From NCBI GenBank assembly GCA_902510755.1, contig CABXCS010000003.1, positions 1 to 64,000 of the forward strand: a stretch of 64,000 bases of DNA. The letters are read 5' to 3'. The notes under the pieces are model-generated. The model saw only the letters and a program-made list of their open reading frames with translations, did not search any database and was not told where the DNA came from. The stretch is from an uncultured Woeseiaceae bacterium (GTDB taxonomy: Bacteria > Pseudomonadota > Gammaproteobacteria > Steroidobacterales > Woeseiaceae). Below, in pieces: positions 1 to 64,000 of this stretch (positions within the stretch are counted from its first letter, which is position 1; every line of letters begins with the position of its first letter). The translations under genes and the position numbers were made by a program.

Positions 1-993
1 CCATTTTGTACGATAGAACCAAACGTGGGAATTGTTCAGGTACCTGATTTGCGTCTTCATGAGATAGCTAGGATTGTGAATCCTGAAAAAATATTACCCG
101 CGACTATGGAGTTTGTTGATATTGCTGGATTAGTGGCAGGTGCATCAAAAGGTGAGGGTTTAGGAAATCAGTTTTTAGCTAACATTAGAGAAACAAATGC
201 CATAGCTCACGTTGTTCGATGCTTTGAAGATAATGATGTTGTTCATGTATCAGGCTCAATTGATCCTATTGATGATATTTTGACAATCAACACGGAATTA
301 GCATTGGCGGATATGGAGTCAGTTGAAAAGCAACTATATAAGGCCCAACGAAATGCTAAAACTAATGAGAAACTAGCTATCTTAAAGAATAATGTGCTAA
401 ATAAAGTAAAGACCCATCTTGATAGTGGAGAACCTATTAGAACTCTATTTTTAGAGCAAAATGAAATGGATATTATTCGTGAATTACAGTTGCTAACAGC
501 CAAACCTATTATGTATATCGCAAATATTGATGAGAATTCAAAAAATAACAAACATCTCGAGGCTCTTAAGAAATTAGGTGAAGAGGAGGGATCAGAGGTT
601 ATTGAGGTTTGTGCTGCTATTGAATCTGAAATTGCATTATTGGATGAGCAGGATAAAGGCGATTTTTTGTCTGATCTCGGTTTGGCAGAGCCGGGCCTTA
701 ACCGGTTTATTAGAGGTGGATATGAGTTATTAGGACTACAAACTTTTTTTACTGCAGGACCTAAAGAGGTTCGAGCATGGACCACTAAAAAGAATGCAAC
801 AGCCCCCAAAGCTGCAGCAGAAATACATACTGATTTTGAGAGAGGCTTTATTCGTGCTGAAGTAATTTCTTATTCTGATTATATAGAAAAAGATGGTGAG
901 CAAGGAGCTAAAGAAGCAGGAGTTTTGAGATTGGAAGGAAAAGAATATATCGTCCAAGAGGGCGATATCATGCATTTTAGATTTAATGTATAA
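1..993 (+). CDS. ychF: Redox-responsive ATPase YchF, 3' part
   Basis: The reading frame is open from the first base, so the start and the N-terminal G1 loop lie outside the window; the GTG at base 25 is an internal codon. The visible part begins inside the conserved PFCTIEPN-VGIV segment and continues with the DIAGLV (G3-like) motif and the C-terminal TGS-like domain ending FRFNV, as in full-length YchF/Ola1. This OBG-family protein hydrolyses ATP rather than GTP and binds ribosomes in the cytoplasm. In gammaproteobacteria it commonly sits next to pth, and the following gene here is tRNA-Met. The family call is firm; the only oddity is truncation by the window edge. Confidence 0.96.
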   Translation, partial: PFCTIEPNVGIVQVPDLRLHEIARIVNPEKILPATMEFVDIAGLVAGASKGEGLGNQFLANIRETNAIAHVVRCFEDNDVVHVSGSIDPIDDILTINTELALADMESVEKQLYKAQRNAKTNEKLAILKNNVLNKVKTHLDSGEPIRTLFLEQNEMDIIRELQLLTAKPIMYIANIDENSKNNKHLEALKKLGEEEGSEVIEVCAAIESEIALLDEQDKGDFLSDLGLAEPGLNRFIRGGYELLGLQTFFTAGPKEVRAWTTKKNATAPKAAAEIHTDFERGFIRAEVISYSDYIEKDGEQGAKEAGVLRLEGKEYIVQEGDIMHFRFNV

Positions 994-1014
994 TTATTAA
1001 TATGATTACAACTA

Positions 1015-1043
1015 TTGACAGACGATAATCATGTACGGACAAT
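1015..1043 (+). promoter_or_regulatory. Sigma-70 promoter of tRNA-Met
   Basis: A perfect -35 TTGACA at 1015-1020 is followed after 17 bases by GACAAT at 1038-1043, a four-of-six match to TATAAT. Transcription would begin around 1050, about 23 bases before the mature tRNA 5' end, which is the usual leader length for a monocistronic tRNA. Confidence 0.65.
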
Positions 1044-1072
1044 TCTGATTCATTTTTCAAATAATCTATAAT

Positions 1073-1149
1073 GGTGATGTAGCTCAGGTGGTTAGAGCGA
1101 TGCACTCATAACGCATAGGTCGGTGGTTCAAGTCCACCCATCACCACCA
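1073..1149 (+). tRNA. tRNA-Met (anticodon CAT)
   Basis: A 77-base cloverleaf can be folded by eye: acceptor GGTGATG/CATCACC, D stem GCTC/GAGC, anticodon loop CTCATAA, T stem GGTGG/CCACC with loop TTCAAGT, and an encoded CCA end. The anticodon stem ATGCA/CGCAT has an A-C mismatch at the loop-closing pair. CAT could also mean a lysidine-modified isoleucine tRNA; overall resemblance to gammaproteobacterial elongator tRNA-Met and the position behind ychF favour Met. Confidence 0.93.
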
Positions 1150-1161
1150 ATTATTATTTAT

Positions 1162-2442
1162 TCATAAAAGATCTTTGAGTTTATAAAACATAACACCGAG
1201 AGACAATAAAGGTTTCTGGAAAAAGTGGGTACCTGGGACTGCAATTGGTTTAATTTTATTAAATAAATCAAAACGCTCTAATGTTCCAGAGATTGCTTCT
1301 GACATAATTTTGCCAGCTAAGTGAGTTGTTGTTACTCCATGCCCTGAGTAGCCCTGGCTATAATAAATATTAGGCGCTAACTTTCCTAGTTGCGGAATAT
1401 GATTCACTGTAACTGCAATTTTACCCGTCCAAGCATAATCTATGCCTATTTCACTAAGGCACGGGTATAAACGTAACATTTTCTTGCGCAGTCCATTCTT
1501 GATATAAGACTCATTATTACCATGGTAATTTAGTCGACTACCAAATAATAATCGCTTGTCACCAGTTAATCTGAAGTATTCCAGGATGTAATTAGGGTCA
1601 CAAACAGCCAGGTCTCGCGGATTAATTTTTTGAATGACCTCATCTGAAAGTGGTTCTGTAACAATGACAAAACTGTTTACAGGAATAATAAAATTACGCA
1701 TTTTTTTATCAAAATGGTGGTATGCATTTCCGGCAAGCAATAGAGCATTTGCAGAGATACTACCATGTTCTGTAAAAACCGTTGGTTTGGTGGATTTTTC
1801 TATTTTAATCACGGGAGACTGTTCATAGATTGAAGCACCTAGTGATTCTGCTGCCCTTGCTTCCCCAATGCAAAGATTCAATGGATGGATATGCCCATTT
1901 CCCATATTTAATAAGCTGCCAATATATTTATTTGTCCCAATAAGATTAGCCGTTTTTTCTTTTGAGAATAAATTAACCTCATGAGGGTAGTCATGCGAAC
2001 GCATATCTTCAGACCATGATTGCATCATATCCAAATGTTTTTTCTTTATCGCGACATCTAGGTAGCCCCATTTCAAATCACAATTTATTGAATATTGCTG
2101 CACCTTATTACGAATAATATCATTACCTTCCCAGCGCATTTTCCAAATTAGATCTCTGTGTTTTGTGGCATATTTTTTCGCCATTAGTTCATCACCAGAA
2201 AAGCCACCAATAATTTCACCGCCATTTCTTCCGGAGGCTCCCCAACCAACTTTATTGGCTTCCACTAAGGTGACCTTGTAACCTAATTCGGATAAATGTA
2301 ATCCAGTAGAGATACCACTAAAGCCAGCACCTACAATACATATATCTGTATTTTGATGTCCCTTTAATTTGGGGTAGTCAGTTGAGGTTTCGGTTGTGGC
2401 AGCATAATAAGAGTTTGTATGTTGCTCTGGTTGTATTTTCAT
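1162..2442 (-). CDS. FAD-dependent oxidoreductase, PuuB-like
   Basis: 426-residue cytoplasmic DAO-family flavoprotein. The N-terminal Rossmann motif is IVGAGFSGIS (about residues 36-45), followed by the ASGRNGGE segment typical of gamma-glutamylputrescine oxidase (PuuB/OrdL). The C-terminal GYSGHGVT is the second FAD-contact motif. Such enzymes oxidise secondary or gamma-glutamylated amines, giving aldehyde, NH3 or amine, and H2O2. Its start overlaps the stop of the upstream serine-hydrolase gene by one base (TAATG), so the two are probably cotranscribed. No PuuA or PuuD is in the window, but an aldehyde dehydrogenase and a gamma-glutamyltransferase lie about 12 kb away. The exact substrate is unknown. 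Confidence 0.85.
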   Translation of the reverse strand: MKIQPEQHTNSYYAATTETSTDYPKLKGHQNTDICIVGAGFSGISTGLHLSELGYKVTLVEANKVGWGASGRNGGEIIGGFSGDELMAKKYATKHRDLIWKMRWEGNDIIRNKVQQYSINCDLKWGYLDVAIKKKHLDMMQSWSEDMRSHDYPHEVNLFSKEKTANLIGTNKYIGSLLNMGNGHIHPLNLCIGEARAAESLGASIYEQSPVIKIEKSTKPTVFTEHGSISANALLLAGNAYHHFDKKMRNFIIPVNSFVIVTEPLSDEVIQKINPRDLAVCDPNYILEYFRLTGDKRLLFGSRLNYHGNNESYIKNGLRKKMLRLYPCLSEIGIDYAWTGKIAVTVNHIPQLGKLAPNIYYSQGYSGHGVTTTHLAGKIMSEAISGTLERFDLFNKIKPIAVPGTHFFQKPLLSLGVMFYKLKDLL

Positions 2443-3740
2443 TAATCAAATACCCCATTGAGCACCTCTCTTATAATACCTCTCATTTCCATCGCATGAT
2501 GTTCCTCATTCTTTTTGTAGCCAGTAAATACAACAACTACATCTCGAGTTGGATTAATTAATAAGCCTTGACCAGCCCAACCACCTTTAAAGAAATCATC
2601 ATTGTCATAAACAAGATCCCATTGATAGATGTTATGTTTTATTCCACTTTCCTCAAAGCCAGGTCTATTTAAAATTTGTAGTAACTCCGGATTACCTTCA
2701 TTAAGAATTAGATCAATATGTGAATCAGATATAATTTTCTTATCACTCACAACTTTATAACTTGGCGTAAAAAGTATCCCAAATCGGATCATATCTCGCA
2801 TTTTAGCCATGAAGCCACCGTGAGTCATGGCGATTCCATTTCTAGGTGCTAAAAATGACGCATCTGCCTCTGCTCCAATGTGAAACCAGATTTCTTGTGT
2901 TAGTGCATCTTGAAAAGGCATATCTGTTAATTCTTCAACCAACCAGGAGAGAATAAAGGTATTCAGGCCAGAATATGAATATTTTTTACCAGCTTCTATT
3001 TCTCGTTTAATTGCAGTATTTTTGACAAAATCATAAGGATTGTCGGCAGCTGCATTAGTCCGAAATCCATCACCGATTGACATTGAATATAAATAGTAAC
3101 AACTATCTTTATTGTAATAATTATCAGAGCACTCTAGACCAGTCGCCATATCTAAAATATTTCTTACAGAGATTCCTGCCAAACTAGTGCCACTTAATTC
3201 ATTGATGTAAGTTTCAACTGGCAGATTTACATCAATTAAGCCTCTTTCTTCATAAATCCTGATCAATGTTGCTGGTAAAATTTTTGCGACAGACCAATAA
3301 ATGGGTTTCTCATATTCCTGCATTCTTGGGTAAGATTCAAAAATGATTTCACCTTTATGACTAATGACAACCCCCATTGCAGTGGATTCATCGCTTTTGA
3401 GATAGTCATCGAACGACATTGCTCCTGAGTTTGTATTGACTATGTAAGATGAAATTTCTTGAGAAGGTTTATGCGCTAATTCCTTAACAGGACCATTACG
3501 ATATACGTTCACAGTTGGAAATATTCGATGAAGGTTTTTAAAATTCCAGGCCATATCTGACCCATTTGTAGTCCACCAGATATCATCATCTGGCAGTCGT
3601 TTGAATTGTTCTTTTACCTCCTGAACCGATGACGCAGATGAAAAGCTATTATCTACATCCGACACTTTTGTACTTTTTTCACAGGCCGCAAGAGAACAAA
3701 ATAATAGAATTATTAATATTTTATATTTGTTTATTATCAT
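2442..3740 (-). CDS. Lipoprotein serine hydrolase, class C beta-lactamase fold
   Basis: 432 residues with a lipoprotein signal (lipobox LAAC, Cys20). The SxxK nucleophile motif is seen as WSVAK at about residues 148-152, and YSYSG at about 257 supplies the catalytic Tyr of the Y-x-[NG] motif. A GGW segment near residue 390 is in the position of the KTG-like motif. This pattern fits the esterase/amide-hydrolase branch (EstB, 6-aminohexanoate-dimer hydrolase NylB) rather than a true beta-lactamase. It would be anchored in the envelope. It is first in a two-gene unit with the PuuB-like oxidoreductase. The substrate cannot be told. Confidence 0.85.
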   Translation of the reverse strand: MIINKYKILIILLFCSLAACEKSTKVSDVDNSFSSASSVQEVKEQFKRLPDDDIWWTTNGSDMAWNFKNLHRIFPTVNVYRNGPVKELAHKPSQEISSYIVNTNSGAMSFDDYLKSDESTAMGVVISHKGEIIFESYPRMQEYEKPIYWSVAKILPATLIRIYEERGLIDVNLPVETYINELSGTSLAGISVRNILDMATGLECSDNYYNKDSCYYLYSMSIGDGFRTNAAADNPYDFVKNTAIKREIEAGKKYSYSGLNTFILSWLVEELTDMPFQDALTQEIWFHIGAEADASFLAPRNGIAMTHGGFMAKMRDMIRFGILFTPSYKVVSDKKIISDSHIDLILNEGNPELLQILNRPGFEESGIKHNIYQWDLVYDNDDFFKGGWAGQGLLINPTRDVVVVFTGYKKNEEHHAMEMRGIIREVLNGVFD

Positions 3741-3848
3741 TTTTAAGAGTAAAAATTTGTAGTGTAATTTCTTTAGACTTTCTTGTTTGTTTAATAAACT
3801 ATATTAATAACCATTTCTAAGCAAAATTTGATATCGCAATATGGAATC

Positions 3849-4493
3849 ATGGATAAAAATAACGACATAAAACAAAAACAAATGAGTTTAGAAATTGAGC
3901 CATCTCTAGTCATAGCTTGTGGTGCAATAGCCAGAGAATTGCAATTTCTAAAACAGTTGAATAAATGGCGATATATGATGATACAATGCCTTCCCGCGAA
4001 ATTGCATGATCGTCCTGATGAAATACCTATTGCTGTAGAGACCGCTATACTGAAATATAAAAATATATTCATTGCCTATGCTGATTGTGGGACTGGCGGA
4101 TTATTGGATATGATTCTTGAGAAATATGGTTTAACTAGGTTACCTGGTGCGCATTGTTATGAGTTTTTTTTTGGAAGTGAAAATTTTTTAACAACATCAA
4201 GATCTTGTCTTGGTACTTTTTACTTGACTGATTTTCTTACACGTCACTTTGATCGATTAGTTAAAGAAGGATTGGACTTAATCGGTCATCCTGAATTAAT
4301 TAAAGATTATTTTAAAAATTATGAGAAGCTTGTATATTTGTCACAGACACATTCAACTAAGCTTCAACAAATGACTCGATTGCTTACAAAATATTTAGGA
4401 TTGGGTTATTCGTATGAGTATACAGGCCTTACTTTTTTCGAAAAAGACATTAAAGAAAACATAATCCAATGGAATACTAATGCCCTCAACTAA
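3849..4493 (+). CDS. DUF1638 family protein
   Basis: About 214 residues counting from the ATG at 3849; an in-frame TTG at 3828 would add seven. The sequence has the family's marks: an early VIACGAIA motif, LPAKLHDRPD, and AYADCGTGG with conserved Cys and Gly residues, then LPGAHCYEFF. DUF1638 proteins are unexplained, but in many marine proteobacteria their genes sit beside RACo-type activators and MttB-family methyltransferases, which suggests a role in corrinoid-dependent methyl transfer. That context recurs here: the gene overlaps the RACo-like gene by 14 bases. The function is inferred only from that association. Confidence 0.82.
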   Translation: MDKNNDIKQKQMSLEIEPSLVIACGAIARELQFLKQLNKWRYMMIQCLPAKLHDRPDEIPIAVETAILKYKNIFIAYADCGTGGLLDMILEKYGLTRLPGAHCYEFFFGSENFLTTSRSCLGTFYLTDFLTRHFDRLVKEGLDLIGHPELIKDYFKNYEKLVYLSQTHSTKLQQMTRLLTKYLGLGYSYEYTGLTFFEKDIKENIIQWNTNALN

Positions 4494-6501
4494 TATAGCT
4501 AATCAATGTAAGGTTGTTTTTACACCTTCAGGGAAAAGAGGAGTTTTTGATCAAGGAACTTCTCTGTTAGATGCTGCCAGACAACTTGGTGTTGATCTTG
4601 ACTCGGTGTGTGGAGGGAGAGCGCTATGTGGACGCTGTCAAATTGAAGTTAGTGAAGGTGAATTTTCAAAGCATAATATTCAATCAACATTGAAGTCCGT
4701 ATCTAAATTTAATGAGGCAGAGAGTAAATTTGGAGAAAGAAGAAATCTAGTTGATGGCCGTCGATTGAGTTGTCAAGCATTGCTTCTTTCTGATGTGGTA
4801 ATCGATGTACCTGCTGATTCTCAGGTTCATCAACAGGTTATTAGAAAGAAAAATGAAGCTCATGATATAGATATAGACCCAGTTGTTAAGGCTTATTATG
4901 TAAAAGTAGATGAACCTGATATGCATATAGGAACTGGCGATTTATCTCGCTTGCTCGAAGCTCTCAGTATTCAGTGGAATTTGAATAACTTACTATGCTC
5001 TGTAAATGTGATTAAATCTTTGCAAAAGATATTACGTAAAGGTAACTGGGAAATTACAGTTGCAGTTCGAAATAATAATGAAATTATATCTATTTGGTCG
5101 GGATTTAAAGAGACTTTGTACGGTGTAGCTATTGATGTCGGATCAACCACCATCGCTGCTCATTTGTGTGATCTAAGTTCAGGCGAGGTAATTGGTAGTT
5201 CTGGAAAGATGAATCCACAGATTCGTTTCGGCGAAGATCTAATGAGTCGAGTTTCCTATATCATGATGAATGACGGGGGCGAGAGAGATTTAATTGAGGT
5301 TGTCAGAGAAGCAATTAATGAAATAATTTCAAATATTGTCAGTGAAAATAATATAGAAAAGACTGATATATGTGAGATTACCTTGGTAGGTAATCCAATT
5401 ATGCATCATTTAGTTCTCGGTATTAATCCCATAGAATTGGGCGCAGCTCCTTTCGCGTTGGCAACTGATACCAGTACCACCATTAAAGCAGTAGATCTAA
5501 ATATTGATGTAAATCTAGGATGTTATCTTTATGTTTTGCCTTGTGTGGCTGGTCATGTAGGTGCGGATGCAGCTGCTGTTGTCCTTGCTGAAGAGCCATA
5601 CAATAAAAATGAAATTTCATTGATAGTAGATATTGGCACCAATGCCGAAATTATTTTAGGTAATAAAGATAGATTATTAGCCGCTTCAAGCCCTACAGGC
5701 CCAGCTTTCGAGGGGGCCCAAATTAGCTCTGGTCAACGAGCAGCCCCAGGAGCAATCGAACGTGCCCGAATTAATCCCAATTCTCTTGAGCCTAAATTTA
5801 AGATAATTGGATGTGATTTTTGGTCAAATGAGGAAGCTTTTGAGGCCAATCTTCCTAAGGGTGGCATTACTGGAATTTGTGGTTCAGGAATTATAGAGAT
5901 CGTCGCTGAACTTTTCATAAGTGGTATTGTGGATCAGGATGGAAAAATTACAGAAGAAGCTGCTTTAAGATCGGAAAGAATAGTTAAAGATGGCCGAACT
6001 TTTTCATATATTCTCCATTATGGCGAGCAAGACATAAAAATCACGCAAAATGATATTAGAGCAATTCAGCTAGCTAAAGCTGCACTATATGCTGGAATAA
6101 AGTTATTGATGACTCATTTGAATATTAAAAAAGTTGATCGTATTCGTTTAGCAGGCGCATTTGGTGCACATATAGATGTAAAATATGCCATAGCTCTTGG
6201 CTTATTACCTGATTGTAAGATTAGCCAGATATCTTCAGCAGGAAATGCTGCAGGAACTGGAGCAAGAATCACGCTTCTAGATAAAAAAAGTAGGAATAAG
6301 TTAGAAAATGAAGTTCGATTGATAGAGAAAATTGAAACAGCAGTGGAGGAATCTTTTCAAGATGAATTTGTTGCAGCAATGGCAATACCTCATTTGTTAG
6401 ATGATTTTTCTAATTTAGCTACCGTATTTAAATTACCAGCGCGCAAACAAGTAGGAGCAGAATCTAAAGCTAGAAAGAAGAAGAGAAGAAGGCAAAAATA
6501 A
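4480..6501 (+). CDS. RACo-type reductive activator of corrinoid proteins
   Basis: 673 residues. The N terminus is a plant-type 2Fe-2S ferredoxin domain with Cys44, Cys50, Cys53 and Cys98. After a linker comes an ASKHA ATPase (DUF4445-like) region with the phosphate-binding segment AIDVGSTT, then DIGTNAEI and GICGSG motifs, and RLAGAFGAH near the C terminus. RACo proteins use ATP to drive low-potential electron transfer that rescues corrinoid proteins from the inactive Co(II) state. The start codon lies within the end of the DUF1638 gene, so translation is coupled. The very basic tail (KARKKKRRRQK) is unusual. No corrinoid protein or methyltransferase is encoded in this window. Confidence 0.87.
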   Translation: MPSTNIANQCKVVFTPSGKRGVFDQGTSLLDAARQLGVDLDSVCGGRALCGRCQIEVSEGEFSKHNIQSTLKSVSKFNEAESKFGERRNLVDGRRLSCQALLLSDVVIDVPADSQVHQQVIRKKNEAHDIDIDPVVKAYYVKVDEPDMHIGTGDLSRLLEALSIQWNLNNLLCSVNVIKSLQKILRKGNWEITVAVRNNNEIISIWSGFKETLYGVAIDVGSTTIAAHLCDLSSGEVIGSSGKMNPQIRFGEDLMSRVSYIMMNDGGERDLIEVVREAINEIISNIVSENNIEKTDICEITLVGNPIMHHLVLGINPIELGAAPFALATDTSTTIKAVDLNIDVNLGCYLYVLPCVAGHVGADAAAVVLAEEPYNKNEISLIVDIGTNAEIILGNKDRLLAASSPTGPAFEGAQISSGQRAAPGAIERARINPNSLEPKFKIIGCDFWSNEEAFEANLPKGGITGICGSGIIEIVAELFISGIVDQDGKITEEAALRSERIVKDGRTFSYILHYGEQDIKITQNDIRAIQLAKAALYAGIKLLMTHLNIKKVDRIRLAGAFGAHIDVKYAIALGLLPDCKISQISSAGNAAGTGARITLLDKKSRNKLENEVRLIEKIETAVEESFQDEFVAAMAIPHLLDDFSNLATVFKLPARKQVGAESKARKKKRRRQK

Positions 6502-6507
6502 AATAAG

Positions 6508-6533
6508 AAAAATCTGACAGTATAAAGATTTTT
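6508..6533 (+). terminator. Possible terminator after RACo gene
   Basis: AAAAATCT at 6508-6515 pairs perfectly with AGATTTTT at 6526-6533 across a 10-base loop, and the 3' arm ends in a T run. The stem is AT-rich, so the call is weak, but it falls directly after the stop codon and before an independently led operon. Confidence 0.4.
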
Positions 6534-6594
6534 ATATCGCTGCAAGTTGATAATAGGTTATCAAAATAATGTTTTTTTAATGAAGGGAATTGAG

Positions 6595-7518
6595 ATGAAA
6601 ATTAGTTTAGATGGTCAGGTTGCTATAATTACAGGTGCAGGAAGAGGTTTAGGAAGGGCTCATGCGCTAGCGCTTGCTGAGAGAGGCGCCAAGGTAATTG
6701 TTAATGATTTAGCTGAAGGTGAGGGTGTATCAGAAAATGCTCAATCAGTGGTAGATCATATTATCAAGCAAGGTGGTGAAGCATGCGCTAATGGTGCTGA
6801 TGTTTCAAATTTTGATCAAGTGCAAAATATGATTTCGCAGGCTATGGATAAATGGGGAAGAATAGATATTTTAGTCAATAATGCTGGGATATTAAGAGAT
6901 AAAACTTTTTTAAAAATGACCCCTGAAGATATGCGTTTAGTAATAGATGTCCATCTAATGGGTTCAATGTATTGTGCTAAAGCAGTATGGGAAATAATGC
7001 GGGAACAAGCATATGGCAGGATTGTCTTAACCTCATCTAGTTCAGGACTTTATGGAAACTTTGGCCAAACAAATTATGGCGCAGCAAAGATGGCAATGGT
7101 TGGAATGATGAACACCCTACATCTAGAAGGAATGAAGTATAATATAAATATTAATTGTCTTGCGCCCGCGGCAGGAACGGAGATGACAAAGGGTTTATTT
7201 CCGGAACCTGTTTTTGATTTATTATCACCTGAGGCGGTAAGTCCTGGAGTGGTTTTTTTATGCAGTAAGGATGCACCAAGTAGAGTTATTTTGGGGGCTG
7301 GTGGTGGTAGTTTTGATGTTTATAAAGGCTTTGAAACTGAAGGAATAAACCTTCTACCAGAAAATTTATCAGCAGAAGGGGTGGCAGAACATTGGCAATC
7401 TATAATTAATGAAGAAAGAATGGAAGAAACTCAGAATGGAGCAAGGCAAACTGAAAAATTTGCTATTCAAGGCGCTAAGAATTTAGGATTAAATTTAAAC
7501 AAAAAGTTGAGAAACTAA
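6595..7518 (+). CDS. SDR-family dehydrogenase (3-hydroxyacyl-CoA type)
   Basis: The start is placed at the ATG at 6595, which has AAGGGA six bases upstream; ATG 6580 and TTG 6547 are in frame but poorer. The 307-residue protein has the NAD(P) motif TGAGRGLG, NNAG, a Ser cluster before the catalytic YGAAK pair, and closely resembles the (3R)-hydroxyacyl-CoA dehydrogenase domain of peroxisomal multifunctional enzyme type 2. It begins a four-gene run with thiolase, a quinone-oxidoreductase-like MDR and MaoC hydratase, so oxidation or reduction of 3-hydroxyacyl/3-ketoacyl-CoA is the likely step. Cytoplasmic. The specific acyl chain is unknown. Confidence 0.85.
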   Translation: MKISLDGQVAIITGAGRGLGRAHALALAERGAKVIVNDLAEGEGVSENAQSVVDHIIKQGGEACANGADVSNFDQVQNMISQAMDKWGRIDILVNNAGILRDKTFLKMTPEDMRLVIDVHLMGSMYCAKAVWEIMREQAYGRIVLTSSSSGLYGNFGQTNYGAAKMAMVGMMNTLHLEGMKYNININCLAPAAGTEMTKGLFPEPVFDLLSPEAVSPGVVFLCSKDAPSRVILGAGGGSFDVYKGFETEGINLLPENLSAEGVAEHWQSIINEERMEETQNGARQTEKFAIQGAKNLGLNLNKKLRN

Positions 7519-7533
7519 ATATAAGGAAAAGTC

Positions 7534-8718
7534 ATGCGTGAAGCGGTAATTGTATCGACTGCTAGAACACCCATAGGGAGAGCCTATCGCGGTGCTTATA
7601 ATAATACTGACGCCCCAACTATGGGTGGGCATGCTATTCAGCATGCGGTCGCCAGAGCTAATATTGATCCTGAATCTGTTGAGGATGTAATTATGGGCTG
7701 TGGCATGCCACAAGGTACGCAAAGTCAGAATATAGCAAGATTATGCGCTTTATCTGGAGATCTACCAATTACCACAGCAGGAATGACCATAGATCGCCAA
7801 TGTTCTTCTGGCATGATGGCCATAGCGACTGCATCAAAATCTATAATGACAGGCGAACATGACATTATGGTTGCTGGCGGTTTGGAGTCAATCAGCCTGG
7901 TTCAGAATGAACACGCGAATACGCACAGGGTGGTTGATAAAAACCTTACCGCTAAACATATGCATATTTATATGCTTATGTTAGATACAGCTGAAGTGGT
8001 AGCTAAGCGCTATAATATTAGCAGACAAAGTCAAGATGCTTATGCTTTGCAAAGTCAACAAAGAACGGCATTAGCGCAAACTGCTGGTAAGTATGATGCA
8101 GAAATTGCACCATTATCATCTAACATGGGTTTAATGGATCGCGATACGGGAAAAATAAGCTTCAAAGAGGTGACGCTAAATAAGGATGAAGGGAATCGTC
8201 CAGAGACAAGCCTTGAAGGTTTAGAGGGGTTAAAGACAGTTAGAGAAGGTGGTTTCATTACTGCTGGTAATGCCAGTCAACTATCTGATGGTGCATCTGC
8301 ATCCGTAGTGATGGCGGCAGAAGTAGCAAAACAAAGGGGAATTGAACCATTGGGATATTATCGTGCCACTGCAGTAGTGGGATGTAATCCTGATGAGATG
8401 GGTATTGGTCCAGTATTTGCAGTACCAAAATTATTAGAAAAAACTGGATTAACAATGGATGATATTGATCTTTGGGAGCTCAATGAGGCATTTGCTGTTC
8501 AGGTAATATATTGTCGCGATAGATTGGGAATCCCAAATGAAAAATTAAATGTAAATGGAGGCGCTATTTCCATTGGTCATCCCTATGGAATGTCCGGGGC
8601 AAGAATGGTTGGTCATGCTCTAATAGAAGGCAAGCGGCGAGGTGCCAAGTATGTGGTCTGTACAATGTGTATTGGAGGTGGCCAAGGTGCTGCTTCATTA
8701 TTCGAAGTTGCCTCATGA
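7534..8718 (+). CDS. Thiolase (acetyl-CoA C-acyltransferase)
   Basis: 394 residues, normal length for a degradative or biosynthetic thiolase. The nucleophilic Cys is in DRQCSSG (about residue 90), the catalytic His in [11 protein letters not shown], and the second catalytic Cys in [10 protein letters not shown] near the C terminus. It cleaves 3-ketoacyl-CoA or condenses two acyl-CoA units in the cytoplasm. It starts 16 bases after the SDR gene and precedes an MDR enzyme and a MaoC hydratase, which together form a beta-oxidation-like set lacking an acyl-CoA dehydrogenase and a ligase here. Whether the direction is degradative or synthetic cannot be decided from sequence. Confidence 0.93.
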
Positions 8719-8744
8719 GTTCTTGCTATAGGGAAATTTTCTAG

Positions 8745-9722
8745 ATGAGGGCCCTCGTATGTAAACAATATGGACCACCCAGTGAGCTCATTCTAGATGA
8801 GCTGGATGATCCTAAACCTTCAAAAGGGCAGATATTAATCAAAGTTAAAGCTGCGGGAATAAATTTTCCAGACGTATTGTCTATTGAGGGGAAATACCAA
8901 GTTAAGACTGAACCGCCATTTATACCTGGTAATGAAGCATCTGGAATTATTAAAGCAGTGGGTGAAGGAGTAGAAAGATTCAAACCAGGCGATAAAGTCA
9001 TAACAATGAGCAAAGGTGGTGCTTTTGCAGATAAATGCATTTCCGATGAGAACACGACCATACCATTATTCCCTGCGTTGAATTTTTCTCAAGGTGCAGG
9101 ATTCATGGTGACCTATGGCACCAGTTATCATGCACTCAAACAATCTGCAGAGCTCAAAGAAGGAGAAACAATTTTAGTTCTGGGCGCAGCGGGTGGTGTT
9201 GGTGTCACTGCCATCGAAATAGCAAAAGCCATGGGCGCAAGAGTTATTGCTGCCGCAAGCAGCAATGAAAAATTAGAATTTGCAAAAGATGTCGGTGCAG
9301 ATGAGACAGTTAATTATACAAAATCTTCATTAAAGGAAGCGGTCAAAGAATTAACAAACGGTAAAGGCGTAGATGTGGTATACGATCCTGTGGGCGGTGA
9401 ATTGACTGATGCCGCACTTAGAGCAACTGCGTGGCATGGACGTTATCTTGTCATTGGATTTGCATCTGGTGATATCCCCAAATTTGCAGCAAATATACTC
9501 TTATTAAAAGAGGCAAGTGCAATTGGGGTGTGGTGGGGAACTTGGGCAGCCAAAAATCCTCATAAACACATACAAAATATCAAAGAACTTGGGGCCATGA
9601 TTGCTTCTGGGGATATAACACCAAGAGTCACCGAAGAGTTTACTATTGATCAGTATAAAGAAGCTTTTGAAGTGATCACTGAGAGACGAGCAAAAGGAAA
9701 AGTAATACTCACAATGAATTAA
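8745..9722 (+). CDS. NADPH:quinone oxidoreductase-like MDR enzyme
   Basis: 325-residue zinc-free medium-chain dehydrogenase/reductase. The N-terminal half carries GINFPDVL and the loop PFIPGNEASG; the nucleotide-binding domain has LGAAGGVGVTAIE (about residues 145-157) and ends KGKVILTMN as in the QOR family. Members reduce quinones or act as enoyl-CoA/enoyl-thioester reductases. Its place between thiolase and MaoC hydratase makes an acyl-CoA-related reduction plausible, but this is inference. It follows the thiolase stop by 26 bases, in the same orientation. Confidence 0.87.
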   Translation: MRALVCKQYGPPSELILDELDDPKPSKGQILIKVKAAGINFPDVLSIEGKYQVKTEPPFIPGNEASGIIKAVGEGVERFKPGDKVITMSKGGAFADKCISDENTTIPLFPALNFSQGAGFMVTYGTSYHALKQSAELKEGETILVLGAAGGVGVTAIEIAKAMGARVIAAASSNEKLEFAKDVGADETVNYTKSSLKEAVKELTNGKGVDVVYDPVGGELTDAALRATAWHGRYLVIGFASGDIPKFAANILLLKEASAIGVWWGTWAAKNPHKHIQNIKELGAMIASGDITPRVTEEFTIDQYKEAFEVITERRAKGKVILTMN

Positions 9723-9745
9723 ATTTTCTAAAAAAGGAAAAACCA

Positions 9746-10204
9746 ATGAAGCTAGTTCCAAGAGAAAAACTAAATGACTACATAGGCAAAGAGATTGGTT
9801 GTTCTGATTGGTTTTTGGTGGATCAAGAACAAATAAACAAATTTGCCGATGTTACAAAAGACCATCAGTTTATTCATATCAATGAAGATCAAGCCAAAAA
9901 AACACCATTTGGCTCAACCATTGCACACGGTTTTCTGACGTTATCCATGCTGACATACCTAACTGAAAATTGCCGCTTAATTCCTGAGGGAACAGTCATG
10001 GGCATCAATTATGGATTTGATAAGGTACGTTTTGTAATGCCAGTTAAAGTAAATAGCAGGATTCGTGCAAGAGTAACACCACTCTCTTGCAACGAAAAAA
10101 ATCCAGGACAATGGCTGATAAAATCCGAAGTCACAGTTGAAATCGAAGACGAAGAAAAGCCAGCTATTGTCTCAGAATGGCTTTCAATGGTGATAACTAA
10201 ATAG
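9746..10204 (+). CDS. MaoC-like (R)-enoyl-CoA hydratase
   Basis: 152 residues with the hotdog hydratase-2 motif: FADVTKDHQFIHI (catalytic Asp and His at about residues 39 and 44) followed by PFGSTIAHGFLTL. It would hydrate enoyl-CoA to (R)-3-hydroxyacyl-CoA. A good AAAGGA ribosome site precedes the ATG. Fourth gene of the SDR-thiolase-MDR-MaoC operon; the hydratase and SDR would handle the same (R)-hydroxyacyl intermediate. Confidence 0.9.
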   Translation: MKLVPREKLNDYIGKEIGCSDWFLVDQEQINKFADVTKDHQFIHINEDQAKKTPFGSTIAHGFLTLSMLTYLTENCRLIPEGTVMGINYGFDKVRFVMPVKVNSRIRARVTPLSCNEKNPGQWLIKSEVTVEIEDEEKPAIVSEWLSMVITK

Positions 10205-10231
10205 TGAATTAGATACTAATGAGCGCGATAC

Positions 10232-10387
10232 ATGAAAATTGATAAAGAGACCATATGGCACTTTATCTGTGAGTTTTGCAAGGGGTATTGGACCATCGCC
10301 TCAATGGATAATTGGAAACCTAAAAAACTGTATTGTCCTCATTGCGGTGAACTGAATACGGCAGATCAAATCCAAAACGAAAAATAG
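10232..10387 (+). CDS. Small zinc-ribbon protein, 51 residues
   Basis: A 51-codon frame opens at the ATG at 10232, 28 bases after the MaoC gene. The product has two CxxC pairs, CEFC at about residues 14-17 and CPHC at about 35-38, spaced by a Trp-rich segment, which is the pattern of a small zinc ribbon. Its last 22 bases overlap the convergent symporter gene. There is no strong ribosome site. The Cys pattern and position make it a likely real tail gene of the acyl-CoA operon, perhaps a regulator or chaperone; the function is unknown. Confidence 0.65.
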   Translation: MKIDKETIWHFICEFCKGYWTIASMDNWKPKKLYCPHCGELNTADQIQNEK

Positions 10388-12027
10388 AGATAAATTGCAA
10401 GCACAAGACCTAAAATAACCCCAGTAGCATAAATGTCCTTTTGATCCCAACTTTCTCTAATCGCTTCTTTATTTATTGTTTGATAGGTTAATCCATCAAT
10501 TTGATTCTTATCAGGTAGCTCCGTTTGATAAGATATAAGGCATATCAGAAGCGTACAAAAAAGAAATAAGATGCCTGAAAAATAAAGGAAGTTAATGTCA
10601 CCGATATAAGCCAGAATATTTGGATTAGTTATTTTTCCTTCACCAAAGAATGCTTGGATGATCAATTTAGTCATGCCAAGCAAAAATCCTAATGAAAGCC
10701 CCCAAGTAGCTCCTTTGTTATTAATTCTTCGGTTAAATAATCCCAATAAAAATACCGCTGTAATGGGTGGAGCAAGATAGCCTTGGACGCTCTGAAGATA
10801 TTGATATAGACCGCCTTCAGAAATAAGCGGCATAATAGGAATCCACATTAAACCTAAAATCACTACACCAAGGGTTGCAATACGCCCAACGAATACTAAT
10901 TGTTTATCTGAAACCATGGGTCTTAGCTTCTTATAAATATCAAATGTGAATAATGTAGCGGTTGAGTTAAATAATGAGGACAATGAACTCATCAATGCTG
11001 CGATAATACCAGCAACAACCAGCCCCCTTAGGCCTTCGGGTAAAAGTGTGGCTACCATCGTTGGAAATACTTGGTCACCTATGATTTCCCCATTAGTATT
11101 CTTGTTTATATCAAGAATACCTTTCGCATTAAGTGCAGCTCCGATTAGACCCGGAATAAGGAAAATCATCACAGGCCAAATTTTAAAAAATGCACCCAAT
11201 AGTGCTCCTCTTCGGGCTGTTTTTAAATCTTTTGCAGCTAAGGTTCTCTGGACGATGTATTGATCTGTGCACCAATACCAAATTCCCACAATTGGCGAAG
11301 CAATCAATATTCCAAGCCAAGGAAAATCAGGGTCAGATAATGGCCTCCAGAGTTGATATTGAGCGACATTTTGACTGGCAAATGTCTGTAATTCATGGAA
11401 CCCACCTAATTCCTTAAGTCCAAAGTAGGTGATGGCACTTGATCCTATAATTAGAATAATTGTTTGAAGAAGATCGCTGTAAAGTACTGCTCTGAGACCA
11501 CCTGCGATAGTGTACAAGCCTGTTAGAGTAACTGTCGTTATCGCTCCAATCCAAAATGCATTTTGTGGTGTCCCAAAGGTATCAGGTAATAATGTTTGAA
11601 AAACTAGAGCTCCAGCATAAACTGTTACTGAGACTTTTGTTAAAACATAAGCAACTAATGAGACAATTGATAAGATCCAACGAGGTTCTTTACCAAAACG
11701 TTTCTCAAGGAACTCAGGCACAGTGAATACTTTCGATTGATAATAAAAAGGAACAAATATCCAGGCCAATAAGACAACAATCCATGCATGCAATTCATAA
11801 TGTGCCATTGCTAACCCAGTTGATGCGCCTTGTCCTGCAAGGCCAACAATATGTTCCGATCCTATATTAGAAGCAAATATTGAGGCACCAATTGCAAAGA
11901 ACCCCACATTCCTTCCTGCCAAAAAATAATCTGTGGACGTTTTTTGATTGCGACTTGCGTAAGATACGATACTTATTAAAAATAAAAAGTATAAGCCTAT
12001 AATCATCCAGTCAAAACTTGATAGCAT
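10366..12027 (-). CDS. Sodium:solute symporter, SGLT family
   Basis: About 553 residues from the ATG at 12027; a TTG at 12048 would add seven. Around 14 hydrophobic segments can be marked, beginning with LSSFDWMIIGLYF, followed by the signature STDYFLAGR and SNIGSEHIVGLAG characteristic of SGLT/vSGLT sugar carriers. It would import a sugar with Na+ across the inner membrane. It is divergent from glucokinase, with 121 bases between, so glucose or a close analogue is the best guess. Its 3' end overlaps the zinc-ribbon gene on the other strand. Confidence 0.88.
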   Translation of the reverse strand: MLSSFDWMIIGLYFLFLISIVSYASRNQKTSTDYFLAGRNVGFFAIGASIFASNIGSEHIVGLAGQGASTGLAMAHYELHAWIVVLLAWIFVPFYYQSKVFTVPEFLEKRFGKEPRWILSIVSLVAYVLTKVSVTVYAGALVFQTLLPDTFGTPQNAFWIGAITTVTLTGLYTIAGGLRAVLYSDLLQTIILIIGSSAITYFGLKELGGFHELQTFASQNVAQYQLWRPLSDPDFPWLGILIASPIVGIWYWCTDQYIVQRTLAAKDLKTARRGALLGAFFKIWPVMIFLIPGLIGAALNAKGILDINKNTNGEIIGDQVFPTMVATLLPEGLRGLVVAGIIAALMSSLSSLFNSTATLFTFDIYKKLRPMVSDKQLVFVGRIATLGVVILGLMWIPIMPLISEGGLYQYLQSVQGYLAPPITAVFLLGLFNRRINNKGATWGLSLGFLLGMTKLIIQAFFGEGKITNPNILAYIGDINFLYFSGILFLFCTLLICLISYQTELPDKNQIDGLTYQTINKEAIRESWDQKDIYATGVILGLVLAIYLYFSFWI

Positions 12028-12148
12028 GTCAGTATAATGTCCTTTCAAAAAAATGATTGATATGTTTAATTAAAGGTATGGAGTATTTAGACTTTAACAT
12101 TTTTTTTTGAGAAATTTTAAGTATATGATTATTGTGCGATATTAAACT

Positions 12149-13120
12149 ATGAGAGATAAAATCACACTTATTGGGGACATTGGAGGTACTAATGCACGTT
12201 TTGCATTGACATCAACCAAAAATTCATCTTTCTATGAATACAGAAAGATGAAATGTGCTGATTATATAACCTTAAGTGATGCTATTGAGTCTTATTTAAA
12301 AGAGATTAATTTAGATGCTATTGATAACGCTTTTTTAGCTGTTGCTGCACCAATTTTTGAAGAAAAAATAAAGGTAATCAACAGTCATTGGTTTGTTGAT
12401 AGAAAAGAATTAGCTAAAAAGTTTAATATTGATAGCATTCATGTGATAAATGATTTTGAATCTATTGCATTCGCAATAGAAACCATAAATAAATCTAATT
12501 ATCAGGCTATTGGTCCTTTGAAGCAGGCACATACAAAAAAATTTCAATACAATATTGGTATTATTGGACCAGGGACTGGACTAGGTGGTGCAGGTTTACG
12601 TAAAGATGAAGACAAAACAAGGGCATATGCTGCAGAATTAGGACATGTTGGATTTGCATCTCAAAGTGAGCTTCAGTTAGAAATAGTTGAGGTGCTTAGA
12701 GGTAAGTATAATAGAGTGGTCAATGAGACAGTTGCCTCTGGACCTGGTTTGAGAAATATACATTGGGCTTTACATTGTATAAAAAATAAACGCTATGAAG
12801 AATATTCATCAGAGGAAATTTTTAAGCAAATTCATAACAGTGAGATAGCAAAACTCAGTGTTGATTTATTCTTTGAGATGTTGGGACAAATTGCGGGAGA
12901 TTTTGCACTTGCAATAGGTGCTTTTGATGGGATTTTAATTACAGGAGACTTAATTAATTCAAACTCTCATTTAATTCAAGAGAGTTTATTTAGGTTCGGC
13001 TTCGAGAATAAAGACAATTATCAAGATCTAATGCAAAATATACCAACTTCGATCATTAATATTCCAGAGGTTGGTTTATTGGGTATTTATCAGTTCTATA
13101 ATTTAAAACAAGCTGAATGA
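12149..13120 (+). CDS. glk: Glucokinase
   Basis: 323 residues, the usual size for bacterial Glk of the non-ROK type. It has the phosphate-1 motif IGDIGGTNARFAL at the N terminus, GPGTGLGGAGL in the middle, AAELGHVGF, and GILITGDL near the end of the adenosine-binding region. It phosphorylates glucose at C6 with ATP in the cytoplasm. Divergent from the SGLT symporter: import plus phosphorylation make a compact glucose-entry module. An amidase gene follows after 10 bases. Confidence 0.92.
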   Translation: MRDKITLIGDIGGTNARFALTSTKNSSFYEYRKMKCADYITLSDAIESYLKEINLDAIDNAFLAVAAPIFEEKIKVINSHWFVDRKELAKKFNIDSIHVINDFESIAFAIETINKSNYQAIGPLKQAHTKKFQYNIGIIGPGTGLGGAGLRKDEDKTRAYAAELGHVGFASQSELQLEIVEVLRGKYNRVVNETVASGPGLRNIHWALHCIKNKRYEEYSSEEIFKQIHNSEIAKLSVDLFFEMLGQIAGDFALAIGAFDGILITGDLINSNSHLIQESLFRFGFENKDNYQDLMQNIPTSIINIPEVGLLGIYQFYNLKQAE

Positions 13121-13130
13121 GAAAATTAAT

Positions 13131-14705
13131 ATGCGAACGAACCGACTTGCAGTTTATATTTTAATTACTTTGTTATCAGCCTCATGTGGGAACAGATCCT
13201 TAAAAGAAATTTCTTTAATAGAATTAACTATACCTGAAGTACAAAATTACCTATTAAATGGACAGATTAGCTGTCGGAGCCTGGTTGAAGGATATCTTAA
13301 GCGCATCGAAATGTATGATGAAAGTTCAGGAATTAATGCAATTACAGTTGTTAATTCGCAGGCACTTAATAAAGCTGAAATTATTGATCAAATGATAGCT
13401 AATGGTGAGTTGCTTCCAGATTTATTTTGTGTGCCAGTTTTAGTTAAAGATAATTTTGATACACATGATATGGTGACTAGTGGTGGCTCAATTACTCTTG
13501 TGGATAATTTTCCTCCTGATGATGCATTTATGGTGCACAAGCTTAGAAAAGCTGGCGCCATAATTATTGCTAAAACAAATATGGCAGAATGGGCATTCAG
13601 TCCTAGGGAAACTGTATCATCCTCTTTTGGGAGAACAGCTAACGCCTATGATATTAATTATGTTCCAGCAGGATCTTCTGGTGGAACTGCTTCAGGGATT
13701 GCGGCTAATTTTGCAATTGCTGGCTTAGGGAGTGATACCGGTAATTCGATAAGAGGTCCTTCATCACATTTGGCACTTTTTGGTATACGCTCGACGATAG
13801 GTCTTACTAGCCGTGATGGTGTAATTCCGCTTATCTTTGATCGAGATATTGCTGGTCCTATGACCAGAACAGTTGAAGATGGTGCACGAATATTTAATGT
13901 AATTGCAGGTCATGATAGTGCTGATCCTCTCTCTATTCCGAACATGAGAGAGGATGATTATATGGAATTTCTAGATATTAATGGTTTATCAGGAAAGCGT
14001 ATTGGGGTTATTCGGGCGCTGGTAGATCACGAGGATGCCGATGAAGAGATTAACTCTTTATTTACTCAAGCATTATTGGATATGGAGTCTGTGGGAGCAA
14101 CTATCATAGAAGGCATTAAAATACATAGATTCTCTGATTTAGAAAATGAGATTAAATCTTGCAGTAGTTTTCGCTATGATCTGAAACGTTATTTACAATC
14201 GCTAAATACACCTCCCTTTTTAGATATGAAGATATTATTAGACAGTGGAGAATATGCACCAGCTTCAGAAGGTGGAATGGAATATTTTTCACAATTTCCA
14301 GTAGATGTAAATCCAGAAAAAAGACAAGATGCATGTCAATTGTGGCCACATAATATACTTCGAAATGAATTACTTGAAAATACTTTAATCGCTATGGCTG
14401 AAGCTAATTTGGATGCGTTGGTTTATCCAACATGGTCAAATCCACCAGCTCCGATTGATAAAGCAAGAGAAGAGTATCGAGGTGATAACAATCAATTTCT
14501 GGCACCAAGTGCTGGTCTCCCTGCGGTTACAGTACCAATGGGGTTTTGGCAAAATAAATTACCTGCTGGATTGCAAATCCTAGGCCGCCCATATTCAGAG
14601 GGATTATTGATTCAAATTTCTTACGCTTATGAGCAGAATTTTCCACATCGGCGACCACCCATCGGATTGGGCTTACATTCTCTTGCTAATGATTTATTGA
14701 ATTAA
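13131..14705 (+). CDS. Lipoprotein amidase, amidase-signature family
   Basis: 524 residues with a lipoprotein signal (lipobox SASC, Cys19). The catalytic Lys is in VLVKDNFDT and the signature GSSGGTASGIA holds the cis-Ser, with the nucleophile Ser in SDTGNSIRGPSS. This Ser-cisSer-Lys family hydrolyses amides; the GatA role is excluded by the signal and by the lack of gatB/C. It is closest in architecture to exported amidases of marine proteobacteria. It is convergent with the gamma-glutamyltransferase gene, overlapping by 12 bases. The substrate is unknown, perhaps peptide or N-acyl amino acid amides. Confidence 0.88.
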   Translation: MRTNRLAVYILITLLSASCGNRSLKEISLIELTIPEVQNYLLNGQISCRSLVEGYLKRIEMYDESSGINAITVVNSQALNKAEIIDQMIANGELLPDLFCVPVLVKDNFDTHDMVTSGGSITLVDNFPPDDAFMVHKLRKAGAIIIAKTNMAEWAFSPRETVSSSFGRTANAYDINYVPAGSSGGTASGIAANFAIAGLGSDTGNSIRGPSSHLALFGIRSTIGLTSRDGVIPLIFDRDIAGPMTRTVEDGARIFNVIAGHDSADPLSIPNMREDDYMEFLDINGLSGKRIGVIRALVDHEDADEEINSLFTQALLDMESVGATIIEGIKIHRFSDLENEIKSCSSFRYDLKRYLQSLNTPPFLDMKILLDSGEYAPASEGGMEYFSQFPVDVNPEKRQDACQLWPHNILRNELLENTLIAMAEANLDALVYPTWSNPPAPIDKAREEYRGDNNQFLAPSAGLPAVTVPMGFWQNKLPAGLQILGRPYSEGLLIQISYAYEQNFPHRRPPIGLGLHSLANDLLN

Positions 14706-16436
14706 ACTGGGCGCTCTGAATACTCTTGAGTCACCTCGATCACGAGGATCTGAAGCGGCTATCCAGGATGTTTTATCTTTTTTAATTATTTGTACATCAC
14801 CAAAATCATAACTATGTGGGATGGCCTTGTAACCATAATCACCAAGTGAAGTGATAGTTTCTCTAGGTAAAGGGTTATTGATAGTATAACCATTAAATGT
14901 AATTTCATCTTCTGGAAGAAGTTGATGATGGAATCGAGTGGCTTTAATTGCCTCGTAAGGACTCATTTTGAAATCGACAATATTAGTAATGACCTGAAAA
15001 ACACTAGTGAAAATTGTGGATCCACCTGGAGTACCAAGGACCATTTCCACTTCATTATCTTTTAGAATAATAGTTGGAGACATTGAAGAAAGCATCCTTT
15101 TTTCTGGTTGAATTTCATTAGCAATATTACCTACAACACCAAATATATTTGGAACTCCTGGTTTGGCACTGAAATCATCCATTTCATTATTAAGTAAGAA
15201 GCCAGCACCCTCAATCACTACTCCACTGCCATAATTCCAGTTAATAGTATAGGTATTTGAAACAGCATTACCCCATTGATCAACGATGGAGTAATGAGTT
15301 GTATTAGGAGACTCTATTCCAGGACTAACACCTTCAAGTTTCGATATGTTGTTTGGGTTGACTTCCAATGCTCGGGATGCAATATAATCATCACTTATAA
15401 GGGTTTTTATATTAGTATCGAAGAAATCTGGATCACCTAAGTATTCAGCTCTATCAGCAAAGACTCTTTTCTCCATTTCTGCTACTAAGTGAATATACGT
15501 TGGCGTATTATGCTCTACACCGTCAAAAAGATGTGCGAGATAGTCTTTCATTTTCAATAATTGAATTACCGCAAAGCCACCTGAACTTGGTGGTGGCGAG
15601 GAAACTATTTCATAATCACGCCATGATACTCTCAGCGGCTCACGCCATTTTGCTTCATATTTTTCAAGATCTTTTTTTGTGATTAGGCCATTACTATTTT
15701 TCATTTGTTCCACGATTAGTTTGGCTGTTCTACCGCGATAAAAGTCATCCGCACCATATTTAGCAATACGTTTGAGCGTATTTGCAAGCTCTGGTTGCTT
15801 GAACTTTTCATTTACTTTGATGGAGCCAAAGTAAGCTTTGAAATTTGTATTATCACCAAACCAGCTCAATGAGTTTTGAATATCATCTACTAAAATTTTT
15901 GCTGGAAAAAAGCCCTCTTCAGCAAGAGATATAGCCGGTTCAATTAAATCTTTCCAAGGCAGTTTTCCGAAACGCTGGTGCGCTTTCCAGAACCCTGCCA
16001 CGGTTCCAGGAACCCCGGCTGCTTGCCCTCCAATTAAAGTAGAGTTTTCAATTACATTTCCATCTTGATCAAGGTACATATCTTTGTGGGCCGCTAGAGG
16101 TGCTTTTTCCCTGTAATCTAAGAAGGCAACTTCGTCATTCATTTTTATAGTCATGAAACCACCTCCACCAATATTTCCGGCATCAATAAAAGTCACGGCT
16201 AGTGAGAAGCCAGCAGCGATTGCAGCATCTACAGCATTGCCACCTTTATTGAGGATATCTTGACTGATTTTTGCACCAAATTTATCTGGTATGGCGATCG
16301 CAGCAAATGAAGAATACTCAGTTGAGTTGTCTGATTTGAGTGAGTTATTTTCAAGTTGACTTGAATCTTGATCGCAACCATGAATTAAGATGAATAGGAT
16401 AAATAAGTAAAATTGATAGATTTTTTTTTGATTCAT
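14694..16436 (-). CDS. Gamma-glutamyltransferase, lipoprotein form
   Basis: 580 residues, with a lipoprotein-like signal ending at Cys21 (LIHGC). GGNAVDAAIAAGFSLAV and GNIGGGGFM mark the large subunit. The autoprocessing site and nucleophile are the Thr pair at about 379-380 in SPNTTHYSIVD, giving the small subunit with SSMSPTIIL and GTPGGSTI. GGT hydrolyses or transfers the gamma-glutamyl group of glutathione and similar compounds in the periplasm. Together with the adjacent aldehyde dehydrogenase and the distant PuuB-like protein it suggests use of gamma-glutamyl compounds. Confidence 0.93.
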   Translation of the reverse strand: MNQKKIYQFYLFILFILIHGCDQDSSQLENNSLKSDNSTEYSSFAAIAIPDKFGAKISQDILNKGGNAVDAAIAAGFSLAVTFIDAGNIGGGGFMTIKMNDEVAFLDYREKAPLAAHKDMYLDQDGNVIENSTLIGGQAAGVPGTVAGFWKAHQRFGKLPWKDLIEPAISLAEEGFFPAKILVDDIQNSLSWFGDNTNFKAYFGSIKVNEKFKQPELANTLKRIAKYGADDFYRGRTAKLIVEQMKNSNGLITKKDLEKYEAKWREPLRVSWRDYEIVSSPPPSSGGFAVIQLLKMKDYLAHLFDGVEHNTPTYIHLVAEMEKRVFADRAEYLGDPDFFDTNIKTLISDDYIASRALEVNPNNISKLEGVSPGIESPNTTHYSIVDQWGNAVSNTYTINWNYGSGVVIEGAGFLLNNEMDDFSAKPGVPNIFGVVGNIANEIQPEKRMLSSMSPTIILKDNEVEMVLGTPGGSTIFTSVFQVITNIVDFKMSPYEAIKATRFHHQLLPEDEITFNGYTINNPLPRETITSLGDYGYKAIPHSYDFGDVQIIKKDKTSWIAASDPRDRGDSRVFRAPSLIQ

Positions 16437-16459
16437 TTTTAAAATTTAATTTTTATTAC

Positions 16460-17947
16460 TTATAATGATATCCACGCCGTTTTAAGATCCGTATATTTTT
16501 CTAATGCATGCAAGGATCTATCATGACCATTTCCAGATTGTTTGACGCCACCGAGTGGAACAGTTAAATCTGCTCCACCATAACAATTAACATGGACAAC
16601 ACCAGCTTTAATGGATCTTATCATACGATGAGCCCTACTGAGATCAGTGGTCCAAACCGCAGCTGCTAAGCCATAAACTGTATTATTTGCAATATCGATA
16701 GCATCGTTCTCATTTTTGCAAGTAAGAACACTCAGAACAGGACCAAAAACTTCTTCTTGGGCAATTTTCATTTCAGTATTAACTTTTGAGAAAACAGTTG
16801 GCTCCATATAATATCCACCTAAGTCATGGTTAATTTGCTTACCCCCGGATCTAAGGATGGCACCTTCTGTTAATGCGCTATCTATGTAATTGAGATTTTT
16901 ATTTAGTTGATCTTGAGAGGCTATTGCTCCAATATTTGAAGATAAATCTAAGGGATCCCCTACAATTAATTTTTTTGATTCATTGATGAGTTTTTCAGTA
17001 AATTCATCCGCAATTGATTCTTCAATAATTAATCTGGAGCCCGCGACACAAACTTGACCAGAATTTCTAAAAATCCCACCTAAACTTTGAGTAACAGCTT
17101 TATCGATATCTTTTGTATCTGCAAAGACGATGTTTGGTGATTTGCCACCTAATTCGAGATACACTCTTTTGAGATTTGAGCGAGAAGAATAGTCCAGTAT
17201 TTTTCTACCGACCACTCCTGACCCAGTAAATGCAATAACATCCACATCCATGTGCATGGCGAGAGCTTTACCAGTAACTTCTCCTTCTCCGGTGATAACA
17301 TTGAAGACACCAGCGGGTATCCCAGCTTCAGTTGCTAATTCAGCTAATTTTAATAGAGCTAAGGAGGCATTTTCTGCACATTTGATAATGACTGAGTTCC
17401 CCGTACTTAATGCTGGGGCAAATTTCCATGAAGCAATCATTAATGGAAAATTCCAAGGTATAATGGCGCCTATCACTCCAATTGGTTCGCGATGAATTAA
17501 TCCAAGTATGCTATCTGAAGTTGGGGCAATTTCACCGTACATCTTATCTATTGTCTCAGCGTAGTATCGAATACATGAAGCAGCACTTGTTGGTTCAGCT
17601 ATAATAGCCATATTAATTTCTGTGCCATTATCTCTTACCCCAAGAACTGCTAGTTCTAATGCATTAGCTTCTATGAGTTCCGCGAATCTAATGAGTATCT
17701 TTTTTCTTTCTTGAGGTGCAGCTTTTGACCAGTAACCATTGTCAAATGATTTTCTTGCAACTTTTACAGTATTATCAACATCTTCAGCATTAGCATTGGC
17801 AATTGTAGTGATATTTTTTCCATCAATTGGACTAATAACATCTATTGTCTGCCCAGATATTGATGGAATTTTTTTGTTATCAACAAATAATTGCTGTTCG
17901 CTGATATTTTTATTTCTTAGAAGATCGATATCTTTTTGTTTAAGCAT
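16460..17947 (-). CDS. NAD(P)-dependent aldehyde dehydrogenase
   Basis: 495 residues, a full-length ALDH. The catalytic Glu is in LELGGKSPN and the catalytic Cys in NSGQVCVAGSR; the IIPWNFP and FTGSGVVG cofactor motifs are clear. It resembles PuuC/betaine-aldehyde-type enzymes that oxidise amino-aldehydes to acids. Its stop is 23 bases upstream of the gamma-glutamyltransferase start, so the two are probably cotranscribed. The substrate is not determinable; gamma-glutamyl- or gamma-aminobutyraldehyde is a context guess. Confidence 0.92.
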   Translation of the reverse strand: MLKQKDIDLLRNKNISEQQLFVDNKKIPSISGQTIDVISPIDGKNITTIANANAEDVDNTVKVARKSFDNGYWSKAAPQERKKILIRFAELIEANALELAVLGVRDNGTEINMAIIAEPTSAASCIRYYAETIDKMYGEIAPTSDSILGLIHREPIGVIGAIIPWNFPLMIASWKFAPALSTGNSVIIKCAENASLALLKLAELATEAGIPAGVFNVITGEGEVTGKALAMHMDVDVIAFTGSGVVGRKILDYSSRSNLKRVYLELGGKSPNIVFADTKDIDKAVTQSLGGIFRNSGQVCVAGSRLIIEESIADEFTEKLINESKKLIVGDPLDLSSNIGAIASQDQLNKNLNYIDSALTEGAILRSGGKQINHDLGGYYMEPTVFSKVNTEMKIAQEEVFGPVLSVLTCKNENDAIDIANNTVYGLAAAVWTTDLSRAHRMIRSIKAGVVHVNCYGGADLTVPLGGVKQSGNGHDRSLHALEKYTDLKTAWISL

Positions 17948-17960
17948 AATAATCTCGTTA

Positions 17961-18392
17961 TTAGTGACAGGCCTTGCCGTATTTTTTTAATCGGAAATAG
18001 TTATAAGGTAGTGGTGTCAAAAAACCAGCTACCCACATTGGGAGAATTGTATAGAGCGTTATTTTAGCTTGCCCTCCAGTCATTAGGAAATCTGTTACAT
18101 TCATAGCAATCTCCATTGAAACCATTGAGATTAATGACATACCTATTGCAGTTTTGAACGCTTTCTTGGGATCCATTTGTCGCATTAGGATAATAGTTTC
18201 CAATATGATTGATGTAATTAATCCATTGATAATAGCCAGCAACATAATGCCCAATACTGGAAAATTAATCGCTGAATATTGAAAGAATAAAATTGTGCCA
18301 AAATCACCAATTGAACAACCAAGCAAACACCATAATGTATTTTTGGACGCATTCATCCAAGTATGTCTACAATTCCAGGTGACGCCCATCAT
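17961..18392 (-). CDS. DUF4396 membrane protein
   Basis: About 143 residues with four likely membrane segments. The CRHTWMNASKNT and LLGCSIGDF segments at the N terminus, the ISMVSMEIAMN helix and the PLPYNYFRLKKYGKACH end match what I know of DUF4396 proteins. The conserved His, Cys and Asp residues near the membrane might bind a metal, but no function is established. It lies 13 bases upstream of the aldehyde dehydrogenase gene and probably leads that transcript. Confidence 0.72.
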   Translation of the reverse strand: MMGVTWNCRHTWMNASKNTLWCLLGCSIGDFGTILFFQYSAINFPVLGIMLLAIINGLITSIILETIILMRQMDPKKAFKTAIGMSLISMVSMEIAMNVTDFLMTGGQAKITLYTILPMWVAGFLTPLPYNYFRLKKYGKACH

Positions 18393-18420
18393 ATGCTCTC
18401 TTAATTATAACCCTGAAAAA

Positions 18421-19551
18421 TCAATCTATTTGTCTTCTGTGAGATCGTTCAAAGTACATTTCTAGTTTATTTTCATCGTACATTTGCCTATAGAAGGAAT
18501 CAGGATCACACTCATACGGATATATTTCTGTAGAGGAATTTCTTGTCCACTTACGTCTTCTGATAGGTGGCTGTTCATAATTCGCTGGATCTAAAAGTGT
18601 AATCACAGCGCTGAGTGTTTGCCCATCCTCACTAAGGGAATATCGCTCATGCATTCTCGCTCCGTCTGAAATTGGTTCGCCACGGAAGTCTCTGACATTT
18701 CCCTCTAATAATTGAGTTTCAATGACAAGATCACTCCCATTCCAATAGCCATTAGAAAAACCCATTCCTGACGTTGGATAATAAGCTGGAGGTTCTTTTT
18801 TGTTCATATAAATTCGTCTGACTTCGCTATCAACCTCATACAAAAAAGTTAATCTCTCTTCACTTTTTAATATTTCGAAAGGGTATGCACCCCATGCAGA
18901 GATCGCAACAATACCTGGCGAAACACATCTTACATTAGGCTGATCATAGTGGTCTATATAGTCTTTATGCCACAATTTTGCCTTCTCAGTGAGATCCATT
19001 GAGTATTTTCGAAAGTCCACTCCTGGAGCTGGAGTCCATAGGCCTGAGATATCAACTGGTTTGGGGGGTAATAATTCATTATTAGGATCTTTGCGTATTG
19101 CTATCCATTTACCACCTGCCTCTGGAGTTTCGGTAGTACCTTCAATAGTAAATGTACCTGACATTTCTTTTGTTGAAAAATTCCCCTTAAGTCTTCGAAA
19201 AAAAACAAAACCTGCAAGGTCTCTACTATCAACAACAATTTCAATCACATTTTCATCGATTTTAACATCAACCGGACCACCTTCAACATGCCCCATCCAT
19301 TTTTCATTTATTTGTGAAAGTGACAATTCTCCAATAATAGCTGCCTTATTATCTGTAGGCGCACCAATTACAACTGAATTATCTATTTGTCCTTTACCAC
19401 CATTGAGAATTAACATCCATTTTCCTTCAACAGAGGTTTTAGCCATTAAAGGAGAGATAGTAACTAGATAAATGGATATAAATTTAAAAATAAATTGACT
19501 TATAGTTTTTAAAAATTTAGAAAGTTCAGTCTTGCTGATAATATGATTCAT
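18421..19551 (-). CDS. Exported protein of unknown function
   Basis: 376 residues with a long hydrophobic N-terminal segment ending LMAKTS, read as a signal peptide. After it comes a beta-rich domain (GKWMLILNGG, repeated beta-strand-like stretches) and then a second part from GLWTPAPGVDF with NVRCVSPGIV, a Cys-Pro-containing motif, and an Arg-rich end. Similar proteins accompany DUF6152 genes in marine gammaproteobacteria. It directly abuts the DUF6152 gene (TAAATG). No catalytic motif is evident; a periplasmic binding or scaffold role is possible. Confidence 0.6.
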   Translation of the reverse strand: MNHIISKTELSKFLKTISQFIFKFISIYLVTISPLMAKTSVEGKWMLILNGGKGQIDNSVVIGAPTDNKAAIIGELSLSQINEKWMGHVEGGPVDVKIDENVIEIVVDSRDLAGFVFFRRLKGNFSTKEMSGTFTIEGTTETPEAGGKWIAIRKDPNNELLPPKPVDISGLWTPAPGVDFRKYSMDLTEKAKLWHKDYIDHYDQPNVRCVSPGIVAISAWGAYPFEILKSEERLTFLYEVDSEVRRIYMNKKEPPAYYPTSGMGFSNGYWNGSDLVIETQLLEGNVRDFRGEPISDGARMHERYSLSEDGQTLSAVITLLDPANYEQPPIRRRKWTRNSSTEIYPYECDPDSFYRQMYDENKLEMYFERSHRRQID

Positions 19552-19956
19552 TTATTTTTTACCTAATTTTTCTGGCTTAGGATATTTTTGACCTAAGCTT
19601 GATCCATCGGACAGTTTAATGGATATAACTGATAGAAGTTTTCTACCATCTCTACCGGGATGGCCAATTATGCTTATTTTATCACCAACTTGAATAGTAT
19701 TTTTTGTCCACCCTTTTCTAACAAGAAGTGAGGGACTACTGGTTCTTACATCCCAGCTTATAATCTCATTATTATCGATTATATCTACATAATAACGAAC
19801 ATGTGGATTTCTGAACCAAATCTCCGAAACTACACCTTCTATCTCAATGGTCTTTTCAGCTGTAAATTCAACAGCGAATGAATGATGAGCATTAATAGAA
19901 TTACATGAAATTAATCCCAGTAGAATTGTCATTAATTTGATATTTTTTAGGTTCAA
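19552..19956 (-). CDS. DUF6152 family exported protein
   Basis: 134 residues. The signal peptide ends near INAHHSFA, so the mature protein begins with a His-His pair, as is typical of DUF6152. It continues with the family pattern EGVVSEIWFRNPHVRYYVD, a WDV strand, and GDKISIIGHPGRDG, an OB-like beta-barrel signature. It is periplasmic; the N-terminal His pair may bind metal, but that is inference. It leads a two-gene unit with the 376-residue exported protein, and a second DUF6152-like gene lies on the opposite strand at 21545-21955. Confidence 0.8.
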   Translation of the reverse strand: MNLKNIKLMTILLGLISCNSINAHHSFAVEFTAEKTIEIEGVVSEIWFRNPHVRYYVDIIDNNEIISWDVRTSSPSLLVRKGWTKNTIQVGDKISIIGHPGRDGRKLLSVISIKLSDGSSLGQKYPKPEKLGKK

Positions 19957-20174
19957 AATTTTTCCTAAGAGATATTTTAAATATATTATTTGGCCAAATC
20001 ATACTACTTAACTAAGCTATTTACTCATAAAATAGTCAAAATTCTTCATAATTTAATTATGTTATATTATTAGTCGATAGTTACTTGAAAATAATGTGAT
20101 CCATTTTAAATGCTGACTAACTTCAATAGTAGGGAAATTATAAAATTAATTGTAAGCGCAAAAAGGAAAATAGT

Positions 20175-20621
20175 ATGAAGATTCTTATGCCAATAGTAGT
20201 CTTTTTCATCTTATTGAGTGGATGTAATCAAACTAGTGAATTTAAAACTGACGAAATAATATTCTATGTTGAGATGACAGTTAATAATAAGTCATCAGAT
20301 GAAATTGAAGTATTTTCAAGAAAATACCAGGAGCTTGTTATGCTTAACGAGCCTGATACTCTGTCGTGGAAATTTTTTAAATCAAGTTCTGATGAAGTGA
20401 TTGAGATTTCCAGATGGAATAATTCAGAGGCAATTAAAACACACATTAGTAATATATCGAGTGGTGGTATTTTGGAGGGTGGCTTTATATCTTTTGTTGA
20501 TCATTTTGTAATTAATAAAATAAGCGTTTTAGGAAAAATTAATCCTGAAGTTAGAGCGATGTTGGACAATCTTGGTATTCCGATAATATATAGACCGCTA
20601 ATTTCAGGTTACAGTCGATAA
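20175..20621 (+). CDS. Lipoprotein with ABM-like (dimeric barrel) domain
   Basis: 148 residues with a lipobox LLSGC (Cys17). The middle has the pattern of the antibiotic-biosynthesis-monooxygenase/YgiN fold: NEPDTLSWKFFKS, then IEISRWNNSEAIKTHI. Cytoplasmic ABM proteins act as small monooxygenases or heme-binding enzymes; a lipoprotein version is unusual. It begins a three-gene run with an exported hydratase-like protein and a DUF6152 protein, divergent from another DUF6152 unit. The function is inferred only from fold resemblance. Confidence 0.6.
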   Translation: MKILMPIVVFFILLSGCNQTSEFKTDEIIFYVEMTVNNKSSDEIEVFSRKYQELVMLNEPDTLSWKFFKSSSDEVIEISRWNNSEAIKTHISNISSGGILEGGFISFVDHFVINKISVLGKINPEVRAMLDNLGIPIIYRPLISGYSR

Positions 20622-20632
20622 ATGATCTTGTC

Positions 20633-21538
20633 ATGAGAAGAAGAATTTTAAGTTTATTGTTGGTAATTTTCTCTCCCATAAGCGCGTTCTCACAAGATAC
20701 AGAGGTATCTTACAATCAAATAGACACTGAGATTCAAAGGATGGCAATTAATTTTTTAAAACTAAGGCCAATGCAGGGTTTTGATTATAAAAATATGTCA
20801 ATCTCAAGAGCTTATTTCTGGCAGGGAAGGATGGCTGATTATCTCGGTATTAAATTTGGTCCAGTTATTGGTTATAAAACTGGGGGTCATAATGCGGGCC
20901 CATCATTCGTAACATTTCCCAAGGATGGAATTCGCGGCTTACTTTTAGAGGATATGCTAAAGCCAAATAATTTTAAGGTTGAATTGGGAGCGACAAAACG
21001 AGGTTTTTTAGAGGCGGATTTTGCATTTAGGGTAAAAGATGGCTCTATAAATGAGGCGAACAATGAGATCCAATTATTAGCAGGTTTAGATGCGATTATT
21101 CCATTTGCTGAGATACCAGACCCTTATTATGAATCTGGAACCAGAAGCGTAAATGGAACTATTGTGTCAAATATGGGGAGTAGATTCTCAATTATGGGAG
21201 CACCTCTTTTCATTGAACCTACTGAATTATGGATTAAAAAAATTAATAATTTTACATTTGCCGTGCATGATGAGCACAATAATTTAATTGAGGAAGGAAA
21301 AATAAATGGATGGTACAAACCTTTAGTGGTAGTTAAATGGCTTCGTGATCATCTGTTATCCAGTGGTATAAGATTAAAAGCCGGAGATATATTATCTTTA
21401 GGTAACATTGGAATTATCAGGCAATTACACCCAGATTCTCCCCGTGGCCCTGCCTACCAACCTAATTCATTTACCCTGAGTTATTATGGGCTCAGCGACC
21501 AACCCGTTAACGTTACAATTATGATAGATAGATCTTGA
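20633..21538 (+). CDS. Exported 2-keto-4-pentenoate hydratase-like protein
   Basis: 301 residues with a signal peptide cleaved about SAFSQD. The mature part follows the MhpD/FAH-fold hydratase pattern: GYKTGG, then GLLLEDM, then FLEADFAFRVKD with the acidic metal-site residues, and IIPFAEIPD. Cytoplasmic relatives hydrate 2-hydroxypentadienoate in catechol meta-cleavage pathways. No aromatic-degradation genes are near, and export is odd for this activity, so the substrate may differ. It lies 11 bases after the ABM-like lipoprotein gene and six bases before the DUF6152 start. Confidence 0.72.
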   Translation: MRRRILSLLLVIFSPISAFSQDTEVSYNQIDTEIQRMAINFLKLRPMQGFDYKNMSISRAYFWQGRMADYLGIKFGPVIGYKTGGHNAGPSFVTFPKDGIRGLLLEDMLKPNNFKVELGATKRGFLEADFAFRVKDGSINEANNEIQLLAGLDAIIPFAEIPDPYYESGTRSVNGTIVSNMGSRFSIMGAPLFIEPTELWIKKINNFTFAVHDEHNNLIEEGKINGWYKPLVVVKWLRDHLLSSGIRLKAGDILSLGNIGIIRQLHPDSPRGPAYQPNSFTLSYYGLSDQPVNVTIMIDRS

Positions 21539-21544
21539 TTGAAT

Positions 21545-21955
21545 ATGCAATTTAAATTCTCATCAGAAATTAATATCATTTTAAGTATGTTTGTTCTTCT
21601 TACCCATGATATCTATGCTCATCATGGTTGGTCTTATTATCGTGAAGAAATTTCTATAACAACAAAAGTAACCAAACTTCGTTTGCGTAATCCACATGAT
21701 CAGATCATGACTATAGATGATAACAATAAAGTGTGGAATTTGTTATTAGCACCACCAGCGAGGAATCGTCGTTTTGGTTTCGACGGAAGTGTCATCAAGA
21801 TTGGCGACGAAATTGTGATCTTAGGGCAAAAGCATATCGATAAAAATGAAATCAAAATTCACTGTATATACAAAAATCAGGAATTGATTTATATTTACCG
21901 ATATCCCAATGGAATGAGTAGTCTTGACTTTATGCGATTGGGTGGGAAATGTTAA
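21545..21955 (+). CDS. DUF6152-like exported protein
   Basis: 136 residues from the ATG at 21545; a TTG at 21539 overlaps the preceding stop region and is less likely. The signal peptide runs to about DIYAHHGWS, so the mature chain starts with His-His as in the DUF6152 protein at 19552-19956. It has the same RLRNPHDQIM motif and GDEIVILGQKH strand. It is a divergent paralogue, on the other strand and in another transcript. Periplasmic; function unknown. Confidence 0.7.
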   Translation: MQFKFSSEINIILSMFVLLTHDIYAHHGWSYYREEISITTKVTKLRLRNPHDQIMTIDDNNKVWNLLLAPPARNRRFGFDGSVIKIGDEIVILGQKHIDKNEIKIHCIYKNQELIYIYRYPNGMSSLDFMRLGGKC

Positions 21956-22062
21956 ATTTGGTTTTAGTTACAAAATAACTTTCAAATCTTTTCGGATTCA
22001 CCTTGATTATGTGTATTATATTGATCTTCAGCTATTTAGATGTGTTTTCATAGGAGATTTCA

Positions 22063-23220
22063 ATGAGATTCAGAAGCAAGCAGATTCATGCAGGAGTTAC
22101 ACCAGACCCAACGACAGGCGCTATATTAACTCCAATCTTTCAATCAACAACCTTTGTTCAAGAATCTGTTGATAGTTATCTTTCAAAAGGCTTTTCCTAT
22201 TCTCGTTCAGGAAATCCAACTGTTAGAGCGCTAGAGAAGAAGTTAGCTGAGTTAGAGGGTGGTTATGATGCAACTTGTTATGGAACAGGTATGTCAGCAG
22301 TTAACTGTACGATGCTGGCATTTTTGAGCGCTGGTGATCACGCTATAATTTCTGATGTAGCTTATGGTGGTACATACCGTTTATGCACAAAAGTATTGAG
22401 CCGTTTTGGTATTGAATTTTCTTTTGCTGATACTTCTAATCCTGACGATGTAAAATCTAAAGTTAAAGAAAATACAAAGCTATTTTTAACCGAAACTCCA
22501 GCTAATCCAACCATGAAACTATCAGATATTGCTGAGATATCAAAGATTTCCCAGTCAGTCAATGCTGTTCATGTAGTCGATAACACTTTAATCACTCCAT
22601 GTTATCAAAGAGCAATTGAGTTGGGTGCAGATTTATCTCTTCATAGCACTACAAAATATTTTGATGGTCATAATGCGACTGTTGGGGGTGCAGTAGTAGC
22701 TAGAACAAAAGAATTGGACGAAAAAATCCGTTTTATACAAAATAGCACTGGATCAATCATGTCACCAATGGTTGCTTGGTTGACACTTCAGGGCTGCAAA
22801 ACTCTCTCAGTGAGAATGGAAGCACAGTCTGCCAACGCTCTCGCGATCGCTCGTTACTTAGAAAGTCATCCAAAAGTTGAACAAGTGGCTTACCCTGGCT
22901 TAGAATCATTTTCTCAACACGAATTAGCGAAAAAACAATCTTCTGGTTTCGGAGCAATGTTGTGGTTTGAGGTTAAAGGAGGTTTAAAAGCAGGTAAACA
23001 ACTCATGGATTCAGTAGATTTGTGGACTTTAGCAGAAAATTTAGGCTCAGTAGAATCGCTGATAACGCACCCAGTTACTATGACACACGCAGATGTTGAT
23101 GAAGCGGAGAGAAAAAGAGTTGGCATTATAGATGGATTGGTAAGGTTATCAGTCGGTTTGGAAGATGGCGAAGATCTTATAGAAGCTCTAGATAAGGCAT
23201 TAGAGAGCGTTCAAGTCTGA
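22063..23220 (+). CDS. Transsulfuration PLP enzyme (MetB/CGL/MGL family)
   Basis: 385 residues. It begins FRSKQIHAG and has the family's signature around the PLP lysine, SLHSTTKYFDGHN, plus YSRSGNPT for the neighbouring subunit's phosphate contact. AGGAG precedes the ATG. The family includes cystathionine gamma-synthase, cystathionine gamma-lyase and methionine gamma-lyase, which I cannot separate by eye. It acts in cysteine/methionine interconversion in the cytoplasm. It converges with ctaA seven bases away; no SAM riboswitch is visible upstream. Confidence 0.88.
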   Translation: MRFRSKQIHAGVTPDPTTGAILTPIFQSTTFVQESVDSYLSKGFSYSRSGNPTVRALEKKLAELEGGYDATCYGTGMSAVNCTMLAFLSAGDHAIISDVAYGGTYRLCTKVLSRFGIEFSFADTSNPDDVKSKVKENTKLFLTETPANPTMKLSDIAEISKISQSVNAVHVVDNTLITPCYQRAIELGADLSLHSTTKYFDGHNATVGGAVVARTKELDEKIRFIQNSTGSIMSPMVAWLTLQGCKTLSVRMEAQSANALAIARYLESHPKVEQVAYPGLESFSQHELAKKQSSGFGAMLWFEVKGGLKAGKQLMDSVDLWTLAENLGSVESLITHPVTMTHADVDEAERKRVGIIDGLVRLSVGLEDGEDLIEALDKALESVQV

Positions 23221-23227
23221 TTTAATA

Positions 23228-24262
23228 TCAGTTATCTCCTCTTGTTAGTCCGTGACATAAGTATAGTGCGACAGTGAGTAATAGCATTGCAGTCGCTTGG
23301 TGAGCGGCTGCAAGTGTTGTTGGGACATATAATATTAAAGTAGATATTCCCAATATGAATTGTAGTATGGTTGTATGCATAAGTGCATTAATAGCTTTTC
23401 TCATTCTTGTTGAGAATTCAATTCTTCTTGCCCTGAACCAATATAAACCAACAGAAAGAAAGGTAATAAGTGTAAGTATACGATGATTGAATTGTACGGT
23501 AGCGATGTTTTCAAAATGATTTAACCACAACGGTTTTAGAGCAAATATACCCGGCGGAACCCAATATTCACCCATCATTGGGTACGTGTTATATATTTTT
23601 CCCGCCTTTAATCCAGCCACAAATCCACCAGATATGATTGTAATGATGATAAGCAAAGTTAGGGCTTGGGTTTTTTTTGACCACACATGAGCAATTGTTT
23701 TTTTAGGGTAAATGAGATTTAATGCTACCCAAAGCATGAAGCTATATATCAAAAATGCAGATGATAAGTGTGCAGTTAATCGATACTGACTTACTGCCGG
23801 ATTATCAACCAGCCCGCTTTTAACCATGTACCATCCTAATAAACCTTGCATACCACCTAAGATCAGCATTAGAAAGTATTTTGGGAGTTCTTTATTTTTT
23901 ATATATCCTTTGAAGATGAAGAAAATTAGTGGGATAAAAAAAGCCAAACCAATTAATCTTCCAAGTAACCTATGTAGATATTCTAGCCAGAATATTTGTT
24001 TAAAATCATAAACATTCATGTAAGAATTTTTTTTAAGAAATTCTGGAGATTGTTTATACATTTCAAAGGTATTTAACCAATCTTCTGTAGAAATCGGAGG
24101 AATTGCACCCATAATAGGTCGCCAATCAACCATAGATAGACCAGAGCCAGTTAATCTTGTCACTCCTCCGAGAATAACCATTATAAAAACCATAAAACAA
24201 CATAAAAGAAGCCATTTAGCGACAGATAAATTCGCAGTCAACATTTTATTTTCTGCTAGCAT
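23228..24262 (-). CDS. ctaA: Heme A synthase, COX15-like
   Basis: 344 residues with about eight membrane helices. The first-helix motif TRLTGSGLSMVDWRPI and the second-helix segment WLEYLHRLLGR supply heme-ligand His residues; LTAHLSSAF and QFNHRILT provide the other pair. It oxidises the heme O methyl group to give heme A for aa3-type cytochrome oxidase. The SMVDWRP form is the COX15/alphaproteobacterial type rather than the shorter gammaproteobacterial type. The oxidase itself is not in the window. Confidence 0.92.
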   Translation of the reverse strand: MLAENKMLTANLSVAKWLLLCCFMVFIMVILGGVTRLTGSGLSMVDWRPIMGAIPPISTEDWLNTFEMYKQSPEFLKKNSYMNVYDFKQIFWLEYLHRLLGRLIGLAFFIPLIFFIFKGYIKNKELPKYFLMLILGGMQGLLGWYMVKSGLVDNPAVSQYRLTAHLSSAFLIYSFMLWVALNLIYPKKTIAHVWSKKTQALTLLIIITIISGGFVAGLKAGKIYNTYPMMGEYWVPPGIFALKPLWLNHFENIATVQFNHRILTLITFLSVGLYWFRARRIEFSTRMRKAINALMHTTILQFILGISTLILYVPTTLAAAHQATAMLLLTVALYLCHGLTRGDN

Positions 24263-24409
24263 TAATTGAACTCCATTTAATAAATCGAATACATTATTTA
24301 TTTATAACAGTAACGTTAATTTATCATTATTCAACTCTAATCGCCCGTTTGAAGAGGAATATAATAGTAATGTTACATTCGTTTACAACTATTTAAATAC
24401 ATTGGCCAT

Positions 24410-24877
24410 CTATTTAAAGGATGTAATTTTTAGTGGTAATGAAGTGGTGTATTTTATTGTTTCCATGCTGAAACTTGAGCTTACATCGTATAAATCAACC
24501 TTTGTGATCATCTCCTTATACATTTCATCATAACTATTCATATCTGGTACGACCGCTCTAATTAAATAATCGATATCACCACTTAATCGGTGTACTTCCA
24601 TGATATTTGGATTAGCTGAAACCATCTTATTAAATTCGTTAAACCATCTAGAGGTATGTTTATGGGTTCTGATAGCTGAATAAACAGTGAGGTCAAGTCC
24701 AACTTTTTTCTGATCTAATAGTGTAACTCTTGCACTGATTATTCCTTTTTCTTCAAGTGATTGAATTCGTCTCCAACATGTAGATGCAGACATATCTAGA
24801 GTATTAGCAATTTCATTAACTGTTAGTGTGGAATTTTTCTGAATGATTTCAAGTATTCTTAAATCTTTTTTATCCAT
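24410..24877 (-). CDS. Lrp/AsnC family transcriptional regulator
   Basis: 155 residues from the ATG at 24877, which has GAAGGA eight bases upstream; an upstream ATG at 24913 would add twelve. The N-terminal winged helix is clear (DLRILEIIQKNST, then SASTCWRRIQSLEEKG), followed by the RAM effector domain with HRLSGDIDYLIRAVVPD. Lrp-type proteins sense amino acids and bind DNA as octamers or dimers. No obvious target operon adjoins it; neighbours are ctaA and the NorC-like gene. Confidence 0.92.
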   Translation of the reverse strand: MDKKDLRILEIIQKNSTLTVNEIANTLDMSASTCWRRIQSLEEKGIISARVTLLDQKKVGLDLTVYSAIRTHKHTSRWFNEFNKMVSANPNIMEVHRLSGDIDYLIRAVVPDMNSYDEMYKEMITKVDLYDVSSSFSMETIKYTTSLPLKITSFK

Positions 24878-25021
24878 TTTGGATCCTTCTTTTAATTTGA
24901 AATATAATTTCATTATAAATATAAATATTAAGATATTATTTCTTAATTATCATTATTTATAATATATATGGAACATATTTTCATTAAATTTAATATATAA
25001 TTTTGTTTTGAAAGTTAATAT

Positions 25022-25492
25022 TTGATAGTTATTAGGGGGGGGAGAATCATCAATAACCGCAAAATATTCATTACTTTAGTGATTTCTTATTTTTTTTATT
25101 CAATCTATATCTTTGCCTCAGGAACAGATTCTTTACCAGGGATGATCGCTCATTCTGATGAAAGTCGTCATGGGCAGGAATTATTCCAAGAGTATCATTG
25201 CATAGCTTGCCATCAGTTTTATGGTCTTGGTGGTCACATGGGCCCGGAATTAACTAATGCAATGTCATATCGAGGTGGAAATGTGGGTGAGATAATTGCT
25301 AGACAATTTTTAGCTAATGGTGGAAATGGAATGCCTAATTTAAATCTCACCGAAACTGAAATATCTGCCTTAATTGCTTATTTAAAATTTGTTGATAAGA
25401 CAGGCACCTATCCACCAAAAAACTATAAAGTTAAATGGGGCATGATATATCAGGAAGATGATCCAGAATGGGTGTCAGGAGAGAAATTATGA
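25022..25492 (+). CDS. NorC-like membrane-anchored cytochrome c
   Basis: 156 residues from the TTG at 25022, the only canonical start before the first helix. One TM helix (about 14-32) is followed by a periplasmic monoheme domain with Cys60, Cys63 and His64 (CIACH), GLGGHMGPELT, and the likely Met ligand at 104 in NGMPNLNLT, all as in NorC. It would pass electrons to the NorB-like partner, whose ATG overlaps this stop (ATGA). An eight-G run lies inside codons 5-7. Confidence 0.82.
   Translation: MIVIRGGRIINNRKIFITLVISYFFYSIYIFASGTDSLPGMIAHSDESRHGQELFQEYHCIACHQFYGLGGHMGPELTNAMSYRGGNVGEIIARQFLANGGNGMPNLNLTETEISALIAYLKFVDKTGTYPPKNYKVKWGMIYQEDDPEWVSGEKL
25035..25042 (+). other. G8 homopolymer at start of NorC-like gene
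   Basis: Eight consecutive G bases stand in an otherwise very AT-rich stretch, five codons into the predicted NorC-like frame. Such a tract could slip in replication, or the GGGGAG end could pair with the 16S 3' end. No ATG, GTG or TTG follows at a suitable distance, so the TTG upstream is kept. Confidence 0.5.
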
Positions 25493-26847
25493 TTGGTTTG
25501 AGGTTTATGCGTCTAGGAGTCATTACTCTCGCGATAGGTTTATTCTTTGGAGTAATCGGTGGCTTTCAGTTTTTATTTCCAGATTTTTTGAGAGAATTAT
25601 TATTCACTAAAACAAGAGCAATTCATGTCTCTATGGTCGTTTCTTGGATATTCTTGATAGCTATAGGAGGTATTTATTACTATCTTCCATCACAATTGGA
25701 TAAGAAATTATATTCCAATAAATTGGCTGGTTGGCATTACTGGCTATTCTTGATTACGGGAATTCTTGTGTTAGTAAGTTATCTATCAGGAAAATTTGGA
25801 GGACGAGAATACTTTGCATTTCCTCCAATATTAAGTATTCCAATCTTTCTAAGTTGGATATTTTTTGGGTATAATTTTTTCCGTACTATGTCGCAAGAAA
25901 CAGAGTCATGGCCAGTCTATTACTGGCAGTGGGCTACAGGGATAATATTTTTCTTCTTAACTTACACCGAAGCTCATCTTTATCTAATTCCATATTTTAG
26001 AGAAAATATGGTTCGTGAAATTATTGTGCAGTGGAAATCATATGGGGCATTAACAGGCTCCTGGAATATGTTGGTTTATGGTACTGGGTTGTTTATTGCA
26101 ACTAGAATAAGTGGAAATGACAACGTCGCAAAAACAAAAATGGCTTTTGCACTCTATTTTTTGGGCTTATTTAATTTAATATTTGGATGGGCGCATCATA
26201 CCTATCTAGTTCCCTCAGAGACATGGATACGAACATTTGCTTATTTTGTAAGTATGACTGAATTGTATATATTCGGTAAGATTATATGGGATTGGCGTGG
26301 CTCCCTTCAGCAATGGCAGATAAACAAACACGATACTGCTTATCGTTTTCTGTTCGCTGCTGATATATGGGTATTTTTAAACTTAGGATTGGCGTTGATT
26401 ATATCCGTACCATATTTTAATTTATACACTCATGGAACCCATACTATTGTGGCCCACGCCATGGGAAGCACGATTGGGATAAATACTATGATTTTATTAT
26501 CTTCATTATTTTATTTGATAAATGAAGCAAAAGTGAGTCAACTTGATACTAGAGAGACTAAAAAAGTAATAAATGGATTTTGGATTACAAATGTCTCTCT
26601 GGCGGTATTTTTAATTGCCCTTATTTGTGCTGGTTTAGGGAAAGGTATTTTATATACTGACATGCCGTTTCAGGCAATGATGTTCAATATTAGACCATTT
26701 CTTGTAACATTTACACTAGCAGGGATAGCGTTAATGTTGGGTCTCTGGGTTGTTTTGTGGCAAGCTTTTAATAAATTAGGAATTCTAAATGGTTCCATAG
26801 ATGTTTCAAAGCAGGATGAGGTGCGAGTTAATAAGCAACCAACATAA
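25489..26847 (+). CDS. NorB-like heme-copper oxidase subunit, variant active site
   Basis: 452 residues, about 12 helices, from the ATG at 25489 (ATGA overlap; AGGAGA upstream). It has the cNOR helix II motif RAIHVSMV (His46), the helix VII His pair GWAHHTY (236-237), and helix X YTHGTH with VAHAM (His323). Compared with NorB, the helix VI FeB His and Glu seem replaced by Tyr185 and Thr189, and the low-spin heme ligand in H-x-H by Met325. It probably belongs to the NOR branch, but whether it reduces NO is uncertain. No norD/norQ lies nearby. Confidence 0.75.
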   Translation: MIGLRFMRLGVITLAIGLFFGVIGGFQFLFPDFLRELLFTKTRAIHVSMVVSWIFLIAIGGIYYYLPSQLDKKLYSNKLAGWHYWLFLITGILVLVSYLSGKFGGREYFAFPPILSIPIFLSWIFFGYNFFRTMSQETESWPVYYWQWATGIIFFFLTYTEAHLYLIPYFRENMVREIIVQWKSYGALTGSWNMLVYGTGLFIATRISGNDNVAKTKMAFALYFLGLFNLIFGWAHHTYLVPSETWIRTFAYFVSMTELYIFGKIIWDWRGSLQQWQINKHDTAYRFLFAADIWVFLNLGLALIISVPYFNLYTHGTHTIVAHAMGSTIGINTMILLSSLFYLINEAKVSQLDTRETKKVINGFWITNVSLAVFLIALICAGLGKGILYTDMPFQAMMFNIRPFLVTFTLAGIALMLGLWVVLWQAFNKLGILNGSIDVSKQDEVRVNKQPT

Positions 26848-26853
26848 CTTGAA

Positions 26854-27522
26854 CTAGTTACTATTATTCTTTGTGATAACAATATTATTATTCATAAATA
26901 GAACTGATCTATCAGCGAAATAATTCGCTTCCTTTGTATCATGAGAAACGATTAATACGGTTGCTTGCCTCTCTTTAAAGATTTTTTTAGTTTCATTGTG
27001 AAGTTCGTTTTTTAAGCTTCCATCAAGAGCATTGAATGGCTCATCCAATAAAAGAATATTTGGCTCCGGTGCCATAGCTCTGGCAAGTGCCACTCTTTGT
27101 TGCTCTCCTCCTGATATTTCATGTGGATATTTATTTCGTAGTGACTGAACTCTAAAAAGCTCCAAGTAATCAGAAGCAATTTCTTGCTTATTTTTTTGAT
27201 TATGAATTCCAAAAGTAACATTATTTAAAACACTGAGATGAGGAAAAAGAGCTCTCTCTTGAACCACAAGTCCAATTTTTCTTTTTTCGGGAGGAAGAAA
27301 GTGATTTGCATCTGAGATAATTTGATTATTTATCTTTATAACACCGGAAGTCTGCGTTTCAAGCCCAGCGATTATTCTCAATAATGTAGTTTTACCGCAT
27401 CCTGAAGGGCCAAGGATAGAAATAATTTCACCTGAATCGATCTCAAGATTGAGATTTTCAAATAGAATCTTATCATTCTCATAAGAGTGTTTTAAATTAT
27501 TTATTTCTAAAATTGGTTTCAT
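26854..27522 (-). CDS. Fe(III) ABC transporter, ATP-binding protein
   Basis: 222 residues. Walker A is GPSGCGKTT (about 38-46), the Q-loop VVQERALFPH, the signature ISGGEQQR, Walker B ILLLDEP, and the H-loop VSHDT. It is shorter than FbpC (about 350) because it lacks the C-terminal regulatory domain. It would energise the adjacent permease. Third gene of a substrate-binding protein, permease, ATPase operon; start and upstream stop are contiguous (TAAATG). Convergent with the NorB-like gene. Confidence 0.9.
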   Translation of the reverse strand: MKPILEINNLKHSYENDKILFENLNLEIDSGEIISILGPSGCGKTTLLRIIAGLETQTSGVIKINNQIISDANHFLPPEKRKIGLVVQERALFPHLSVLNNVTFGIHNQKNKQEIASDYLELFRVQSLRNKYPHEISGGEQQRVALARAMAPEPNILLLDEPFNALDGSLKNELHNETKKIFKERQATVLIVSHDTKEANYFADRSVLFMNNNIVITKNNSN

Positions 27523-29142
27523 TTATCTGTCCGTCGGTCTGGAAGACCTAATCATTTTTGTGAGAATAATGATAGGGATCAATCCCGTTATGACAATAGC
27601 AATTGCGGGTGCTGATGCTTGGATCATTCTTTCCTCAGCTGCATAAATGTAGGTTGAAACTGCTAAAGTGTCAAAGTTAAATGGCCTGAGTATTAGAGTT
27701 GCTGGTAATTCTTTTACGACTTCTGAGGTTACAAGTAAAATACTCGTTAAGAAGCTTGTTTTTAAAAGTGGAAAATGCACTCTTCTTAACAAGTTTAAAC
27801 CACCTGAGTTAAGCGTCTTTGCTGAATCATCAATAGATCTACTAATTCTTTCAAATCCTGATTCAAAAGTTGAATTAGCTAGTGCGTAGGATTTAATAAC
27901 ATATGCAAAAACTAGACCCGCTAAACTACCAGTTAAAATTATTCTCGTATCATAAAATATTGATTTATCTAGCCAGGCAAATAATTGTACGATTCCAACT
28001 GCCAGTATTAATCCAGGGACTGCGTAACCCATCGAAAGTAAGGAATTTGAGGTAACAGATAAAGTATTTTTTTTGAGACGTATCGAAAAATTTATAAGCA
28101 ATGCAAAAAAAGTACAAAGTATTGCTGCAATAATTGCTAATGAAATAGTATTGGTCATCGTAGTTATGAATTTATGATTGAAAAAATCTAAATTATATTG
28201 AAATGCCCAAATTGTTAATTCTGATACAGGTAAAAGAAAACCAATGAAAATAGGTATAAAACATATCAAAGAGGCGGCACAAGATTTAATTCCAGAAAGT
28301 TGATTTATTTTTGGGGGTCTAAAAGTTGATGTGTTGCTTGTGTATTTCGCTTTTTTTCTTGATATCCGTTCGAAAATAAAAATTAACCCCACAAATAATA
28401 AAAGCAGTGAGGCTAATTGCATTGCTGTACTGAGATCATACATACCATACCAAGTTCTGAATATTCCTGTTGTGAAAGTTTGAACCGCAAAATGATCAAC
28501 AGCTCCAAAATCAGATAATGTCTCCATAATCACTAGCATGAGTCCACCTATGAGACCTGGTCTAATTATGGGTAGTCCAAGTTTATAAAAAATTTGAACT
28601 TTATTAAGTCCTAACATTCGTCCTGCTTCAAGCATAGATTGGGATTGATTTAAAAAAGCAGATCTTGATACGAGATAGACATATGGGTAAAGAGTGAAGG
28701 CAAAGACTACTATTGCCCCTAATGTGTTTCTTACATTTGGAAATAGAATGAAGCTCGTATCCAGATTAAATATAACTCTTATTAAATTATTTGCTGTTCC
28801 ATACGAATCAAAAAGACCTGTAAACGTATAAGCTAGGATATATGGAGGAATTGATAAAGGAAGGATAAGGGCCCACTCAAAAAATCTCTTCCCATGGAAT
28901 TCATAACTACATATTAGCCAAGCAGTTACCGTGCCAATGACTAACACCAGAATTGAAACCCCTAGAACCAGATAGATGGAACTCGATATATAGTCAAATA
29001 AAACATAATTATATAAATGTATCCAGTTTTCAGACCAATCACCTAGCAAGCTAGATAGGACAATAATTATTGGCAAAGAAAAGAAAAATAGAATTAAATA
29101 AGGTAATGACGTCCATGGCAAAAACGTCGATATTTTAAACAT
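27523..29142 (-). CDS. Fe(III) ABC transporter, fused permease
   Basis: About 539 residues from the ATG at 29142; a TTG at 29154 would add four. It consists of two tandem permease halves with about 12 helices in all, each with the EAA-type loop (ESMLEAGRMLG-like in half one; SIDDSAKTL in half two). This fused arrangement is typical of FbpB/AfuB/ThiP carriers. It moves ferric iron across the inner membrane, delivered by the binding protein encoded upstream. Confidence 0.9.
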   Translation of the reverse strand: MFKISTFLPWTSLPYLILFFFSLPIIIVLSSLLGDWSENWIHLYNYVLFDYISSSIYLVLGVSILVLVIGTVTAWLICSYEFHGKRFFEWALILPLSIPPYILAYTFTGLFDSYGTANNLIRVIFNLDTSFILFPNVRNTLGAIVVFAFTLYPYVYLVSRSAFLNQSQSMLEAGRMLGLNKVQIFYKLGLPIIRPGLIGGLMLVIMETLSDFGAVDHFAVQTFTTGIFRTWYGMYDLSTAMQLASLLLLFVGLIFIFERISRKKAKYTSNTSTFRPPKINQLSGIKSCAASLICFIPIFIGFLLPVSELTIWAFQYNLDFFNHKFITTMTNTISLAIIAAILCTFFALLINFSIRLKKNTLSVTSNSLLSMGYAVPGLILAVGIVQLFAWLDKSIFYDTRIILTGSLAGLVFAYVIKSYALANSTFESGFERISRSIDDSAKTLNSGGLNLLRRVHFPLLKTSFLTSILLVTSEVVKELPATLILRPFNFDTLAVSTYIYAAEERMIQASAPAIAIVITGLIPIIILTKMIRSSRPTDR

Positions 29143-29200
29143 TGCTCTGCTCAATTAAAAAAAATTAATTATAGCAAATAAAATATAAATTAAGTCTAAC

Positions 29201-30232
29201 TTATTGCCAGCCAGCTCTGTCCATAAGTTGAACTGCATTCAAATTATATTTACCGTAATCAGCTACTGATGTTTGGTCTTCTTTGAAGGTCAAGCCAAAT
29301 TGTGCAATCGACGGGTGAGGCTCAATATTTTCCAATACGGGATATTCAAATGATAAATTTACCATATATCTTTGAACTCTCTCTGAGAGTAAAAATTCTA
29401 GAAATTTGATTGCATTGTGACTGTTTGGCGCATATTTTAATATACCGGCACCACTTATATTAATATGAGCTCCTCGGTTATCTTGGTTTGGAAAGTAAAT
29501 TTTTACTTTTTTAGCAGCTTCCAGTTGGTCGTTGCCTGCTGATCCTGAAAGCATTATTCCAACATAATAACTATTGGCTACCGCCAGTTTAGCTTCCCCA
29601 TTGGCTACCGCTATTATCTGAGCTCTATCATTACCTTGCGGTTTACGGATAAAGTTCGCTACTAATCCTTTTGCCCATTTTTCAGTTAATTCAATACCGT
29701 GATTTGCAATTAACGATGCTACTAATGATTGGTTATACATATTATTAGAACTTCTAATTGCAATTCCTCCGTTCCATCTAGGGTCCGCAAGATCCTCATA
29801 TGAGAGATTGCTCAATTCTTCTATAGAAGTATTATCAGGATTATAAAAAACCACTCGCGCTCTTTTTGCAATGGCTATCCATTCATCATTTGGACCTCTT
29901 AGATTATTTGGCACAATATCGTTTATCTTTTTTGAATTGATTGATTTAAAATAACCTTCTTTTTGGACTCTCCATAGATTACCTGCATCTACAGTAAAGA
30001 AGATGTCTGCAGGTGAAGTATCTCCTTCCGCTTTTAACCTTTCCATTAATGCATTACCGCTACCTGATATAACATTGACCTGAATACCAGTGGTTTTTGT
30101 GAATTCAGCATATAAAGCATCATCAGAATCATAATGTCTTGAGGTATAGATATTTACTTCCGAGGCAATTGAAGTACTCATTAATAGTGTTGACAGAATC
30201 AACTGTGAAGTTAGTTTTAATAATTTATGCAT
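29201..30232 (-). CDS. Fe(III) substrate-binding protein (FbpA/FutA type)
   Basis: 343 residues with a signal peptide ending SIASE. It starts NIYTSRHYDSDD as in ferric-binding proteins, and has VANSYYVGIM with the adjacent Tyr pair that ligates iron, plus the QGNDRAQI segment. It captures Fe(III) in the periplasm. First gene of the three-gene operon; the 7-1-7 palindrome at 30287-30301 is 55 bases upstream and fits Fur control. Confidence 0.92.
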   Translation of the reverse strand: MHKLLKLTSQLILSTLLMSTSIASEVNIYTSRHYDSDDALYAEFTKTTGIQVNVISGSGNALMERLKAEGDTSPADIFFTVDAGNLWRVQKEGYFKSINSKKINDIVPNNLRGPNDEWIAIAKRARVVFYNPDNTSIEELSNLSYEDLADPRWNGGIAIRSSNNMYNQSLVASLIANHGIELTEKWAKGLVANFIRKPQGNDRAQIIAVANGEAKLAVANSYYVGIMLSGSAGNDQLEAAKKVKIYFPNQDNRGAHINISGAGILKYAPNSHNAIKFLEFLLSERVQRYMVNLSFEYPVLENIEPHPSIAQFGLTFKEDQTSVADYGKYNLNAVQLMDRAGWQ

Positions 30233-30286
30233 GATTATTTTTCTTGTTTCATATGTGGATTAGTTATGATCTTTATTCTACCTAAA

Positions 30287-30301
30287 TGAGAATAATTCTC
30301 A
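30287..30301. promoter_or_regulatory. Likely Fur box
   Basis: TGAGAATAATTCTCA is a perfect 7-1-7 inverted repeat, differing from the Fur consensus TGATAATNATTATCA at one symmetric position in each arm. It lies in the gap between the ferric-binding-protein gene and yeiH, close to the former. Confidence 0.7.
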
Positions 30302-30433
30302 ATATTAATTAGCTATTTGTAAACAAGCATTTCGTTAGTAGGATAGTTTCTATAGAATTAGAAAAATAATTTTCAAATAAATAGAGTTCAATAAATGGAT
30401 TTCTTTCTTTCAATGGTAGCCTAGGAGTTAATT

Positions 30434-31552
30434 TTGTTTTCGAATTTCATACCAAGAAGTCTGGGGTGGTATCTAGGTTTAATTCTGGCATGTTTTGTTT
30501 CGTTATTGGCAAGTATAACTGCAGAGTGGATAGGAGAAGATCTGCTTGGATTTGAGCGCTCACCTGTCAGTGACATCATGATGGCAATCATAATTGGTAT
30601 GATTATTGCCAATACAATTCCACTAAAGAATAAGCTAAAGATGGGCTTAAAGTTTTGTGCTACTAGTTTATTACGGATAGGGATAATGCTTTTAGGAATC
30701 CGTTTGAGTTTATTTGGTGCAGGTCAGTTTACTCTAGTAGCACTGCCATTTGTTGTAGCTGCGATTACAATTGGATTGATAACTGTCAGAATATTGGGTC
30801 GCTCCATGAGGTTGTCACCTCAACTAACAGGATTAATTGCTGTAGGAACTAGTATATGTGGCGCTACAGCAATTGTAGCAACCGCTCCTTTAATCAAAGC
30901 TAAGGAAGCTGAGGTTAGTTATTCAATTGCTTGCATAACAATATTTGGTTTAGCTGCTATGTTTTCTTATCCATTTCTTGCACATTATTTGTTTGCAGAT
31001 CAACCAATAATGGCTGGATTGTTCCTTGGTACCTCAATTCATGAGACTGCTCAAGTCGCTGGTGCTGGGTTAATGTATCAATCACAGTATGATGCTCCAT
31101 TGGCATTGGATATAGCAACGGTGACTAAATTAGTCCGAAATTTATGTATGATCGCAGTTATTCCTCTTGTTGGCGTGCTGTATGGGCAACAAGTTAGAAC
31201 GAGAGAATCAACGAGCATCTGGTCCTGGCTGGCATTGATTCCGTGGTTTATTATTGGTTTTGCAATTATGTCCACTATTCGAACCATAGGTGATCTTAGT
31301 GAAACACCATTTGGATTAATTAATTCTTATCAATGGAATGATTTGGTGAGCTTGATAAAATCATTAGCTGAGAAATTATTATTGATCGCAATGTCGGCCG
31401 TAGGTTTGACTTCGTTTTTTCGAGGTATGAAGGATATCGGTATTCGACCTTTCATGCTTGGGTTATTTGCTGCTTTATTAATTGGTTTTGTAAGTCTAGC
31501 AAGCATTACTATCTTTGCAGATGATCTATTAATTTTTTTTGAGCTTGTGTAA
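30434..31552 (+). CDS. YeiH-family putative exporter (UPF0324)
   Basis: 372 residues, about 10 membrane helices. The start is a TTG with TAGGAG eight bases upstream; no better codon exists. Family motifs include LGIRLSLFGAGQ, GTSICGATAIVA and TSIHETAQVAGAG. YeiH proteins are annotated as sulfate exporters on weak evidence; expression in E. coli is controlled by an adjacent LysR regulator, which is absent here. It is divergent from the ferric-iron operon and is the gene on the far side of the Fur box. Confidence 0.9.
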   Translation: MFSNFIPRSLGWYLGLILACFVSLLASITAEWIGEDLLGFERSPVSDIMMAIIIGMIIANTIPLKNKLKMGLKFCATSLLRIGIMLLGIRLSLFGAGQFTLVALPFVVAAITIGLITVRILGRSMRLSPQLTGLIAVGTSICGATAIVATAPLIKAKEAEVSYSIACITIFGLAAMFSYPFLAHYLFADQPIMAGLFLGTSIHETAQVAGAGLMYQSQYDAPLALDIATVTKLVRNLCMIAVIPLVGVLYGQQVRTRESTSIWSWLALIPWFIIGFAIMSTIRTIGDLSETPFGLINSYQWNDLVSLIKSLAEKLLLIAMSAVGLTSFFRGMKDIGIRPFMLGLFAALLIGFVSLASITIFADDLLIFFELV

Positions 31553-31858
31553 GTAATATATACAGAAAAATATAACGTAAAGTTTAACTTTTTTGATAAT
31601 TGCGGATTATCATAATCTTTTTGTCGCAAAATACTAAAAAAAATTCATTTGGCTAAATATAGTCTTAGGTTAAGCAATCTAAGTTAAATAATTGAAAAAT
31701 GGTAATTATTTCATGAATTTACATTAATTTTAATTCTAACCGATAGAATTATTGACTCGTCAATATATCAATCATAGGCTAGTATCGTTAACGTTAGTTT
31801 TAGCTGAATTGATTTGTTAATCAGTAATTTATTATAAAAAGAAGTAAAGAGGTATAGT
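31553..31858. other. Intergenic region before cold-shock gene
   Basis: About 306 bases without a credible gene. It holds a TGATAAT/ATTATCA palindrome near its start, stretches of A/T, a TTGACT at 31752-31757 that could be a -35 element with no clear -10, and the short palindrome CGTTAACG at 31786-31793. The last part may be a long 5' leader of the cold-shock gene, as is usual for cspA-like genes. Confidence 0.4.
31594..31612. terminator. AT-rich palindrome after yeiH
   Basis: TGATAAT, a five-base spacer (TGCGG), then ATTATCA form a perfect 7-base inverted repeat 42 bases after the yeiH stop, with a T run from 31617. It may be a weak terminator. Its arms equal Fur half-sites but the spacing is wrong for Fur. 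Confidence 0.35.
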
Positions 31859-32071
31859 ATGTCAGGCGAGAAAGTTACAGGAAATGTTAAGTGGTTTAAT
31901 GACGATAAAGGTTTTGGATTTGTAGAACGTGAAGATGGGCCAGATGTATTTGTTCATCATAGCTCTATTCAAATGGAGGGTTTCAAAACTTTAAAAGAAG
32001 GTCAGAGGGTTACAATGGAAGTTAGTCAAGGTGAGAAAGGTCCTCAAGCAGACTCCGTATCAGTAGATTAG
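31859..32071 (+). CDS. Cold-shock protein, CspA family
   Basis: 70 residues, the standard CSD length. RNP1 is seen as KGFGFVE (about 19-25) and RNP2 as VFVHHSSI (about 31-38). It binds single-stranded RNA/DNA and melts RNA structure in the cytoplasm. It is monocistronic with a long upstream gap likely to act as a leader, and AAGAAGTAAAGAGG before the ATG. Confidence 0.97.
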
Positions 32072-32292
32072 AGATATAATCCAAAATTTAAAACAATTCT
32101 AGAATATTATAATTCCATACATCAGGTTATCATTTTTTTAATATTCGATAGTCACGATAAATGGTGATCAGCAATTATTATAATTTTTAACTAAAGAAAT
32201 TTTAAATATATTTAAATGCGACTTGAATTTGAGATTAAATTTTATTTAATAATCCTTAATGTTGATAACTTAGATATTTAGTAGAGCGCAAC

Positions 32293-33123
32293 ATGAGAAA
32301 AAAGTTTAATTCAATTTTAATGCTATGCTCTATTGTGCTTATCTTAGGTTGTTCGCAAGATAATTTAGAAAAAAATTATATCCTTGTTCCAGGGGGAGAT
32401 GTTGATATTGGTTCGGAGGAAGGTCTTTCTTCAGAACAACCGGTTAATAATTACAGTGTTAAGTCATTTTACTTGTCTGTTCACCCAGTAACAGTAAAGC
32501 AATTTAGAGATTTTGTCGAAGCTACGAATTACCAAACAGAAGCTGATCGATATGGCAATTCTGGTGTATTCTCGTTTATTAAACAACAATGGTACATGCA
32601 TGATGGGGCTAACTGGGAATATCCATTAGGTCGCTCCAATCAGATGGCTATAGATGATCATCCAGTTACACAAGTTAGCTGGAATGATGCTATAGCATAT
32701 ACTCTGTGGAAGGGAGTGAGATTACCTACTGAAATTGAATGGGAGCATGCGGCTAGGAATGGGATTAATAGTCGCTCTATATATCCTTGGGGTAACAAAT
32801 TTAAAGTTAATAATAAATTCAGAGCAAATGTATGGCAGGGTACTTTTCCTTTTATTAATACAAATGAAGATGGATTTATGACAACGTCATCTGTTACTGA
32901 GTTTCCCCCTACTTCTCTGGGTCTGTATGATATGGCTGGTAATGTCTGGGAGTGGACTAGTTCAGAATATCAGGAAGGGAACTCTGTTCCAATGAAAACC
33001 ATCAAGGGTGGGTCTTTTCTCTGTGAACCTGATTTTTGTCATGGGTATAGAGTGTCCTCAAGAATGGGTACAACACCTGATACAAGTCTTATGCATACAG
33101 GTTTTAGAACGGCAAGAAATTAG
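32293..33123 (+). CDS. Lipoprotein formylglycine-generating-enzyme-like protein
   Basis: 276 residues with lipobox LILGC (Cys20). The FGE-sulfatase domain fills the rest: LSVHPVTVKQFRDFV, PVTQVSWNDAIAYTLWKGVRLPTEIEWEHAAR, and NVWEWTSS. The C-terminal motif GGSFLC-x4-C-x2-YR keeps both cysteines (244 and 249) at the spacing of the copper-binding pair of true FGE, followed by TPDTS and HTGFR. It may therefore oxidise a Cys to formylglycine at the cell envelope. No sulfatase gene is in the window, so its client is unknown. Confidence 0.82.
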   Translation: MRKKFNSILMLCSIVLILGCSQDNLEKNYILVPGGDVDIGSEEGLSSEQPVNNYSVKSFYLSVHPVTVKQFRDFVEATNYQTEADRYGNSGVFSFIKQQWYMHDGANWEYPLGRSNQMAIDDHPVTQVSWNDAIAYTLWKGVRLPTEIEWEHAARNGINSRSIYPWGNKFKVNNKFRANVWQGTFPFINTNEDGFMTTSSVTEFPPTSLGLYDMAGNVWEWTSSEYQEGNSVPMKTIKGGSFLCEPDFCHGYRVSSRMGTTPDTSLMHTGFRTARN

Positions 33124-33147
33124 TTTTGATGATCACAAGTTACTGAA

Positions 33148-33519
33148 ATGAAATTAAGAATCAAAGGAAATTCTATAAGATTGAGATTGACTCAAACAGA
33201 AGTCAAAGATTTGCAGACCCAAAATATTATTGAACAATGCGTTCAATTTCCAAATCAATCGCAATTAAAATACGGAATTAATGTCCTAACTGGAGATGAT
33301 GGACTTACAGTTGATTTTGCTAAAAATAAACTTTCTGTGAATATTGGTAGTAATAGAATTAACTCTTGGTATTCTGACGAAGAGATTTCAATTTCTGGAT
33401 ATGTTGATAATCCTGGAAATGAAAAGCTATTAATTTTAATAGAAAAAGACTTTAAGTGTTTATCTCCCCGAGATGAAGATGAAAGTGATATGTTTCCACA
33501 TCCGAAAGAGAAGCATTGA
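33148..33519 (+). CDS. Conserved small protein, DUF7009-like
   Basis: 123 residues, no signal or TM segment. It begins MKLRIKGNSIRLRLTQTEV, a conserved opening of a small bacterial family that I recall as DUF7009, and ends with the typical CLSPRDEDESDMFPHP motif. Function unknown. It sits 24 bases after the FGE-like lipoprotein and 26 before an alkylhydroperoxidase-like gene, so cotranscription is likely. Confidence 0.65.
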   Translation: MKLRIKGNSIRLRLTQTEVKDLQTQNIIEQCVQFPNQSQLKYGINVLTGDDGLTVDFAKNKLSVNIGSNRINSWYSDEEISISGYVDNPGNEKLLILIEKDFKCLSPRDEDESDMFPHPKEKH

Positions 33520-33545
33520 TCTAAAAAATTTGAGAGGTATCTAAA

Positions 33546-34151
33546 ATGACTTGGATTACAACAATTGAATTTGAAAATGCAACAGGGAAGCTAAAAGAAT
33601 TATATGAGCGAATAAAAGGCCCTAATAATAATGTAGATAATATTATGATGGCGCATAGTTTGCGACCTCACTCCATGGAAGGCCACATGGCCTTGTATAA
33701 AAATGTTATTCATCATCCTAGGAATACTCTTCCAAAATGGTTATTAGAGGCTGCAGGGGTTTGTGTAAGCTTACTTAATAACTGTGAATATTGTGTTGAA
33801 CATCATTACGAAGGTATGCGTAAATTACTCAATAATGATCAGAGATCGAGTGATATTCGCAAATCATTTGAATTACGTGATCCAGGGAAGGCTCTCACTG
33901 GGATTGAATTAGCGGTAATTGAATATGCCATAAAATTAACTCATTCCCCAGAAAAGATAGCAACTGAGGATATTGATTACCTGAGAAAAGCTGGCCTAGA
34001 AGATGGTCAAATATTGGAGATTAATCAAGTTACTGCATATTTTGCTTACGCCAACAGAACAGTTCTAGGCTTGGGTATTAATAAAACCGGGGATATTATT
34101 GGACTGTCACCAAATGATGGTGAAGATATGGATAATTGGACTCATTCTTAA
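33546..34151 (+). CDS. Carboxymuconolactone-decarboxylase/AhpD-family protein
   Basis: 201 residues. The AhpD-like redox motif CEYCVEHHYEG gives CxxC and the downstream His. The N terminus and length match the uncharacterised peroxidase-related group. It may reduce peroxides via the vicinal Cys pair in the cytoplasm. GAGAGG precedes the start. Followed by acetoacetyl-CoA synthetase after 30 bases. The substrate is unknown. Confidence 0.85.
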   Translation: MTWITTIEFENATGKLKELYERIKGPNNNVDNIMMAHSLRPHSMEGHMALYKNVIHHPRNTLPKWLLEAAGVCVSLLNNCEYCVEHHYEGMRKLLNNDQRSSDIRKSFELRDPGKALTGIELAVIEYAIKLTHSPEKIATEDIDYLRKAGLEDGQILEINQVTAYFAYANRTVLGLGINKTGDIIGLSPNDGEDMDNWTHS

Positions 34152-34181
34152 GGTTACATTAATTTATTTAGAGGAAATATA

Positions 34182-36116
34182 TTGAGCCAAATTGTTTGGC
34201 AAGGTTCGCAGAGTCGAATAGAAAAATCCGCAATGTATCGGTTTATGCAATTGCAAGGATTTCAAAATTATAATGAACTTTATGAATGGTCTATAAACCA
34301 GAGAGATTTTTTCTGGGAGGCTCTTGTAGACTTTTGTAATATCCGATTTTCAAAAAAACCAGAAATGAATCTAATTGAAGGTGCTGATATGGTTTCGGAT
34401 CTCTGGTTTCCTGGAGCTGAATTAAATTTTGCTGAGCATTTATTAACATGCAAGGGAAGTAGAGCAGCGATCATATTCAGGGGGGAAGGCAATCGCAGAA
34501 AAGAAATTAGCTTTGACCAGCTGAGATTCCAGGTTGCATCAGTAGCTCATCATTTAAAAGCCATTGGCTTGAGAAGGAATGATTGTGTTGCAGCCTTCTT
34601 GCCAAATTGTCCAGAGGCTATTATAGCTATGTTAGCCTGCAGCAGTATAGGAGTTATTTGGTCTTCTTGTTCACCTGATTTTGGAGTAGAAGGTGTTGTA
34701 GATCGTTTCGGGCAAATTGAACCAAAATTATTTCTTGCTGTTGATGGATATTCTTATAATGGAAAAGAAATTGACACAAGCAGCACAGTAAAGAGTATTG
34801 TTGAACTAATTCCTAGTATAAAAGATACGATAATTATTCCATTTCTAGATGAATTCCCGAAGCATGACACTAAAAATAATATTATTTATTGGTCAGATTT
34901 AATTAAAGAAAAAGCAACGTTAGAGTTCACTTCTTTACCTTTTGATCATCCTCTTTATATTCTCTTTTCTTCTGGAACAACTGGGCTACCAAAATGCATT
35001 GTTCACGGTGTGGGAGGGACTTTACTACAACATATGAAAGAACATGTCCTTCATTATGATATTGGAATGGAAGATAGATTATTTTATTTTACTACTTGTG
35101 GCTGGATGATGTGGAACTGGATGGTTACCGGACTTGCCACAGGCTCAACTTTGGTAATTTATGATGGATCACCTTTTTATAGAGAAGGTGAGATATTATG
35201 GGATTTGGCAGAGTCCGAAAAAATTTCAGTATTTGGGGTAAGTGCAAAATATATCTCCGCTCAAGAAAAAGCAGAAATAATACCCAAGAATATTGCGAAC
35301 TTATCATCAATAAAAACTATTTTGTCTACAGGTTCACCTCTTGCGCCTGAGAGCTTTGATTATGTTTATCGAGATATCAAAAGTGACATTCAATTGTCAT
35401 CAGTATCAGGTGGTACAGATATTATATCTTGTTTTGTTTCAGGTAATCCAATTTTGCCAGTAAGACGAGGGGAGTTGCAATGTCTGGGGCTGGGAATGGC
35501 TGTAGAAATTTATGACGATCAAGGTGCGTCAGTGATCGAGGAGAATGGAGAGCTGGTATGCACTAAATCATTCCCCTCAATGCCGATATATTTCTGGAAT
35601 GATACTAAAAATGAAAAATATCATGCTGCATATTTTGAGAGATATAATGGAATATGGTGTCAAGGGGATTTTGCAATGATTACCAGATCTGGAGGTATGG
35701 TAATTCACGGAAGATCAGATACCGTCCTAAATCCTGGGGGTGTTAGGATTGGAACGGCAGATATTTATAGCCAAGTTGAAAAATTTGATCAGGTCATAGA
35801 GAGTGTCGTAATAGGTCAAAATTGGGATTATGATGTGCGCATTATTTTATTTTTGGTATTAAGAGACGATGAAATCTTAACTGTGAAATTAAAAGAGAAG
35901 ATTTGTGATGTAATTCGAAATAATACAACGCCAAAGCATGTACCAAGTAAGATTATTCAAGTTAAAGAAATACCAAGAACACGAAGTGGTAAAATAGTAG
36001 AATTAGCTGTCAAGAAAGCGGTTCAAGGTGAGATAATAGATAATACCTCGGCAATAGCGAATCCTGAATGCTTAGAATATTTTAAGAATCTAATTGAACT
36101 AGAAGAAGGTAAATGA
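34182..36116 (+). CDS. Acetoacetyl-CoA synthetase
   Basis: 644 residues, from a TTG with AGAGGAAA upstream. ANL-family motifs: the P-loop LFSSGTTGLPKCIVHG, GVIWSSCSPDFG, the aspartate in CQGDFAM, the hinge HGRSDTVLNPGGVRIG, and the catalytic Lys in RTRSGKIVE. The pattern ..TTCGWMMWNWMVTGL is typical of acetoacetate-CoA ligases. It activates acetoacetate with ATP for use as acetyl-CoA. Its stop overlaps the next start (ATGA). Confidence 0.92.
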   Translation: MSQIVWQGSQSRIEKSAMYRFMQLQGFQNYNELYEWSINQRDFFWEALVDFCNIRFSKKPEMNLIEGADMVSDLWFPGAELNFAEHLLTCKGSRAAIIFRGEGNRRKEISFDQLRFQVASVAHHLKAIGLRRNDCVAAFLPNCPEAIIAMLACSSIGVIWSSCSPDFGVEGVVDRFGQIEPKLFLAVDGYSYNGKEIDTSSTVKSIVELIPSIKDTIIIPFLDEFPKHDTKNNIIYWSDLIKEKATLEFTSLPFDHPLYILFSSGTTGLPKCIVHGVGGTLLQHMKEHVLHYDIGMEDRLFYFTTCGWMMWNWMVTGLATGSTLVIYDGSPFYREGEILWDLAESEKISVFGVSAKYISAQEKAEIIPKNIANLSSIKTILSTGSPLAPESFDYVYRDIKSDIQLSSVSGGTDIISCFVSGNPILPVRRGELQCLGLGMAVEIYDDQGASVIEENGELVCTKSFPSMPIYFWNDTKNEKYHAAYFERYNGIWCQGDFAMITRSGGMVIHGRSDTVLNPGGVRIGTADIYSQVEKFDQVIESVVIGQNWDYDVRIILFLVLRDDEILTVKLKEKICDVIRNNTTPKHVPSKIIQVKEIPRTRSGKIVELAVKKAVQGEIIDNTSAIANPECLEYFKNLIELEEGK

Positions 36117-36673
36117 GCAAAATTACAAAAAACCTTACTGGATATGGCTTAACTATTGAGGCTAAGAAGGAATCTGCTGAGAATAGCTCCTTTATTTATT
36201 ATGGAGATGTCTTGCCTGAATGGATTGATATGAATGGGCACATGAATGTTGCTTATTATGTGAAGGCTTTTGATCTTGCCATTGATGTGCATTGGGCTGA
36301 ACTTGGGATTACTCAAAATTATATTGAGATTGAAAACCTTTCTACCTTTTCTGTAGAATCTCACATTACCTACCAAGATGAAATGAAAGTAAGAGAGAAG
36401 TTCCGTATCACATCTCATGTTTTAGCCTATGATGATAAGCGTATCCATCTATTTCAGAGAATGTATAAAGGTACTGCTGATCACATTGTTGCTACAGCAG
36501 AATGGATGAACTTACATGTGAATCTTGAGACTCGTAGAGTGACTCCATGGCCCTCAAAGATATTAATGGCACTTGAAGAGCAAGTTAAAGCTCATAAGGA
36601 AATAATTTGGCCAGATGAAGCTGGTAAGAGGATGTCCATAAAGAATCCCCTATATGAGATAAAATCAAGGTAA
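36113..36673 (+). CDS. Hotdog-fold thioesterase
   Basis: 186 residues. The 4HBT-type motif WIDMNGHMNVAYYVKAFD (about 38-55) contains the catalytic Asp/Asn region; the remainder fits one hotdog domain with a short tail. Related domains occur fused to carnitine dehydrogenase and act on acyl-CoA thioesters. The ATGA overlap couples it to acetoacetyl-CoA synthetase, so it may hydrolyse a related short acyl-CoA. Cytoplasmic; substrate uncertain. It converges with the sensor kinase gene. Confidence 0.82.
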   Translation: MSKITKNLTGYGLTIEAKKESAENSSFIYYGDVLPEWIDMNGHMNVAYYVKAFDLAIDVHWAELGITQNYIEIENLSTFSVESHITYQDEMKVREKFRITSHVLAYDDKRIHLFQRMYKGTADHIVATAEWMNLHVNLETRRVTPWPSKILMALEEQVKAHKEIIWPDEAGKRMSIKNPLYEIKSR

Positions 36674-36676
36674 GTT

Positions 36677-38083
36677 TTACTTAATCTTTTTTTCAGGCAG
36701 AGTTATTTTTACAGTAAAATCTTTATCAGTTGTGATGGCTTTTATTTTGCCTTTATTAAGCTCAACAGCTTCTTTAGCAATTGCTAAACCTAAACCTGAT
36801 CCTTCCTCATTCTCAATATTTGCCTGAAAAGTTCTATGAAAAGGTTCAAAAATCTTTTCTGCGTCAGATTGATTTACACCAGCACCTTCGTCAGTTATTG
36901 AAATATCAATAGCTTGCTCTTTTTTACTTATCTTAAAAAGTATATGAGAGTTTTTTGGTCCATATTTCATAGCATTTCTTAGAATATTTTCTAATGCACT
37001 TTTAAGTTGGGACTCATATCCAAAAAAATTAATATTTGGTTCTGCTTCTAAATTGACTTCAATATTATGTGTTTTAATATTTTTGTATTCAAAATTGATA
37101 TTTTCTATTACTTCTTTTGCGAGCATAGTTAGATTAATCAATTTATCTGACTCTTTTTTTACATTACCTACAATCGAATACTCTAAGATACTGCCAATTA
37201 ATTTATTCAGGAGGTTAATTTCTTTTTTTATTCTCACATGTTCAATTTTTTCGGAGGTATCACGTTGTTGCACTATATCAAGAGACACTAACATTCTAGA
37301 TAGAGGCGAGCGAAGTTCATGTGAAATATTTCTGAGTAACTCTTCTGCTTGTGCTTTGTATTGAGAGAGTTTATTTGTCATCCTATTAATATCTCTAGCA
37401 AGACTTCCAATTTCATCTTTCCTGTTGCTTACTGAATCGGATACCTGAGTCAGAAAATTTCCTTCAGCTACTGAGCTTGCAGCCTCCCTAAAATGTTTAA
37501 TTGGCTTGGTGATGGCTCGTGATAGGAGGTAAGAAACTGCTAAACTTAATATGAGACAACAAAGCAATATGAATAGAAATAAATTATCATCAAAAGTACC
37601 TTGTATAGAACTATTTTTTGGGAAAAAGAATAACTTATATCTTTTATTATCAGGTCCAATCAAAAAAGGGACTGTATTTGCTGGTCTCAGATTGCTAGGC
37701 AAGGCTGGGGTTTGTCGAAATTCATTAGGTTTTTTTCTTTTAGATCTGTGATGAGGTAACTCAAAATGATTTTGCCAGTTAATAATTCTTCTAGGAATAT
37801 TTCTACCCAAAATATCTTTCCGCTCGTCATCCAAGAGAAAAATCCTCAATGGATATTGATCTCTATTGTCAATATTCTTTAGCCAAATTTTCAACCCCGA
37901 GTAACCTTGTGTATCGAGTACTTCACCCGCCCTGATGACTGTTTCATCTATTTCAAAGTTTGAATAAACTTCATCCATTCTTGTGTGGTAGAAATATCCA
38001 GCGAAAGCAGCAAATATCATTGTCGCAATAATAATTAACCAGAATGAGGCAAAGATTCGTATAAATAAGTTATTGATTTTCAT
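36677..38083 (-). CDS. CpxA-like sensor histidine kinase
   Basis: 468 residues. TM1 at about 11-31 and TM2 at about 167-188 enclose a basic periplasmic domain. Then come HAMP, the HisKA motif ISHELRSPLSR with the phospho-His, the N box ENILRNAMKYG, DEGAGV and GSGLGLAI. This order and the divergent CpxP-like gene point to an envelope-stress system like CpxA. It lies 13 bases after the regulator gene on the same transcript. The sensory domain may differ in ligand from E. coli CpxA. Confidence 0.88.
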   Translation of the reverse strand: MKINNLFIRIFASFWLIIIATMIFAAFAGYFYHTRMDEVYSNFEIDETVIRAGEVLDTQGYSGLKIWLKNIDNRDQYPLRIFLLDDERKDILGRNIPRRIINWQNHFELPHHRSKRKKPNEFRQTPALPSNLRPANTVPFLIGPDNKRYKLFFFPKNSSIQGTFDDNLFLFILLCCLILSLAVSYLLSRAITKPIKHFREAASSVAEGNFLTQVSDSVSNRKDEIGSLARDINRMTNKLSQYKAQAEELLRNISHELRSPLSRMLVSLDIVQQRDTSEKIEHVRIKKEINLLNKLIGSILEYSIVGNVKKESDKLINLTMLAKEVIENINFEYKNIKTHNIEVNLEAEPNINFFGYESQLKSALENILRNAMKYGPKNSHILFKISKKEQAIDISITDEGAGVNQSDAEKIFEPFHRTFQANIENEEGSGLGLAIAKEAVELNKGKIKAITTDKDFTVKITLPEKKIK

Positions 38084-38096
38084 AATATTCTTTTAT

Positions 38097-38798
38097 CTAA
38101 TCACCAATTAAGGCGTAACCGACACCTCTCTGACTGTAAATAATTTCTTTTTCCGCTCCAAGATTCTTTAATTTTGTTCTTATGTTACTTACGTGGGTGT
38201 CAATGCTTCTATCATAAGGAACAAATGATCTTCCGAGTGCGTGTTCACTCAACTCGTCTTTGTTTACTGTCTTACCAAGATTTGAAGCTAAGCATGAGAG
38301 TATTTCAAACTCTGTGCCAGTTAGTTTCAAAGGCAATTTATTATAAGCTGCTTTACGATTTTTAATTGAAATCTCAATTAATCCATAAGCAATATGATCC
38401 TTATTTATTAGTTGAGTTGAACGTCTCAATATAGCTTTTATTCTTGCCAGTAATTCCTGTGAATTAAATGGCTTTGGTAAATAATCATCTGCACCCAATT
38501 CAAGACCAAGAATACGATCATTTTCTTCGCCACTCGCCGTAAGCATTATTACTGGTATCCAATTGTCTTTTCTAATTTCTTTGAGCGTAGTTAGCCCTGA
38601 AATACCCGGTAGCATTATATCTAAGATTAGTAAATCATAATTATGATTTGGATTATTCATTTTTAGTAATTCGATTGCTTCTTCACCACTATGCAATATT
38701 TTAATATTGAGATGATTATGCTCGAGAAAGTCACTTAACAATACACATAATTCTTGATCATCATCAACTAAAAGTATATTTTTCTTATCATTTATCAT
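38097..38798 (-). CDS. CpxR/OmpR-family response regulator
   Basis: About 233 residues from the ATG at 38798; an upstream ATG at 38819 adds seven. The receiver opens ILLVDDDQELCVLL, the phospho-accepting Asp is in LLILDIMLPG, and Lys in PKPFNSQEL. The C-terminal winged helix ends SQRGVGYALIG, as in OmpR-type proteins. It is the partner of the adjacent kinase and likely controls the divergent CpxP/Spy-like gene and its own operon. Confidence 0.92.
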   Translation of the reverse strand: MINDKKNILLVDDDQELCVLLSDFLEHNHLNIKILHSGEEAIELLKMNNPNHNYDLLILDIMLPGISGLTTLKEIRKDNWIPVIMLTASGEENDRILGLELGADDYLPKPFNSQELLARIKAILRRSTQLINKDHIAYGLIEISIKNRKAAYNKLPLKLTGTEFEILSCLASNLGKTVNKDELSEHALGRSFVPYDRSIDTHVSNIRTKLKNLGAEKEIIYSQRGVGYALIGD

Positions 38799-38924
38799 AG
38801 TAGCTTTCTGTCCAAACATAGAGTTTCATTATATTTTTACATGTTCCGAAGATTAGTATGTAAATATTTAACAATTCTTGACAATAATCCAATTTTCTTA
38901 ACACAACTCTAATAAGTTTGTATA

Positions 38925-38940
38925 TAACATGTATATGTTA
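38925..38940. promoter_or_regulatory. Inverted repeat upstream of CpxP-like gene
   Basis: TAACAT and ATGTTA flank GTAT, a perfect six-base inverted repeat 28 bases before the ATG of the CpxP/Spy-like gene, in the divergent promoter region. It may be an operator or simply part of the AT-rich promoter; it does not match the GTAAA-N5-GTAAA CpxR box. Confidence 0.35.
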
Positions 38941-38968
38941 ATAATATTTAATTAGAGAGGTCTATATT

Positions 38969-39475
38969 ATGTATAAATGTTGGGTTATTTTGATATTTTC
39001 AACAACTATGTTCGCAAATAATGCATTCTCAGATAATCAATTTTATGAAAAACAATTATCTGATTTTAAAAAAATGGATGATCGCAAGTTAAGAAAAATG
39101 GAAAAATATTTTGATTTAGATGCAGATCAAAAAATAGCGATCAAATCTATTATGGAAGATTCGTTCATAGCAATGAAGGAAAGTAAGAGCAGTATGAAAA
39201 AAAGTAAAGACGCATTAATGAATTTAGATCCAAATAATAAAAACTTTAAAGATGAACTGTTAAATCTATCCAATAAAATATCTGGTCTAGTAAGAGAGCA
39301 GACTATTTTACAAGGGGAAATTAAATATAAAATCAATAATCAGTTAAATGATAATCAGAAGGAGTTGGCAAAAGCATTTTCAAGAATTGAAAAAAGGAAT
39401 TATGAGAAAGATATTAAATGGAAGGAGAGGGGCAGGCCCAAAAACACAGAAAAGAAAAGAAAACATTTGATGTAG
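38969..39475 (+). CDS. CpxP/Spy-like periplasmic protein
   Basis: 168 residues with a signal peptide ending NAFSD. The mature part is helical and charged, with two LTxxQ-like segments (LDADQKIAIKSIM and LNDNQKELAKAF), as in CpxP/Spy/CnrX proteins. Spy and CpxP bind misfolded periplasmic proteins, and CpxP represses CpxA. It is divergent from the Cpx-like regulator genes, the standard arrangement. AGAGAGG precedes the ATG. A strong hairpin follows. Confidence 0.75.
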   Translation: MYKCWVILIFSTTMFANNAFSDNQFYEKQLSDFKKMDDRKLRKMEKYFDLDADQKIAIKSIMEDSFIAMKESKSSMKKSKDALMNLDPNNKNFKDELLNLSNKISGLVREQTILQGEIKYKINNQLNDNQKELAKAFSRIEKRNYEKDIKWKERGRPKNTEKKRKHLM

Positions 39476-39504
39476 AAAATCGAAACAATTTTTTTATTTT
39501 TATT

Positions 39505-39535
39505 AAAAACGATCATTCATTGATCGTTTTTTTTA
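39505..39535 (+). terminator. Rho-independent terminator
   Basis: AAAACGATCA (39506-39515) pairs perfectly with TGATCGTTTT (39521-39530) over a five-base loop, followed by a run of T. It closes the CpxP-like gene and isolates the downstream operon. Confidence 0.85.
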
Positions 39536-39667
39536 TTCGTAATTAATTGTATGTAAGTATATTTTGCACTTAATTATTCCTTAAAATAAAGCTATATTAA
39601 GATTCTGAGTTTTCAAAAATAAATTGAAAAGTTGTAATAAGAGACTAGATAATCATAGGAGTTAAGT

Positions 39668-40276
39668 ATGTATTCAATAAAATCACTTCGAAGACGCTAT
39701 TATATTGGGTTTATTTTGATTTATATACTTCAGGGTTGTGGTATTACATATAGCGGTATGTCAGGTTCATCAGGCGGTATGTCAGGTTCATCAGGTTCTG
39801 TTCGTGGTATGAGTGGCAGAGGAATGTCAGGCGGAGCTGACGGAGTAAATGGTGGATCCAGTGAAACAAATGCTGAAAAACAAGCCAGACTCGAGGGAGA
39901 GCTGGAGAGATCCGTAGGTGGTTTAGATGAAGTATTGGGTCAAGAGCAACGCGAAATAGAATCAGTAGGAAGAAATACAGAAGGTTTTGGTGGTAATTCA
40001 AGTAATAGAAGTGGAGTTGGTCTGGGTGGGCAATCAACAGGGGGAAGACAGAGAGGAATAGAAGGAAGCTCATCGACTATGAATCTACCTGCTAATGCAG
40101 CATCAGTAGAAGAGCTCAGTCAGGAGGAGATAGATGAAAGAACGCCAGATGATATTCCTGATTTGGTAAGTGAAGACATTGTAGCTAAACAACTCCGCGA
40201 AGCTGCATTAACCGAAAATGATCCACAATTAAGAGAACGTTTATGGGATGAATATAGGAATTATAATCGTCTATAA
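39668..40276 (+). CDS. Gly/Ser/Met-rich lipoprotein, first gene of envelope operon
   Basis: 202 residues. Lipobox LQGC (Cys24). The next 50 or so residues are low-complexity GMSGSSG and similar repeats, from a perfect 21-bp duplication and degenerate copies. After a charged stretch of about 50 residues comes another Gly/Ser segment, then a helical C terminus rich in Glu/Asp and ending EYRNYNRL. AGGAG precedes the ATG. It starts a nine-gene run. I do not recognise the family; it may be an outer-membrane-anchored, flexible tether. Confidence 0.65.
   Translation: MYSIKSLRRRYYIGFILIYILQGCGITYSGMSGSSGGMSGSSGSVRGMSGRGMSGGADGVNGGSSETNAEKQARLEGELERSVGGLDEVLGQEQREIESVGRNTEGFGGNSSNRSGVGLGGQSTGGRQRGIEGSSSTMNLPANAASVEELSQEEIDERTPDDIPDLVSEDIVAKQLREAALTENDPQLRERLWDEYRNYNRL
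39754..39795 (+). repeat. Perfect 21-bp tandem repeat, two copies
   Basis: Two adjacent identical 21-bp units, the second beginning at 39775. They encode GMSGSSG twice in frame in the lipoprotein. Further degenerate GMSG copies follow to about 39835. Length changes by whole units would keep the reading frame. Confidence 0.85.
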
Positions 40277-40299
40277 AACTTATAGACAAAATCTTCTCT

Positions 40300-41541
40300 A
40301 TGATTATTAATTTCAGACAAACTTTAATTTCAATGCTTATCTTGAGCTTTACTGCATCATGTACAGTTTCTGAGATAATTGATGCAGAAAGAACTGCACT
40401 TGATATTGCGAGCCTTAATATCTCTGAAAATTTACTGCTAGATATTGGTATTATTAGGTTTGAAGGTGGTGTTCCAGAAGATAATGATGCCGATAAGACT
40501 GGTATTTATCAAGAAATAAGAGAAGCTGAATCTCGTTATTTTCCGTATCACATAAAAACAACTCTTGAAAAAACGGGCTATTGGGGCTCAGTAAGGGTTA
40601 TTCCTTCAAAGACGGTTATTACTGATGTTATTGTGACAGGGAGAGTGCTTCGATCAGATGGAGAAAATGTATCTATAAGAATTAAAGCAAAAGATTCATC
40701 GGGTCAAGAATGGTTTGAGAGAGATTACACAACACAAACAGGGTTAAGGTCCTATTCTGAGAACAGGGATAGAGCAATCGATCCATATCAGAAAGTTTTT
40801 AATGACTTTGCAAATGATTTAAGACTTTATGCCGCATCTCTTCATAGCTCTGTCAATAAAAGAATTCAGCAAACATCTGAGTTGTTATTCTTCGCCGATA
40901 TGATCCCTACAGTATATGGCCCTTATCTAAATAACGATGAAGGTTCTATTGAACTTCTTAGGCTACCCCCTGAAAATGACCCTATGGTAAAGCGACTTCG
41001 TGGAATAAGAGAGCGTGATCGCTCAGTAATTGATTCAATAAACGAGCATTACGCGAATTATTATTATGGAATAGCATTACCCTATGAGGGGTGGAGAAAA
41101 AAAGCACGTGAAAATCAGATTAATATTCGTGATACAAAACGTGCTGCTACAGTCAGAGCTTTAATAGGTGTTGCAGTAACAGCTGGATCAATAAATATGG
41201 ATACAAGTGATACCAGTCGCTCTAGACGAAATATTAAAAGAGCCACACAAAGTGTTGGTATTGATAGAGGTATAAGAACAATTATAGATGCTTGGCAGTT
41301 AAGACAGTCAACGAATTCATATCGCACTCAAATAGGTGAGCTTTCTGAGTCATTTATCGCAGAAGCCGCACCTCTGACTATTGAGGTTGAAGGCCAATCA
41401 AGACGTTTAGTTGGTACCGCAGAATCACAATATGAAGGCTGGCGGAAGCTGCTGAAAGAGATAAATGATCTTGAAACTGCAATTCCTGATTCGCAATATA
41501 TAGATACTACCACCAGTACTGGCAACAATAGCTTGAATTAA
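40300..41541 (+). CDS. Lipoprotein of the FHA/VWA envelope operon
   Basis: 413 residues with lipobox TASC (Cys21). The mature part begins TVSEIIDAERTALDIASLNISENLLLDIGIIRFEGG. A beta-rich region then follows (TDVIVTGRVL, VSIRIKAKDSSG), and then a long helical, Arg/Glu-rich half with YEGWRKKARENQ and a second YEGWRKLLKE. No enzymatic motif is seen. It lies 23 bases after the Gly-rich lipoprotein and five before the kinase gene. Possibly an outer-membrane structural partner; function unknown. Confidence 0.7.
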   Translation: MIINFRQTLISMLILSFTASCTVSEIIDAERTALDIASLNISENLLLDIGIIRFEGGVPEDNDADKTGIYQEIREAESRYFPYHIKTTLEKTGYWGSVRVIPSKTVITDVIVTGRVLRSDGENVSIRIKAKDSSGQEWFERDYTTQTGLRSYSENRDRAIDPYQKVFNDFANDLRLYAASLHSSVNKRIQQTSELLFFADMIPTVYGPYLNNDEGSIELLRLPPENDPMVKRLRGIRERDRSVIDSINEHYANYYYGIALPYEGWRKKARENQINIRDTKRAATVRALIGVAVTAGSINMDTSDTSRSRRNIKRATQSVGIDRGIRTIIDAWQLRQSTNSYRTQIGELSESFIAEAAPLTIEVEGQSRRLVGTAESQYEGWRKLLKEINDLETAIPDSQYIDTTTSTGNNSLN

Positions 41542-41546
41542 TTCCG

Positions 41547-43787
41547 GTGATTGTTTTACAAAAAGATTTAATTCTAAAAAACCGATACAAGTTAGTAAAA
41601 TCTCTTGGTCAGGGTGGCCTATCTTCTGTTTGGTTGGCTGAAGATATCAAATTAGAGATATTAGTTGCCTTGAAGTTTCTAAATGAAAGTTTAATAAATG
41701 ATATAAATCATATTAAAAATTTTAGTAATGAGTGGAAAATTGCACATAATTTAATTCACCCAAATATCATAAAAGTTTATGAATATCATGCTGATACAAC
41801 CACTCCTTTTTATGCTATGCAGTACATAGACGGATATGAAATATCAATATTATCTAAGGACGAGTTACAAAATATCATACGACCATTTCTCTCGATTGTT
41901 GGTGCTGTGGAGTATCTTCATGAAAAAGAAATCTATCATGGTGATATTAAAATAAATAATATTTTATTAGATAAAAAAGGCCAACCATTCTTAATTGATT
42001 TTGGGAACTCAAATAATCTTCTAGACCAAAAAACAAATCAGAACAAACCTAGCACTGATATTAAGAAATGTATATCAAGAGATATTTATTCTTTAGGCAT
42101 TTTGTTATACGAAATTATTCATGGCTTACCATTAGAGGATGATAAGAATTCAGCGTTAATCTTTGATTCAGGAATAAGTAGTGAGCTGAAAAATCTGATT
42201 ACGGAAATGGCTAGTAATACACTAGATGGGGCATTTCAAGTCAAAGACATTCAGAGTAAGTTTGTTGAGCTTGGTTATAAACCAGGCACCGCTGTAATTC
42301 CTTTTATAGAAAATGATGAAAGTATTGATATAGAAACAATCAGTATTGATGACAAAGACCTGCATGATAATCAAGTCAACAAATCAAAAGACGGTATCTC
42401 ACTGAAGAAATTTTTAATAAGTCTAATCTTTATTGGATGTTTATTCTTATTTGTAATATTTGTATTGCCAGAGCTGGTAAAATCGAACACTTCTCCAGTT
42501 AAGATTGATACTTTGAGCACAAGCTCATCGATTGAAGAAGAATCAGAGGATATTGAATCATTGTTACAAGAGAGAATTAGGGCTGATGAAGCACTTGCAA
42601 CTTTCCTTTCAAAATTAAGCTATTCAAAAAATAATGGCATAGAAAAATGGGGAGGAAACGCCTATAAATCTATCAATAATATTTACCAGGAAGGTGATAA
42701 TTTCTACTTACAAGCAATTTATAAAGAAGCTACTGATAACTATCAATTAGCATCATTAGAGTTAGATAAACTATCAAATCAGATTGATCAGATATTGGAA
42801 AATAATATTAACAAAGGATTAACTGCGTTGAAGATTGATAACTTTAATGATGCAATAAAATATTTTGATATTGTTGTTTCTATTGAGCCTAAAAATGATT
42901 CTTATAAAGATTATTACCAAAGAGCTTTAAATCTCGAGGAGCTATTGAACTTAAGTGCTCAGGGAAGGGTATTCGAAGAGGAATTAGAATTTGAATCGGC
43001 TAGAGATACCTATCAATTAGCTTTAAAACTAGATGGTAGTTATGAGCCAATTTTATCATTACTAGAGAATCTTGAAGAGAAAATTAAACGCAGAGATTTT
43101 GAGAATAATATGTCGGAGGGGTTTGTTGCTCTTAAAAGAAATAATTTTGCATCTGCTAGGGCTTTGTTTGAGAAAGCCAGTGAAATGAACCCTGACACTA
43201 AAGAGCCGCATGATGCAATATTGCAGTTAATTGAAAAAGAAAAAGATCAAAAGATTTCTAAATTAGAGAAGCAAGGGCGCAACCAAGAAGAGCAGGAGTT
43301 ATGGGAGCTTGCAATCATTTCATATCAAGAACTCTTAAAGCTTGACCATGATTTGCTGTTTGCCAAAGAAGGGTTGGAAAAATCAGTTGAGCGTGAATTA
43401 CTTCATAGGGATATCCAAAAGTATATTGATGACTTTGATCTCCTGACTGAACCTGGGATGATCAAAAAAGCAACAGAACGTTTGCTTGTCGCAGTAAAAT
43501 ATGAACAAAAGCCTCGTTTAAAAGCACAAACCATGGAACTTAAACGTCTTTTGAAGCTTGCAAATACACCTGTGCCTATATCGCTTGTATCGGATAACCT
43601 TACTGATGTTACACTTTTTAGGATCGGTAAATTAAAAAGATTCAATAATAAAAAGATAATTATATTGCCAGGGAAATATGTTGCTGTAGGTATAAGGAAT
43701 GGGTATCGAGATGTACGTGTCGAATTCAAAGTTATTCCTGAACAATTTCTGAAACCAATTGAAGTGATGTGTAAGGAAGAGATTTGA
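41547..43787 (+). CDS. Transmembrane Ser/Thr kinase-like protein with TPR-like repeats
   Basis: 746 residues from a GTG. The N-terminal kinase domain has GQGGLSSVW (about 21-29), Lys43 in VALKFL, HGDIKINN with Asp133 and Asn138, and DFG at 151. The usual HRD Arg is Gly and no APE motif is visible before RDIYSLG, so activity needs testing. TM helix at about 288-309. The periplasmic part carries helical, TPR-like repeats (for example ALKIDNFNDAIKYFDIVVSIEPKND). Its stop overlaps the next start (TTGA). Confidence 0.85.
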   Translation: MIVLQKDLILKNRYKLVKSLGQGGLSSVWLAEDIKLEILVALKFLNESLINDINHIKNFSNEWKIAHNLIHPNIIKVYEYHADTTTPFYAMQYIDGYEISILSKDELQNIIRPFLSIVGAVEYLHEKEIYHGDIKINNILLDKKGQPFLIDFGNSNNLLDQKTNQNKPSTDIKKCISRDIYSLGILLYEIIHGLPLEDDKNSALIFDSGISSELKNLITEMASNTLDGAFQVKDIQSKFVELGYKPGTAVIPFIENDESIDIETISIDDKDLHDNQVNKSKDGISLKKFLISLIFIGCLFLFVIFVLPELVKSNTSPVKIDTLSTSSSIEEESEDIESLLQERIRADEALATFLSKLSYSKNNGIEKWGGNAYKSINNIYQEGDNFYLQAIYKEATDNYQLASLELDKLSNQIDQILENNINKGLTALKIDNFNDAIKYFDIVVSIEPKNDSYKDYYQRALNLEELLNLSAQGRVFEEELEFESARDTYQLALKLDGSYEPILSLLENLEEKIKRRDFENNMSEGFVALKRNNFASARALFEKASEMNPDTKEPHDAILQLIEKEKDQKISKLEKQGRNQEEQELWELAIISYQELLKLDHDLLFAKEGLEKSVERELLHRDIQKYIDDFDLLTEPGMIKKATERLLVAVKYEQKPRLKAQTMELKRLLKLANTPVPISLVSDNLTDVTLFRIGKLKRFNNKKIIILPGKYVAVGIRNGYRDVRVEFKVIPEQFLKPIEVMCKEEI

Positions 43788-46201
43788 TTATTTCTCAGAT
43801 AATTCTTAGGCAGAAAGGAAAAGAGGCGCACCCTCTTGTTATTCATAAACCAGTTCAATTAGGGACAAGTCAAAATTGTGATATAAAAATTGAAGGACCA
43901 GGGAATTCTATTTTTGCTGAATTTCTGGTTACTGATCAAGAATTAGTGATAAGAAATATTGGCAATAGTAAAGTAATTTATATTAATGGTGATATTTTGC
44001 TTGATCACATGATACTTAAGGTTGGTGATCAAATTGAAATCTTTGGATCAACCATTGATATTGATTGTAAAAATGATGAAATAGTTTTAAGCCTTGATAT
44101 TGAGGGAAGCACTTATATTACAAAGCCCCCAATATTTGAGGATTCAGTGGAAGTGATTCAGGCTCAGAAATATAAAAAAAACGTTTCTGTTAATAAAATA
44201 GATAATGTTTCATTCTCAAATCAGAAATGGAAATATCTAGTGGGTTCCTTCATATTTCTTCTAATAAGTTTAGCTTATTTCATTTTTAATTCTTACTCAG
44301 TGAAATTCAATGTAATCCCATCAGATATTGATAATTTATCTATTAAAGGTGGTTGGTTTAAAATAGCCTTAGGTGATCGCGTTCTAATGAAAGAAGGTTC
44401 GTATTTTTTAAACATTGAGAAAGAAGGTTACTATCCAATTAACCAGAGTTTTGTGGTTGGTGAAAATCAAGACTTAAATATTACTGTGAACTTAAAAGAA
44501 TTACCTGGTTTGATCAGTATTTACAGTCAGTTAGAAGGAAGTAGCACTATAACCCTGGCTGATTCGGTGGCAATTAATTCATTAATTGAATCCAAAAAGA
44601 TGGAGCCAGGTCAATATTTATTGACTATTGAGTCAGAGAGATTCTTGCCATTTGAAGATACTATTCAAGTTATTGGTAAAAATATTCAGCAGCATATTTA
44701 TGTAGATCTAATTCCAAAATGGGCAAAAATATCGATTGATTCGATCCCTTCAGGTGCGACGGTTATAAATGATAGTACTGAAATTGGCTATACGCCCACT
44801 GATATAGAATTGATAGAGGGTAATCATGAACTCTCTATTATGAAAGACGGCTTCAAAACTCAGGATCTCAATATTTCCGTTACAGCGAATTCAGCGCAAA
44901 AACTTGAGCGAATTATTCTTGCACCAGCCAATGCTCAATTGTCTGTAGATACGATCCCACAAGGAGCGAATATAAAAGTTAATAATCGTTATAGAGGGCA
45001 AACGCCCATGATCTTATCGTTATTACCAGATGAGGAATATATTATAGAGTTTTCAATAAGTGGCTTTAATTCTCAGCAAAGAAAGGTCCGCTTAGGACAG
45101 GCACAAAATGAAGCGATTAAAATCGATTTAGCTGCAAGACTAGGTAATGTGATTATCTCTGTAGAGCCAAAAGATGCTGAAATTTATATTAATAATCAAA
45201 AACAGGGCAGTGGATTTTTAGATATTAATCTGCCCACCACTAATCATGAGTTAACTATCAAAAGAGAGGGATTCGGCTCTTACAAGCGTAAAATCCTCCC
45301 TCGACTAAATTATCCTCAAAAAATAAATATCTCACTTTTGAGTGATGAAGAAATAAGATTGAGTAACCTTGAGTATCAAATTACAAATTCTCAAGGGCAG
45401 GTTATGAAGAGAATCGAGCCAGGGATATTTACAATGGGCGCCTCACGACGAGAAATGGGCAGGCGAGCTAACGAAGTAATACAAAGCATCCAGTTAACTA
45501 AACCATTTTATATTGGTGTAAAAGAAGTGACAAATAAGGAATTCTCAAGGTTTCGTGCACTTGATAGTTCTATTTCTGATATCCATCCCTCATTATTAGC
45601 AGATAATAACCCCGTGGTTTCAATCGATTGGTCAGATGCAGTTGAATATTGTAATTGGTTGAGTTCAATTGAAGGTTTGGATCCTGTTTATACCAAACGT
45701 TTTGAGAAATGGGAAAAAATCAAACCTATGCCTAATGGATATCGTTTGCCTACTGAAGCAGAATGGGCTTGGGCTATTCGATATGAAGCAAAGAAAAGTA
45801 CCACAGCTTTTCCATGGGGAAATAGACTTCCTCCGCGACGAAATTTTGGAAACTTTGCTGATGTAGCTGCTAAAAATATTACTTTGAATATTATCTCTAA
45901 TTATAATGATGGTTATGCATCGACATCACCAGTAGGTACTTTCAAACCTAATTCTCTTGGAATTTATGATGGAAGTGGTAATGTTTCTGAGTGGATCAGT
46001 GATTATTATTCAATTGCGACACCGGGACTCAGCCAAGTCTCTGTGGATCCAGATGGTCCTGATTATGGAAATAATTATGTGATAAGAGGATCAAGCTGGC
46101 GGCATGCTAATATAACTAACTTAAGAGGAAGTTATAGGGATTTTGGGAGTAGTGGGAAGATTGATGTTGGATTTAGGTTGGCAAGGAATAGTAGTGATTG
46201 A
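43784..46201 (+). CDS. FHA-like / TM / PEGA / FGE-like fusion protein
   Basis: 805 residues from a TTG with AAGGAAGAG upstream. Residues about 1-95 form an FHA-like sandwich that lacks the SxxH phospho-site. A TM helix at about 150-168 follows. Then come PEGA-type beta repeats (about 172-240, 312-380, 383-455, 460-530, with IPSGATV, IPQGANIKV, PKDAEIYI). The end is an FGE-sulfatase fold (about 555-803: PVVSIDWSDAVEYCNWL, RLPTEAEWAWAIR, GNVSEWISD). Unlike the lipoprotein at 32293, its RGSSWRH segment has no catalytic Cys, so a structural or binding role is likelier. Confidence 0.85.
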   Translation: MIISQIILRQKGKEAHPLVIHKPVQLGTSQNCDIKIEGPGNSIFAEFLVTDQELVIRNIGNSKVIYINGDILLDHMILKVGDQIEIFGSTIDIDCKNDEIVLSLDIEGSTYITKPPIFEDSVEVIQAQKYKKNVSVNKIDNVSFSNQKWKYLVGSFIFLLISLAYFIFNSYSVKFNVIPSDIDNLSIKGGWFKIALGDRVLMKEGSYFLNIEKEGYYPINQSFVVGENQDLNITVNLKELPGLISIYSQLEGSSTITLADSVAINSLIESKKMEPGQYLLTIESERFLPFEDTIQVIGKNIQQHIYVDLIPKWAKISIDSIPSGATVINDSTEIGYTPTDIELIEGNHELSIMKDGFKTQDLNISVTANSAQKLERIILAPANAQLSVDTIPQGANIKVNNRYRGQTPMILSLLPDEEYIIEFSISGFNSQQRKVRLGQAQNEAIKIDLAARLGNVIISVEPKDAEIYINNQKQGSGFLDINLPTTNHELTIKREGFGSYKRKILPRLNYPQKINISLLSDEEIRLSNLEYQITNSQGQVMKRIEPGIFTMGASRREMGRRANEVIQSIQLTKPFYIGVKEVTNKEFSRFRALDSSISDIHPSLLADNNPVVSIDWSDAVEYCNWLSSIEGLDPVYTKRFEKWEKIKPMPNGYRLPTEAEWAWAIRYEAKKSTTAFPWGNRLPPRRNFGNFADVAAKNITLNIISNYNDGYASTSPVGTFKPNSLGIYDGSGNVSEWISDYYSIATPGLSQVSVDPDGPDYGNNYVIRGSSWRHANITNLRGSYRDFGSSGKIDVGFRLARNSSD

Positions 46202-46247
46202 TATTCGAATGATAAAAGTATAGATGTTATATTGAATTGAGGGTTAA

Positions 46248-46538
46248 ATGTTAAGGATTCTATTATTAACAATATTATTTGGATACGCTCTTGATGGCTT
46301 CTCACAAGATAGCCAAACTATTGATAGTTCGACGAATTCAATAACTGAAGTTCCTGCTGATACAGAAATCATAACAAATAGCACATCTGAGAATGAGGCT
46401 GAAAAACCTCAAGATGATAATGAGTCAGAGAATTCTTTTGATTTAGATTCACAAGTTTATGACGAGGCTGAGGATATATTTGTCCCATCTGAGGAGATTC
46501 CTGCTGATGAGCCAATACAGTTTCCAACTAATATATAA
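46248..46538 (+). CDS. Small acidic exported protein
   Basis: 96 residues. The signal peptide runs to about DGFSQD, then a chain rich in Glu, Asp, Ser and Thr, with no hydrophobic core and no Cys, so probably unstructured. A GAGGG site lies upstream. It sits between the PEGA-FGE fusion and the channel-like subunit in the same direction. I do not recognise a family; it may be a periplasmic linker or inhibitor of the envelope complex. Confidence 0.55.
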   Translation: MLRILLLTILFGYALDGFSQDSQTIDSSTNSITEVPADTEIITNSTSENEAEKPQDDNESENSFDLDSQVYDEAEDIFVPSEEIPADEPIQFPTNI

Positions 46539-46584
46539 TATTTGAGACAATAAAAGCATAACAAAATTTTATGAGAAAATATAA

Positions 46585-47391
46585 ATGAAAAAAAATACAA
46601 TCCCAGTTGAGTTTGTTTATCAGTTATTTGCATTAATTATCTCAATAATAATTGTGCATGGTTATTACGTCTCGGTTATCAGGCCAAATGCAAATCAAAT
46701 AATACTTGAACAAAAAATTGAAGCTGAAGTAAATCCTAATTATGTTAAAGAGAGATCTGCCTGGGTTTTAGTTAAGGACTTTGAGCAAGAGTCGTGTTTT
46801 ATATTAATGATTTGGGCCCTAGCAATTATGGGTTTCAAAATTGGCTCAATTTTGAATGAGAGGAAATTACTTGAGGCAAATTTAATATCTATATCTGATG
46901 GAATGAAGATCTTGCCTGATGATGCGCGAGATTTAGAAAGACAAATAGAGTTATTAGATGAAAAAAAACAGACAATGGTTCTCCCTAGAGCTTTACTTAG
47001 TGCTCTAAGAAGATTCGGTGCCACAAAGAATATTCAAGATGTCTCAATAACCACGCATACTATATTCGAATCTGAAGCAGAAAGGTTGGAGTCAGAGTTA
47101 TCCATGATTCGTTATATCTCTTGGGCTATTCCATCAATAGGTTTTATAGGAACAGTCAGGGGGATTGGTGATGCATTGGGACAGGCTGATATTGCTGTTC
47201 AAGGTGACATTTCTGGTGTAACTCAAAGTCTTGGGGTGGCTTTTAATTCAACTTTCATTGCTCTTCTGATTAGTATTTTTCTAATGTTTTTAGTCCACCA
47301 GCTTCAGTTATTACAAGAAAGATTAGTTTTTGACAGTGAGAGTTATACAAATGACAAGCTCATTCGTCATATGAAAAACGAAACAATTTAG
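46585..47391 (+). CDS. MotA/TolQ/ExbB-type channel subunit
   Basis: 268 residues. TM segments at about 11-29, 70-90, 175-192 and 222-244, with a charged cytoplasmic loop between the second and third. The family motifs are IGFIGTVRGIGDALGQ and SLGVAFNSTFIALLISIF, whose Thr residues line the channel in ExbB/TolQ/MotA. It would form the ion-conducting pentamer. There is no ExbD/TolR/MotB gene, but the two VWA proteins downstream carry a comparable TM helix with Asp16 and may take that place. Confidence 0.85.
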   Translation: MKKNTIPVEFVYQLFALIISIIIVHGYYVSVIRPNANQIILEQKIEAEVNPNYVKERSAWVLVKDFEQESCFILMIWALAIMGFKIGSILNERKLLEANLISISDGMKILPDDARDLERQIELLDEKKQTMVLPRALLSALRRFGATKNIQDVSITTHTIFESEAERLESELSMIRYISWAIPSIGFIGTVRGIGDALGQADIAVQGDISGVTQSLGVAFNSTFIALLISIFLMFLVHQLQLLQERLVFDSESYTNDKLIRHMKNETI

Positions 47392-47407
47392 AGATTAGGC
47401 GAAGCTA

Positions 47408-48775
47408 TTGTCCCATGCAACTCTATATATAAATGACATAGATATAAGTCTTCTAAATGATGATAAGATTTTGTATCGACAACCTAGTCATGTATTAAAT
47501 AAAAATGGTGAGTTCTTATTTGGCTCTACTGCTCTGGCAAAAACAAGAATATTTCCTCAAAATATGCAAAATCGATTTTGGTTTGATGTTTCGAATAAAA
47601 AATACAAAATTGATGGTTATAAGCAATTTTCACCTGCTGATATCGCTAGTAAAGAATTAGAATATATATTATCTTTTCTATCAAAAAGCACTCCAATATT
47701 GGTTATTGTTCCTCCATATCTTGAAAAACAGCAAGTAAGCCTAATTGTGGGGATTGCTAATGAGCTCAATATTAAAGTTATTGGGATAATAGAATCAGCA
47801 ATTGCCGCAACTAGAAATGAGTACAAAGATTCAAAACTATTACACCTTGATCTCCATTTACATTGCCTATCTATATCTTTATTACAGCAAGATAATGGAG
47901 TCATACTAGAAAGATCCGTTATTATAAACGATTGTGGTATGGAGTCTTTTTATGCTCTTTGGATAAAAATGATATCAAAAGCTTTTATCAAGCAATGCAG
48001 GTTCGATCCATTACACACAGGAGACTCAGATCAACAGTTATTTGATAATTTACCAGTGATTTTATCTCAGTCTCTAACAACGGATATAGTGCATATAGCA
48101 ATCAAGAATAAAGGGCAGGTTTATTCCATAGAAATAGTAGCTTCAGAATTTAGTAAGGCAGCCATCCCTCTATACAAGTTATTACTAAATAAATTGCGCT
48201 TAATTTGTGAAGCAGAGGATTTATTGGCATTTCAGTTTTCGAGTCATTTATCTAAACTTCCTGGTTTAAAAGAATTCTTAGAATCCAACTTTTCTTCTGA
48301 AATATTTAAACTTCCCGAGGAAACTACGATAAGAGGAGCTTCTGAGAGATTTTTGATAGAAGATTACGAAGGTAACTCATTGAAATTACATAAAAAGCTA
48401 CCCTGGGATAAACCTTCAATTCGTATAAAAGAGTCAAGCAATAAATCAGTCATGAAAGATATACCAAGTCATATTTTATATGAATCTAGAGCATATAAGA
48501 TAACTGAGTTACCACTAAACATAGGTACTAATCCACCCTATGATAGTCATAATATAAAGATTAAAACCAATATTGGCGGTATATCCAGACAGCATTGCTC
48601 GCTAATAATTAAAAATAATAAATGTCTAATAAGTGATCTAAGTCGCTATGGAACCTATCTTAATGATCAAAGAATTGAAAATTCTACTTTTTTAAGCATT
48701 GGAGACAAAATCAGAATTGGCTCACCAGGAATAGAATTTCTTTTAATTTATATTAATGAAGATCTAGATGCGTAA
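47408..48775 (+). CDS. Actin/Hsp70-like domain fused to FHA domain
   Basis: 455 residues from a TTG. Residues about 1-330 have an actin/Hsp70-like layout: an early LYINDIDISLL strand, GSTALAKTRIFPQ, LVIVPPYLEKQQVSLIVGIA, and IESAIAATRNEY, followed by LLHLDLHLHCLSISLLQ. Residues about 355-450 are a typical FHA domain with SRQH (393-396) and RYGTYLNDQRI, able in principle to bind phospho-Thr. Its end overlaps the first VWA gene by eight bases. Likely cytoplasmic; the ATPase part is a weak-similarity call. Confidence 0.72.
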   Translation: MSHATLYINDIDISLLNDDKILYRQPSHVLNKNGEFLFGSTALAKTRIFPQNMQNRFWFDVSNKKYKIDGYKQFSPADIASKELEYILSFLSKSTPILVIVPPYLEKQQVSLIVGIANELNIKVIGIIESAIAATRNEYKDSKLLHLDLHLHCLSISLLQQDNGVILERSVIINDCGMESFYALWIKMISKAFIKQCRFDPLHTGDSDQQLFDNLPVILSQSLTTDIVHIAIKNKGQVYSIEIVASEFSKAAIPLYKLLLNKLRLICEAEDLLAFQFSSHLSKLPGLKEFLESNFSSEIFKLPEETTIRGASERFLIEDYEGNSLKLHKKLPWDKPSIRIKESSNKSVMKDIPSHILYESRAYKITELPLNIGTNPPYDSHNIKIKTNIGGISRQHCSLIIKNNKCLISDLSRYGTYLNDQRIENSTFLSIGDKIRIGSPGIEFLLIYINEDLDA

Positions 48776-49859
48776 AAAAAGACAGACAGATATTTTTAGC
48801 TTATCTTTCCTAGATTGCATGTGCTGTGGGTTTGGAGCTGTAATTTTACTTTTTATGATTATTAATTCACAGGTCAAGGAACAGATAAATATCGATCAAT
48901 TGATCCCAAAAAACAATCTGAGCAATCTTAAGCTTGAGTTATTAGAAAGTCGTAAAGAATTAATTCTAGCAAAAAGTACATTTGATGACGTTAAGCAAAA
49001 AGATACATTTATAAATGACGAGCTTGACAGGATGATTGTTCTATTAGCGAAATTAAAAGAAGAAATTAAAAACAACAATATTGATTCTTCAGTTAAAAAT
49101 GAAAGCATAGAAAAGCTAAAGTTAGATATTAAAAAATTAAGTGAGGAGCGTAATGCTATGCTTTCTGTGACTCAGCGCCTGCAATCAGGAGAGAAAGTAA
49201 GAAATTATTCAGGAGAGGGTGACAGGCAATATCTTACAGGTTTAAAGGTAGGGGGAGAAAGAATATTAATTTTGGTAGATGCATCAGCTAGTATGTTGGA
49301 TCGCAAGATTATTAATATCCTTAGGCGAAGAAATATGTCAGATGATCTTAAATTAAGATCATCAAAATGGCGACAAGCAATTTCAAGTGTTGACTGGTTA
49401 ACAGCTCAATTCCCTCAAACAAGTAAATTCCAAATATATACATTTAATAATATGACTCAATCCATCATAGATGGAAGTGATGGTGATTGGATTGATGTTG
49501 GTAATGGTGATCAACTAGAACAAGCATTAAAGAATTTACGCAGAACAATTCCAGATGAAGGAACGAATTTAAAAGATGCTTTTTCTATTATTAATGAACT
49601 TAATCCTCGACCTGATAATGTTATCTTGTTAATTGATAGCTTACCCACAATGAATCAATCATCAACAGAAAGAGGAATGATTACTGGGCAAGAGCGCCTG
49701 AATCTATATTATGAGGCAGAAACTGAAATACCTAGTGGTATTCCTGTGAACATACTTTTGTATCCAATGGAAGGCGATTACAATGCGGCGATAGCATATT
49801 GGTTATTGGCTTATCGAACTGGTGGTTCATTTATGAGTATCAGCAAGGATTGGCCTTAG
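48768..49859 (+). CDS. Membrane-anchored VWA protein, first paralogue
   Basis: 363 residues. A basic start (MRKKRQ) precedes a TM segment FSLSFLDCMCCGFGAVILLF (11-30) with Asp16. A long coiled-coil-like stretch (about 50-140) follows, then a VWA domain with MIDAS DASAS (171-175), the Thr in EGTNLKDA, and DSLPT. By the positive-inside rule the VWA part is periplasmic. The TM signature resembles ExbD/TolR, where Asp is essential. It partners the MotA-like gene and is followed by a paralogue after ten bases. Confidence 0.85.
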   Translation: MRKKRQTDIFSLSFLDCMCCGFGAVILLFMIINSQVKEQINIDQLIPKNNLSNLKLELLESRKELILAKSTFDDVKQKDTFINDELDRMIVLLAKLKEEIKNNNIDSSVKNESIEKLKLDIKKLSEERNAMLSVTQRLQSGEKVRNYSGEGDRQYLTGLKVGGERILILVDASASMLDRKIINILRRRNMSDDLKLRSSKWRQAISSVDWLTAQFPQTSKFQIYTFNNMTQSIIDGSDGDWIDVGNGDQLEQALKNLRRTIPDEGTNLKDAFSIINELNPRPDNVILLIDSLPTMNQSSTERGMITGQERLNLYYEAETEIPSGIPVNILLYPMEGDYNAAIAYWLLAYRTGGSFMSISKDWP

Positions 49860-49869
49860 GGAGATAACT

Positions 49870-50856
49870 ATGAGGAAAAAAAGGAATATTGAAGCTTTCA
49901 GTCTCTCTTTTTTGGACTGCATATGCTGTGGTTTTGGTGCCGTTGTCCTATTACTTGTATTAAGTAAATTAAATGATCCAAATTTAATGATGACTGATAA
50001 GGTTTCTGAAGATTCCATAATTCTATTGACTAAGGAGATAGAGGAAATCAAGGATCTATCAGTATTAACCACAAACGAGATAGAGTTGATTCAAAGTGAT
50101 ACTTCTAAAAAACAGTTAGATCTTAATTTATTAAATCAAGAATTAAATGATACACAGAGTTTGTATGATAAAAGTTTACTTCAGCCAGAGTTACTTGATG
50201 CTGATGAGGGCGAACTTGAAGCGGCTAGACAAAAAATATCAGATGAAATAAAAAGACTGCAACCCGATTTTAAACGTGCTGCAAACGAAGCAATTGGGGG
50301 AATTCCAGTAGATAGTGAATATATAATTTTTGTTATAGATACTTCTGGCAGCATGCAATCCAAATGGGACTGGGCGGAAAGAAAACTGGGAGAGGTTTTA
50401 GATGTCTATCCAACCGTCAAAGGTTTGCAGATTATGAATGACAATGGGCGATTTATGTTTCAACAGTACGGACGTACTTGGTTACCAGATACCCCTCAAT
50501 TGAGGCAGTCAATAAAAAATACAATGCGACAATGGGCACCTTTTAGTGACAGCGACCCATCTGATGGCATTATTTATGCCATTCAATCATTTTGGGCTCC
50601 AGAGAAGAAAATCAGCATCTATGTTTTTGGTGATGAGTTTCAAGGGAATTCAATGGAAAAAGTATTACGTGATATTGATGAAATTAATGTAGAAGATAAG
50701 AATGGCGATCGATTGGTCAGAATACATGCAGTGGGTTTTCCATACTCGTTTGGAGGAAGAAGTATCCCTCAAAGTTCCCAAAGATTTGCTGGTTTGATGC
50801 GTTTATTGTGCGAAAGGAATGGCGGAACATTTGTAGCATTGACAAATGCTAATTAA
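49870..50856 (+). CDS. Membrane-anchored VWA protein, second paralogue
   Basis: 328 residues. It shares MRKKR and the TM signature FSLSFLDCICCGFGAVVLLL (11-30, Asp16) almost unchanged with the preceding protein, while the rest differs. A coiled-coil-like segment (about 50-140) leads to a VWA domain with MIDAS DTSGS (157-161) and SDPSDGI, IYVFGDEF. It is the last gene of the operon; a strong hairpin follows the stop. The pair may form a heterodimer, as ExbD/TolR/MotB act as dimers. Confidence 0.85.
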   Translation: MRKKRNIEAFSLSFLDCICCGFGAVVLLLVLSKLNDPNLMMTDKVSEDSIILLTKEIEEIKDLSVLTTNEIELIQSDTSKKQLDLNLLNQELNDTQSLYDKSLLQPELLDADEGELEAARQKISDEIKRLQPDFKRAANEAIGGIPVDSEYIIFVIDTSGSMQSKWDWAERKLGEVLDVYPTVKGLQIMNDNGRFMFQQYGRTWLPDTPQLRQSIKNTMRQWAPFSDSDPSDGIIYAIQSFWAPEKKISIYVFGDEFQGNSMEKVLRDIDEINVEDKNGDRLVRIHAVGFPYSFGGRSIPQSSQRFAGLMRLLCERNGGTFVALTNAN

Positions 50857-50889
50857 ATCTGAACATCCTATAATATAGAATGTTCAGAT
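50857..50889. terminator. Hairpin terminator between VWA and azurin genes
   Basis: ATCTGAACAT (50857-50866) pairs perfectly with ATGTTCAGAT (50880-50889); inside, CTA/TAG pair around a five-base loop after one C-A mismatch. It sits between two convergent genes and may stop both. The T run is poor, so activity is likely but unproven. Confidence 0.7.
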
Positions 50890-50896
50890 CTTTGAT

Positions 50897-51343
50897 TTAT
50901 TCAATAATAAACACGCCCTTCATAATTGCATAATGCCCAGGAAATGTGCAAAAGTAGGTGTATTCAGTTGATGAGTTTAGAGTACTAACATCAAATGTCA
51001 CTGAACTTTCTTGACCTCCACCTATCATTTCTGTGGCAGCAATTACTCTCGAATCATTTTCCGGTAAGTAATTTGGTGCTCCAGCCTGCATGGAAACACC
51101 AGTTAATGGCATCATATCTTCTGTGGTGCTGAGCACCCAGTTATGACCCATGAATTGTTGCGGCAAGTTACCTACATGTTTGAGCGTGATAGTTAATGAT
51201 TGGCAATCAGAGCTAACACGCATTTCTTTCATATTAAATTGCATAGCATCATTTGATTCGATTACTTGAGAGCAATCTTGTGCAAATGATATATTACTTA
51301 AACTAGTTAATATTAATATCGTCATTAAATATATAATTCTCAT
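50897..51343 (-). CDS. Azurin (blue copper protein)
   Basis: 148 residues from the ATG at 51343 with GGGAG upstream; an earlier ATG would add a non-signal stretch. The signal peptide ends NISFAQD. Copper ligands are visible: His in MGHNWVLS, then Cys, His and Met in YFCTFPGHYAIMKGV (C-x4-H-x3-M). The opening CSQVIESNDAMQF is typical. It carries electrons in the periplasm, perhaps between cytochrome c and a terminal oxidase or NOR-like enzyme. Confidence 0.95.
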   Translation of the reverse strand: MRIIYLMTILILTSLSNISFAQDCSQVIESNDAMQFNMKEMRVSSDCQSLTITLKHVGNLPQQFMGHNWVLSTTEDMMPLTGVSMQAGAPNYLPENDSRVIAATEMIGGGQESSVTFDVSTLNSSTEYTYFCTFPGHYAIMKGVFIIE

Positions 51344-51490
51344 TTTTAATCTCCCGCCTGATAATATTGAGGCATACATTACTTTTAATTTGCTAATAAA
51401 ATAGTTCATAAATTATTGTTGTTCGCATTATATACAATTGTTTTGCGAACCACATGAATACTTAAATCCAATATTTGCTATTATATTACG

Positions 51491-51862
51491 TTGACATTTG
51501 CAGAGGCTAGTGGATTGTTAAAATTATTTGAAAAAAAGTGTAACAACTGCGAAAAGGATGCTATTGGCTTGAACGAAAGTGAAATCAGTGTTTACATTAA
51601 TAAAATTAATAAGCATTGGAAGCTAAGTCATAACGGTAAAAACATCTCCAAAAGATTTAATTTTCCTGTTTATAGTAAGACAATCGCATTTGTAAATGCA
51701 GTGGCATGGATAGCGACTCAAGAAGGGCATCATCCAATGATGAGAATAGGTTATGGTTATTGTGAAGTATGCTATTCAACCACATCAATTGACGCTTTAA
51801 CTGAGAATGATTTTATTTGTGCGGCGAAGATAGATTACATCATGAAAGATGAAGCATCATGA
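51491..51862 (+). CDS. Pterin-4a-carbinolamine dehydratase (PhhB-like)
   Basis: 123 residues from a TTG. The signature EGHHPMMRIGYGYCEVCYST contains the His pair and the Pro of PCD, followed by ALTENDFICAAKID. It regenerates pterin cofactor after aromatic amino acid hydroxylation, and may have another role since no hydroxylase is in view. It overlaps the threonine dehydratase start by four bases (ATGA). Confidence 0.88.
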   Translation: MTFAEASGLLKLFEKKCNNCEKDAIGLNESEISVYINKINKHWKLSHNGKNISKRFNFPVYSKTIAFVNAVAWIATQEGHHPMMRIGYGYCEVCYSTTSIDALTENDFICAAKIDYIMKDEAS

Positions 51863-52836
51863 ATATACCTATTTTATCAGATATTGAAGATGCCGCAGGG
51901 CGTTTGGAGGGAATCATTCGGGAAACTCCATTATTTGAATCTATGGAATTGAATGAGGAAGTTGGCGGGAGAGTTTTTATTAAACCTGAATGCCTTCAAA
52001 GAACAGGGTCATTCAAAATCAGAGGCGCTTATAATTTAATGTCACAATTAAGTAATAAGGAGGCTGCTCGTGGTGTAGTGGCTTTTTCTTCCGGTAATCA
52101 TGCTCAAGGAGTTGCTTTGGCTGGGCAGTTGTTAAAAATAAGTACAACTATTGTGATACCCAGTGATGCGCCACCTGCGAAGATTGAGAAAACAAAGGCT
52201 TATGGTGGTAATGTTGTTCTCTACGATAGGCTTAAAGAAAATCGCGAGGAATTGGCGAGTGCAATCGCTCTTCGGAAGAATGCTGTTCTTGTTCCTTCCT
52301 ATGATCATAAGGATATAATTATTGGTCAGGGGACGATGGGCTTAGAGATAATGCAACAATCTCTAAGAAAGAATGTTGTACCTGATCAGGTATTGATTTG
52401 TTGTGGTGGTGGAGGTTTAAGCGCTGGCTCCGCTCTCGCTATAAAAGAATTGTCAAAGGAGACAGATATATATCTTGTTGAACCTGAGGATTTTAATGAT
52501 ACACAGATATCCTTTAATAGTGGGCATAGAGTAAGAAATAAATACTCTAAAAAATCTATTTGTGATGCACTTCTTACTGATACACCAGGTGAGCTGACAT
52601 TTTCAATAAATAAGGAGCTGGCTAAAAATGTCTTAACTGTCTCGGATGAGGAGGTTCAGCATGCAATGCGCTTTGCATTTTTGTATTTTAAAATGGTTGT
52701 GGAGCCGGGAGGAGCAGTTGCTTTAGCTGCCGCACTGCAGAAAAAAATTAACTGTGTTGATAAAGTAACAGCATTGGTCTTGAGTGGTGGTAACGTTGAT
52801 AAAGAATTATTTGCCACAATTCAGAGAAGCAACTGA
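51859..52836 (+). CDS. Threonine/serine dehydratase, ACT-less
   Basis: 325 residues with the PLP lysine in TGSFKIRGAYN (about residue 52) and the phosphate loop CCGGGGLSAG. It lacks the C-terminal regulatory domain of biosynthetic IlvA, so it resembles the catabolic TdcB or serine-racemase-like type. It deaminates Thr to 2-oxobutyrate, which can feed the acetolactate synthase encoded next, convergently. Confidence 0.9.
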   Translation: MNIPILSDIEDAAGRLEGIIRETPLFESMELNEEVGGRVFIKPECLQRTGSFKIRGAYNLMSQLSNKEAARGVVAFSSGNHAQGVALAGQLLKISTTIVIPSDAPPAKIEKTKAYGGNVVLYDRLKENREELASAIALRKNAVLVPSYDHKDIIIGQGTMGLEIMQQSLRKNVVPDQVLICCGGGGLSAGSALAIKELSKETDIYLVEPEDFNDTQISFNSGHRVRNKYSKKSICDALLTDTPGELTFSINKELAKNVLTVSDEEVQHAMRFAFLYFKMVVEPGGAVALAAALQKKINCVDKVTALVLSGGNVDKELFATIQRSN

Positions 52837-52851
52837 TTATAAAAATAATAT

Positions 52852-54693
52852 TTAGAACATCCCACTTGTGTCAAGTGATTCATCTTTTTCATCATACCTA
52901 TTAGCAATCCACTTGCCGGTAATCATCTTATTGTAGCTATGACCTGGACCAACCATCGGATATACACCAGCATCAGGATCAATTATCACCTCCAAAAAAG
53001 CAGGTCCGCTAAATTCAATAAATTCTTTTATTATTTTTTTTAAATCAGATTTTTTATCCAATTTTTTACTAAATTCAAAACCGTCAGCCTCCGCAGTTTT
53101 TGTAAAATCTTTCCTATAGAGTGATTTATCACTAGCGGACATTCTTCCTTTATAATAAAGTTTTTGCCACTGGCGAACCATACCATCTCCAAAATTATTT
53201 AGGACAAGAACCTTCACTGGTAACTTATATGTTGTTGCTGTTTCAAGCTCACCAATATTCATTCTGATACTAGCATCACCATCAATATCAATGACCAGTC
53301 GTTCAGGTTGTGCAAATTGAGCACCTATTGCTGCCGGTAAGCCAAACCCCATAGTACCCATAGAGCCTGAGGTTAACCATAACCTTGGTTCTTTGTAGTC
53401 AAAGTATTGTGCCGCCCACATCTGATGCTGTCCAACGCCAGTTGTAATAATAGCGTTACCACCAGTTATTTCATTTATTTCTTCTATTACCGCATATGGC
53501 TGAATTAGATTACTTTCACGATTGTAATTTAATTTATATTTATCCTTTAGATGTGCAACGTGCTTATGCCATTCATCTAACGAAATCTCAAAATCAATTT
53601 TTTTACCAAATTCCAGTAATTTTTTTAGGTCATTTTTTAAATTACCAATATGATACCAATCAACTTGTTTTACTTTACCTATTTCAGACAGATCTACATC
53701 GAAGTGGGCAATTTTTTTGGCATTCGGTGCGAATCCTTTTGGATCACCAGCGACTCGATCATCGAATCTTGCACCAATGGTGATTAAAAAATCACAGTCC
53801 TCAACAGCGTAATTTGCTGATGCGGTTCCGTGCATACCAAGCATATGCAATGATAACAATTTGGTAGTATCACTGGCACCAAGCGCCATAAGTGTTGTCG
53901 CAATTGGTATACCATAACAATTGGCAAATTCTCTTAATTCGTTGGTGGCATTTGCATTTATCACGCCTCCACCAGCATATATAAGTGGTTTTTTAGAGTC
54001 TTTTAATAAGGAATAAAATTTTTCGCAAGAGTTATCTTGTAATTTATTATTCATTACCGCATTGAGGCGATTTTTGTAGCCTGTGAGTGAAAGCTTTCCA
54101 CTTCCTTTAAATTCTCCTTCCCAGTTTTGAATATCCTTAGGTACATCAATGACTACTGGCCCTGGTCTTCCGGTCCTTGCTAACTCAAAAGCTGAGCGAA
54201 TTGTAGATTCTAGTTTTTCAGGATCAGTGACTAAAAAGATATGTTTAGAAACCGCACCCATGATCGCAGAAACAGGAGCTTCTTGAAATGCATCCGTCCC
54301 GATTGCAGTGGTGGGTACTTGGCCACATATTACTACAATAGGGATGGAGTCTGCCATGCAATCTCTTACTGGAGTGACAGTATTAGTGGCTCCTGGTCCG
54401 GAAGTAACCATTACAACACCAACTTTTCCGCTCGCTCTTGCGTATCCAGAAGCCATGAATCCCGCACCTTGTTCATTAGCTGGAACAATTAGCGGCATTG
54501 GCTGATTACCTTCCACATCTTTGTTTTCATTATTGAATCTGAAAACAGCATCATAAGTTGGCAGAATAGCTCCTCCACTATAGCCAAAAATGGTATCAAC
54601 ATTCTCATCAGCTAAAACTTGAACTATCATATCGGCGCCCATCATTTTTTTCCCAGCTGATGGATGTGATTTTTTGTTCTCTACTACATTCAT
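52852..54693 (-). CDS. Acetolactate synthase large subunit
   Basis: 613 residues. The ThDP-dependent layout is clear: FGYSGGAILPTYDA, the catalytic Glu in VPANEQGAGFMASGYAR, and the ThDP/Mg site IDIDGDASIRMNIGEL. The length and C-terminal extension fit the IlvI/IlvB type. It makes acetolactate or acetohydroxybutyrate for Val, Leu and Ile. Its small subunit lies upstream on the opposite strand, an unusual divergent arrangement. Confidence 0.94.
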   Translation of the reverse strand: MNVVENKKSHPSAGKKMMGADMIVQVLADENVDTIFGYSGGAILPTYDAVFRFNNENKDVEGNQPMPLIVPANEQGAGFMASGYARASGKVGVVMVTSGPGATNTVTPVRDCMADSIPIVVICGQVPTTAIGTDAFQEAPVSAIMGAVSKHIFLVTDPEKLESTIRSAFELARTGRPGPVVIDVPKDIQNWEGEFKGSGKLSLTGYKNRLNAVMNNKLQDNSCEKFYSLLKDSKKPLIYAGGGVINANATNELREFANCYGIPIATTLMALGASDTTKLLSLHMLGMHGTASANYAVEDCDFLITIGARFDDRVAGDPKGFAPNAKKIAHFDVDLSEIGKVKQVDWYHIGNLKNDLKKLLEFGKKIDFEISLDEWHKHVAHLKDKYKLNYNRESNLIQPYAVIEEINEITGGNAIITTGVGQHQMWAAQYFDYKEPRLWLTSGSMGTMGFGLPAAIGAQFAQPERLVIDIDGDASIRMNIGELETATTYKLPVKVLVLNNFGDGMVRQWQKLYYKGRMSASDKSLYRKDFTKTAEADGFEFSKKLDKKSDLKKIIKEFIEFSGPAFLEVIIDPDAGVYPMVGPGHSYNKMITGKWIANRYDEKDESLDTSGMF

Positions 54694-54862
54694 TGTTTTG
54701 CGGTAAATTTTCCTAGATATTGAATAATTTTATTGAGTGTTTACTATATTTTATTACATTGCAATACTATTAAAACTAGGCGAACATCAATATTGCTAAG
54801 GTTAGCTTATTATATTAATAATTTGTTGGTATTTTATATAAAAATGTAAAAAAGGAATGGTT
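54694..54862. promoter_or_regulatory. Divergent promoter region between ALS subunit genes
   Basis: About 170 AT-rich bases without a gene. It must hold the promoters of both the large-subunit gene (leftward) and ilvH (rightward). I see no clear attenuator peptide or strong hairpin. Confidence 0.5.
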
Positions 54863-55381
54863 ATGCGTCACGTAATATCAGTGATACTTCAGAATGAAGT
54901 TGGTGCACTAACAAGAATGACAGGCTTGTTCTCTACTCGCGGATATAATATTGAATCTCTTAATGTTGCAGCTACGGACGATAAGAATTTATCTAGAGTT
55001 ACATTAGTGGTTAAAGGGACTGACAAGGCTATTGCGCAACTTAATTCCCAGTTATCAAAGTTGGTTGATGTTATAAGTATAAATGATATGACTCTAGGAG
55101 ATTACTTTGAAAGGGAGTTATTGATTGTAAAGGTTAAATTAAATACTGGTGCCGATAAGAAAATTTTACCAATTATCAATGAATACAAGGGAGAGATTAT
55201 TGATGACTCAATTGATAGTTTCACAATACAGTTAACTGACAATGTAAAAAATATTGATAATTTTCTCTCTAGGATTATTAATTTGGGTGACCTTCATGCG
55301 GTCGCTAGAAGTGGGAGTGTATCAGTAACAAAAGGTCAAATAATACTCTCTTCTTATGCTAACCAGAATTTGTCAAGTTGA
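54863..55381 (+). CDS. ilvH: Acetolactate synthase small (regulatory) subunit
   Basis: 172 residues from the ATG at 54863, six bases after AAAGGA; the ATG at 54857 is too close to it. The ACT domain opens HVISVILQNEVGALTRMTGLFSTRGYNIESL, and the C-terminal half has LIVKVKLN and the IDSFTIQLTD pattern. It binds valine and activates the large subunit. It is followed closely by proB on the same strand. Confidence 0.95.
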   Translation: MRHVISVILQNEVGALTRMTGLFSTRGYNIESLNVAATDDKNLSRVTLVVKGTDKAIAQLNSQLSKLVDVISINDMTLGDYFERELLIVKVKLNTGADKKILPIINEYKGEIIDDSIDSFTIQLTDNVKNIDNFLSRIINLGDLHAVARSGSVSVTKGQIILSSYANQNLSS

Positions 55382-55388
55382 TAAAAAT

Positions 55389-56504
55389 ATGGATGGAGAG
55401 AAATTTTTTGGCTTTAAACGCGTTGTAATAAAGATAGGTTCTGCATTATTAATTGATGAGAATGGCAACTTCAATACAAGCTGGCTTGGAAATATTGCTA
55501 ATGAAATATCATTATTACTCAATGAGGGGATAGAAGTACTAATTGTATCTTCTGGTGCTGTAGCAATAGGCAGTGGAATTATAGGGAGAAAAAGAAACTT
55601 AATGAATATAAATGAGCTACAAGCCGCTGCAGCAATGGGTCAAGCTCAACTGGTTATGGAGTGGCAAAGTGCTCTCAGTGATCATAATATTAAGACTGCA
55701 CAAATATTGTTAACTCGCCAAGATACGGAAAATCAAAAGAGATTTTTAAACTCAAAAAATACTTTACAAGCGCTACTTAAGTTGAAAGTCGTTCCTATCA
55801 TAAATGAAAATGACACGGTTGCTACTGATGAGCTTAAGTATGGTGATAATGATCGATTAGCTGCTAGAGTTGCTCAAATGGTAATGGCAGATGGTTTGTT
55901 ATTACTCTCTGATGTTGATGGTTTGTATACCAGTGATCCATCTGTAAATAAAAACACAAAACATATAACTAAGGTTGAATCTGTAACAGATGAGATACTA
56001 ATGATGGCTGGATCTAAAGAATCTAATTTTGGAAGCGGTGGTATGTTAACTAAATTACAGGCCGCGAAAATAGCAATGCATGCGGGATGCACGACCATCA
56101 TATCAAATGGCAGTCAGGATGAGCCTATCAAGCATCTAATGGATAACGGCAAATGTTCAATCTTTCAAGCCAAAGAGTCGCCTCAGGCTATTAGAAAACA
56201 ATGGTTAGCTGGGTTTCTAGATACCAATGGAATGGTAATCATTGATAAAGGAGCGGAAACCGCGATAAGAAATGGTGGTAGCCTTCTACCAGTAGGTTTG
56301 AAATCAGTCTCAGGTAATTTCGAGCGAGGGGATGTGATTATTGTTTCTAATCAAAAAGGAAAAGAGATTGGAAAGGGTATTGCACTATATTCCTCTTATG
56401 AGGCTGAATCAATCATTGGTTGTAGATCAGAGCTAATCAATGAAAAATTAGGTTATAGAGGCAAAACAGAGATTATACATCGTGATGATTTAGTTCTTTT
56501 GTAA
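55389..56504 (+). CDS. proB: Glutamate 5-kinase
   Basis: 371 residues from the ATG at 55389, seven bases after the ilvH stop; an upstream ATG at 55356 overlaps ilvH. The amino-acid-kinase domain has VIKIGSALL, SSGAVAIGSG, NENDTVAT, and GSGGMLTKLQAA, and the C-terminal PUA domain spans roughly the last 100 residues. It phosphorylates glutamate, the first step of proline synthesis. ProA follows. Confidence 0.95.
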   Translation: MDGEKFFGFKRVVIKIGSALLIDENGNFNTSWLGNIANEISLLLNEGIEVLIVSSGAVAIGSGIIGRKRNLMNINELQAAAAMGQAQLVMEWQSALSDHNIKTAQILLTRQDTENQKRFLNSKNTLQALLKLKVVPIINENDTVATDELKYGDNDRLAARVAQMVMADGLLLLSDVDGLYTSDPSVNKNTKHITKVESVTDEILMMAGSKESNFGSGGMLTKLQAAKIAMHAGCTTIISNGSQDEPIKHLMDNGKCSIFQAKESPQAIRKQWLAGFLDTNGMVIIDKGAETAIRNGGSLLPVGLKSVSGNFERGDVIIVSNQKGKEIGKGIALYSSYEAESIIGCRSELINEKLGYRGKTEIIHRDDLVLL

Positions 56505-56538
56505 GATAATAGTCTTATTAATAATGGGAATTGGGAGA

Positions 56539-57807
56539 ATGATCATTAAAGATATAACTACGGTAATGAATAATATTGGTCAGTTAGCCAGAGACTCTGC
56601 TAAGAAACTTGCTCAGTGTTCTGGTCAGATGAAGAACCTTGCGATTGAGCTAATCGCTAGTGAGTTAAAAGAGAATTCTGAAGTTATTTTAGAAGCTAAC
56701 AAGTTAGATTTAGATAATGCAAGAGATCGTATGCTTTCAGAATCTATGATTGATAGATTATTGTTAGATCAGATTAGGGTTAACTCGATGATTCAAAGTT
56801 TGCATGAAATTGCAAACATCAAAGATCCAATCAATCAAATTCAAGCGGAATGGGAGCGTCCGAATGGTTTAAAAATTCAAAGAGTAACTGTGCCGCTTGG
56901 TGTAATTGGTATAATTTATGAGAGTAGACCGAACGTAACTGCTGATGCCGCCGCGCTCTGCATAAAATCTGGAAATGCCGTCATTCTTCGTGGTGGATCA
57001 GAGAGTTTTGAGTCAAATAAGGCAATCTATAATTGTATGATAAAAGCTATAGATAAAGCTGGTTTGGACTCAAATATTATCCAACTAGTGCCAACAGTAG
57101 ATAGAGATGCGGTTGGTTATATGCTCTCCTCGATGCATCAGTATCTTGATGTAATTGTTCCTAGAGGAGGTAAAAGCCTTGTTAAGAGAGTGCAAGAAGA
57201 AGCACGTATTCCAGTAATTGGTCATCTTGAGGGGATTTGTCATGTATATATCCATAAAACTGCAAACCTTGGAATGTCCAGAAGTGTAATTTTAAATGCT
57301 AAAATGCGCAGAACCGGTATTTGTGGGGCCGCTGAAACTATTCTAATCGATAAAGATGTAGCATCAAACATACTCAACGATCTAATTGATGACCTACATA
57401 ATGCTAATTGTGAAATTAGAGGTGATGATGAGGTTCAAAAATATTCTGAAAAAATCATTGCAGCTAATGAGGGTGACTGGTCTGAGGAGTATTTAGACGC
57501 AATCATCTCCTGCAAAGTTGTAGATAATATTCACGAAGCGATAGCTCATATTGAATGCTATGGCTCTGGCCATACTGACAGCATTATTGCTGAGGATACA
57601 GATGCTGTAGACACATTTATGCGTGCTGTGGATAGCGCAATTGTTATGCACAATACCTCAACACAATTTGCTGATGGTGGAGAATTCGGTATGGGCGCAG
57701 AAATTGGAATTGCTACAGGAAGAATTCATGCTCGTGGGCCAGTTGGTGCAATGCAGCTTACTAGCTATAAATATAATGTTTTTGGCGATGGCCAAGTCAG
57801 AAGTTAA
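56539..57807 (+). CDS. proA: Gamma-glutamyl phosphate reductase
   Basis: 422 residues from the ATG at 56539 with GGGAA upstream; ATG 56524 adds five. The aldehyde-dehydrogenase-like fold has GVIGIIYESRPNVT, IKSGNAVILRGG, and the catalytic Cys in RTGICGAAETIL, ending SYKYNVFGDGQVR. It reduces gamma-glutamyl phosphate to glutamate semialdehyde. It forms the proB-proA pair and converges with the isocitrate dehydrogenase gene eight bases away. Confidence 0.95.
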   Translation: MIIKDITTVMNNIGQLARDSAKKLAQCSGQMKNLAIELIASELKENSEVILEANKLDLDNARDRMLSESMIDRLLLDQIRVNSMIQSLHEIANIKDPINQIQAEWERPNGLKIQRVTVPLGVIGIIYESRPNVTADAAALCIKSGNAVILRGGSESFESNKAIYNCMIKAIDKAGLDSNIIQLVPTVDRDAVGYMLSSMHQYLDVIVPRGGKSLVKRVQEEARIPVIGHLEGICHVYIHKTANLGMSRSVILNAKMRRTGICGAAETILIDKDVASNILNDLIDDLHNANCEIRGDDEVQKYSEKIIAANEGDWSEEYLDAIISCKVVDNIHEAIAHIECYGSGHTDSIIAEDTDAVDTFMRAVDSAIVMHNTSTQFADGGEFGMGAEIGIATGRIHARGPVGAMQLTSYKYNVFGDGQVRS

Positions 57808-57815
57808 CTAGTGAT

Positions 57816-60044
57816 TTAAGAACCCAGAGAGTTGATAGCGTCATTAAACAAAGCGCTAGGACGCATTGCTTTGGATAACATTATTTCATCCGGATGATAA
57901 TAGCCTCCGATATCAATGCTCCTACCTTGCGAGTTATTTAATTGTGTAATTATATCTTTTTCATTAGATTTTAGTTCTTGATTGAATTTAGTAAATAATC
58001 TCTTCAAGCTTTTATCTTCGTTCTGACTAGCAAGTGCTTCAGACCAATATTTGGCCAAAAAATAATGACTATGTCGATTATCAAGCTCGCCTACTTTTCT
58101 GGAAGGTGATTTATTTTTATCAAGAATTTTAGAATTCGCAATATCAAGTGTATGAGCTAATATTTCTGCTTTTTTGTTATCGGTCTTCCTTGCAAGATCT
58201 TCAATGGAGGTCATTAGTGCTAGAAATTCTCCTAATGAATCCCAACGGAGATGACCTTCCTCGACAAATTGAGTTACATGTTTAGGGGCTGAACCACCAG
58301 CACCGGTCTCATAAAGACCACCTCCTGAGAGAAGGGGAACAATTGATAACATTTTCGCACTGGTTCCTAACTCCAATATGGGAAATAAGTCAGTTAAGTA
58401 ATCTCTGAGAACATTTCCTGTAACTGATATTACATTATGTCCTTGCTGAATTAAGTTAAGAGTTTTTTTCATTGCCTCTTTTGGTGTGAGTATGGAAATA
58501 TCTAAGTTGCTAATATCTTGATGGCTTAAATACTCATTTACTATTTTAATAATTGTATTATCATGCGCTCTATTTTCATCAAGCCAGAAAATTGCAGGTG
58601 ATTGAGTTAATTTTGCTCTCTCTAAAGCTAAACCAACCCAGTTCTGGATAGGTTCATTTTTTGTTTGACACATACGCCAGATATCACCTTTACTGACTCT
58701 ATGCTCACTTAAAATTTGGTTTTTCTCATCTAGGACACTTATTGTTCCTGCTGAAGTTATTTCAAATGTTTTATCATGTGAGCCATATTCCTCAGCTTTC
58801 TGAGCCATTAAACCAATATTAGATACATTTCCCATTTTAGTGACATCAAATGCTCCATTTTGTTTGCAAAAATTTATCATCTCTTGATAAATAGTTGCAT
58901 AACATCTGTCAGGAATTAGCGCTTTTGTATCATGCAATTTCCCATCAGAACCCCACATCTTACCTGAGGCTCTTATCATAGCTGGCATCGAAGCATCGAT
59001 AATGACATTGCTAGGTACATGAAGATTTGTTATTCCTTTGTCAGAATCAACCATAGCTAAAGATGGTTGATGTTCATATGTATTATCTATACTTTGCACA
59101 ATTTCATTCTGTTTTTCGGGAGGCAGTGATTTTATTTTCGATAATACATCACCGATTCCGTTTTTTGGATCAACACCGATATCATTAAATATTTTTGCAT
59201 GCTCTTTGAATACCTTTGCATAATATGAGGTTACAGCATGACCAAATATAATCGGATCTGATACTTTCATCATGGTTGCTTTTAAGTGTAACGATAGTAA
59301 GCTTTCTTGTTTCTTTGCTGCGGAAATCTCCTCATAAAAAAACTCTTTAAGAGCAGTTATACTCATTGAAGCCATGTCTAGAATTTCATTATCTTGAACT
59401 TCTATATTATCTTTCAGTGTTGTAGTTCTACCATCATTCTGTATTAGTTCGATCCTTAAGGTGCCTGCATCCTCGCAAATTATAGACGTTTCAGAAGAAT
59501 AGAAATCACCAGTTTGCATATGAGCAACTTCAGTTTTCGAGTTACTATCCCATGCACCCATCTTATGGGGATTGTTTCTAGCATAGTTTTTAACGGCTTC
59601 TGCAACTCTTCTATCAGAATTACCTTCTCTTAGGACTGGATTTACTGCGCTACCTATAATCTTTGAATATTTGTTTTTTATAACCTTCTCGAGATCATTT
59701 ATTGGATTATCAGGATAATCAGGAATTGAGTAACCTTGATCTTGAAGTTCATTGATAGCTGATTTTAATTGTGGTATGGAGGCACTTATATTTGGTAGCT
59801 TTATGATATTTGCTTCTGGATTATTCACCAGGTTTCCAAGTTCGGCCAAATCATCTTTTATTTTTTGTTTTTCGTCTAGATTATTTGGAAAACTACTGAT
59901 AATTCTGGCTGCCAGAGAAATATCTCTTGTTTCAATGTCTATTTCTGCGGATTTAGCAAAAGCTTTAATTATTGGTAATAATGAATATGTCGCCAGTAAT
60001 GGCGCTTCATCAGTTTTTGTATATATAATTTTAGATGTTGTCAT
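57816..60044 (-). CDS. Monomeric NADP-dependent isocitrate dehydrogenase
   Basis: 742 residues, the length of the monomeric type II enzyme rather than the 400-residue dimeric one. It opens [22 protein letters not shown], with [12 protein letters not shown], the substrate motif region around YSSETS, and [13 protein letters not shown], all characteristic. It converts isocitrate to 2-oxoglutarate with NADPH in the TCA cycle. No adjacent regulator; convergent with proA. Confidence 0.96.
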
Positions 60045-60097
60045 GATTGCTTTGAGTTTATGAGCCAGTTTGGCTGTAATTTTGAATAATTAGAATC

Positions 60098-60343
60098 TTA
60101 TCGCGATATTTTTTGAATTATTTGGGTGGGATTATCAGTGACCCTGTAATATCCATGACGAATTTTCATCTTATTGTAAACCGAATCTCTTTCTTTCTCA
60201 TTCTCGTACCAATGCTGTTTTGACCAGTTTGAACCTAAAATATTATTTAAAGTATCACCTTTTGGAAGAGTAATCTTGATACCAAAATTCTTATCATTAT
60301 CTTTAGTTTTTGTGGTTACATTGTGCTGATGACAGAAATTCAT
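60098..60343 (-). CDS. Small conserved protein of unknown function
   Basis: 81 residues, no signal or TM segment. A FGIKITLPKGDTLNNILG start region, a Trp-rich HWYENEKERD centre and a basic IRHGYYRVTD end look like a compact alpha/beta protein that I have seen only as a hypothetical in proteobacteria. It stands alone between the isocitrate dehydrogenase and an MFS gene. Function unknown. Confidence 0.55.
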   Translation of the reverse strand: MNFCHQHNVTTKTKDNDKNFGIKITLPKGDTLNNILGSNWSKQHWYENEKERDSVYNKMKIRHGYYRVTDNPTQIIQKISR

Positions 60344-60415
60344 ATTTAATTTTTTATCGTCTATGTAATGTGTATTATAACTCAGATATTAATCTTGAAT
60401 CAAAAAGTCTCAAAT

Positions 60416-61729
60416 TTATTTTTGTATTAAATTACTAAATCTATTAAAAAATTCGCTTGAGGATTTATGTAAAAAGATACTTAAAAAAATATTCATAATT
60501 GACAAGAGCAAGAAAAACTCAAGAATGGATAAACCAGATGTGAGTGTGATAATAGCCAGCAGAGATGCTGAGACCATGAATACAGCATTTAAAATATTAT
60601 TTGCCGCGATGATCCTCGATAGATATTTTTTATCGGCTTTTTTCTGGATATTTGCATATAAAGGCACACTAAATATCCCCCCACTCGCGCCGATCATAAT
60701 GAGGTCAAATATGATCCGCCAATTATTTGGTTGATCAAGGAATATTGAGATACTTGTTATTTGTTCTAGATTATTTGATGGTGTTGCAAAATATAAATCA
60801 AGAACAAATATTGTGAGTCCAGCGGCGCCAATTGGTATAATGCCAATTTCGACCTGATTATTAGACAGTTTTTCGCACGCAAGAGAACCAATTCCGATAC
60901 CAATTGCAAAAGTGGCCAATAATAATGTGGTAATTAATTCATTACCATTAATTATATTAAGTGTGTACGCAGGTATTTGAAGTGTTATAGCTGATGCGTA
61001 AAACCAAAACCACGAAATACCTATGATGCAAAGAAAAACTTTTTGATCTTTTTTGCTATAAGTTATGCTCTTTTTAATTTCGGAGAAAATATTCCAATTA
61101 ATATTCAAATTTGGATCTGTAGCTGAAGTTGTTGGGATTTTTCGACTTGCGAAATACCCAAGAATAGAGATTGAAATTAGCCAAATAGCCAGAGAATAGT
61201 CATTATCTTGATTAGAGGAAACAGCGAGACCACCAATCACCAGTCCCAGTATAATTGCAATATAAGTGCCTGATTCGACTAGGGCATTTCCACCAATTAA
61301 CTCACTAGAATTTAGTTTTTGAGGTATATAAGCATATTTTACTGGGCCAAATAGAGCAGATTGGAAGCCCATTAAAAATAGGATCACTAGCAGATAAGAG
61401 TAATTGTCCGTCAGTAATGAAATTCCAGCCAATAACATAAGTCCAATTTCTAATAATTTTACTGATCTTATGAGTACCGATTTTTCAAGTTTATCTGCTA
61501 ATTGCCCTGCAATTGCTGAAAATAAGAAATAAGGTAAAATAAATAGTGCACCAGCAATATTTGCTAGCTGACTCGCGTTTAACCCAAGTATTTTGATGCT
61601 TTTAAAAGTTAATAAAATAATTAAGCCATTACGGAAAATATTATCATTAAATGCACCTAAGAATTGAGTTACAAAAAAAGGTGCAAAACGATTTTGCTTG
61701 AGTAGCATAAATTGATTAAATTTACTCAT
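60416..61729 (-). CDS. MFS transporter, LplT-like
   Basis: 437 residues, about 12 helices. The N terminus RFAPFFVTQFLGAFNDNIFRNGL is the hallmark of the lysophospholipid-transporter (LplT) group, followed by GQLADKLEKSVLIR. It may flip lysophospholipids inward for re-acylation, as LplT does with Aas. No Aas acyltransferase is adjacent. Inner membrane. Confidence 0.87.
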   Translation of the reverse strand: MSKFNQFMLLKQNRFAPFFVTQFLGAFNDNIFRNGLIILLTFKSIKILGLNASQLANIAGALFILPYFLFSAIAGQLADKLEKSVLIRSVKLLEIGLMLLAGISLLTDNYSYLLVILFLMGFQSALFGPVKYAYIPQKLNSSELIGGNALVESGTYIAIILGLVIGGLAVSSNQDNDYSLAIWLISISILGYFASRKIPTTSATDPNLNINWNIFSEIKKSITYSKKDQKVFLCIIGISWFWFYASAITLQIPAYTLNIINGNELITTLLLATFAIGIGIGSLACEKLSNNQVEIGIIPIGAAGLTIFVLDLYFATPSNNLEQITSISIFLDQPNNWRIIFDLIMIGASGGIFSVPLYANIQKKADKKYLSRIIAANNILNAVFMVSASLLAIITLTSGLSILEFFLLLSIMNIFLSIFLHKSSSEFFNRFSNLIQK

Positions 61730-61761
61730 GATTGTTTGAGATTAGTAAGAATATTTTACTA

Positions 61762-62571
61762 CTATTTATATTCTAGAATTAATTGATCTTCATTGTATCT
61801 AGGGGCGAATGCATCACTCAAGCGATACGTCCGAGTGCTCTCTGATTTATCAGAATTCGAGGAATTTTCCATGCCAGGGAGCGATGGGAGTTGATGAGTC
61901 TGTGCTGTCAGTTTTTGGACAAACGTATTTGCCGCCATAGGAGCTGCATTACCTGTGGCTAAGAAAATCTGATCAGGTGTGATACTTGTTGAACTGTAAA
62001 AAGCAGCATTACTTCGTCGATCCATTGTCAATGAGGCTCCTTCGAGCGACATACCAGCAAATAAACCTCTACTTCGAGAGTATGAGTATATTTCGGCGTT
62101 AAATCTTAAATCAGTAGCAGCTGCTGTATGCCTACCGATTGGTCCAGCGGCAACAGAGGCATCAACCCCTAGAGTTAATTTACCATTACTGATTCCATCT
62201 ACGCCTTTGCGTGTTTTAAATACAAGTATGCTATCTGTCGATTGAGCACCAGCTTGAAGCCCTAAACTTCCACCTGTGAGCGTAATAAATGCAGGGTTAC
62301 TCCATGAGTTATCATCATTACGAATAACAATAATTCCTTTACCTCTTCGAATCCCCAACACTGCCCCTACTTTGAGCACATTAGGAAATACAGCAATTGC
62401 ATAGGCCCTTGAAAGTAATGCAGGAGGGACAGATCGCTCTGGAATACGTAAAATTTGATCTATTACATCGGTTGCATCCAGAACACGTTTCTCCTGACTG
62501 TTTGCGGCAAACAGTGTTGCTGATGAGAGAATTGTATAAATTGCGGTAATTATTATTAATCTTGAAATCAT
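61762..62571 (-). CDS. SYLF-domain (Ysc84-like) exported lipid-binding protein
   Basis: 269 residues from the ATG at 62571; a TTG at 62583 adds four. The signal peptide ends LFAANS. The SYLF region has VPPALLSRAYAIAVFPNVLKVG, RRGKGIIVIR and LTGGSLGLQAGAQSTDS, then GVDASVAAGPIGRHT. Eukaryotic relatives bind phosphoinositides; bacterial ones are periplasmic or outer-membrane-associated with no set role. It lies between the LplT-like gene and P-II, on the same strand. Confidence 0.88.
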   Translation of the reverse strand: MISRLIIITAIYTILSSATLFAANSQEKRVLDATDVIDQILRIPERSVPPALLSRAYAIAVFPNVLKVGAVLGIRRGKGIIVIRNDDNSWSNPAFITLTGGSLGLQAGAQSTDSILVFKTRKGVDGISNGKLTLGVDASVAAGPIGRHTAAATDLRFNAEIYSYSRSRGLFAGMSLEGASLTMDRRSNAAFYSSTSITPDQIFLATGNAAPMAANTFVQKLTAQTHQLPSLPGMENSSNSDKSESTRTYRLSDAFAPRYNEDQLILEYK

Positions 62572-62601
62572 TATAATACCCAAATATTTAATAAGATTGA
62601 T

Positions 62602-62940
62602 TTATAGAGCGTTATCATCAGTTTCACCAGTTCTAATTCTAACAGCTTGTTCAAGATTAGTGACAAATATCTTCCCATCACCTACCTTACCCGTTTTAGA
62701 ACTATTTATTATTATTTCCAGCGTTTCTTCTAATCGATCATCACTAATAGCTATCTCAATTTTTGTTTTAGGAAGAAAATCAACAACATACTCGGCACCA
62801 CGATAAAGTTCAGTGTGACCTCTTTGGCGCCCAAATCCCTTTACCTCTGTGACAGTCATTCCGTTAATACCTATCTCATTGAGACCATTTCTTACATCAT
62901 CCAAGCGAAAAGGTTTTATTATGGCTGTTACTAACTTCAT
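62602..62940 (-). CDS. P-II nitrogen regulatory protein
   Basis: 112 residues, the full trimeric P-II length. Tyr51 in the T-loop YRGAEYVV is the uridylylation site, and the opening KLVTAIIKPFRLDDV and VSVTEVKGFGRQ-like segment are typical of GlnB/GlnK. It senses 2-oxoglutarate and ATP/ADP and signals nitrogen state. No amtB follows, so GlnB versus GlnK cannot be told. Confidence 0.95.
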   Translation of the reverse strand: MKLVTAIIKPFRLDDVRNGLNEIGINGMTVTEVKGFGRQRGHTELYRGAEYVVDFLPKTKIEIAISDDRLEETLEIIINSSKTGKVGDGKIFVTNLEQAVRIRTGETDDNAL

Positions 62941-63066
62941 TTTTCTTCCTAAATTCTAAACTTCATAGATTATAAGGAGAAAGAGAAGGAATTACAGCTA
63001 ATTAGAGTCATTTTTATAGGCTTCATCTATAGCTGAGCTTTAATTAGACTGCTATTATTAGGTTAT

Positions 63067-64000
63067 ATGAGTAAAACTTTGATAAAAAACGGGTTTGGAG
63101 TGGAAAGCATATTATTCAATGGCTGCGCCTGTTTGTATGTGCTAATTTCTTATTCGTTAGGCCTGTATGGATTATTTCATGAAAGTATAGGTCTGAATAT
63201 TTTTTTTACAATTGTGTTGGCACATGGAATGATTATTGCGGCATATCTTGTTCATGAATGCGGGCACAATTTAGTATTTAAGAAGATGCGGTATAATACT
63301 TACCTAGGAAAATGTTTAACCTGGATTTGTGGAGCTTCTTATGGAACTTATGAGGATATTCGATATAAGCATTTTCGTCATCATATCGATAATGATGATG
63401 TTGTTTGGTTTGATTATGAGGAGTTTTTCAGAAAATATCCGATTGTATTGAAAATTACTCAGTTCTCAGAATGGTTATATATTCCGGCCCATGAATTAAT
63501 AATGCATTTCATCATGGCGTTTACTTCATTTATAATTCCAGAGAGGCGTAATCAAAGAGTCAGAAACATAGCTGTATTAATCTTGAGAGGCTCTCTCTTT
63601 ATATTTTTATTGAGTTATTATCCTCGAGTTGCTTTTTTCTATATTTTATCTTATTTGATAATGATGACTGTTTTGAGATTTATGGACAGTATTCAGCATG
63701 ACTATAGCTATAATTTAACTTTATTTAGCAAGGAAAAATCCCTCAGAAAAGGTGACTTTGACTGGGAGCAAGAACATACATTCAGTAATCCCATTTCAAC
63801 TAAAATTCCTGCTCTTAATTGGATTACATTAAATTTTGGTTTTCACAATGCCCATCATGCTGATATGACGATTCCATGGTATAAACTACCTCAAAAACAT
63901 AGTCAGCTATTCGGCGATAATTCCATTAATTATGTTCCTTTCTTTGCGCAACTAAAAATTTTCCATAAACAACGAGTAAATCGAATTATCGATAATCATC
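63067..64000 (+). CDS. Fatty acid desaturase, 5' part
   Basis: An open frame from the ATG at 63067 runs off the window end, giving 311 codons so far. All three His boxes are present: HECGH at about residues 63-67, HFRHH at about 102-106, and HNAHH at about 261-265. Hydrophobic segments lie between them. It is a membrane di-iron desaturase or hydroxylase of the FADS-like superfamily, acting on acyl chains or possibly carotenoid-like lipids. The C terminus is outside the window. Confidence 0.85.
   Translation, partial: MSKTLIKNGFGVESILFNGCACLYVLISYSLGLYGLFHESIGLNIFFTIVLAHGMIIAAYLVHECGHNLVFKKMRYNTYLGKCLTWICGASYGTYEDIRYKHFRHHIDNDDVVWFDYEEFFRKYPIVLKITQFSEWLYIPAHELIMHFIMAFTSFIIPERRNQRVRNIAVLILRGSLFIFLLSYYPRVAFFYILSYLIMMTVLRFMDSIQHDYSYNLTLFSKEKSLRKGDFDWEQEHTFSNPISTKIPALNWITLNFGFHNAHHADMTIPWYKLPQKHSQLFGDNSINYVPFFAQLKIFHKQRVNRIIDNH

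Follow-up and report, generated by a model that had tools for sequence, protein, structure and literature searches.

What function brings two lipoproteins, a membrane-anchored Ser/Thr kinase, a PEGA-FGE protein, a TolQ/MotA-like subunit, an Hsp70-like-FHA fusion and two VWA proteins together in one operon is the question raised by positions 39668-50856 of the window, a 64,000-nucleotide stretch of DNA from a Woeseiaceae bacterium. This region contains nine ORFs (A to I), all on the plus strand (Table 1), with successive intergenic spacings from A to I of 23, 5, -4, 46, 46, 16, -8, and 10 bp (range -8 to +46). The layout reported in the earlier note, nine same-strand genes with short gaps or overlaps between two hairpins, was recovered, and both hairpins are strong. 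The reading favored here, with a probability of roughly 0.6, is that the operon encodes a trans-envelope machine powered by the proton-motive force (PMF), comprising an F pentamer, an H-I axle, a VWA grip, an envelope scaffold and, in one taxonomic order, a kinase layer.

Table 1. Genes and border elements of the operon in the window.
Feature	Position	Strand	Description	Evidence
Left border	39505..39535	+	Intrinsic terminator hairpin of the upstream gene	11-bp stem, T run, -12.5 kcal/mol, z -5.8
A	39668..40276	+	Gly/Ser-rich lipoprotein, conserved C-terminal helical motif	Lipobox LQGC; homologues at same position in most loci
B	40300..41541	+	Lipoprotein, PelC/CsgG/FlgT/TolB-N-like domain (predicted), long helical hairpin	Lipobox TASC; model pLDDT 83
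C	41547..43787	+	Cytoplasmic Ser/Thr kinase, one TM (289-307), periplasmic TPRs, PEGA-like end	PF00069 E 1e-28; TPR
D	43784..46201	+	Degenerate FHA-like N-terminus, one TM (152-170), five PEGA domains, cysteine-less FGE	PF08308 6e-43; PF03781 2e-41
E	46248..46538	+	Small acidic exported protein	Signal peptide; 23 acidic, 2 basic residues
F	46585..47391	+	TolQ/ExbB/MotA-like motor subunit	PF01618 E 1.4e-13, 51.1 bits vs cut-off 22.9
G	47408..48775	+	Hsp70-like domain, poorly conserved nucleotide motifs, C-terminal FHA	AlphaFold model; FHA E 1e-11
H	48768..49859	+	Asp16-bearing TM at the N-terminus, coiled coil, periplasmic VWA, intact MIDAS	Sub-threshold VWA_2 match E 4e-5
I	49870..50856	+	Same layout as its paralogue H: Asp16-bearing TM at the N-terminus, then coiled coil and periplasmic VWA	Weak VWA match E 0.04
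3' border	50857..50889	+	Hairpin, probable terminator	-14 kcal/mol, z -4.5, weaker T tail

The gene set is a real system. Of 42 near-complete loci, drawn from two classes and about 19 families, most keep the order A-B-C-D-(E)-F-(G)-H-I; recurrence of the set in the same order across genomes was a check proposed in the earlier note. Among 369 genomes, 26 of the 27 positive for B also carry F (hypergeometric p 3e-31); the single genome with B and without F holds a decayed remnant, with disrupted B and C and with D, F, H and I all missing from the surroundings. The clustering is not due to chance, as shown by the shared order of genes in different families and by the joint occurrence of B and F. 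F was present in 54 of 60 relatives. The operon is near-universal in the family, occurring in 33 of 36 relatives of the same genus or family; each of the three without it is a genome less than 80% complete. The operon is retained even in genomes smaller than 2 Mb.

This near-universal, syntenic occurrence in the family is unlike that of mobile defense genes and argues against an anti-phage defense motor of the Zorya type. Like ZorAB, the operon combines a MotA-family motor with a non-TolR partner, F has a faint match to ZorA (E 0.003), and C is matched generically by kinase models of defense systems. However, ZorB, ZorC and ZorD are absent from the operon, where neither ZorB with ZorC/D nor ZorE was found by a PADLOC scan, and F is a core gene rather than a defense-island gene. 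Since the scan gave the faint ZorA match only, a defense role was rejected as very improbable.

The motor core of the preferred PMF-powered machine is formed by F, H, and I. Residues T190 and T223 of F, aligned with the pore residues T145 and T178 of TolQ, occur in 55 of 55 sequences; outside the pore segments the sequence match of F to TolQ is weak (E 0.04). Its assignment to the MotA_ExbB family and the two pore threonines suggest that F is an A subunit of the MotAB/TolQR/ExbBD superfamily. H and I are homologous (hhalign, 99.9%), and in each protein Asp16 lies at the start of the sole transmembrane segment, being conserved in all 44 H and all 46 I sequences. A single N-terminal transmembrane helix carrying a putatively essential aspartate is consistent with a B-subunit role of both. 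The MIDAS residues D171, S173, and S175 of H (48/48) and D157, S159, S161, and D255 of I (46/46) are likewise invariant, so the previously suggested combination of a TolQ/MotA-like subunit and two membrane-anchored VWA proteins is borne out by the MotA_ExbB match and by a MIDAS kept in the alignment despite weak VWA matches. No TolR/ExbD domain was detected by domain search among the nine operon proteins.

The same motor core, as the "TPH-vWA" TolQ 5:2 motor, was predicted with AF3 in an independent 2025 Mol Biol Evol study (PMC12204202, Fig. 4c,d; Idiomarina), as an unnamed family with no function assigned there. As delimited there, the family has a TolQ homologue beside a heterologous TM-vWA pair, with a conserved transmembrane aspartate facing the threonine ring and no TolR/ExbD, and the operon agrees with it in all these features. 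The section on these motors does not mention kinase/TPR-PEGA, PEGA-FGE, Hsp70-like or two lipoprotein genes, or a conserved operon. A literature search for the full gene set found nothing beyond this study, and a 2025 survey of MotAB homologues in mBio makes no mention of VWA. The remark in the earlier note that no name was known for the system was thus nearly right: the F, H, and I core had already been predicted, as a family left unnamed, while its purpose and most of the parts are undescribed in the literature found.

In the proposed mechanism, F would assemble in the inner membrane as a pentamer resembling that of TolQ, with one transmembrane helix of H and one of I inside it as a heterodimeric axle, giving a presumed 5:2 stoichiometry. 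Passage of ions, probably protons, over Asp16 of H and I, facing the threonine ring of F, may turn the axle relative to the pentamer. Through the coiled coils, this motion would reach the two periplasmic VWA heads, whose MIDAS metal-ion sites could seize and let go a partner. The partner side would be an envelope scaffold consisting of D, C and the outer membrane lipoproteins A and B. The net output would be mechanical, and the machine probably pulls on or remodels the outer membrane or cell wall, alongside the genome's own Tol-Pal. An envelope complex driven by ion-motive force, as postulated from the sequence, is well supported by the pore threonines of F, the transmembrane aspartates of H and I, and synteny. 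The operon would represent a new version of the 5:2 rotary motor, driving an envelope-spanning machine that resembles Tol.

Common to the operon and Tol-Pal are a TolQ-like subunit with T145/T178 equivalents, a TolB-N-like fold in B and, in many Woeseiaceae, an adjacent OmpA-like protein. TolR, TolA, the TolB propeller and Pal were not found in the nine operon genes by domain and NCBIfam scans; a separate tolB is located on another contig of the genome. Replacement of Tol-Pal was rejected, as tolB is present in the own genome and in 37 of the 40 genomes searched. No T6SS core components occur among the operon proteins. For the operon locus, the earlier view that it is not Tol-Pal, Ton, Mot or T6SS is right, the genome's own tolB lying elsewhere.

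Both lipoproteins of the putative scaffold carry lipoboxes visible in the sequence, as previously noted, and B is a candidate outer membrane lipoprotein. In VIA comparisons, the structural model of B matches FlgT (Z 10.4), PelC (Z 9.7; 2.3 A over 111 residues), CsgG (Z 9.0) and TolB (Z 8.7), and B may form a PelC/CsgG/FlgT-like ring. Such middling matches (Z 7-10) could reflect a common fold only. The best Foldseek matches of the model are TolB, with E of at least 0.015 only, and the sequence-profile comparison with three TolBs gave an hhalign probability of 0.9%; a TolB homologue at the sequence level is not supported, the match being one of fold.

In D, domain matches bear out the predicted PEGA and FGE parts, while the FHA part is a degenerate resemblance only. 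The C-terminal active-site cysteine pair of FGE is absent in D and in its aligned homologues, and a role as an active FGE was ruled out for lack of cysteines. An unrelated FGE at 32293-33120 has this pair. Within the scaffold, D would serve as an inner-membrane anchor that bears the PEGA repeats together with a catalytically inactive FGE domain, and C would contribute a TPR/PEGA arm.

The same two proteins, B and D, point to another reading, in which the machine would supply the energy to export or assemble a product at the cell surface, be it a polysaccharide, a protein or an adhesin, much as GldKLMN does or as PelC and CsgG assist their exporters. B resembles PelC and CsgG, and the FGE domain of D resembles GldK/PorK (E 6e-30, yet 105 bits against an NCBIfam cut-off of 350); an M48 peptidase and additional lipoproteins are frequent neighbors of the operon. 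In the T9SS, GldK is FGE-like and GldLM is a 5:2 motor, whereas D is anchored in the inner membrane and has PEGA repeats, and GldL and GldM had no match in the NCBIfam scan. Across the operon neighborhoods, no constant neighbor was identified as an outer membrane channel, exporter, polymerase or secreted substrate, and export is considered unlikely.

In the Woeseiaceae and their order, the mechanical machine appears to have acquired a regulatory layer, with a Ser/Thr kinase domain added to C and the FHA-bearing G also present. The catalytic motifs of the kinase are intact in the window's copy of C, and 28 of 50 C homologues lack the kinase domain. The AlphaFold model of G (pLDDT 91) matches Hsp70/DnaK nucleotide-binding domains with Z 29 over 320 residues, all structural matches listed falling in the Hsp70-like domain; together with the FHA match, this agrees with the actin/Hsp70-like-FHA fusion proposed from the sequence. 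A working chaperone was considered for G and rejected: the Hsp70 fold is present, but by our reading of the motifs the alignment shows no conservation of the glycine-rich phosphate motifs. The phospho-binding Arg of the FHA domain (GR motif) is found in 2 of 32 homologues, with Ser and His kept in 23 and Asn in 28; by this mark, the FHA domains of G would mostly not qualify as phospho-Thr-binding. The second-class operons that have no kinase also lack G but retain F, H, and I. Phospho-control, part of the inference in the earlier note, was rejected as the core idea for want of conservation in the kinase domain and the FHA residues; only as a lineage-specific layer does it stand, and it is plausible in Woeseiaceae because a PP2C phosphatase adjoins the operon in four loci.

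TagR is FGE-like, and PpkA has a VWA domain. The operon and the T6SS threonine-phosphorylation module (PpkA, Fha1, PppA, TagQR) have in common a transmembrane kinase, FHA, VWA, FGE-like and lipoprotein parts. The operon could be mainly a sensor, in which F-H-I report the state of the envelope or the PMF and C and G convert this into Thr phosphorylation, like the pathway of PpkA, Fha1, TagQ, and TagR (PMC10482370). Consistent with this are the adjoining PP2C, the PP2C, FHA and STK-PEGA genes carried again by more distant F-VWA loci, and the Cpx-like two-component genes upstream of the operon. However, the kinase and FHA parts are optional in the operon and the phospho-binding Arg is nearly always lost, while its VWAs sit on motor helices and the fully conserved motor residues fit work over sensing. 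A primarily sensory role is therefore rather unlikely.

For the work-performing machine, a stronger claim is that the operon encodes a complete, undescribed trans-envelope rotary system beside Tol, Ton, Mot and Gld, with a heterodimeric, metal-gripping VWA axle in a TolQ-like pentamer under a ring of outer membrane lipoproteins and a kinase layer in one order. This is put forward tentatively, at somewhat less than even odds.

The task performed is known for only a few 5:2 motor systems. The operon, near-universal in an abundant marine family and extending to another class, supplies likely partners for the orphan motor prediction of 2025, and specific mutants. It would also provide a natural example in which the axle is obligatorily heterodimeric, and this could make the asymmetry of 5:2 motors testable. 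Among the nine proteins, E has strong matches confined to Woeseiaceae and is poorly conserved beyond the family. A plasmid search returned one distant match, in Rhizobium, belonging to a sister-type locus.

The nine ORFs of the operon (A–I) are located on one strand exactly where the earlier note had placed them, with gaps of at most 46 bp and two overlaps, and folding confirms the hairpins at the two borders (z -5.8 and -4.5). Family scans agree on kinase and TPR domains in C, five PEGA repeats and FGE in D, MotA_ExbB in F and FHA in G. The Pfam matches of H and I to VWA are weak, yet the MIDAS motifs are plain in alignments. The operon is best read as encoding a second, Tol-like, force-producing trans-envelope machine, which is predicted. 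Substitution for Tol-Pal is ruled out, because the genome encodes its own TolB elsewhere.

The predicted motor core comprises F and the homologous proteins H and I, which nearly always occur together. HMM alignment to E. coli-type TolQ places T190 and T223 of F, each invariant (55/55 sequences), on T145 and T178. The N-termini of H and I carry a short basic stretch followed by a TM segment opening with FLDxxxCGxGA. The TM Asp is present in every sequence covering that position (H 44/44, I 46/46), as expected of MotB/TolR/ExbD-type helices. MIDAS residues are complete in both proteins, and the family scan detected no TolR/ExbD-type domain among the operon proteins. F, H and I correspond to the “second family” of TM-vWA proteins, accompanied by a tolQ homologue, in a 2025 paper (PMC12204202), which already predicted this core, reports AF3 models in which the Asp pair sits at the Thr ring, and gives neither function nor phenotype. 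The same core was reached here independently of that text; the operon is the addition of the present analysis. No description of the full seven-to-nine gene operon was found in the open-access literature searched, and some operon neighbours may be drawn in the figures or supplements of the 2025 paper. For the proposed motor, we infer stoichiometry, ion, rotation and output.

The window comes from a Woeseiaceae MAG: a contig search placed relatives of I, 74–75% identical, on just two named contigs, both from Woeseiaceae and both with the same operon. F is present in 54/60 relatives and in 33/36 same-genus and same-family genomes, the three misses being 65–77% complete. Of 369 genomes drawn evenly from the class, 35 contain F at E 1e-15 and 27 contain B; 26 of these 27 also contain F (p 3e-31). 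The vertical, near-universal presence in Woeseiaceae points to a housekeeping role rather than to defence or competition. The single genome with B and without F (G242) has B and C in pieces at locus L124; the 263-aa C piece opens with a sequence that looks foreign and may be transposase-like, and none of D, F, H and I was found nearby. This locus is a decayed remnant of the operon.

The genes claimed to act together do share a conserved neighbourhood: the order A-B-C-D-F-H-I is found in most of the 42 loci containing B, D, F, H and I, which span about 19 families by their labels. Single-gene displacements place F (L088, L090) or A (L100, L128) downstream of I. Among these loci E is mostly confined to Woeseiaceae and G is variable. 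One family outside the class (f220) has A-B-C-D-F-H-I without E and G, and, together with the order shared across families, this reduces the core to seven genes. Genomes G043 (L098/L128) and G056 (L099/L100) each carry two divergent copies, one with the kinase and G and the other with neither, suggesting two separate loads or regimes. At locus L089 (G270) an F homologue occurs in a different setting, beside 1592-aa and 922-aa proteins without any Pfam match.

The model of lipoprotein B (pLDDT 83) comprises one domain and a long helical hairpin. The domain matches FlgT (Z 10.4), PelC (Z 9.7, 2.3 A over 111 residues), CsgG (Z 9.0), TolB-N (Z 8.7) and DUF330. PelC, CsgG and FlgT assemble into rings at or beneath the outer membrane, and by analogy B may do likewise. 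C and D have one TM apiece, so their TPR/PEGA and PEGA/FGE parts should be periplasmic. The FGE domain of D lacks the active-site cysteines in all aligned homologues, whereas an unrelated FGE-like lipoprotein in the window, adjoining a DUF7009 gene, retains its C-terminal cysteine pair. Frequent neighbours at other loci are two more lipoproteins (11 loci), a TPR protein with weak TonB_C (9 loci, plus L122 and L123), an M48 peptidase, and an OmpA-like protein (10 loci, mostly Woeseiaceae).

The proposed phospho-control held only in part. The kinase domain is present in 22/50 C homologues, nearly all of these retaining the catalytic residues. In the FHA domain of G, most sequences retain Ser, His and Asn, but the phosphate-binding Arg occurs in 2/32; at the N-terminus of D, the FHA domain is either degenerate or missing. 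G has an Hsp70-like fold (Z 29) with nucleotide motifs poorly conserved in sequence. PP2C genes lie upstream of the operon in four Woeseiaceae loci, and at three sister-type loci (L096, L097, L131) a distant F homologue is accompanied by genes for VWA, PP2C, FHA, FHA-trypsin and STK-PEGA proteins. Thus, phospho-regulation recurs around such motors, yet lies outside the conserved core of the operon. One sister-type locus is on a Rhizobium leguminosarum plasmid.

Coordinates of the operon and of other features discussed
Feature	Sequence	Position (nt)
Operon A–I	window	39668-50856
CpxRA-like two-component genes and small exported, possibly Spy-like protein	window	36677-39475
Separate FGE-like lipoprotein	window	32293-33120
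B and C in pieces	L124 (G242)	~7373-10174

The 36677-39475 segment lies just upstream of the operon, and a Spy-like gene is likewise found 5' of A in L066, L067 and L069.
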